A stretch of DNA of 25,664 nt from a virus. The notes below the pieces were generated by a model, which saw only the letters and a program-made list of their open reading frames with translations, searched no databases and had not been told where the DNA came from. The stretch lies in the IMG/VR virus record IMGVR_UViG_3300023179_002686, positions 1-25,664 of that record, one strand, 5' to 3'. Made by a program: the position numbers and the translations under genes. Shown here piece by piece: positions 1 to 25,664 of this stretch; the first letter of the stretch is position 1, and every line of letters starts with the position of its first letter.

Positions 1-1101
1 CATAATTTCAAGTGGCCGCGTTGGATTGCGATTGATGATCAGTATCGTCATTCGCGAGGTGTCTACAAGCTTCCTAATATTGGAGCTGTGGAAGTTTCTT
101 CTATTCCTTCTACACCAACTAAGGAGTCTTCTCCTGCTATGGCACATACAATGAATCTACAGACTATTGGTACAAATATCTCGGAATCTTTGATTCCGAG
201 TTCGAACAAGAACTATGTACCTTTTGGTAATTTTACGGATGTAGAGTCTATCATTTCATCCAAGATGTTCTACCCCATCTACATCACTGGTCTTTCTGGT
301 AATGGTAAGACAATGATGGTCGAGCAAGCTTGTGCCAAGGCCCGTCGCGAGATGGTTCGCGTGAACGTCACGGCTGAGACTGACGAGGATGATCTAATTG
401 GTGGTTTCCGTCTTGTCGATGGTCAGACTGTGTGGCATAACGGTCCCGTTGTGATGGCGATGGAGCGTGGTGCTGTTCTTCTTCTGGACGAGGTTGATCT
501 TGGTACCATCAAGCTTATGTGTCTTCAGCCCGTGCTAGAAGGCAAGTCGGTCTTCATTAAGAAGATCAACAAGCTGGTTCAGCCTGCTCGCGGTTTTACT
601 GTAATCGCTACGGCAAATACCAAGGGTCGTGGTTCTGACGATGGTCGTTTCATCGGCACTAACGTCATGAACGAGGCGTTTCTGGAACGTTTTTCAATCA
701 CCATGGAGCAGGAGTATCCCCCTGCTATAACCGAGAAGAGGATTCTGCTCAATCTTCTGGATCGTACTGAAGATGACAAGACGTTTGTCGAACTGCTTAT
801 CAAGTGGGCAGATGCAATTCGTCGCACTTATTACGATGGTGGCACCACCGAGATTGTTTCCACTCGTCGTCTAGTTCATATCTGCGATGCATATAAGATC
901 TTCAATCGTGATCGCATGAAGGCAATTCGTCTGTGTCTGAATCGTTTTGATGTTGACACCAAGACTTCATTCATGGATCTGTATACGAAGATTGATTTAG
1001 AGGCTAATCCGTCAATTGTTGCGAATGCTGCAACGTCTACTGTAAGCACGAATTCGTCTCTTGAAGAGAAGATCAAGCAGGCTAACGAGATTGTGATTTA
1101 A
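1..1101 (+). CDS. cobS: CobS-like AAA+ ATPase (MoxR/CobS type), 5' end outside window
   Basis: The reading frame is open from base 1 to TAA at 1099-1101, so at least 366 residues are visible and the start lies upstream; the in-frame GTG at 88 is internal. The Walker A motif GLSGNGKT is encoded at 289-312 and the Walker B motif LLLDEVD at 478-498. After these come a sensor-like IATANT stretch and an ERF arginine-finger-like motif. The run VNVTAETDEDDLIGGFRL matches the phage proteins annotated as CobS in T4-like cyanophages. Family knowledge: cellular CobS is the AAA+ motor of aerobic cobalt chelatase. No CobT or CobN partner is visible here, so the phage protein may power some other remodelling step. 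Arginine codons are mostly CGT/CGC, unlike the glycan region. The family call is secure; the biochemical role is open. Confidence 0.9.
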   Translation, partial: HNFKWPRWIAIDDQYRHSRGVYKLPNIGAVEVSSIPSTPTKESSPAMAHTMNLQTIGTNISESLIPSSNKNYVPFGNFTDVESIISSKMFYPIYITGLSGNGKTMMVEQACAKARREMVRVNVTAETDEDDLIGGFRLVDGQTVWHNGPVVMAMERGAVLLLDEVDLGTIKLMCLQPVLEGKSVFIKKINKLVQPARGFTVIATANTKGRGSDDGRFIGTNVMNEAFLERFSITMEQEYPPAITEKRILLNLLDRTEDDKTFVELLIKWADAIRRTYYDGGTTEIVSTRRLVHICDAYKIFNRDRMKAIRLCLNRFDVDTKTSFMDLYTKIDLEANPSIVANAATSTVSTNSSLEEKIKQANEIVI

Positions 1102-1104
1102 TGC

Positions 1105-1133
1105 TTGACAAAGAGATTCGGTATTGATATAAT
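1105..1133 (+). promoter_or_regulatory. Consensus sigma70-type promoter
   Basis: TTGACA at 1105-1110 and TATAAT at 1128-1133 are separated by exactly 17 bases, a perfect match to the bacterial housekeeping consensus. It starts 3 bases after the CobS stop codon and points to the small gene at 1212. The expected transcription start is near 1140, just before the hairpin at 1144. Confidence 0.85.
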
Positions 1134-1143
1134 ACTGGATAAT

Positions 1144-1179
1144 GAAGCGGCGTCTTGGTTGCTCGTCGCTTCGTTTTTT
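1144..1179 (+). terminator. Terminator-like hairpin right after the promoter; possible attenuator or pseudoknot leader
   Basis: GAAGCGGCG (1144-1152) pairs with CGTCGCTTC (1164-1172), giving nine pairs with one G-U, around an 11-base loop. One G and then six T (1174-1179) follow, the form of a Rho-independent terminator. It lies a few bases downstream of the predicted transcription start, so it would affect the promoter's own transcript as well as readthrough from CobS. The loop bases GGTTGC (1157-1162) can pair with GCAACC (1185-1190), which would make an H-type pseudoknot. Function is inferred from sequence only. Confidence 0.6.
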
Positions 1180-1211
1180 GAAATGCAACCGTTTGTTATG
1201 GAGTAAAATAT

Positions 1212-1481
1212 ATGGCTACTGTATCTGCTAAGACCCGTATGCTGAATGCGCTGAAGAGCAATTCGTCATACAATTCTTTCTCGGTTGCACAGGGTCGCAA
1301 TCGCTTTGGTGTAAAGAACATCACTGCTCGTATCGCTGAGCTTCGTAAGGATGGTCATGACATTTACACCAATGTCAAGCGTCGTGCCGATGGTACCAAG
1401 GTTCGCGTTTATCGCCTTGGCGCTCCTACGAAGGGTATGAAGGCAGCTTCTCGCAAGAACTCTGGTCGTAAGTCAGTTTGA
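1212..1481 (+). CDS. Small basic HTH-like protein (HTH_39-like)
   Basis: This 89-residue, lysine- and arginine-rich protein starts at ATG 1212 behind the purine-rich GGAG at 1200-1203. The central part, with FSVAQGRNRFGVKNITARIAELRKDG shown here only by its key pieces FGVKNITARI and ELRKDG, looks like the small winged-helix family HTH_39 of phages. In that family a helix-turn-helix is followed by a beta wing, here around IYTNVKRRADG. The C-terminal 20 residues are strongly basic and probably disordered. It has its own promoter (1105) and terminator (1505), so it is a one-gene transcription unit. A DNA-binding regulator is the likely role; the target is unknown. Confidence 0.65.
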   Translation: MATVSAKTRMLNALKSNSSYNSFSVAQGRNRFGVKNITARIAELRKDGHDIYTNVKRRADGTKVRVYRLGAPTKGMKAASRKNSGRKSV

Positions 1482-1504
1482 GTTTTTGCACAATAAGTGT
1501 GTGC

Positions 1505-1537
1505 GAAGGGGAAGAGAGATCTTCCCCTTCTTTTTTT
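1505..1537 (+). terminator. Strong Rho-independent terminator
   Basis: A perfect 10-bp stem, GAAGGGGAAG (1505-1514) with CTTCCCCTTC (1521-1530), encloses a 6-base loop and is followed by seven T (1531-1537). It lies 24 bases after the HTH-like gene and closes that unit before the glycosyltransferase at 1590. Confidence 0.92.
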
Positions 1538-1541
1538 CAAA

Positions 1542-1549
1542 ACTAAATA
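1542..1549 (+). promoter_or_regulatory. Candidate T4-type late promoter (ACTAAATA)
   Basis: The octamer ACTAAATA sits directly after the terminator and 41 bases before the glycosyltransferase start. T4 late promoters are a single -10 octamer, TATAAATA, and this copy shares the TAAATA core. The same octamer occurs at 8083, also in a gap before a gene. There is no -35 element, as expected for this class. Inference from motif and position. Confidence 0.45.
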
Positions 1550-1589
1550 GGAGTATGGTTCGGTAATTATTTTTTGATTGGAGTATAAC

Positions 1590-2405
1590 ATGGAAATTTC
1601 TATATCAGTTGAAGAACTAAGAAAAAGAAAATTGTTTATTGCCACACCAATGTATGGTGGAATGGCAAATGGACTTTACATGAAGTCCTGCTTGGATCTA
1701 CAAGCTATTCTAAATCAATATGGCGTTGAAGCCAAGTTTTCGTTTCTATTCAATGAGTCATTGATTACTCGCGCAAGAAATTATCTTACTGATGAGTTTC
1801 TACGTAATCAAGAATTTACGCATCTTCTATTTTTGGATTCTGACATTCATTTCAATCCGCAAGATGTTGTGACTCTTCTCGCTCTAGATAGAGACATCAT
1901 TGGCGGACCATATCCAAAGAAGTCTATTAATTGGGGAAATGTCGCACAAGCCGTAAAAAACAAGAATGACATACCTCCTGGCGAACTAGAAGGGCTGGTT
2001 GGCGAATTTGTATTCAATCCAGTAGCCGGAACAAAGCAGTTTTCTATCACCGAACCCCTTGAGGTCATGGAAATCGGTACTGGTTTCATGATGATCAAGC
2101 GTGAAGTTTTCAAGCAATTTGAAAACGCATATCCAGAATATCGATATAAGCCAGATCATGTTGGTCAAAAACATTTTGACGGATCTCGCTATATTCATGC
2201 ATATTTCGATACGATCATTGATCGTGGGCCGAATGCTCCAGGTACATCGGAGAGATATTTGTCCGAAGATTATTTCTTCTGTCAGATGTGTCGAAAGATT
2301 GGCATCAAAGTTTGGCTATGTCCTTGGATGAAGACTCAGCATGTCGGAACTTATGCATTCACTGGCGATCTGCCTAAAATTGCACAGTATACAGGACGTA
2401 TATGA
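1590..2405 (+). CDS. Putative GT-A glycosyltransferase
   Basis: This is a 271-residue protein. I place the start at ATG 1590 because TTGGAG at 1578-1583 is the ribosome binding site; an upstream TTG at 1578 lies inside it. The segment HLLFLDSDIHFNP (residues 78-90) carries a DxD-type metal and nucleotide-sugar motif (D83, D85) at the end of a hydrophobic strand. The N-terminus (LFIATPMYGG) fits the first strand of a GT-A fold. Similar proteins are common in T4-like marine phages, where acceptor and donor are unknown. It lies far from the glycan cassette and is translationally coupled to the dNMP kinase by a 4-base ATGA overlap. Virion or host-surface glycosylation is possible. Confidence 0.72.
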   Translation: MEISISVEELRKRKLFIATPMYGGMANGLYMKSCLDLQAILNQYGVEAKFSFLFNESLITRARNYLTDEFLRNQEFTHLLFLDSDIHFNPQDVVTLLALDRDIIGGPYPKKSINWGNVAQAVKNKNDIPPGELEGLVGEFVFNPVAGTKQFSITEPLEVMEIGTGFMMIKREVFKQFENAYPEYRYKPDHVGQKHFDGSRYIHAYFDTIIDRGPNAPGTSERYLSEDYFFCQMCRKIGIKVWLCPWMKTQHVGTYAFTGDLPKIAQYTGRI

Positions 2406-3010
2406 TCATAGGATTCGTTGGTGCTATTGGCTCGGGCAAAGGTACTGCGGGTGAAATATTGGCGCAGCGAGGATTCTTTACCGAATCCTTTGCTGCACCT
2501 CTTAAAGATATCACCGCAAATCTATTTGGCTGGTCTCGTAATTTATTGGAAGGTGATACAAAAGAGTCTAGGGAGTTTCGCGAAAAGAAAGACCCTTGGT
2601 GGTCTGAAAGACTTGGCAAAGATATAACACCAAGATATATTCTACAAACCATAGGAACTGAATGTATGCGCGATTGCATCCATACAGATTTTTGGGTTGC
2701 TTGTTTGGAGAAAAGAATAAAACTAAATCGTGACTATGTTATCACGGATGTTAGATTTCCAAATGAGATTGACTCCATTCACAAAATTGGAGGTAAGATT
2801 GTAGAGATACAAAGAGGTGAACTACCAGATTGGTATATTCAAGCGACTATGTATAATAATGGAGATTCTGGAATAAAACCAAATGTTCATGATTCAGAGT
2901 GGGCTTGGATGGGGTATAAAGTTGATTATGTTATCAACAATAACGGTACAAAGGATGATCTAGAAGAAGAAATAAAATTGATGTTGGAGTGCTTGACTCC
3001 AACAAACTAA
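2402..3010 (+). CDS. 1: Deoxynucleoside monophosphate kinase (T4 gp1-like)
   Basis: This 202-residue enzyme has the P-loop GAIGSGKG at residues 7-14 right after the first strand. Motifs typical of phage dNMP kinases follow: SFAAPLKD near residue 30, the middle segment TPRYILQTIGTECMRD, and VITDVRFPNE near residue 115. Family role: it phosphorylates dNMPs, including dTMP and dGMP (and modified dCMP in T4), to diphosphates for phage DNA synthesis in the cytoplasm. The start ATG at 2402 overlaps the previous stop by 4 bases. T4 gp1 is slightly longer (about 241 residues). The 3' end contains the -35 box of the clamp-gene promoter (2993). Confidence 0.88.
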   Translation: MIIGFVGAIGSGKGTAGEILAQRGFFTESFAAPLKDITANLFGWSRNLLEGDTKESREFREKKDPWWSERLGKDITPRYILQTIGTECMRDCIHTDFWVACLEKRIKLNRDYVITDVRFPNEIDSIHKIGGKIVEIQRGELPDWYIQATMYNNGDSGIKPNVHDSEWAWMGYKVDYVINNNGTKDDLEEEIKLMLECLTPTN

Positions 3011-3021
3011 TGTGATATCAT
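2993..3021 (+). promoter_or_regulatory. Promoter of the clamp/replication block
   Basis: TTGACT (2993-2998), a 17-base spacer and TATCAT (3016-3021) form a good sigma70-type promoter with an extended -10 (TG at 3013-3014). The -35 overlaps the end of the kinase gene. The -10 lies downstream of a possible TTG-type start at 3012, which supports ATG 3048 as the true clamp start. Confidence 0.65.
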
Positions 3022-3047
3022 GTCTTCATATATTGAAGGAGTTTATT

Positions 3048-3713
3048 ATGAAAATTTCTCAGGAAACTATCAACATACTAAAGAATTTTTCTCAAATCAA
3101 TCAGGGAATCTTCTTTAAGACTGGCGAAACAATTTCCACTATTTCGCCTCAGAAAAACATTCTAGTAGAAGCTACGGTCAAGGAAACATTTCCTAATGAC
3201 TTTGGCATCTATGATCTTCCAAATTTTCTAAGTGTACTTTCCCTTAGTAAGGAAGATCCAGAACTAACGTTCTATGACAAGCATTTGACGCTATCTGGTC
3301 ATAATGGTCGTGCAACCATCACGTATCGTTATACTGATGCATCGATGATCGTATGTCCGCCAGACAAGAAGCTGACTGTTCCTAAGGCGGCTGCATCTTT
3401 TGATCTAAACGAAAAAGATCTATCGTGGATCACGCGCTGCGTTGCCATTCTTCAGCAGCCAAACATGAGCATTGAAAGTGATGGTGAAAAGATCAACATT
3501 ACTACATTCGATGCCGCAAATGATTCTTCTCATACGCAGAAGCTGCAGATTGCAGACGGAAACGGCGAGAGTTTCAAGTTTGTTCTTCGTACTGAAAACA
3601 TCAAGTTGATTTCGACCGATTATACGGTTGATGCAACAAAGGGTATCATTACATTTACTGGCAAGAATATTCCAATCAAGTATTGGATTGCAACTGAAAA
3701 GACAAAGGAGTGA
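3048..3713 (+). CDS. 45: DNA polymerase sliding clamp (T4 gp45)
   Basis: A 221-residue protein, close to the 228 of T4 gp45. The start ATG 3048 follows the ribosome site AAGGAG at about 3037-3042. The N-terminus MKISQETINILKNFSQINQG, the segment IYDLPNFLSVLSL near residue 65 and the end IKYWIATEK match the gp45 pattern of two clamp domains per subunit in a trimer. The clamp encircles DNA, tethers the gp43 polymerase, and in T4 also activates late transcription with gp33 and gp55. It heads the replication block behind the promoter at 2993. In T4 its mRNA is a RegA target; RegA is also encoded here (6610). Confidence 0.93.
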   Translation: MKISQETINILKNFSQINQGIFFKTGETISTISPQKNILVEATVKETFPNDFGIYDLPNFLSVLSLSKEDPELTFYDKHLTLSGHNGRATITYRYTDASMIVCPPDKKLTVPKAAASFDLNEKDLSWITRCVAILQQPNMSIESDGEKINITTFDAANDSSHTQKLQIADGNGESFKFVLRTENIKLISTDYTVDATKGIITFTGKNIPIKYWIATEKTKE

Positions 3714-3717
3714 ATAC

Positions 3718-3999
3718 ATGTCAACAATAGGTAATAATAGCGGAGTTCCTTCTTTAACTCCAGAAGATATTAAGCAGGTCGTGAATGCAATCGAAACTAT
3801 CAATGATAGCATGACTCGCGTCTCTGCAGAACGCGACCTAGTCAAGGAAACAATCAACAAGCTTCATGAAGAGATTGGATTTCCGAAGAGACTTCTACGT
3901 CGTCTTGCAAAGACGCACTATCACAGATCTTTTGAGATGGATACTCAAGAGAATCGCGATTTTGAAAGTGCATACGAGACTATTACAACCAAGAAGTAA
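3718..3999 (+). CDS. DsbA-like small DNA-binding late-transcription protein (tentative)
   Basis: A 93-residue protein starting at ATG 3718, 4 bases after the clamp stop, with GGAG at 3708-3711. The C-terminal half (GFPKRLLRRLAKTHYHRSF, then ENRDFESAYETI) resembles T4 DsbA, an 89-residue dsDNA-binding protein that stimulates late promoters. Shared features are size, the order of a helical N-terminus, a basic K/R-L-L-R segment and an acidic end with an aromatic D/E-x-x-Y-E/D pattern. It lacks clear motifs beyond that, so the call rests on overall resemblance and position. Placement beside the clamp fits a link between replication and late transcription. Confidence 0.55.
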   Translation: MSTIGNNSGVPSLTPEDIKQVVNAIETINDSMTRVSAERDLVKETINKLHEEIGFPKRLLRRLAKTHYHRSFEMDTQENRDFESAYETITTKK

Positions 4000-4005
4000 T
4001 GTTTA

Positions 4006-4419
4006 ATGGCTCGCCGAAAATATGCTACATGTGCTTGTGAACTCTGTTACGTTAGAGTTCCTAAGAATGAAGCTTTCTGCGAGGAAGTTACAGAAGAAAC
4101 TGGCGGATGGGAAGGTTCTGGTAGTGGGTCCGGCAGTTCATATTCTTGGGGTAAGGGAAACTATCGAACTTCAAGTAGAATTTATAGTTCCAGTAGAACA
4201 CACTATAGACACCGCACAGTTTGGTATTGTGCAGAGTGTTATAACAAGCTAGAAATGTTTAGACAAGAGCAAGAGAGAATTAGACTTGAAGAAGAAAGAT
4301 TGAAAGAGCAACGTAGACTTAGAAGGAAGGAACAGAGACAACCATACGTTATCTTTTTTTGGATTGTTATTGTTCCTTCACTTTTAGCTATGTTTGCAAT
4401 GAATGGTATGATAAAATAA
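4006..4419 (+). CDS. Zinc-ribbon, C-terminally membrane-anchored protein, paralogue A
   Basis: I do not recognise a named family for this 137-residue protein. Residues 9-14 carry CxCxxC (C9, C11, C14) and residues 75-78 carry CxxC, a probable two-part zinc site. Between them is a low-complexity Ser/Gly/Tyr/Arg stretch (about 35-70). A charged Glu/Arg/Lys helix, likely coiled coil, spans about 82-111. Residues 114-133 are a hydrophobic membrane segment with a very short tail, so the protein should be tail-anchored with its zinc domain in the cytoplasm. The gene at 4434 has the same plan. Position between clamp and clamp-loader genes suggests early expression. Function unknown; host takeover or membrane tethering are guesses. 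Confidence 0.78.
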   Translation: MARRKYATCACELCYVRVPKNEAFCEEVTEETGGWEGSGSGSGSSYSWGKGNYRTSSRIYSSSRTHYRHRTVWYCAECYNKLEMFRQEQERIRLEEERLKEQRRLRRKEQRQPYVIFFWIVIVPSLLAMFAMNGMIK

Positions 4420-4433
4420 AAAGGAAGTGTTAG

Positions 4434-4796
4434 ATGTCTGGAAAAAGATATTCAACATGCACTTGCGAATTTTGTCATACAATAGTTTCGAGAACTCAGG
4501 CTATTCGTGAAATCTTGATAGAAGAGTCTGGTAGTTCAACAGGAGAATCTCGTCCAAGACATCTAACTAATCTAAAACATTTTTTCAAGACACAAAGAAG
4601 TTCCAAGAGAACATATTACAAAAATAGAAAGATTTGGATATGTTACGATTGCTTGGATCAAGCAAAAAATATAAGAATGCAAAACAAAAAGTTAGAAAAA
4701 CAAATCAATAAACAATTTACAAAAGGTAAATCTTCGTATATTATATTTTGGTCTTTATTTTGGTTAATTGTGATTCTAATTAGTATTGCAAAGTGA
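4434..4796 (+). CDS. Zinc-ribbon, C-terminally membrane-anchored protein, paralogue B
   Basis: This 120-residue protein is the tandem paralogue of the preceding gene. It has the same N-terminal pattern, RYSTCTCEFC against KYATCACELC, with C9, C11 and C14 in identical positions. A second pair C70-x-x-C73 sits in IWICYDC, matching VWYCAEC in paralogue A. The linker is shorter and less Gly/Ser-rich. A Lys-rich helix at 78-97 precedes a membrane segment at about 102-118. The start ATG 4434 follows AAGGAAG at 4422-4428. The two copies have diverged strongly outside the cysteine motifs, so the duplication is old or both copies evolve fast. Function unknown. Confidence 0.76.
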   Translation: MSGKRYSTCTCEFCHTIVSRTQAIREILIEESGSSTGESRPRHLTNLKHFFKTQRSSKRTYYKNRKIWICYDCLDQAKNIRMQNKKLEKQINKQFTKGKSSYIIFWSLFWLIVILISIAK

Positions 4797-4811
4797 AAGG
4801 AACGTTTTATT

Positions 4812-5756
4812 ATGAACCGTGATAATGATCAATTTTTGTGGACAGAGAAGTATCGTCCGCAGAAGGTTTCTGATTGCATTCTTCCGGAAAACATTAAGAG
4901 TGTATTCCAAGAATATGTAAATCAAAAGAACATACCCAATCTTCTTCTGACTGGTGGTCCTGGCGTAGGAAAGACCACAATTGCCAAGGCTATGTGCAAT
5001 GAAGTTGGTTGTGATTTCATGGTAATCAATGGTTCAGATGAACGTGGTATTGACGTTCTTCGCACCAAGATCAAGTCTTATGCTTCGTCAATGAGTTTTT
5101 CTGGTGGTAGAAAAGTCGTAATCATTGACGAAGCAGATTACTTGACGCCAGAAGCACAGGCAGCAATGAGAGCAGCAATCGAAGAGTTTTCGGCAAATTG
5201 TTCTTTCATCTTTACTTGTAATTACAAGGCGCGATTGATTGATGCGATCCACTCACGCTGCTCCGTTATTGAATTCAAGATCAAGAATGGAACCAAGGTG
5301 AAGATGGCTGCTGGATTTCTAAAGAGAATTCAGCATATCCTCGATAGCGAAAAGGTAAAGTATGAGAATGGCGTTATTGTGCAAATCATACAAAAGCATT
5401 TTCCTGATTATAGAAGAGTGCTAAATGAGTTGCAGAGATATTCTATAAAGGGCGAAATTGACGCGGGTGTATTGGCACAGGTTGCCGATGTCAATCTCAA
5501 GGATCTGGTTGAACATCTAAAGCAAAAAGATTTCACATCCATGCGTAAGTGGGTTGGTTTAAATAGTGATACTGATCAAACGAAAGTTTTTCGTTTGATT
5601 TATGATTCATTATATGATATTCTACAATCGCAATCTATTCCTCAAGCTGTCGTAATTCTTGCTGACTATCAATATAAGTCCGCGTTTGTTGCGGATCAGG
5701 AAATCAATATGGTTGCGTGTTTGACCACGATTATGATGGAGTGTTCGTTCAAATGA
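4812..5756 (+). CDS. 44: Clamp loader large subunit, AAA+ ATPase (T4 gp44)
   Basis: A 314-residue protein (T4 gp44 has 319). Walker A GGPGVGKT is at residues 48-55, the Walker B DEAD box IIDEAD at 104-109, and the SRC arginine-finger motif of clamp loaders at 148-150. The N-terminal WTEKYRP and DCILP motifs are typical of the RFC small-subunit/gp44 group. With gp62 it forms the 4:1 loader that opens the gp45 ring and loads it at primer-template junctions. The GAAAGGAACG stretch at about 4794-4804 supplies the ribosome site. It overlaps the next gene by 4 bases. Confidence 0.95.
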   Translation: MNRDNDQFLWTEKYRPQKVSDCILPENIKSVFQEYVNQKNIPNLLLTGGPGVGKTTIAKAMCNEVGCDFMVINGSDERGIDVLRTKIKSYASSMSFSGGRKVVIIDEADYLTPEAQAAMRAAIEEFSANCSFIFTCNYKARLIDAIHSRCSVIEFKIKNGTKVKMAAGFLKRIQHILDSEKVKYENGVIVQIIQKHFPDYRRVLNELQRYSIKGEIDAGVLAQVADVNLKDLVEHLKQKDFTSMRKWVGLNSDTDQTKVFRLIYDSLYDILQSQSIPQAVVILADYQYKSAFVADQEINMVACLTTIMMECSFK

Positions 5757-6208
5757 AGGATCGCGAAAGGGATATTGATTTTCTCGGAAGAATTGGGGAA
5801 AAGATCATCATAAACATGTTAAGCCGTGAAGGAAAGATTGTCGAAGAATCAATTGATCCTTATGACCGCGAAAAGGACATGATTTGCGATGGCAAGACTA
5901 TTGAAGTAAAAACTCAGGTTCCTTTTGTTACTGAGAGGGCGTTTACGTTCAAACCAAACCAGCTAAAGAAGTGCAGAAATGTGGATGTTCTTTACTTCAT
6001 TTCTGTTCCAGCAAATCGCCTCAATTTCAAGTGGGATGGCTATATATTTCAAGCAGATCCTGAATCTTTTAGAACTAGAAAGAGAAGCACCAGAGATGGT
6101 AGAGTCATGATTCTAGTTGATATTGAACAAGATGCGCTAAAGCCAATACAAAAGCTTTCTAACGAAGAGATTGAGACATTGAAAAAGTACACAGTTACAG
6201 GTTATTGA
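5753..6208 (+). CDS. PD-(D/E)XK-nuclease-like protein inserted between gp44 and gp62
   Basis: This is a 151-residue protein whose ATG 5753 overlaps the gp44 stop (ATGA). I reject a longer frame from 5717, which would run 40 bases into gp44. The core has E16 in GEK on the first helix, D42 in EKDM, and EVK (E51, K53) in IEVKTQ at the end of the next strand. This is the spacing of the PD-(D/E)XK nuclease fold; Q55 may replace the QxK helix residue. A later strand DVLYFISVP and DGYIFQADP fit the fold. Possible roles are a Holliday-junction, repair or host-DNA nuclease. In T4 gene 62 follows gene 44 directly, so this is an insertion into a normally tight pair. Fold call moderate, role unknown. Confidence 0.62.
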   Translation: MKDRERDIDFLGRIGEKIIINMLSREGKIVEESIDPYDREKDMICDGKTIEVKTQVPFVTERAFTFKPNQLKKCRNVDVLYFISVPANRLNFKWDGYIFQADPESFRTRKRSTRDGRVMILVDIEQDALKPIQKLSNEEIETLKKYTVTGY

Positions 6209-6209
6209 T

Positions 6210-6638
6210 ATGGATTTGTTCAAAGAAATATTGCCTGCAATTCAAAAGACAAAGAAGGATCTTTCAAATGATCAAGACTTTGACAAAACGTATAACGCAT
6301 TTGTGGTCAATCGCGCGCTATCATATCATGTGGATTCTATACTCCACGCCAATGAAATGAATTTGAGACACGGCTTAGATCAAAAGCTACAATTCCAATA
6401 TTATCTAAATAGTATTAGATCTATGAAACGCAAGTTTCAGCCGTGGGTCAAGAAAGAGAAGAATGATATTCTGGATGCTGTCAAAGAGTACTACCAGTGT
6501 TCAAGCGCAAAGGCATTAGAAGCAATGCGAATCCTCTCCTCTGATCAGGTTGATCATATAATAACTATAACAAAAAAAGGTGGAGTGGGTAATGTGGAGC
6601 GTAGAAGACATGGTGGAGGTGACGCTAAAAGAGCGTGA
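6210..6638 (+). CDS. 62: Clamp loader small subunit (T4 gp62)
   Basis: A 142-residue protein, shorter than T4 gp62 (187) but similar to the compact versions of T4-like aquatic phages. Recognisable segments are ALSYHVDSILHANEMN, QFQYYLNSIRSMKRKFQPW and VKEYYQCSSAKALEAMRILS. Together they match the gp62 helical core that bridges the gp44 tetramer. It has no ATPase motif, as expected. The start ATG 6210 is 1 base after the previous stop with a weak AGG upstream, suggesting translational coupling. Its last 29 bases overlap the regA start, and the final residues (RRRHGGGDAKRA) are shaped by that overlap. Confidence 0.88.
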   Translation: MDLFKEILPAIQKTKKDLSNDQDFDKTYNAFVVNRALSYHVDSILHANEMNLRHGLDQKLQFQYYLNSIRSMKRKFQPWVKKEKNDILDAVKEYYQCSSAKALEAMRILSSDQVDHIITITKKGGVGNVERRRHGGGDAKRA

Positions 6639-6999
6639 TGACTTCCTAAAAGTCAAAGAAACACTAACTAGAATTGGCGTAGCTTCAAAGAAAGATCAGA
6701 CACTCTATCAGTCTTGTCATATTCTTCACAAGCAGGGGAAGTACTATATCGCACATTTTAAAGAATTATTTGCACTTGATGGAAAACCAACCAATTTCTC
6801 CGAAAGCGATATTGCAAGAAGAAATTCCATAGCCAATTTATTAGCTGAATGGGGTCTTGTAACACTAGCAAAACCAGAAAAAACAAGCGAACCAGTCTCA
6901 CCTTTAAATCAAATCAAGATATTGGCATTCAAAGACAAAGATGAATGGCAACTAGTAGCAAAATATAATATTGGTAAAAAGAAAATTGAAACTCAATAA
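6610..6999 (+). CDS. regA: RegA translational repressor
   Basis: This 129-residue protein is strongly like T4 RegA (122 residues): DFLKVKETLTRIG, LYQSCHILHKQGKYYIAHFK and the late WQLVAKYNIG all match. RegA binds AU-rich initiation regions of early phage mRNAs, including the clamp and clamp-loader genes and its own, and blocks ribosome loading. I choose ATG 6610 because MVEVTLKERDDF aligns with the T4 N-terminus. ATG 6592, six codons upstream behind AGGTGGAG at 6579-6586, is a real alternative that would add MWSVED. The coding region overlaps gene 62 by 29 bases. Order 44-(nuclease)-62-regA is the T4 order with one insertion. Confidence 0.93.
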   Translation: MVEVTLKERDDFLKVKETLTRIGVASKKDQTLYQSCHILHKQGKYYIAHFKELFALDGKPTNFSESDIARRNSIANLLAEWGLVTLAKPEKTSEPVSPLNQIKILAFKDKDEWQLVAKYNIGKKKIETQ

Positions 7000-7016
7000 A
7001 TCATGGGGATTTCGTT

Positions 7017-7562
7017 ATGGCACTAAAACTGAAATATTACAAGCTACATCCTGAAGCACAAGCACCAGTATATTCAACCACTGACGCAGCTTGCTTTGAC
7101 ATTTTTCTATGTACATATGGAAAGATGGCATTTAAGGGATATGACGAATCTGGCAAAGAATTCACCAGATTGCTAACATCGGACGGCGGAATTCTATTGT
7201 GTCCAAAAGATAGAGTTCTTGCCCCAACTGGACTTATCTTTGATATTCCTAAAGACTATTCTATTCGCATTCATCCTCGTTCCGGACTTTCTTTGAAAGA
7301 TGGATTGACACTTGCAAATGCACAGGGTGTAATTGATTCAGATTATATGGAAGAAACTTTTGTCATGTTGACCAATCTTTCTACAAGAAATGTCACTGTG
7401 GGAAATCTCAATAGAATCTGTCAAGGCGAACTTGTGAAGAACAATAGAGTATCTTTTGAACAGATTGGCGAAAGACCTACGCGAGATAACACAAATCGTA
7501 AGGGTGGATTTGGTTCTACGGGAACAAAAGCCCTTGATAAATCTTCGGAAAATACTATATAG
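7017..7562 (+). CDS. dut: dUTPase (trimeric type)
   Basis: A 181-residue enzyme that hydrolyses dUTP to dUMP and diphosphate, limiting uracil in DNA and feeding dTMP synthesis. All five motifs are present: I AACFD (24-28, D28), II PRSGL (87-91), III GVIDSDY (104-110, catalytic D107), IV RICQGEL (133-139) and V RKGGFGSTG (161-169). Motifs I and II are separated by 58 residues. That is longer than in compact bacterial enzymes, because of an inserted segment at about 33-58 that is likely a beta-hairpin extension. The ribosome site is weak (GGGGA at 7003-7007). Pairs functionally with the dNMP kinase at 2402. Confidence 0.95.
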   Translation: MALKLKYYKLHPEAQAPVYSTTDAACFDIFLCTYGKMAFKGYDESGKEFTRLLTSDGGILLCPKDRVLAPTGLIFDIPKDYSIRIHPRSGLSLKDGLTLANAQGVIDSDYMEETFVMLTNLSTRNVTVGNLNRICQGELVKNNRVSFEQIGERPTRDNTNRKGGFGSTGTKALDKSSENTI

Positions 7563-7622
7563 TAAATATACTAGAGCCATTTTGGGCTAGTATGTTTTCA
7601 ACTTGCTTAAAAGGAGTTAAAC

Positions 7623-8075
7623 ATGACATTCGCATACGGACGTAATCTGCTTCCATCAACTGTTGGATTTGATAGACTTCTAACGACACTTGACGAAGCA
7701 CTAAATATTCCTGACAAGGTTCTAACGTCATTTCCGCCGTACAATATCGCAAAGATTAGCGATGATAGATATGTAATTGAACTAGCAGTTGCTGGTTTCA
7801 AGAGAGAAGAAATTGACATTACCTTGGAAGATAACAAATTGACAGTTCAGGGAAACGCAAAGAAAGATGACGACAACGGCAAAACTTATTACCATCGTGG
7901 CATTGCTCTTCGTAATTTTACCCGTGTATTTACTCTTGCAGATACGGTAGTAGTAAAGTCTGCTGATCTTGTTGACGGAATGCTTGTGATTGAACTTGAA
8001 AATGTAATTCCGGAAAACAAGAAACCTCGTAAGATTCCTTTGACGGAATCGCAGAAAGTTCTTTCTGCAAAGTAA
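7623..8075 (+). CDS. Small heat-shock protein (Hsp20/IbpA-like)
   Basis: A 150-residue protein with an alpha-crystallin domain at about residues 38-130: YVIELAVAGFKREEIDI, the L-T-V-x-G strand, then RNFTRVFTLAD and GMLVIELENVIPE. The C-terminal I-P-L at 138-140 is the I/V-x-I/V tail motif used for oligomer assembly. Family role: ATP-independent holdase that keeps unfolding proteins soluble. Hsp20 genes are common in T4-like cyanophages, where a scaffold or assembly role has been proposed. The start ATG 7623 has a strong AAAAGGAG at 7609-7616. The 60-base upstream gap has an AGTAAATA octamer (7561) and a weak inverted repeat (7569-7592). Confidence 0.92.
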   Translation: MTFAYGRNLLPSTVGFDRLLTTLDEALNIPDKVLTSFPPYNIAKISDDRYVIELAVAGFKREEIDITLEDNKLTVQGNAKKDDDNGKTYYHRGIALRNFTRVFTLADTVVVKSADLVDGMLVIELENVIPENKKPRKIPLTESQKVLSAK

Positions 8076-8082
8076 TTTCTCA

Positions 8083-8090
8083 ACTAAATA
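8083..8090 (+). promoter_or_regulatory. Candidate T4-type late promoter (ACTAAATA)
   Basis: Identical to the octamer at 1542, in the gap after hsp20 and 80 bases upstream of the SpeD-like start. It precedes the 14-bp hairpin at 8117, so a transcript starting here would carry that hairpin in its leader. Motif-based inference. Confidence 0.4.
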
Positions 8091-8116
8091 ATCTCACTTA
8101 ACTTCAACAACTAACC

Positions 8117-8147
8117 AGTCACCGTGGGTATCGTACTCACGGTGACT
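8117..8147 (+). terminator. Long hairpin between hsp20 and the SpeD-like gene (terminator or leader element)
   Basis: AGTCACCGTG (8117-8126) pairs perfectly with CACGGTGACT (8138-8147). The inner bases GGTA/TACT add four more pairs (one G-U), leaving only the 3-base loop TCG (8131-8133). The following TTCTTTCT is a weak U-tract. A second small hairpin, CTTTC (8149-8153) with GAAAG (8157-8161), covers part of the AAGGA ribosome site of the SpeD-like gene. Likely the hsp20 terminator, but a leader that controls downstream translation is possible. Confidence 0.65.
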
Positions 8148-8170
8148 TCTTTCTAAGAAAGGATACTTTG

Positions 8171-8527
8171 ATGGAACAATACTGGGGTTATCACGCAATG
8201 CTTGATTGTCGCGCCTGCGATATTGAATTAATCAAGAGTTATGATAATGTAGCCAATTTTGCAAAGAGTCTTGTGAATGCTATTGATATGAAAGCCTTTG
8301 GAGAACCTCAGATTGTTCACTTCGGTGAGGGAAATAAAGCAGGATTTACACTTGTTCAACTTATCGAAACAAGTAATATCTGTGCTCATTTCTGCAATGA
8401 TACTGGAGACGCATATATTGATGTGTTTTCTTGTAAGCCATATGATCGTGATGTGGTAAGAGATCAGATCATTCAGTTCTTCAATCCGCGTCAGATCACA
8501 GTCAACTACATTGAACGTCAGGCGTGA
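8171..8527 (+). CDS. SpeD-like protein, divergent S-adenosylmethionine decarboxylase paralogue
   Basis: A 118-residue protein with ATG 8171 behind AAAGGA (8158-8163). It aligns with SpeD: WGYHAMLDCRACD start, HFGEG, then S68, H73 and C88 at the places of the pyruvoyl serine, the processing histidine and the catalytic cysteine. It differs at the cleavage site: IETS replaces the usual AES, so T67 stands at the -1 position normally held by Glu. The classical SHISIHTWPE run is SNICAHFCND here, losing the Trp-Pro-Glu. It may be a neofunctionalised pyruvoyl decarboxylase (such SpeD relatives acting on ornithine or arginine have been described) or a regulatory partner of the true SpeD next door. Three bases separate the two genes. 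Confidence 0.75.
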   Translation: MEQYWGYHAMLDCRACDIELIKSYDNVANFAKSLVNAIDMKAFGEPQIVHFGEGNKAGFTLVQLIETSNICAHFCNDTGDAYIDVFSCKPYDRDVVRDQIIQFFNPRQITVNYIERQA

Positions 8528-8530
8528 GAG

Positions 8531-8875
8531 ATGACCGTATCATACATGGGTCGGCATGTTATTGCTGATTTGCATGATGTATCTGCGGAACTTCTTGGCT
8601 CAATTGATTTTTGGAAAGAGATCCTAATTGATGGAGCCAAGAAGTCTGGTGCGACAGTACTAAGTGATCATTTCCATCATTTTGGTGAAGGATATGGTCT
8701 TACTGGTGTAATCGTTCTTGCAGAGAGCCATATTAGCATTCACACATGGCCAGAGAAAAACTACGCAGCAATTGATGTATTCATGTGCGGAACATGTGAT
8801 CCTGAAGTTGCAGTAGATCATATTACAAGCAGACTAAATAGCATTGTCAAAAAAGATTTGATATATCGAAAGTAA
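8531..8875 (+). CDS. speD: S-adenosylmethionine decarboxylase proenzyme (SpeD)
   Basis: A 114-residue prokaryotic class SpeD. It carries the textbook processing site LAESHISIHTWPE: cleavage between E65 and S66 would turn S66 into the pyruvoyl cofactor, with H71 and C86 as the processing and catalytic residues. HHFGEGYGLTG precedes it. The enzyme makes decarboxylated SAM, the aminopropyl donor for spermidine. No spermidine synthase is in the window, so the product would feed host SpeE. speD is a known auxiliary gene of T4-like cyanophages. It follows the SpeD-like gene by 3 bases (GAGAG as ribosome site), so the two are co-expressed. The 3' end carries the -35 of the next promoter (8858). Confidence 0.93.
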   Translation: MTVSYMGRHVIADLHDVSAELLGSIDFWKEILIDGAKKSGATVLSDHFHHFGEGYGLTGVIVLAESHISIHTWPEKNYAAIDVFMCGTCDPEVAVDHITSRLNSIVKKDLIYRK

Positions 8876-8886
8876 TTTGATATAAT
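8858..8886 (+). promoter_or_regulatory. Sigma70-type promoter with extended -10
   Basis: TTGATA (8858-8863), 17 bases, then TATAAT (8881-8886) preceded by TG at 8878-8879. The -35 lies inside the end of speD and the -10 in the gap before the small gene at 8912. It can also drive the start of the glycan cassette at 9235. Confidence 0.75.
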
Positions 8887-8911
8887 TGCTTGATAATTCG
8901 GAGATTATATT

Positions 8912-9235
8912 ATGAGATATATTGGCTATTCAGTCTCTCGCTGTGTGCGCGATATTGTAAAGAAGCGTGTAAATATTTACGCAATTGAAATCATCATTGG
9001 TCGCACAATGATTGAGAATGAGCAACACATTTCGGAAGTTGCTCGCGGATATCATTCTTTGCCAAAATCAGATTATAGATCATGGGCCGATCTAGATTTT
9101 GATGCATGTCAGAAAGTATTGCTTGAACTATATCGTGATGGTAAGCTACATCAGCCAAGACTATATGGAAAGTATCCAATTCGCATGGACAATCATTGGG
9201 GTGTGATTGCTCCATTTCCCATGAGTGCTTTCTGA
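8912..9235 (+). CDS. Small conserved phage protein, function unknown
   Basis: This 107-residue protein resembles short hypothetical proteins of T4-like aquatic phages. They share an IGYSVSRCVRDIV start and a GKLHQPRLYGKYP segment near residue 80. No catalytic motif, signal peptide or membrane segment is visible; it looks like a compact alpha/beta cytoplasmic protein. GGAG at 8900-8903 is 8 bases before ATG 8912. It is the first gene behind the promoter at 8858 and overlaps the next start by one base (TGATG), so it is co-translated with the first glycosyltransferase. It marks the boundary between phage core genes and the glycan cassette. Confidence 0.7.
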   Translation: MRYIGYSVSRCVRDIVKKRVNIYAIEIIIGRTMIENEQHISEVARGYHSLPKSDYRSWADLDFDACQKVLLELYRDGKLHQPRLYGKYPIRMDNHWGVIAPFPMSAF

Positions 9236-9948
9236 TGAAAGCTGTAGTTATCATTCCAACTACAGGCGATAGAAAAGTTCTACAGGCGATCAAGAGTGTA
9301 GAAAATCAAACATATAAAGACACTAGCTATCTTCTTGTTGTAGACGGAAACAAATTCAAACCAAGATTTGATGATCTATTTGTAAATAGCGATCCTTATA
9401 TGCCACCAAAGGATGTCGTATATTTGAAACATAATACAGGCGCTGATGGTTTCTATGGTCATAGAATTTACGCAGGATTTTCGCATTTAGTCAATGAAGA
9501 CATTGTTTTGTTTTTAGATCAGGACAATTGGTTTGAACCAGATCATGTGGAAAAGCTTGTAAAAACAATACAAGATGGCAATCTTGCTTGGGCATTTAGT
9601 TTACGGAATATCTACGACAAGAATGATAATTTTCTTTGTCATGATGATTGCGAAAATCTAGGAAAATATCCTGTGTGGAATGGTATGCACTATCATGTTG
9701 ATACAAGTGCATATGCATTTCGTCGCGAATTTCTTATCCGCGTCGCTTCCGTGTGGCATTCTGGCTACGCTGGAGATAGACGTTTTTTCAATGCAATAAA
9801 AGATGTTGCTCCATTTGATACTAGTGGTGCATATACTTTGAATTATAGATTGGACGGAAATCCAACTTCTGCATCACCAGATTTTTTCATTCATGGTAAT
9901 AAAATGAATGAACAAAAATATAATGGTAATTATCCTTGGAGAAAATGA
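9235..9948 (+). CDS. Family 2-type glycosyltransferase
   Basis: A 237-residue GT-A protein. The N-terminus AVVIIPTTGDRKVLQAIKS and the NQTYKD segment are the usual first strand and helix of GT2 enzymes. LFLDQDNWF (93-100, with D95 and D97) is the DxD-type metal motif. A later WHSGYAGDRRFF region is in the place of the acceptor-side catalytic segment. ATG 9235 overlaps the previous stop by one base; I reject an earlier frame start at 9196 that would run into that gene. It opens the glycan cassette. Donor and acceptor cannot be read from the sequence; a cytoplasmic enzyme with no membrane segment. Confidence 0.82.
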   Translation: MKAVVIIPTTGDRKVLQAIKSVENQTYKDTSYLLVVDGNKFKPRFDDLFVNSDPYMPPKDVVYLKHNTGADGFYGHRIYAGFSHLVNEDIVLFLDQDNWFEPDHVEKLVKTIQDGNLAWAFSLRNIYDKNDNFLCHDDCENLGKYPVWNGMHYHVDTSAYAFRREFLIRVASVWHSGYAGDRRFFNAIKDVAPFDTSGAYTLNYRLDGNPTSASPDFFIHGNKMNEQKYNGNYPWRK

Positions 9949-9950
9949 TT

Positions 9951-10775
9951 ATGAAAAAAGATATGATTGTTGGTGGTTTTTCTGGTTACAACTGGGACAA
10001 AATAAAATACTGGGTAAACTCTATAAACAAATGTGGTTTCGACGGCACTAAGGTGATGATTGCTGTTGATGTTCAACCAGATCTTGTGAAGAAGCTAGTA
10101 GAGAATGATTTTGTTGTAATATCGACAAACATGATTCCTAATATTCCAATACATGTTCAGAGATTTTTTCATATTTGGAATTTTCTACGTTCGATTTCTG
10201 CGGAGGAACAGCCAAGATACGTAATAACTACAGATGTAAAAGATGTAGTATTTCAAAAGAATCCGAGTTTATGGCTTGAGCAAAATATCGAAGATAAGAA
10301 GCTTATAGCTGCTTCCGAAAGCATGAAATACAAGGATGAAGCTTGGGGTAATGATAATTTGATGCAAGCTTTTGGTCCCTGGTTTCATCAGTTGTATAAA
10401 GACAACGAAATATTCAATGTGGGCACAATTGCAGGAACGCACGAAATCGTTCGCGATTTGTGCTTAATGATTTTTCAAATGAGTATCAATAGACCAATTC
10501 CTATTGTTGATCAAGCCGTCTACAATTTCTTATTGTGGAATGAACCATATAGATCGGCGACAAAATTTGTTAGATCGGAAGATAGTTGGGCCGCACAACT
10601 TGGAACTACCGCAGATCCATCTAAGATAAATCAATTTAGACCATATCTTGTTGAAGATACGCCGATAATGAAAGATCAAAAAGTTTTGACGAGCAAGGAA
10701 AAAGAATTTACAATTGTTCATCAATATGATAGAGTGCCTGAATGGAAATTGGTCATAGAAAACAAATATAGTTAA
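9951..10775 (+). CDS. Putative GT-A glycosyltransferase
   Basis: A 274-residue protein. VITTDVKDVVFQKNP (91-105) places acidic residues D95 and D98 at the end of a strand in the DxD position of nucleotide-sugar transferases. The pattern of an N-terminal GGFSGYNWDKIKYWVNS and a later FNVGTIAGT plus IVDQAVYN is shared with phage and bacterial GT8-like proteins, in which the Asp-Gln late in the fold contacts the acceptor. ATG 9945 overlaps the previous stop, but its distance to GGAG (9938-9941) is only 3 bases. ATG 9951 has 9 bases, so I choose it. Donor and acceptor unknown. Confidence 0.68.
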   Translation: MKKDMIVGGFSGYNWDKIKYWVNSINKCGFDGTKVMIAVDVQPDLVKKLVENDFVVISTNMIPNIPIHVQRFFHIWNFLRSISAEEQPRYVITTDVKDVVFQKNPSLWLEQNIEDKKLIAASESMKYKDEAWGNDNLMQAFGPWFHQLYKDNEIFNVGTIAGTHEIVRDLCLMIFQMSINRPIPIVDQAVYNFLLWNEPYRSATKFVRSEDSWAAQLGTTADPSKINQFRPYLVEDTPIMKDQKVLTSKEKEFTIVHQYDRVPEWKLVIENKYS

Positions 10776-10794
10776 CAAGTGAGAATTTTTTATC

Positions 10795-11799
10795 ATGAAA
10801 AGGGCATTGATAACAGGAATTACAGGTCAAGACGGATCATATCTAACAGAACTTCTTCTGGACAAAGATTACGAAGTTCATGGTATAATTCGCAGAAGTT
10901 CATCTATAAACACAAATAGAATTGATCATTTGTATGAAAATGCAAAATTAAAATTGCATTATGGTGATATTACTGATTCTCTTTCTTTGACCAATGTTCT
11001 CAAGAAAGTACAGCCGCAAGAAATCTACAATCTAGCAGCACAAAGTCATGTGAAGGTTTCGTTTGAAACACCAGAATATACTGCGATGGTTGATGGTTTA
11101 GGAACTTTGAAATTGCTTGAGTCTGTCCGTGCTTTGAGTATGGAAAAAGATGTCAAGATTTATCAAGCGTCAACTTCAGAACTATATGGTTTAGTTCAAC
11201 AAATACCGCAAAATGAATTAACGCCATTTCATCCCAGATCTCCTTATGGCGTTGCTAAGTTATATGCTTTTTGGATAACAAAAAACTATAGAGAATCCTA
11301 CGGCATGTTTGCTAGTTCTGGGATTTTGTTCAATCATGAAAGTCCTAGAAGAGGACACAATTTTGTGACTAAAAAAATTGTTGATGGTCTAAGAAAGATT
11401 TCGCAAGGCAAACAAAAAGTTTTGAAATTAGGAAATTTGAATGCTCTTAGAGACTGGGGTCATGCTAAAGATTATTGTAGGGCAATGTGGTTAATACTAC
11501 AACATCATGTTTCTGATGATTTTGTAATTGCTACGGGCGCACAGTATTCCGTTAGAACATTTATTGAAAACTGTGCTCCTTATTTTAACATGAACATTCA
11601 ATGGTCCGGAGAAGGATTAAACGAAGTTGGTATAGATACTAATACAAATAGAATTGTTGTTGAAATAGATTCGAAATATTTTAGACCCGCTGAAGTTGAA
11701 ACTTTGCTAGGAGATGCTACAAAAGCAAGAACACAGTTGGGATGGAAACCGGAATATACATTCCAAAAATTGATTGAGGAGATGTGTTTGAATGGATAA
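10795..11799 (+). CDS. gmd: GDP-mannose 4,6-dehydratase
   Basis: A 334-residue extended SDR enzyme. The NADP-binding GITGQDG is at 8-14, the catalytic T127/S128/E129 sits in STSELYG, and Y151-x-x-x-K155 in [22 protein letters not shown] and the NLAAQSHV run are hallmarks of Gmd and distinguish it from RmlB. The reaction is GDP-D-mannose to GDP-4-keto-6-deoxy-D-mannose, the branch point to GDP-fucose, GDP-colitose, GDP-perosamine and GDP-rhamnose. It is somewhat shorter than E. coli Gmd (373). The next gene overlaps by 8 bases. GDP-mannose must come from the host, as no ManB/ManC is visible here. Confidence 0.94.
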
Positions 11800-12730
11800 G
11801 AATAGTGTGATATATGTTGCTGGACATAGGGGGCTTGTCGGTTCTGCAATAGTGAGAAAGTTGGAAGAACAAGACTATAAGAACATTATAGGAATATCTC
11901 ATAGTGAATTAGATTTGTGTTCTCAAGAGCAAACCAATTATTTCTTCAAATGGCATAAACCAGAATATGTATTTTTGGCTGCAGCTAAAGTCGGCGGAAT
12001 AAACTACAATGCTACTGTTCCAGCAGAGTTTATCTACGAAAATTTGATGATTCAGTCGAATGTAATAAATGCAGCACACGAAAACAAATGCAAAAAACTT
12101 TTATTTCTGGGATCTGCTTGCATTTATCCAAAAGTTACTCCTCAACCAATAAAAGAAGATTACTTGCTAATGGATAAGTTGGAACCAACTAACGATGCAT
12201 ATGCATTGGCCAAAATTGTTGGTTTAACTATGGCGAAATATTATACCAAACAATATGGAATGCCTACTATTAGTTTGATGCCTGCGAATTTGTATGGTCC
12301 GAATGATCATTTTGATCCCGATAAATGTCATGTAATTCCAGGTCTTATAAACAAGTTCTATAATGCAAAATTGACAAATCAACAACTTGTTGAAGCTTGG
12401 GGTGACGGAACGCCAACTAGAGAATTTTTATATGTTGATGATTTGGCAGATGCTTGTTTGTTCTTGATGAACAATTATCATTCTTCTGAACATATAAATG
12501 TAGGCAGTGATGTTGAGATCACTATAAAAACACTATCGGAAATAATCAAGGAAAAAATTCAATACGAGGGTGATATTTTTTGGAATAAATCGAAACCCAA
12601 TGGCACTCCTAGAAGAAAGCTAGATAGTAGTAGATTATTCAATATGGGATGGAGACCAAAAGTATCCTTTGATGAAGGATTGACAAAAACTATAAAATGG
12701 TTTGAACAGAATAAAGAGAGATTGAGATGA
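11792..12730 (+). CDS. fcl: GDP-L-fucose synthase-type epimerase/reductase (Fcl, or ColC)
   Basis: A 312-residue SDR with GHRGLVG (11-17) for NADPH. Its catalytic set is S108, C110, Y137, K141 and H180, each one position beyond E. coli Fcl S107, C109, Y136, K140 and H179. The segment [18 protein letters not shown] is diagnostic. The family reaction is 3,5-epimerisation and 4-reduction of GDP-4-keto-6-deoxymannose to GDP-L-fucose. The colitose enzyme ColC is a close relative that does 5-epimerisation and 4-reduction after ColD, and the next gene is ColD-like. Fcl fits the motifs best; ColC is a real alternative. It overlaps gmd by 8 bases and the next gene by 4. Confidence 0.88.
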
Positions 12731-13905
12731 ATTGGCCATTAATGGGTGAAACTATAACATTTCTAGATAGAGTAAAGATTTCTAGTTTTGTGATGACTAC
12801 AAAACGATTTACCATGGGCGAAAAGGTAAAAAAGTTTGAAAGTGAATGGAGCAAATGGTTGGGCGCTAAACATTCATTGTTCGTCACTAGTGGTAGTACT
12901 GCAAATACATTACTTGTTTCTTCAATAAAAGAACTATTCAAACTAAAAGATGGGGATAAAGTACTGGTTCCTGCTTGCACTTGGGTGACAAATATTTCTC
13001 CCATTTTTCAATGTGGTCTTCAACCAATTTTTTGCGACATCAATCTAAAAAATTACAGCTTTGACATTTCCGAAGTCGAAAAAATAGGAAAGAAGCATAA
13101 AGACATAAAGATGATATTTGTCACTCATCTTTTGGGATTTTCTGCACAAAATCATATACTACAAAAAGTATTCCCGAATGCAATCATAATTGATGACATA
13201 TGTGAGTCGCATGGTTGCTTAGATAACGAGGGATTTAAATACGGCTCAAAAAGCTTGGGTGCTACTTTTAGTTTCTATTTTGGTCATCACATGTCTACTA
13301 TTGAAGGTGGTATGATTTCTACAAATAATACAGAGTTGTATGACATCATGCGTATGAAAAGAAGTCATGGAATGGCCAGAGAGTCAATGAATAGTAAAGA
13401 GTATGCGGAAAAATACAAGAATATCGAATCGACTTTTTTATTCATGACTGATGGATACAATTTTAGAAATCACGAAATCTGTGCAGTTTTGGGATTGTCA
13501 CAATTGAAACGTTTGGACAAAATGATAGAAAAGAGAAGACGCAACTACGATGATTACGTAAATTTGATCAATAAGTTTTCAAATCTTTTTTATCCCCACG
13601 AATATCAAGAAGGTAATAGTAGTTTTTGTTTTCCCTTCATTTGCAAAAATAAAAATATAGCAAATGAAATGAAGAAAGTATTCAAGAAAAATCAAATTGA
13701 ATATAGACCTATTGTTAGTGGAAATCTTCTCACTCAACCGTTTTTGTTAGAAAGAAGTTACAAGTTGGAAACAACAAAGAATATATCAAATGTGGATATA
13801 TTGCACGATCAAGGTGTGTATATCGGAAATAGTCATTTTATTGGCAAAAAACATATGAAACTACTTTTGAAATCATTGGAAGAGGTGAATGAAAATGTTG
13901 GCTGA
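12727..13905 (+). CDS. ColD/RfbH-type PLP-dependent sugar 3-dehydratase (DegT family, His at the Lys position)
   Basis: A 392-residue DegT/DnrJ/EryC1/StrS-fold protein, close to ColD (388). The residue that normally forms the PLP Schiff base (Lys in aminotransferases) is His: FYFGHHMSTIEGG puts H188 there, the same number as catalytic H188 of E. coli ColD. Such His enzymes (ColD on GDP sugars, RfbH on CDP sugars) remove the 3-hydroxyl rather than transaminating. TSGSTAN (54-60) would bind the PLP phosphate and the IIDD stretch (154-157) its ring nitrogen. Next to gmd, the likely substrate is GDP-4-keto-6-deoxymannose, giving the 3,6-dideoxy sugar route to GDP-L-colitose. The fold is sure and the dehydratase role likely; the substrate is inferred from context. 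Confidence 0.8.
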   Translation: MNWPLMGETITFLDRVKISSFVMTTKRFTMGEKVKKFESEWSKWLGAKHSLFVTSGSTANTLLVSSIKELFKLKDGDKVLVPACTWVTNISPIFQCGLQPIFCDINLKNYSFDISEVEKIGKKHKDIKMIFVTHLLGFSAQNHILQKVFPNAIIIDDICESHGCLDNEGFKYGSKSLGATFSFYFGHHMSTIEGGMISTNNTELYDIMRMKRSHGMARESMNSKEYAEKYKNIESTFLFMTDGYNFRNHEICAVLGLSQLKRLDKMIEKRRRNYDDYVNLINKFSNLFYPHEYQEGNSSFCFPFICKNKNIANEMKKVFKKNQIEYRPIVSGNLLTQPFLLERSYKLETTKNISNVDILHDQGVYIGNSHFIGKKHMKLLLKSLEEVNENVG

Positions 13906-14236
13906 ATCACTCGAAAAAGTCATTGAGAATACTGTAGCAGAAAAACTATCAAAGAAGACAATCCCAGAAATAAGCGAGTGGGTTTCTACTGATAATTTGG
14001 GCGAAGTCATAGAAAAACTAGCCATTCTACATATTAGAATGTGGATGCTTGAAGATGCCGCACAAGCTGCTAAATCAGATAGTGAATTGGCAGAAATCAA
14101 AAGAAAAATTGATATTTGCTTCAAGCAGAAAAGACCCAAGTTTGTACAAGCAATTAATAAAATGGTAGATGAAGCTATAGTTCATAATAAATCTCTTGTA
14201 GAAGATTCAGTAAAGCTATATAAAGGTGTTTCATGA
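13895..14236 (+). CDS. Small helical protein in glycan cassette, resembling DUF4254/DUF6165-type proteins
   Basis: This 113-residue protein is predicted to be nearly all helix, with no membrane segment. The segment LGEVIEKLAILHIRMWMLED recalls small proteins found in LPS and glycan clusters (DUF4254- or DUF6165-like), whose function is unknown. I choose ATG 13895, 9 bases from GAGG (13882-13885); ATG 13889 is only 3 bases from it. It overlaps the end of the ColD-like gene by 11 bases and the next gene by 4, so it is embedded in the operon. A structural or accessory role for a glycosyltransferase is a guess. Confidence 0.6.
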   Translation: MLAESLEKVIENTVAEKLSKKTIPEISEWVSTDNLGEVIEKLAILHIRMWMLEDAAQAAKSDSELAEIKRKIDICFKQKRPKFVQAINKMVDEAIVHNKSLVEDSVKLYKGVS

Positions 14237-15132
14237 AAATTATTTTCTTCAATCATTTTCATAGGGGTGATTTGGTAACCCACAAGGAGTTTGTTAGACA
14301 CATAAAGCAACTCTTGCCAAATAATCAATATGAATATTGGCATTTTAATCATCCTAAAGTCAATCTGGATCTTCAAATCCCATTAACAAATATTCCAAAT
14401 GAACTTGATCAAAATGTAGTTTTCTACGAAAATGATGATGTATTAGCAATCAATACTTGGATAGGAGTTTGGGGAAATATACTACCACAATATAATGGCA
14501 TTAATATAGAAACTTTGTATGAAAGTTGGAAGATAATTTTTGACAAACTAAACTTGAAATTGCACGAGGATCGCGAAGAATATCTTCCCACTATTGACTA
14601 TAGCTTTTTCAATTTAGAGAAAGTGAATTCGTATTTGCAATCAAATCAGCAAAAGAGAATCTTGATATGCAATGGAAAGCCAATGTCGAATCAGTCTTTT
14701 GATGGAGATATGCGAGAAATTGTGACTTCATTTGCATCAAGTCATCCCAACATCGATTTCATCTGTACGAAAAAATTCGAAAACAATCTATCTAATATTT
14801 TGTTTACTGATGATATCATTGACGATCAAGAAAACTTTTTGGGTGTAAATCCAGCATGGAATGATAGAATTTCAAATACTTGTGATTTGAACGAGATCTC
14901 TTATCTTAGTACAAAATGCAATGCAATCATAGGAAAGAATTCTGGACCCTTTGTTTTTTGTGAAACCAAACAAAATTTCAAAGATCAGAATAAAGTGTTC
15001 GTTTCTTTCTGCAATTCTAAAAACGAATCAATGAGCAATGGTGTTAACTTGTATTGCAGATATAGATTAGTAAAAAATTATGAACCAAAAAACATCATAG
15101 AGTCTTTTGGTTGGGTAATATCTCAAATATAA
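14233..15132 (+). CDS. Putative glycosyltransferase, GT-B-like
   Basis: A 299-residue protein that I can place only loosely. The C-terminal half has a Rossmann-like pattern: ILICNGKP (strand), then EISYLSTKCNAIIGKNSGPFVF. In that segment a G-K-N-S-G-P-F loop after a strand resembles the nucleotide-sugar site of GT9 (heptosyltransferase) and fucosyltransferase-like GT-B proteins. The N-terminal domain (IIFFNHFHRGDLVTHKEFV) has the look of a GT-B acceptor domain with a GD-turn. Similar proteins sit beside GT10 genes in aquatic phages and bacteria. ATGA overlap with the previous gene. Could also be a non-catalytic glycan-binding relative. Confidence 0.55.
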   Translation: MKIIFFNHFHRGDLVTHKEFVRHIKQLLPNNQYEYWHFNHPKVNLDLQIPLTNIPNELDQNVVFYENDDVLAINTWIGVWGNILPQYNGINIETLYESWKIIFDKLNLKLHEDREEYLPTIDYSFFNLEKVNSYLQSNQQKRILICNGKPMSNQSFDGDMREIVTSFASSHPNIDFICTKKFENNLSNILFTDDIIDDQENFLGVNPAWNDRISNTCDLNEISYLSTKCNAIIGKNSGPFVFCETKQNFKDQNKVFVSFCNSKNESMSNGVNLYCRYRLVKNYEPKNIIESFGWVISQI

Positions 15133-15151
15133 CTCATTTGGAGATTTGATC

Positions 15152-16045
15152 ATGAATAATGTATTGAGACTGGGTTTTACAGACATAATAAAATCCATAG
15201 AGAACTTTTTCATTCATCAATTGTCAAAAAAATATCAAGTGATAAGAGATGATGAAAATCCAGATTATTTGATTTTTAGTGATAGAAATTTTGGAAACAA
15301 TAACGTCCACTACAATAACAAGAATTGCATAAAGATATTCTATACTGGAGAAAATGAAAGACCATGGAACTATCAATGTCATTATTCGATATCATTTGAG
15401 CATGACACATTTGACGGAAGAAATTTTCGTCTACCACTGTATGTCATATATGATCACGACAATCATTACAGAGATGTACCAAATACAAGCACAATTTCTC
15501 GTAGTAAAGAAGATTTATTGAATCCAAAAAAGTTTTGCTCTTTTGTTGTGAAAAATCCCGGATCTGAAAAAAGAAATCAATGGTTTCACAAACTGAGTTC
15601 GTATAAGTTTGTTTCTTCGGGCGGTCCTCTATACAACAACATAGGATACGTTTTATCTAGAGGTGATGATGGGATACAGGAAAAAATAAAGTTTCTCAAC
15701 AATCATAAGTTTAACTTGTGTTTTGAGAATAGCAGCTATCCGGGATATGCAACAGAGAAGTTGTATGAAGCATTGTGTTCAAAGACCATTCCGATTTATT
15801 GGGGCAGTCCAACAATTGAATGCGATTTCAACTCCAAAGCTTTCTTGAATTGGAACGACTATCAAGATGACGATCTATTTTTGGAAGCGATAAAGAAGAT
15901 TGATCAAAACAACGATTTATATGAAGAAATGTTTTTTCAACCAATGTTTTCTTCAAATACGAAGCGAAACAAATTTTTTGACATGGAACTTTTCCTAAAC
16001 TGGTTTGACAAAACTGTATACAAGGGAGTCATAAACAATAGATGA
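15152..16045 (+). CDS. GT10 alpha-1,3/4-fucosyltransferase
   Basis: A 297-residue enzyme. The donor-binding signature FENSSYPGYATEK (191-203), followed by ALCSKTIPIYWGSP, is the core of GT10 fucosyltransferases. The N-terminal YTGENERPWNYQCHYSISFE with RLPLY is also typical. FVVKNPGSEKRNQWFHKLSSY supplies the RxxxxxxL-type segment before it. It moves L-fucose from GDP-fucose to a GlcNAc- or Glc-type residue in family members. Encoded in the same run as gmd and fcl, it is the obvious consumer of GDP-fucose, or of GDP-colitose. ATG 15152 is preceded by GGAG (15140-15143). No membrane helix, so it acts in the cytoplasm on a lipid-linked or protein/DNA acceptor. Ends the first cassette transcript. 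Confidence 0.88.
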   Translation: MNNVLRLGFTDIIKSIENFFIHQLSKKYQVIRDDENPDYLIFSDRNFGNNNVHYNNKNCIKIFYTGENERPWNYQCHYSISFEHDTFDGRNFRLPLYVIYDHDNHYRDVPNTSTISRSKEDLLNPKKFCSFVVKNPGSEKRNQWFHKLSSYKFVSSGGPLYNNIGYVLSRGDDGIQEKIKFLNNHKFNLCFENSSYPGYATEKLYEALCSKTIPIYWGSPTIECDFNSKAFLNWNDYQDDDLFLEAIKKIDQNNDLYEEMFFQPMFSSNTKRNKFFDMELFLNWFDKTVYKGVINNR

Positions 16046-16052
16046 ACCGGTG

Positions 16053-16060
16053 TATAAATA
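16053..16060 (+). promoter_or_regulatory. Exact T4 late-promoter octamer (TATAAATA)
   Basis: TATAAATA is the exact T4 late-promoter consensus and lies in the 101-base gap after the GT10 gene. The sigma70-type promoter starts 11 bases later, so this gap may fire both early and late. Confidence 0.5.
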
Positions 16061-16070
16061 TAAAAAAACA

Positions 16071-16098
16071 TTGACATTTTTCGTGTCTATGCTATAAT
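16071..16098 (+). promoter_or_regulatory. Sigma70-type promoter, extended -10, for the second half of the glycan cassette
   Basis: TTGACA (16071-16076), 16 bases, then TATAAT (16093-16098) with TG at 16090-16091. The next gene starts at 16147 behind GTGAGG, leaving a leader of about 40 bases. It splits the cassette into two transcription units. Confidence 0.82.
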
Positions 16099-16146
16099 TT
16101 TTTCTATATACTTGAATGGCGACAATCCATAAATTGTGAGGTTATT

Positions 16147-17183
16147 ATGACAAGAGTGCTTTTGACGGGTGGTGCAGGATTTATTGGTCATCATGTTGTT
16201 GATTTGTTGCTAAGAGAAACAAATTGGGAAATAGTATCACTTGATCGTTTGGATTACTCTGGTAATCTAAATCGACTGGACAATGTAGTTTCTTCCTTTC
16301 CTAAAGAAGAAAGAAAAAGAGTAAAAGTCGTTTTTCATGATCTTCGTGCAGAAATCAATTCTTTGCTAAAGAACATGCTGGGTGAATTTGATTATATTCT
16401 TCATCTAGCCGCAAGTAGTCACGTTGATCGTTCTATTACATATCCTATGGAATTTGTAATGGACAATGTTGTTGGAACTTGCAACATCTTGAATTTTGCT
16501 AGAGAGCAAAAAGATCTAAAAAGATTTATCTACTTTTCGACAGACGAGGTCTTTGGGCCCGCTCCCGCCGGAGTAAATTACTCCGAGAAAGAAAGATACA
16601 ATTCAAGCAATCCGTATTCCGCTACTAAGGCTGGTGGCGAAGAACTTGCTGTTGCTTTTGAAAATACATACAAACTTCCTGTGTTCATCACACACACGAT
16701 GAATGTATTTGGCCAAGACAGCATCCCGAAAAATACATTCCGATGTGCATTCGCAAAGTGCGCGATAATGACACAATCTTCATTCATTCGGACAAGACGA
16801 AAACTATTCCTGGATCGAGATTCTATATTCATGGTTCAGATGTCGCGGATGCCATTTATTTTCTTCTAAATCTAAATGAAGAACAGCTAAACTCGGTCTA
16901 TCTTCCAGACTACGGTGGAGCAAAGTGTCCTAAGTTCAACATCGTTGGTAAAGAAGAAATCGATAACTTGCAATTGGCCAAGTATATTGCGAATTGCCAA
17001 GACAAAGAACTAAAGTATGAAATGATCGATTTTCATACTTCTAGACCAGGTCATGATTTGAGATATGCACTATCGGGAGAATTCATGAAGTCTTTGGGTT
17101 GGACTCCCAAATTCTCTCTCAGAGAAAGAATTAAAGAAGTAGTAGACTGGTCGATGGCAAATCAAGAATGGATCGAACTATAA
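16147..17183 (+). pseudogene. RmlB-like nucleotide-sugar 4,6-dehydratase interrupted by a one-base frameshift
   Basis: Two frames together give one complete dehydratase of about 345 residues. Frame one (from ATG 16147) has the NAD site TGGAGFIG, LAASSHVDRS, catalytic TDE in STDEVFG, YSATK (Y-x-x-x-K) and MNVFGQD, ending in frame at about 16719. The downstream frame resumes with HPEKYIPMCIRKVR and runs to TAA at 17183. Family members read NVFG followed by a QHPEKYIPM-type stretch, so one base, probably a C in an original GACCAG, is missing at about 16719-16720. Otherwise both halves are intact. Either a fresh mutation, an assembly error, or -1 slippage on A5 (16729-16733), which would give SIPKKYIPM of the same length. 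Reaction if restored: NDP-glucose to NDP-4-keto-6-deoxyglucose. Confidence 0.85.
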
Positions 17184-17199
17184 TAACTCGGAGTAAGTC

Positions 17200-17763
17200 A
17201 TGATAATTAAAATAGACACAGCAGCACAAGCGGTAACGCATGTAAACAAATGGCTACCTGGTGAAGATATTCCAAAATTGTTGGAATATAAAGAGAACTT
17301 GGTGGGAATTGAAATCGGAGTAGACTGTGGAGTCACCAGCGAACATTTGTTGTCTAGCTTGCCGACTTTGAAACTATTTGGAATAGATCCATACATGGAT
17401 TATGTTGATTGGTCAAACGTTCTTGTTACGGGTCAGGAGTCAAATGCATTTCCAGTAATGATGGAAAAGACTTCAAAGTTTGATAAAAGATTTGTTCTTA
17501 TTAGAGAGAAGTCTGATGATGCTATAAACGTTTTTGAAGACGAAAGCATGGACTTCATCTTTGTTGATGGTATTCATACATACGATCAGGTTCTAAAGGA
17601 CTGTCGAAATTATTGGCCAAAGCTAAAAAGAAACGGTCTTTTTTGCGGTCATGATTTCACAAACATTCAACAAGTCAATCAAGCCGTGAATGAATTTGCA
17701 CAAGAAATTGGCTATCAGATTTCAAGAGCAAATCAAGATATTTGGTATTGGTTCAAGAAATGA
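17200..17763 (+). CDS. Class I SAM-dependent methyltransferase (Methyltransf_24-like)
   Basis: A 187-residue protein. VGIEIGVDCGVTSEHLL (about 35-51) is motif I binding SAM, with GIDPYMD after strand 2. FIFVDGIHTYDQVLKDCRNYWPKL (near 125-148) is the acidic motif IV/V typical of Methyltransf_24, common in sugar and glycan clusters, where O-methyl groups are added to sugars. GLFCGHDF follows. GGAG (17190-17193) precedes ATG 17200. The next gene starts inside its stop (ATGA). Substrate unknown; a sugar or its nucleotide-linked form is likely from context. A macrocin-like O-methyltransferase type is the main alternative description of the same fold. Confidence 0.78.
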   Translation: MIIKIDTAAQAVTHVNKWLPGEDIPKLLEYKENLVGIEIGVDCGVTSEHLLSSLPTLKLFGIDPYMDYVDWSNVLVTGQESNAFPVMMEKTSKFDKRFVLIREKSDDAINVFEDESMDFIFVDGIHTYDQVLKDCRNYWPKLKRNGLFCGHDFTNIQQVNQAVNEFAQEIGYQISRANQDIWYWFKK

Positions 17764-18221
17764 ATCTCGAAAATCTCTGCGTAGTGGAAATTAAAACCGA
17801 AGAAGATGCACAAATCTTGAGAGAATTGAGGAACGAGTGCAGAAACTACATGACACGAAACAAGGATTATATTGATGCCGAACAACAGAGTTTTTGGTTT
17901 AAAAACCTTGATAGAATCAAAGTAAATCTCTTCTTGATAAAGAATGACATAGATAATGTTGGGTTTGGCATTTTAAGACTTGAAGACGATGTTGTTTTGC
18001 TAACTGGTGGGGTGACGGAAAAATCTAGAGGCTTTGGTATTGGTGAATATGTCTTTAGATTTTTGTTAGATGAAGCTAAAAAGCACAATAAAAAAATAGA
18101 ATTGGAAGTTTTAGTTTCAAATAAAGTGGCAAAAAAATTGTATAACAAGTTGGGTTTTGTTGAATTCAAAAGAACAGACAAAGTAATTTCAATGGAGTAT
18201 AGAAATGATACCTCTCTTTAA
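17760..18221 (+). CDS. GNAT-family N-acetyltransferase
   Basis: A 153-residue GNAT. The acetyl-CoA pyrophosphate loop is RGFGIGEYVFRFLL (R-x-x-G-x-G), after the strand VVLLTGGV. The C-terminal LYNKLGF motif is the usual GNAT end. Such enzymes in sugar clusters acetylate an amino sugar made by a DegT aminotransferase. That gene follows directly and overlaps by 17 bases, a strong hint that both work on one nucleotide-sugar. The N-terminal LRELRNECRNYMTRN segment is seen in FdtC- and PseH-like acetyltransferases. ATG 17760 overlaps the methyltransferase stop by 4 bases. Substrate not determined. Confidence 0.85.
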   Translation: MNLENLCVVEIKTEEDAQILRELRNECRNYMTRNKDYIDAEQQSFWFKNLDRIKVNLFLIKNDIDNVGFGILRLEDDVVLLTGGVTEKSRGFGIGEYVFRFLLDEAKKHNKKIELEVLVSNKVAKKLYNKLGFVEFKRTDKVISMEYRNDTSL

Positions 18222-19281
18222 AGTAAGAATGTCTGAAAATGTTGGCGATCTTGTAAAGAATGTATTGCACTCTGGATACATTTCACAGGGGCCTAAGGTA
18301 GACGAATTTGAAAAAGAGCTACAAAAGGCTTTAAAGAGTAAAAATACTCCAGTAACAGTAAACTCATGCACATCAGCAATAGACTTGTCTTTGGAATTGT
18401 GCAACGTCGGATATGGTGATGAAGTCATATCCACTCCACAAACTTGTTTTGCATCACAAATCGGAATCTTGCATAGAAATGCAAGAATAAGATGGGCCGA
18501 CATAGATCCAATAACAGGTCTAATTGATCCGAATTCTGTAAAAAGTCTAATTACAGAAAAGACAAAAGCCATAGTTGCTGTCAATTGGGCTGGGAAAATC
18601 TGCGACTTCAAAACACTCAAGTCGTTTGGCATTCCCGTAATCGAAGATGCTGCTCACACCTGGGATTCATTTGTCGATACAAATGTTGAGCGTGGCGATT
18701 ATATTTGCTATAGCTTTCAAGCCATAAAGTTTTTGACATCAGGCGATGGTGGTGCTATAATATGCCCAAATGAAGAAAAGACAAATGAAGCTAAACTTCT
18801 AAGATGGTTTGGTTTGGATAGAACAAAAAATGAATCATTTAGATGTACACAGAATATCAAACGTGCTGGTTTCAAATATCACATGAATGATATAAACGCA
18901 ACTATTGGAATGTCTAACATAGAACTGGCAAATGATTCTGTTCTAAAACATAGAAAAAATTCAAAGTACATCATTGATAATGTGAAAAATGAAAGATTGG
19001 TTCTACCAAATTATGACGAAACAAATTCGTTTTGGTTGTTTAGTATGCATGTTCTAAACGATAGAAAGCAGTCATTTGTCGATTATTTGACAGAAAAAAA
19101 GATTGCATCTAGTCCTGTACATTATAGAAACGATTTATATGATTCAACGATCAAGTTCAAGGAAAATGACTTGCCCGGAGTGACTCAATTTACAAATACG
19201 CAAATTTGCATTCCGAACGGTTGGTGGTTGACAAATCAGAATCTTGATTATATTGTGGAAACGCTGAATAGTTATGAATAA
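18205..19281 (+). CDS. DegT-family PLP-dependent sugar aminotransferase
   Basis: A 358-residue fold-type I aminotransferase. The Schiff-base lysine is present: CYSFQAIKFLTSGDGG gives K175, unlike the His enzyme at 12727. SGYISQGPKVDEFE at the start, NSCTSAIDLSL for the PLP phosphate and IEDAAHTWDS (E147-D148) for the pyridine nitrogen are all typical. It transfers an amino group from glutamate to a keto-sugar nucleotide, probably at C3 or C4 of a 4-keto-6-deoxy hexose from an RmlB-type enzyme. Paired with the GNAT gene, the product would be an N-acetylated amino-deoxysugar. GGAG at 18194-18197 precedes ATG 18205. A perfect promoter lies inside it (18733). Confidence 0.88.
   Translation: MIPLFKVRMSENVGDLVKNVLHSGYISQGPKVDEFEKELQKALKSKNTPVTVNSCTSAIDLSLELCNVGYGDEVISTPQTCFASQIGILHRNARIRWADIDPITGLIDPNSVKSLITEKTKAIVAVNWAGKICDFKTLKSFGIPVIEDAAHTWDSFVDTNVERGDYICYSFQAIKFLTSGDGGAIICPNEEKTNEAKLLRWFGLDRTKNESFRCTQNIKRAGFKYHMNDINATIGMSNIELANDSVLKHRKNSKYIIDNVKNERLVLPNYDETNSFWLFSMHVLNDRKQSFVDYLTEKKIASSPVHYRNDLYDSTIKFKENDLPGVTQFTNTQICIPNGWWLTNQNLDYIVETLNSYE
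18733..18761 (+). promoter_or_regulatory. Exact sigma70 consensus inside the aminotransferase gene
   Basis: TTGACA (18733-18738), 17 bases, TATAAT (18756-18761) and extended TG (18753-18754) make a full consensus in the codons for FLTSGDGGAII after the PLP lysine. It would drive genes from 19274 on. The protein sequence here is conserved, so a chance match shaped by codons is possible. Confidence 0.5.
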
Positions 19282-19966
19282 CATTTTTGTCATACCGTCA
19301 ACAATACAACCATTTTATGGCGTCGTTAGTCATGAAGACAGGTATATACAAACTCTTGAAACAATAAAGAGCATCAAAAACATAGTTACGGATGAACACT
19401 TAATAGTTCTAATTGATAGTTCTGCAATAAAACTATCTCAAGAAAAATTGGAAAATCTTAAAAATAACGTTGATGTTTTTTTGGATTTTAGTGATGATCA
19501 ACTCGCACAAGAATTCAATGGCAAATGGTTAAAGAGTCCGGGAGAAAATTATCTACTCTTTAATGCGATAATCAAGACAAAACAGCTTTTTGATCTTACA
19601 AACAAAAAGGGTAGAATGTATAAGCTTGGTGGCAGATGTTTTTTGCTACCCAAGTTCAATAGTCTTGATCACACTTCAATTGAAGACAGATATATTTTCA
19701 AGAAGAGATTGAATACTTGGAGAACATTGGAAGAGCAAAAAATATGCAATAGTACGCACTTGTTGGAGACCAGATTCTATTCATGGCCATTCAACTTTGT
19801 CGATGATTATCTTGAAGTGATAAAGAAAAATTTCGAAATGTTCAATTATGGTCTAGACACAGAACATGCCCATTTTTTGAACATTCCAAAAGATAAATTA
19901 GTAGAATTTGACAAAATGAATGTTGGTTGTATCATGGCAGCCAACGGAAATTATATGGAGGATTGA
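19274..19966 (+). CDS. Glycan-cassette protein of unknown function, possibly GT-A-like
   Basis: I do not recognise the family of this 230-residue protein. It starts at ATG 19274, overlapping the aminotransferase by 8 bases. The N-terminal half (NNIFVIPSTIQPF, then EHLIVLIDSS) suggests a strand-turn-helix like the opening of a GT-A nucleotide-sugar fold. RMYKLGGRCFLLPKFN near residue 115 recalls the K-x-x-GRY/GRC motif of some phage and bacterial sugar transferases. LDTEHAHFLN near residue 195 could be a metal or acceptor site. No membrane helix or signal peptide. A glycosyltransferase is the best guess from fold hints and context; no catalytic residue is proven. Confidence 0.5.
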   Translation: MNNIFVIPSTIQPFYGVVSHEDRYIQTLETIKSIKNIVTDEHLIVLIDSSAIKLSQEKLENLKNNVDVFLDFSDDQLAQEFNGKWLKSPGENYLLFNAIIKTKQLFDLTNKKGRMYKLGGRCFLLPKFNSLDHTSIEDRYIFKKRLNTWRTLEEQKICNSTHLLETRFYSWPFNFVDDYLEVIKKNFEMFNYGLDTEHAHFLNIPKDKLVEFDKMNVGCIMAANGNYMED

Positions 19967-19969
19967 GTT

Positions 19970-20710
19970 GTGAAGAAAGCAATTATTTTTGTTCCTACGG
20001 GAAATTATCCAGATCAATTCGACGATAGGTATGATAGAACTGCACATTGGAGATCAAAGCATCCAGATCGCACATATGAAATTATCAATTGCGTGTATAA
20101 GGAAGGATTTGAGCCTGATCCGAACACATATGACTATGTTTATCATATTCGCGGTCACAAGTGGCAAATGGTTCGTGATGTATTCAATCAGTTTGATTAT
20201 TCAAAATATGACTATGTCGGTTGCATAGACGATGACGAGATTACAGACGTTTGGAATTTAAATCGCGGTCTAGAAATTGCTCGTCGTTTTGATTTTCGTC
20301 TGTGGCAATTGTCTATGGCGGAAGGCTCGGAGCTATTTTATCCGTGTCTGGCACAAGATAAATCCATTGACTTCTCAGAAACAAACTTTCTTGAGTGCGG
20401 CGTTCCCGTGTTTAGAGCTGACATATTTACCAGAATACTCAAGGCCTTGAATAATTGGTCTGGTTACGAACAGGCATGGGGTCTTGATAAAGCATATTGT
20501 GATATCGCACAGTCACATGCACATGTCATACATAGCGCATCAATTTATCATCCGCCGAGAGATTCATACTACGATAAGACTGATGCGATGAATGAGTTGA
20601 ATTCTTTCATGACCACTATATATCCTAGAATGGCCCGTGAAGTATTCGGCCATGATTCGATGATGATAGATCAGCAAGTTACCTATCATAGATTTAAACT
20701 AGGAAATTGA
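19970..20710 (+). CDS. Putative glycosyltransferase (DUF707-like), GTG start
   Basis: A 246-residue protein starting at GTG 19970, with GGAGG at about 19957-19961 and the previous stop 3 bases upstream. YDYVGCIDDDEITD (about 80-93, with D87, D88, D89 and E90) is a DDD-type metal motif at the end of a strand. A later YEQAWGLDKAY is in the place of the W-G-L/I-D motif of DUF707 proteins, which are predicted GT-A sugar transferases. The start KKAIIFVPTGNYPDQF is a typical first strand. Arginine codons CGT/CGC are more frequent here than in neighbouring cassette genes. Donor and acceptor unknown. Confidence 0.68.
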   Translation: MKKAIIFVPTGNYPDQFDDRYDRTAHWRSKHPDRTYEIINCVYKEGFEPDPNTYDYVYHIRGHKWQMVRDVFNQFDYSKYDYVGCIDDDEITDVWNLNRGLEIARRFDFRLWQLSMAEGSELFYPCLAQDKSIDFSETNFLECGVPVFRADIFTRILKALNNWSGYEQAWGLDKAYCDIAQSHAHVIHSASIYHPPRDSYYDKTDAMNELNSFMTTIYPRMAREVFGHDSMMIDQQVTYHRFKLGN

Positions 20711-20712
20711 TA

Positions 20713-21492
20713 ATGTTTGATCACATTGATTTTATAGATAGGGCAAAAGAATTTCGTAATTCTCAGCCATTTAATCATGTTGTAATTGATAACTTTTTTG
20801 ATGAAGCAACTGCGAAAAATCTAGCGAAAGAATATCCAGACTATAATGATGATTTTTGGAAAATCAACTATAACAATCCAATAGAAATAAAGAAAACAAA
20901 TCAATCTTGGACAAATTTCTCATCTTCTTTTTATAAAGTCTTTCACGAACTTCTTGATCGCAAGTTCACAGAAAAATTGACTTTGATGACGGGCATAAAT
21001 CCTCTTTATGTCGATCATGGATTGCACGGTGGTGGGCTACACACCCATTCAACAAATGGAAAACTAAACGTTCATTTAGATTATGCAATTCATCCAAAAC
21101 TCGGTCTTCAAAGAAAACTAAACTTGATCGTATACTTGAACGATAATTGGAAAGAAGAGTGGGGTGGACACATTGAATTTTGGAGTCATGACGAGACAAA
21201 AAATGCTCCAAAAGAATGTGTAAAGAAAGTTGCTCCATTATTCAATAGAGCAGTTCTTTTTGACACTACTCAAAATTCTTGGCACGGATTGCCAGAACCC
21301 CTAAAGTGTCCAGATGGAGAAATGCGTAAAAGTCTTGCTGTATATTACTTAACAGACGTTGATGCAAAAACTCAAAGTCTCTTTGGTGCAAAGTTTGCTC
21401 CATACAAAGAACAAGAAAAAGATCAGTCAGTTCTTGACTTGATTGACAAAAGAAATAATAATATAGCTAGTCTAGTTCGTACTTATAGGTAA
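20713..21492 (+). CDS. 2-oxoglutarate/Fe(II)-dependent oxygenase
   Basis: A 259-residue enzyme of the 2OG-FeII_Oxy_3-like group. The iron ligands are H121-x-D123 in VHLDY and H191 in SWHGLPEP; R205 in MRKSLAVYYL would bind 2-oxoglutarate. LNLIVYLNDNWKEEWGG between them is the double-stranded beta-helix core, with the usual GG-H-IEFW strand. It would hydroxylate or oxidise a substrate in the cytoplasm. Within a glycan cassette the substrate may be a sugar, but such genes are also common in T4-like phages without a known target. I choose ATG 20713, 8 bases from AGGA (20701-20704), over TTG 20707. Confidence 0.86.
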   Translation: MFDHIDFIDRAKEFRNSQPFNHVVIDNFFDEATAKNLAKEYPDYNDDFWKINYNNPIEIKKTNQSWTNFSSSFYKVFHELLDRKFTEKLTLMTGINPLYVDHGLHGGGLHTHSTNGKLNVHLDYAIHPKLGLQRKLNLIVYLNDNWKEEWGGHIEFWSHDETKNAPKECVKKVAPLFNRAVLFDTTQNSWHGLPEPLKCPDGEMRKSLAVYYLTDVDAKTQSLFGAKFAPYKEQEKDQSVLDLIDKRNNNIASLVRTYR

Positions 21493-21500
21493 TTGATAAA

Positions 21501-22445
21501 ATGAAAAAGATTCTTGTGACGGGTGGTGCTGGATTTATTGGCATCAACTTTGTCAAATACATGACAGATGTGTCGAACGCACAAATCGTTGTTGTTGACA
21601 AGTTCACTTATGCAAGTAACTCGGATGAACTTATCAATAAAATGAAAATACCAACTTATTGTGTGGATATATCGGACAAAAAAGATCTTGAAGAAGTATT
21701 CAAAGAAAATGAATTTTCTTGCATAGTTCATTTTGCTGCAGAAAGTCATGTTGATAGATCGATTAAGGATTGCTCACCATTTGTGCAATCAAATATCATA
21801 GGCACTATCAATCTACTTGATCTTGCATTAAAGTATAAAGTAGAAAAATTTGTGCAAATATCAACCGATGAAGTATTTGGTGAAGTTCCGTATCCTGGAA
21901 AATTCAATGAATATTCTAACATTTGTCCACGCAATCCATATTCAGCTAGTAAAGCTGCTGCCGAACACTTTGTGGAAGCATATGGCAACACATATAAATT
22001 GCCATATATCATAATCAATTCTTCAAATAATTATGGTCCATGGCAAAACGTAGAGAAGTTCATTCCTCTGACTATTTCTAGGATCATGAAGAATCAAAAA
22101 ATTCCCGTGTATGGAACTGGAAGTCAAGTGCGCGATTGGATCTATGTAAAAGACGCCGTTGAGGCAATATATCTCATAATGCAAAACGGAGAGATGCAAC
22201 AGAGATATTGTATTGGTGGCGAAAACGAAATAAGAAACATTGATCTTGTTCGTCATATTTTAATGAAAATGGGCGCCGATGAAACATTGATTGAATATGT
22301 CAATGATCGTCCGGGACATGATGCTAGATATTCCATGTCAATAGACATTGTTAAAAAAGAGTTGAAGTGGTCTCCCCGCTATAGTCTCTCAGAGGGACTA
22401 GATGAAACTATAAAATGGATGAAAACCCATGAAGATAGGATTTAA
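21501..22445 (+). CDS. rmlB: dTDP-glucose 4,6-dehydratase-type SDR (RmlB)
   Basis: A 314-residue SDR with NAD site TGGAGFIG (about 7-14), HFAAESHVDRS, the catalytic TDE in STDEVFGE and YSASK. The NSSNNYGPWQNVEKFIPL and RDWIYVKD segments are the RmlB signature after the active site. It converts NDP-glucose (dTDP-glucose in the classical case) to the 4-keto-6-deoxy sugar. It is an intact version of the reaction lost or frameshifted at 16147, and belongs to a different sub-branch (RmlB here, with FGPAPAG-type sequence there). No RmlA is visible, so the host would supply dTDP-glucose. The next gene overlaps it by 17 bases. Confidence 0.88.
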   Translation: MKKILVTGGAGFIGINFVKYMTDVSNAQIVVVDKFTYASNSDELINKMKIPTYCVDISDKKDLEEVFKENEFSCIVHFAAESHVDRSIKDCSPFVQSNIIGTINLLDLALKYKVEKFVQISTDEVFGEVPYPGKFNEYSNICPRNPYSASKAAAEHFVEAYGNTYKLPYIIINSSNNYGPWQNVEKFIPLTISRIMKNQKIPVYGTGSQVRDWIYVKDAVEAIYLIMQNGEMQQRYCIGGENEIRNIDLVRHILMKMGADETLIEYVNDRPGHDARYSMSIDIVKKELKWSPRYSLSEGLDETIKWMKTHEDRI

Positions 22446-22908
22446 TTGTAGCAGCTTTGATTTGTTACATGCTGGTCACGTAACAATGCTCAAGATGGAA
22501 AAAGAGTTATGTGACTATCTAAAGGTCGCACTCCAAGTTGATCCGACAATCGATAGACCCGGATCAAAAAATAAACCAATTCAAAGCATTTATGAACGAT
22601 ATGTTCAGCTACAAGCATGTAAATACGTTGATGAAATTCTTGTGTATGAAACTGAATTTGATCTATTGCAGCTATTGATGACTCAGACCATTCACATTAG
22701 ATTTCTGAGCGATGAATATTTGAATAGAGATTTTACAGGCAAGCAATGGTGTATTGACAACGGCATCGAATTGCATTATCATAAGAGACAACATATATAC
22801 GGTTCTTCGGAATTGAGAAAAAGAACATATGAAATGGAGAAGAAGCGTCTTGACGAAATCATCAGTAAAGAAATCCCTCAACATCATCCGGAATTGGTAA
22901 AACCATGA
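22429..22908 (+). CDS. Cytidylyltransferase-like nucleotidyltransferase (TagD/HldE-C type)
   Basis: A 159-residue protein. The HxGH motif is H14-A-G-H17 in FDLLHAGHVTML, and IYGSSELRKR near residue 124 is in the place of the ISTTxI/SSSxLR motif that binds the nucleotide. This is the pattern of glycerol-3-phosphate cytidylyltransferases and of the sugar-1-phosphate domain of HldE/RfaE. It would activate a small phosphorylated compound with CTP (or ATP). The partner substrate is not clear; no polyol-phosphate synthase is visible, so a host metabolite is likely. It overlaps rmlB by 17 bases and the next gene by 4, so it is co-translated with both. Confidence 0.82.
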   Translation: MKIGFNCSSFDLLHAGHVTMLKMEKELCDYLKVALQVDPTIDRPGSKNKPIQSIYERYVQLQACKYVDEILVYETEFDLLQLLMTQTIHIRFLSDEYLNRDFTGKQWCIDNGIELHYHKRQHIYGSSELRKRTYEMEKKRLDEIISKEIPQHHPELVKP

Positions 22909-23687
22909 TTACATTAATTGGACACGGCTATATTGGTCAAGCAATTTGGCAAAAATTGCAGTATCAAAGTTATATGCCAGCATATTGGATCAAGCATACT
23001 GAAAATGTCCCAAAAGATACAACGATAATTGTAAATGCTGCTGGATATACAGGATCACCAAACGTAGATGCGTGTGAAATATATAAAGAAGACACAATCG
23101 CAGGAAACGTATTGTGGCCATTGAATCTTGAAATAAAAAATCCAAACACTCCGATAATTCACATATCAAGTGGTTGTGTATATACTGGATATGAAAAAGA
23201 TTTCACGGAAGAAGATGAGCCCAATTTTAATTTTGACAATGGTAGTTTCTATAGTGGATCTAAGGCATTAGAGCAAAAATTACTTGCGCCGTATATGAAC
23301 AAATCTTATATACTTCGTATTCGTATGCCTTTTGGATCCGAGAATCATCCAAAAAATCTTCTAAACAAATTGAAAAATTATGACAAGCTTGTAGACTTCA
23401 GAAACAGTCTTAGTCATGTGGATGATGTTGCTGAGGTAGTTTATCATTTTATCAGTAATAGACCCGCAACCGGAATATACAATCTTACAAATGGTGGAAG
23501 TAAGATGACTCGGGAAATAGCAGACATGATGGGTCTGAATAAACAATGGTTTACAAAACCGGAATTCTTATCTGCAATGAAAGCGCCGAGATCAAACTGT
23601 GTGCTTGACAACACCAAACTTAAAAAAATATTTCTTATTCGTGACGTAGATGTGGCATTAAAAGATGCTATAAGCAAATATAGATGA
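22905..23687 (+). CDS. RmlD-like NAD(P)-dependent sugar reductase (SDR)
   Basis: A 260-residue SDR. GHGYIG (6-11) binds NAD(P), and SSG in HISSGCVYTG with Y116-x-x-x-K120 in YSGSK forms the catalytic triad. NAAGYTGSPNVDACE and RIRMPFG are typical of dTDP-4-dehydrorhamnose reductases and of the reductase half of the plant 3,5-epimerase/4-reductase. It would reduce the 4-keto group of the product made by rmlB at 21501. No separate RmlC epimerase is seen in the window, so either the product is a different 6-deoxyhexose, this protein also epimerises, or the host supplies RmlC. ATGA overlap with the previous gene. Confidence 0.82.
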   Translation: MITLIGHGYIGQAIWQKLQYQSYMPAYWIKHTENVPKDTTIIVNAAGYTGSPNVDACEIYKEDTIAGNVLWPLNLEIKNPNTPIIHISSGCVYTGYEKDFTEEDEPNFNFDNGSFYSGSKALEQKLLAPYMNKSYILRIRMPFGSENHPKNLLNKLKNYDKLVDFRNSLSHVDDVAEVVYHFISNRPATGIYNLTNGGSKMTREIADMMGLNKQWFTKPEFLSAMKAPRSNCVLDNTKLKKIFLIRDVDVALKDAISKYR

Positions 23688-23699
23688 GAGAGAAAAATT

Positions 23700-24464
23700 A
23701 TGACAAATAGAATATATTATCATGTGTATCTTGATGATCTTTTTTCATGGGCAACAATATTCGTTGATCAAATGACTATGATGGAAAAAGAGGACTTGTT
23801 GAAGAACGTCGATAAAATTAAAATTACTGCAATCACGATCAATGATATTCGCGCTGATCGACTAAAGAGATTGTGTCAAACTTTTCCAGTTAATATTGAA
23901 TTGACTTTTATAGAAAACAAATACAATAATGATTTTGAAATGCTAAGTGATTGGGAGCATCTGCAAAAAGATGTTGTCAAGCCCTTGAATGAAACTCTCA
24001 CAATATCTAAATTGTATAACGATTGCCTAAACGAAGACTTGAATGTTCTCTATCTTCATGCAAAGTCCGTGACGGCTCTATCAAACACTCTAATAAAATA
24101 TGGAATTGCTTCCAAATTCAAGAATAGACATCTCTGGAGACAATTTATGAATTGGGGTGTGATTGGTAATTGGAAAACGTGTGTCGATTCTTTGAATAGT
24201 CATGACACAGCAGGCATTGACTATAGAAACAATCCACCACATTACAAGGGTAATTTTTGGTGGACGAAGTCGAGTCATGTTAGAACACTGCAACATCCCG
24301 AGAACGATCATTGGTGGAATGAACTAAAACAAAATAGTCAAGACCCATGGATTCGAAATGTGTCTAATAGATTTAGAAGCGAATTCTGGGTTTGTTCAAG
24401 ACCAAACACGAAGTCGTTCAATATCAAAGAAAACGATAATTATTACGTTGACAATGATATCTAA
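23700..24464 (+). CDS. Putative glycosyltransferase-like glycan-cassette protein
   Basis: A 254-residue protein that I place by pattern, not by a named family. NVLYLHAKSVTALSN near residue 120 recalls the YxHxK motif of RgpF/DUF-type polysaccharide proteins. The later WRQFMNWGVIGNW, IDYRNNPPHYKGNFWW and SSHVRTL resemble the acceptor-side part of sugar-transfer proteins in aquatic phages and giant viruses. It is Trp-rich, with no membrane segment. The start ATG 23700 follows the purine-rich GAGAGAGAAAA stretch. It closes the second glycan transcript and shares one base with the next small gene. Donor and acceptor unknown. Confidence 0.58.
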   Translation: MTNRIYYHVYLDDLFSWATIFVDQMTMMEKEDLLKNVDKIKITAITINDIRADRLKRLCQTFPVNIELTFIENKYNNDFEMLSDWEHLQKDVVKPLNETLTISKLYNDCLNEDLNVLYLHAKSVTALSNTLIKYGIASKFKNRHLWRQFMNWGVIGNWKTCVDSLNSHDTAGIDYRNNPPHYKGNFWWTKSSHVRTLQHPENDHWWNELKQNSQDPWIRNVSNRFRSEFWVCSRPNTKSFNIKENDNYYVDNDI

Positions 24465-24667
24465 TGGATAAAATTACCACTTCAAGCTTTTCCGAGACTG
24501 GCGCCAAAAGCATGGCGAAGTTGTTGACAACGAAATACAATTGTACTATAATAGATAATCCAAAATTTGATAAGAATAGTGGTATGTGGATTACCATATA
24601 TCGTGATCCGTTGCTAGGAAAAGATGATGAAACTAAAGTTGCTAAAAAGCGAGTGCCTAAAAAATAG
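24464..24667 (+). CDS. Small basic hypothetical protein
   Basis: A 67-residue protein; its ATG 24464 shares a base with the previous stop (TAATG). LLTTKYNCTIIDNPKFDKNSGMW suggests a small beta-containing fold, and the last 12 residues are Lys/Arg-rich. No motif recognised. An exact promoter (24524) lies inside it, so the frame may be partly a by-product of a regulatory region. The even codon use and the tight junction with the previous gene favour a real gene. No clear ribosome site, so translation would depend on coupling. Confidence 0.5.
   Translation: MDKITTSSFSETGAKSMAKLLTTKYNCTIIDNPKFDKNSGMWITIYRDPLLGKDDETKVAKKRVPKK
24524..24552 (+). promoter_or_regulatory. Exact sigma70 consensus inside the small gene, driving the 2OG oxygenase
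   Basis: TTGACA (24524-24529), 17 bases, TATAAT (24547-24552), 12 of 12 consensus bases. The next gene starts at 24686, giving a leader of about 125 bases that ends in the hairpin over the start codon (24670-24687). Confidence 0.68.
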
Positions 24668-24669
24668 AA

Positions 24670-24687
24670 ATGTTGATTTGTCAACAT
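24670..24687 (+). promoter_or_regulatory. Hairpin covering the start codon of the 2OG oxygenase gene
   Basis: ATGTTGA (24670-24676) and TCAACAT (24681-24687) form a 7-bp stem with the 4-base loop TTTG. The 3' arm contains the first two bases of ATG 24686-24688. No Shine-Dalgarno is visible upstream, so initiation may be weak or regulated. As a palindrome it could also be a protein-binding operator. Confidence 0.5.
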
Positions 24688-25369
24688 GATTGCACACGCT
24701 TTGTTTCCGACTCTTGTTGCTGAATTTCACTATGACAAGAAAGACGATTTCAAGAATCGTTTCTTCAATCGTGTTTTTCATCATATGAATGAACATGGCT
24801 ACTCAATGGAAACAACGGGCAATGTCAACATACATCTGGACGATGAGCTAAGTGATCTATTTGATTTTGCAGCTTCGAATGCATTTCAGTACTTGAAGAC
24901 AATGGAAATAAATGATGAGTTTGATTTAAATCTTGTGAAAAGTTGGTTGAACATCATAACAGAATTTCATACACCATATCACAATCATCAAGATGCTCAT
25001 CTTTCTTTTGTGTATTATATTCAAATTCCAGAAGGAATGGACAAGCCTGTCAATTTTGCAATTCATGATAAACCAAATGAATTGTTTCATGGTATGTCAA
25101 ATGCGAACATAATTAGTTGGAATACTTGGAATAGTCCTACATGGTTCTTCAACCCAGTCGAAGGACAAATGTTCATGTTTCCGGGTAAACTGTATCATTA
25201 CACATCGGGTTCTGGTTCTGGGTCTCCCGATATGCCAGTCAAAACGCTGGATGATCTAAAACCCAGACGTATATCAATAGCAGGAGACTTTGTCCTAACT
25301 TACAAGAAAAAAATAGGCAGAGCATATGGAATAATGCCTATTTCTAATTGGAAAGTTTATAGACAATAA
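24686..25369 (+). CDS. 2-oxoglutarate/Fe(II) oxygenase (2OG-FeII_Oxy_5-like)
   Basis: A 227-residue protein of the type common in T4-like cyanophages. H101-x-D103 in HNHQDAHLSFVYYIQIP and H171 in FPGKLYHYTSG are the iron ligands; R194 or R195 before ISIAGDF binds 2-oxoglutarate. It opens with the family's LFPT motif (residues 6-9), which supports ATG 24686 even though no ribosome site is visible. It has a Ser/Gly-rich insert (SGSGSGSPD, 174-182) after the second His, between ligands. Substrate unknown; candidates are a phage structural protein or a sugar. It is a different subgroup from the oxygenase at 20713, so not a recent duplicate. Confidence 0.85.
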   Translation: MIAHALFPTLVAEFHYDKKDDFKNRFFNRVFHHMNEHGYSMETTGNVNIHLDDELSDLFDFAASNAFQYLKTMEINDEFDLNLVKSWLNIITEFHTPYHNHQDAHLSFVYYIQIPEGMDKPVNFAIHDKPNELFHGMSNANIISWNTWNSPTWFFNPVEGQMFMFPGKLYHYTSGSGSGSPDMPVKTLDDLKPRRISIAGDFVLTYKKKIGRAYGIMPISNWKVYRQ

Positions 25370-25379
25370 GGAGAATACG

Positions 25380-25547
25380 ATGAATAAAGTTGAGTTTACG
25401 CAGCGCAAGTATGACGGTAAGTGGGTCATGTGGTCATATGAAGTCGACCCAACCATTGACTTTGAAGATTTTCGCGGTCGTGAAATGCTGATCCCATATC
25501 GTTGGGTTCCGCGTGGTGTTTATGATTATATTGTGGAGTTCGAATAA
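25380..25547 (+). CDS. Small conserved-looking phage protein, 55 residues
   Basis: A small gene with ATG 25380 behind an ideal AAGGAG (25368-25373) that overlaps the previous stop. The 55-residue product is acidic with several Trp/Tyr residues (KWVMWSYEVD and YRWVPRGVYDYIVEFE) and no known motif. Codon use returns to CGC/CGT arginine, as in the genes before 1.5 kb. This and the strong ribosome site suggest a genuine phage core gene after the glycan cassette. The stop TAA shares a base with the next ATG. Function unknown. Confidence 0.65.
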   Translation: MNKVEFTQRKYDGKWVMWSYEVDPTIDFEDFRGREMLIPYRWVPRGVYDYIVEFE

Positions 25548-25664
25548 TGGCAAATATTAAAATCATCAAGCTTCTAACTGGAGAAGAACTTATCGGAGAT
25601 GTTGAAGATAAGGGTCTTTCTTATTCAATCAAGAATGCTGTAATTGTAGCGATTGTTGCAAGTC
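25547..25664 (+). CDS. Sm/LSM-like small phage protein, 3' end outside window
   Basis: The first 39 codons are visible from ATG 25547, which overlaps the previous stop by one base. IKIIKLLTGEELIGDVED followed by YSIKNAVIV matches small T4-like phage proteins with an Sm-fold-like beta barrel start (K-L-x-T-G-E-E-x-I-G-x-V). They may bind RNA, as LSM/Hfq proteins do, but this is not proven for the phage group. The window ends before the second Sm motif can be seen, so the call is provisional. Confidence 0.6.
   Translation, partial: MANIKIIKLLTGEELIGDVEDKGLSYSIKNAVIVAIVAS

Follow-up and report, generated by a model that had tools for sequence, protein, structure and literature searches.

Among the systems closest to the one described here is SpeDC, a pyruvoyl-dependent ornithine decarboxylase (ODC) that evolved from SpeD, the S-adenosylmethionine (AdoMet) decarboxylase, and whose activity has been assayed; the text of Li et al. 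2023 JBC (PMC10407285) gives four residues, Gln, Thr, Phe and Tyr, as diagnostic of SpeDC and describes the Pro of the WPE run as fully conserved in bona fide AdoMet decarboxylases (AdoMetDCs). According to the same text, the second SpeD of Anaerolinea thermophila UNI-1, encoded in a cluster of the speD-speDC-speE type, was assayed and is an ODC. For phages, the text of Li et al. 2023 PNAS (PMC9992855) reports that several of them require spermidine for normal replication and that the protein of Sinorhizobium phage phiN3 is an AdoMetDC, proven by complementation in E. coli, where it restores spermidine; by that text, just one of the surveyed phages encodes multiple polyamine enzymes, namely AdoMetDC together with spermidine synthase. 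SpeDC, phage SpeDC, cellular clusters of speD with speDC, and SpeD-SpeDC fusions are already published.

The DNA analyzed here (the window) is a virus record of 25,664 bases, a fragment of a T4-like phage that carries the T4-type replication genes for the sliding clamp gp45 and the clamp-loader subunits gp44 and gp62, along with a CobS-like AAA ATPase, a dUTPase and Hsp20. The sequence-only reading of the window had pointed to tandem SpeD-like and SpeD genes at 8171-8875; both open reading frames are there, both are AdoMet_dc genes by Pfam, and they abut each other directly after hsp20. We refer to their products as P1 and P2 (Table 1). Very probably, to judge from the sequence comparisons below, the phage carries a polyamine module of two enzymes, P1 as a SpeDC and P2 as a SpeD, whose products would be joined by the spermidine synthase (SpeE) of the host.

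Table 1. Features of the speDC-speD locus, with coordinates in the window
Feature	Position	Strand	Basis or remark
TAAATA, T4-type late promoter-like	8085..8090	+	invariant in 11 aligned phages
14-bp hairpin in the hsp20-speDC gap	8117..8147	+	z -5.3; stem kept despite two-sided changes
AAAGGA, P1 ribosome-binding site	8158..8163	+	invariant across 11 aligned phages
P1, SpeDC-like gene, predicted pyruvoyl-dependent L-ornithine decarboxylase, 118 aa	8171..8527	+	ATG 8171, stop TGA 8525-8527
Gln63 codon, first SpeDC diagnostic residue	8357..8359	+	alignment; signature PMC10407285
Thr67 codon, 'TS' of the SpeDC signature	8369-8371	+	directly before Ser68
Ser68 codon, predicted pyruvoyl precursor	8372..8374	+	alignment with T. 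maritima SpeD and phage and cellular homologs
His73 (processing/catalysis) and Phe74 (third SpeDC diagnostic residue) codons	8387..8392	+	alignment
Tyr82 codon, fourth SpeDC diagnostic residue	8414..8416	+	alignment
Cys88 codon, catalytic Cys (= C83 of T. maritima)	8432..8434	+	alignment
Junction TGAGAGATG: stop of P1, GAG, start of P2, in frame	8525..8533	+	kept in relatives
P2, bona fide class 1b AdoMet decarboxylase (SpeD), 114 aa	8531..8875	+	PF02675, TIGR03330, 1tlu match
P2 Ser66 codon, predicted pyruvoyl precursor within AESHISIHTWPE	8726..8728	+	

The two genes are separated by TGA GAG ATG only, and a junction of the form TGA-GA(G/A)-ATG is conserved among close relatives, including those with a replaced speD, while one relative (L018) has a shifted junction with TAA. 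This arrangement suggests translational coupling, by which P1 and P2 would be co-translated. Upstream of P1, the TAAATA element is a candidate promoter and the hairpin a putative terminator or 5'-leader hairpin, the stem of which occurs as CCGTG..CACGG and as CCGCG..CGCGG in the 11-phage alignment; an Rfam search of window positions 7600-9300 gave no match. Downstream of the polyamine pair, at 10795-23687, there is a long run of open reading frames whose translations resemble nucleotide-sugar epimerases/dehydratases, aminotransferases, a methyltransferase and a cytidylyltransferase, a content that suggests surface-glycan genes.

P2 is an ordinary SpeD. It matches PF02675 with 113.4 bits (E 8e-33), lies above the cut-off of the NCBIfam SpeD equivalog TIGR03330 (121.5 versus 75.65), matches T. 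maritima SpeD 1tlu at E 2.9e-23 and groups with bona fide SpeD in our tree. As anticipated in the sequence-only reading, it has the textbook site: its motif AESHISIHTWPE follows the ESH...H-WPE-C pattern and retains the Pro of WPE. P2 is matched by 141 phage records, chiefly cyanophages, in some of which speD adjoins the sliding clamp gene; SpeD is common among marine T4-like phages.

P1 belongs to the same Pfam family (AdoMet_dc, PF02675; 71.1 bits, E 1.1e-19, with a cut-off of 25 bits) and falls below the cut-off of the SpeD equivalog TIGR03330 (35.9 versus 75.65). Its signature stretch LVQLIETSNICAHFCNDTGDAYIDVFSC contains Q63, T67, S68, H73, F74, Y82 and C88. All four diagnostic SpeDC residues are thereby present, their positions being taken from the order stated in the text of PMC10407285 rather than from its Fig. 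8 logo, and the processing triad Ser68/His73/Cys88 (S63/H68/C83 in T. maritima) is intact. The Pro of WPE is missing, with HFCND in its place. The numbering of S68, H73 and C88 in the sequence-only reading was right, as were its remarks on the Thr before Ser68 and the absent WPE; because the four diagnostic residues match, the two oddities noted there, Thr in place of Glu before the Ser and no WPE, are the signature of SpeDC. The AlphaFold model of P1 (pLDDT 95.5) has the SpeD fold and aligns with T. maritima SpeD 1vr7 at Z 17.6 and an rmsd of 1.8 over 112 residues. P1 is no decayed pseudoenzyme but, most likely, a SpeDC that converts ornithine to putrescine.

In a signature alignment of 176 sequences, the Gln or Thr of the SpeDC signature occurs in none of 43 SpeD-type neighbours (25 cellular and 18 phage). 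The SpeD proteins of T. maritima and S-PM2 have none of the four residues, the arginine decarboxylase (ADC) of pelagiphage HTVC201P has Gln and Thr without Phe and Tyr, and the phiN3 AdoMetDC (L164 2983-3399) has Gln, Phe and Tyr with Asp replacing Thr. Since each of these proteins lacks one or more signature residues, P1 differs from every proven non-ODC compared, and the case of phiN3 indicates that the residue preceding the pyruvoyl Ser may be a key to substrate choice. This Ser is kept by 44 of 45 distinct phage relatives of P1; the exception (L028 4388-4741) has AGA (Arg) at the Ser68 position with the remainder intact, which points to either a sequencing error or a dead copy. The constancy of the signature inside the fetched sets is partly due to selection of the sequences, because the fetch patterns contained Gln and Thr for the cellular loci and Phe and Tyr for the phage loci.

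Placing P1 in a tree of SpeD proteins, as the sequence-only reading had proposed, sets it apart from SpeD: P1, its phage relatives and all cellular SpeDC-like proteins form one clade of 44 rows with support 100/90, which includes a metagenome-assembled genome named Anaerolinea thermophila. Outside this clade follow, in order, phiN3 on a long branch, the pelagiphage ADCs including HTVC201P, and the second homolog of MaAM05. The tree comprises 83 rows and 120 columns, and with so few columns and several long branches its inner branching order is untrustworthy. Because P1 and P2 are separated into two old lineages, P1 is not a recent copy of P2, and a recent duplication from P2 to P1 is ruled out. 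The terms 'lost' and 'neofunctionalised' used in the sequence-only reading could be taken to mean a decayed or recently changed copy of P2, a sense in which they do not apply. We rejected tree placement alone as evidence for the substrate, since phiN3 adjoins the SpeDC clade yet restores spermidine; judging from the aligned residues, it is the Thr that separates the clade from phiN3. The link between P1 and ODC activity is drawn from the published residues and the same-named relative rather than from a direct comparison with the proven ODCs LBP, UCP01-04 and BAJ63311; a tblastn search of the phage collection did not recover the assay-proven phage ODCs.

Strong purifying selection acts on both genes, with dN/dS of ~0.01-0.07 for P1 and P2 (versus orthologs at 84-99% identity, using unsaturated dS only), and neither this ratio nor the model of P1 discriminates the substrate. 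Among 80 IMG/VR phage contigs fetched with P1, many of which are near-copies, 37 have an adjacent second AdoMet_dc gene, 34 show no such gene in the flanks that were fetched, and in 9 the P1 relative lies too close to the end of the contig, so that no SpeD adjoins the P1 relative in 34 of the 71 phage loci with enough flank. The P1-P2 pair is not a product of chance or an assembly slip, given these 37 paired contigs and the purifying selection on both genes. Contigs of 142 and 197 kb that bear the pair have exactly two AdoMet_dc genes each, and contigs of 158 and 174 kb have a single one each. In the related phage contigs that were searched, which reach 197 kb in length and are possibly incomplete, no speE, no PLP-type ODC or ADC and no agmatinase or arginase was found. 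In cells, speDC occurs together with speD and speE in 25 of 80 loci; the order is speDC-speE-speD in many Gammaproteobacteria and speD-speDC-speE in Anaerolineae, including Anaerolinea, and Rhodospirillales have a speD-speE pair on the strand opposite to the speDC-like gene.

We propose that P1 would cut itself between Thr67 and Ser68, that Ser68 would become a pyruvoyl group and that the mature protein would decarboxylate L-ornithine to putrescine. P2 would cut itself at Ser66 and decarboxylate S-adenosylmethionine, and the host SpeE, which we invoke because no spermidine synthase was found in the phage, would combine putrescine with decarboxylated S-adenosylmethionine into spermidine during infection. 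The phage probably boosts host polyamine production in this way. If this is true, both rate-limiting steps of spermidine synthesis are packed into ~700 bases with no PLP enzyme, and only the spermidine synthase of the host is needed. The idea of a SpeD relative turned pyruvoyl ornithine or arginine decarboxylase within a mini polyamine pathway, raised in the sequence-only reading, is well supported, and the signature and the clade favour ornithine.

Arginine is nevertheless a substrate to be considered, since HTVC201P, an ADC just outside the clade of P1, shares the Gln and the Thr before Ser, and UCP01 decarboxylates both arginine and ornithine. P1 would then be a SpeDA, a pyruvoyl decarboxylase of arginine, or would act on both ornithine and arginine, and host enzymes would convert the agmatine to putrescine. 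We find this unlikely: Phe74 and Tyr82 of P1 are absent from HTVC201P, which branches outside the SpeDC-like clade that contains P1, and the related phage contigs yielded no agmatinase, which disfavours an ADC because without a host route for it the agmatine would go unused. It is highly improbable that P1 is a second AdoMetDC, comparable to the SpeD of phiN3, in a phage with two SpeD enzymes. The phiN3 protein shares three SpeDC residues out of four and does restore spermidine, but it has Asp rather than Thr before Ser and lies on a long branch outside the SpeDC-like clade, and P1 lacks the WPE Pro of bona fide AdoMetDCs.

SpeD proteins are dimers and the two genes abut, with the pairing conserved in 37/80 fetched phage loci, which would also suit a prozyme-like P1 that is hardly or not catalytic and binds P2 to activate or regulate it. 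Precedents for an inactive partner are the trypanosome prozyme and, in the text of PMC10407285, a degenerate SpeDC domain of V. vadensis. However, the processing and catalytic residues of P1 are intact, its substrate-type residues are strongly conserved, it lies in an enzyme clade and is under purifying selection, and its phage relatives occur without a neighbouring SpeD, including the single-gene contigs of 158 and 174 kb. In L011 and L012 the relative of P1 is 97% identical whereas the partner SpeD and P2 share only 37% identity, and a partner swapped to this extent does not suggest a co-evolved interface between P1 and P2. An inactive partner, which the sequence-only reading had offered as its other option, is thus very improbable. 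We also regard as decidedly unlikely a mixed SpeDC/SpeD oligomer of P1 and P2, translated from a single message with one codon between the genes, whose two active subunits would regulate one another, as when putrescine from P1 stimulates P2; it would be a two-gene counterpart of the SpeD-SpeDC fusions and a possible intermediate toward the eukaryotic AdoMetDC/prozyme. A read-through P1-P2 chain (TGA as Trp) was modelled to seek a pseudo-dimer like that of class 2 AdoMetDC; the model, built from 12 rows only, has pLDDT 80.6 and pTM 0.77, and its AdoMetDC matches span one half at a time, none of them the whole length.

Several relatives differ from the window in the second gene. In L011 (3264-4316) and L027 (5361-6413), and also in L012 and L028, a divergent speD replaces speD from the start codon of P2 onward; its product has 36-37% identity to P2 and the motif ESHLSWHWYNE, without the WPE Pro. 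The divergent speD is followed in L011 and L027 by a convergent gene for a 234-aa HNH endonuclease (PF13392, E ~1e-12), past which L011 rejoins the gene order of the window at 8849, and the swap looks like an endonuclease-linked replacement. Adjoining the SpeDC gene in L055 (3793-4887, minus strand) and L056 (3788-4882, minus strand) is a 365-aa open reading frame with a full AdoMet_dc domain and a C-terminal GIY-YIG-like part (a weak match, below cut-off).

Compared with SpeDC as described in the text of PMC10407285, P1 has the same four diagnostic residues, triad, size, SpeD fold and clustering with speD; it differs in being phage-borne, in lying directly before speD with no speE found, and in that its activity is predicted. 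The phage ODCs LBP and UCP01-04 (Li et al. 2023 PNAS, PMC9992855), set beside P1 by their description, are likewise phage-borne, SpeD-derived and 117-122 aa long, but they are described there as single genes, and that text describes no phage pairing of ODC with AdoMetDC. A SpeD-derived decarboxylase in a phage is accordingly less notable than the sequence-only reading supposed, phage SpeDC and SpeDA having been characterised in 2023 (PMC9992855). No phage speDC-speD pair was found described in the main texts of the literature searched, and to that extent the enzymes are known and their pairing appears to be new in phages. With a single phage listed in the PNAS survey as having several polyamine enzymes, a module of ODC and AdoMetDC would extend that list.

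Two adjacent SpeD homologs, as in the window, also occur in the cluster speH_2-speH_1-speE-speB of Microcystis phage PhiMa05/MaAM05 (MW495066), which unlike the window adds speE and speB and whose second homolog is SpeDA-like, without the Gln, Thr, Phe and Tyr of SpeDC. In this cultured phage the run of speD, second SpeD homolog, speE and speB (L163 2486-5264) is apparently a complete arginine-to-spermidine route; in the PhiMa05 paper (PMC8093824), SpeD comes up a single time, as one ORF. P2 resembles the class 1b AdoMetDC of T. maritima (1TLU) and the SpeD of cyanophage S-PM2 in sequence, motif and fold, whereas P1 has ETSN versus (A/S)ESH, lacks the WPE Pro and shows 19-20% identity in the structural alignment. 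Prozyme belongs to the eukaryotic class 2 and is catalytically dead, whereas P1 keeps its triad, although the AdoMetDC/prozyme heterodimer of Trypanosoma brucei (5TVM) likewise consists of two SpeD-fold paralogues. The SpeD-SpeDC fusions of Desulfotignum and Omnitrophica, as described in the text of PMC10407285, bring the same two enzymes together in one polypeptide with SpeD first, whereas P1 and P2 are encoded by two genes with SpeDC first and one in-frame stop between them; P1 and P2 would be natural separate counterparts of the fusion, with which one could ask whether the subunits mix.
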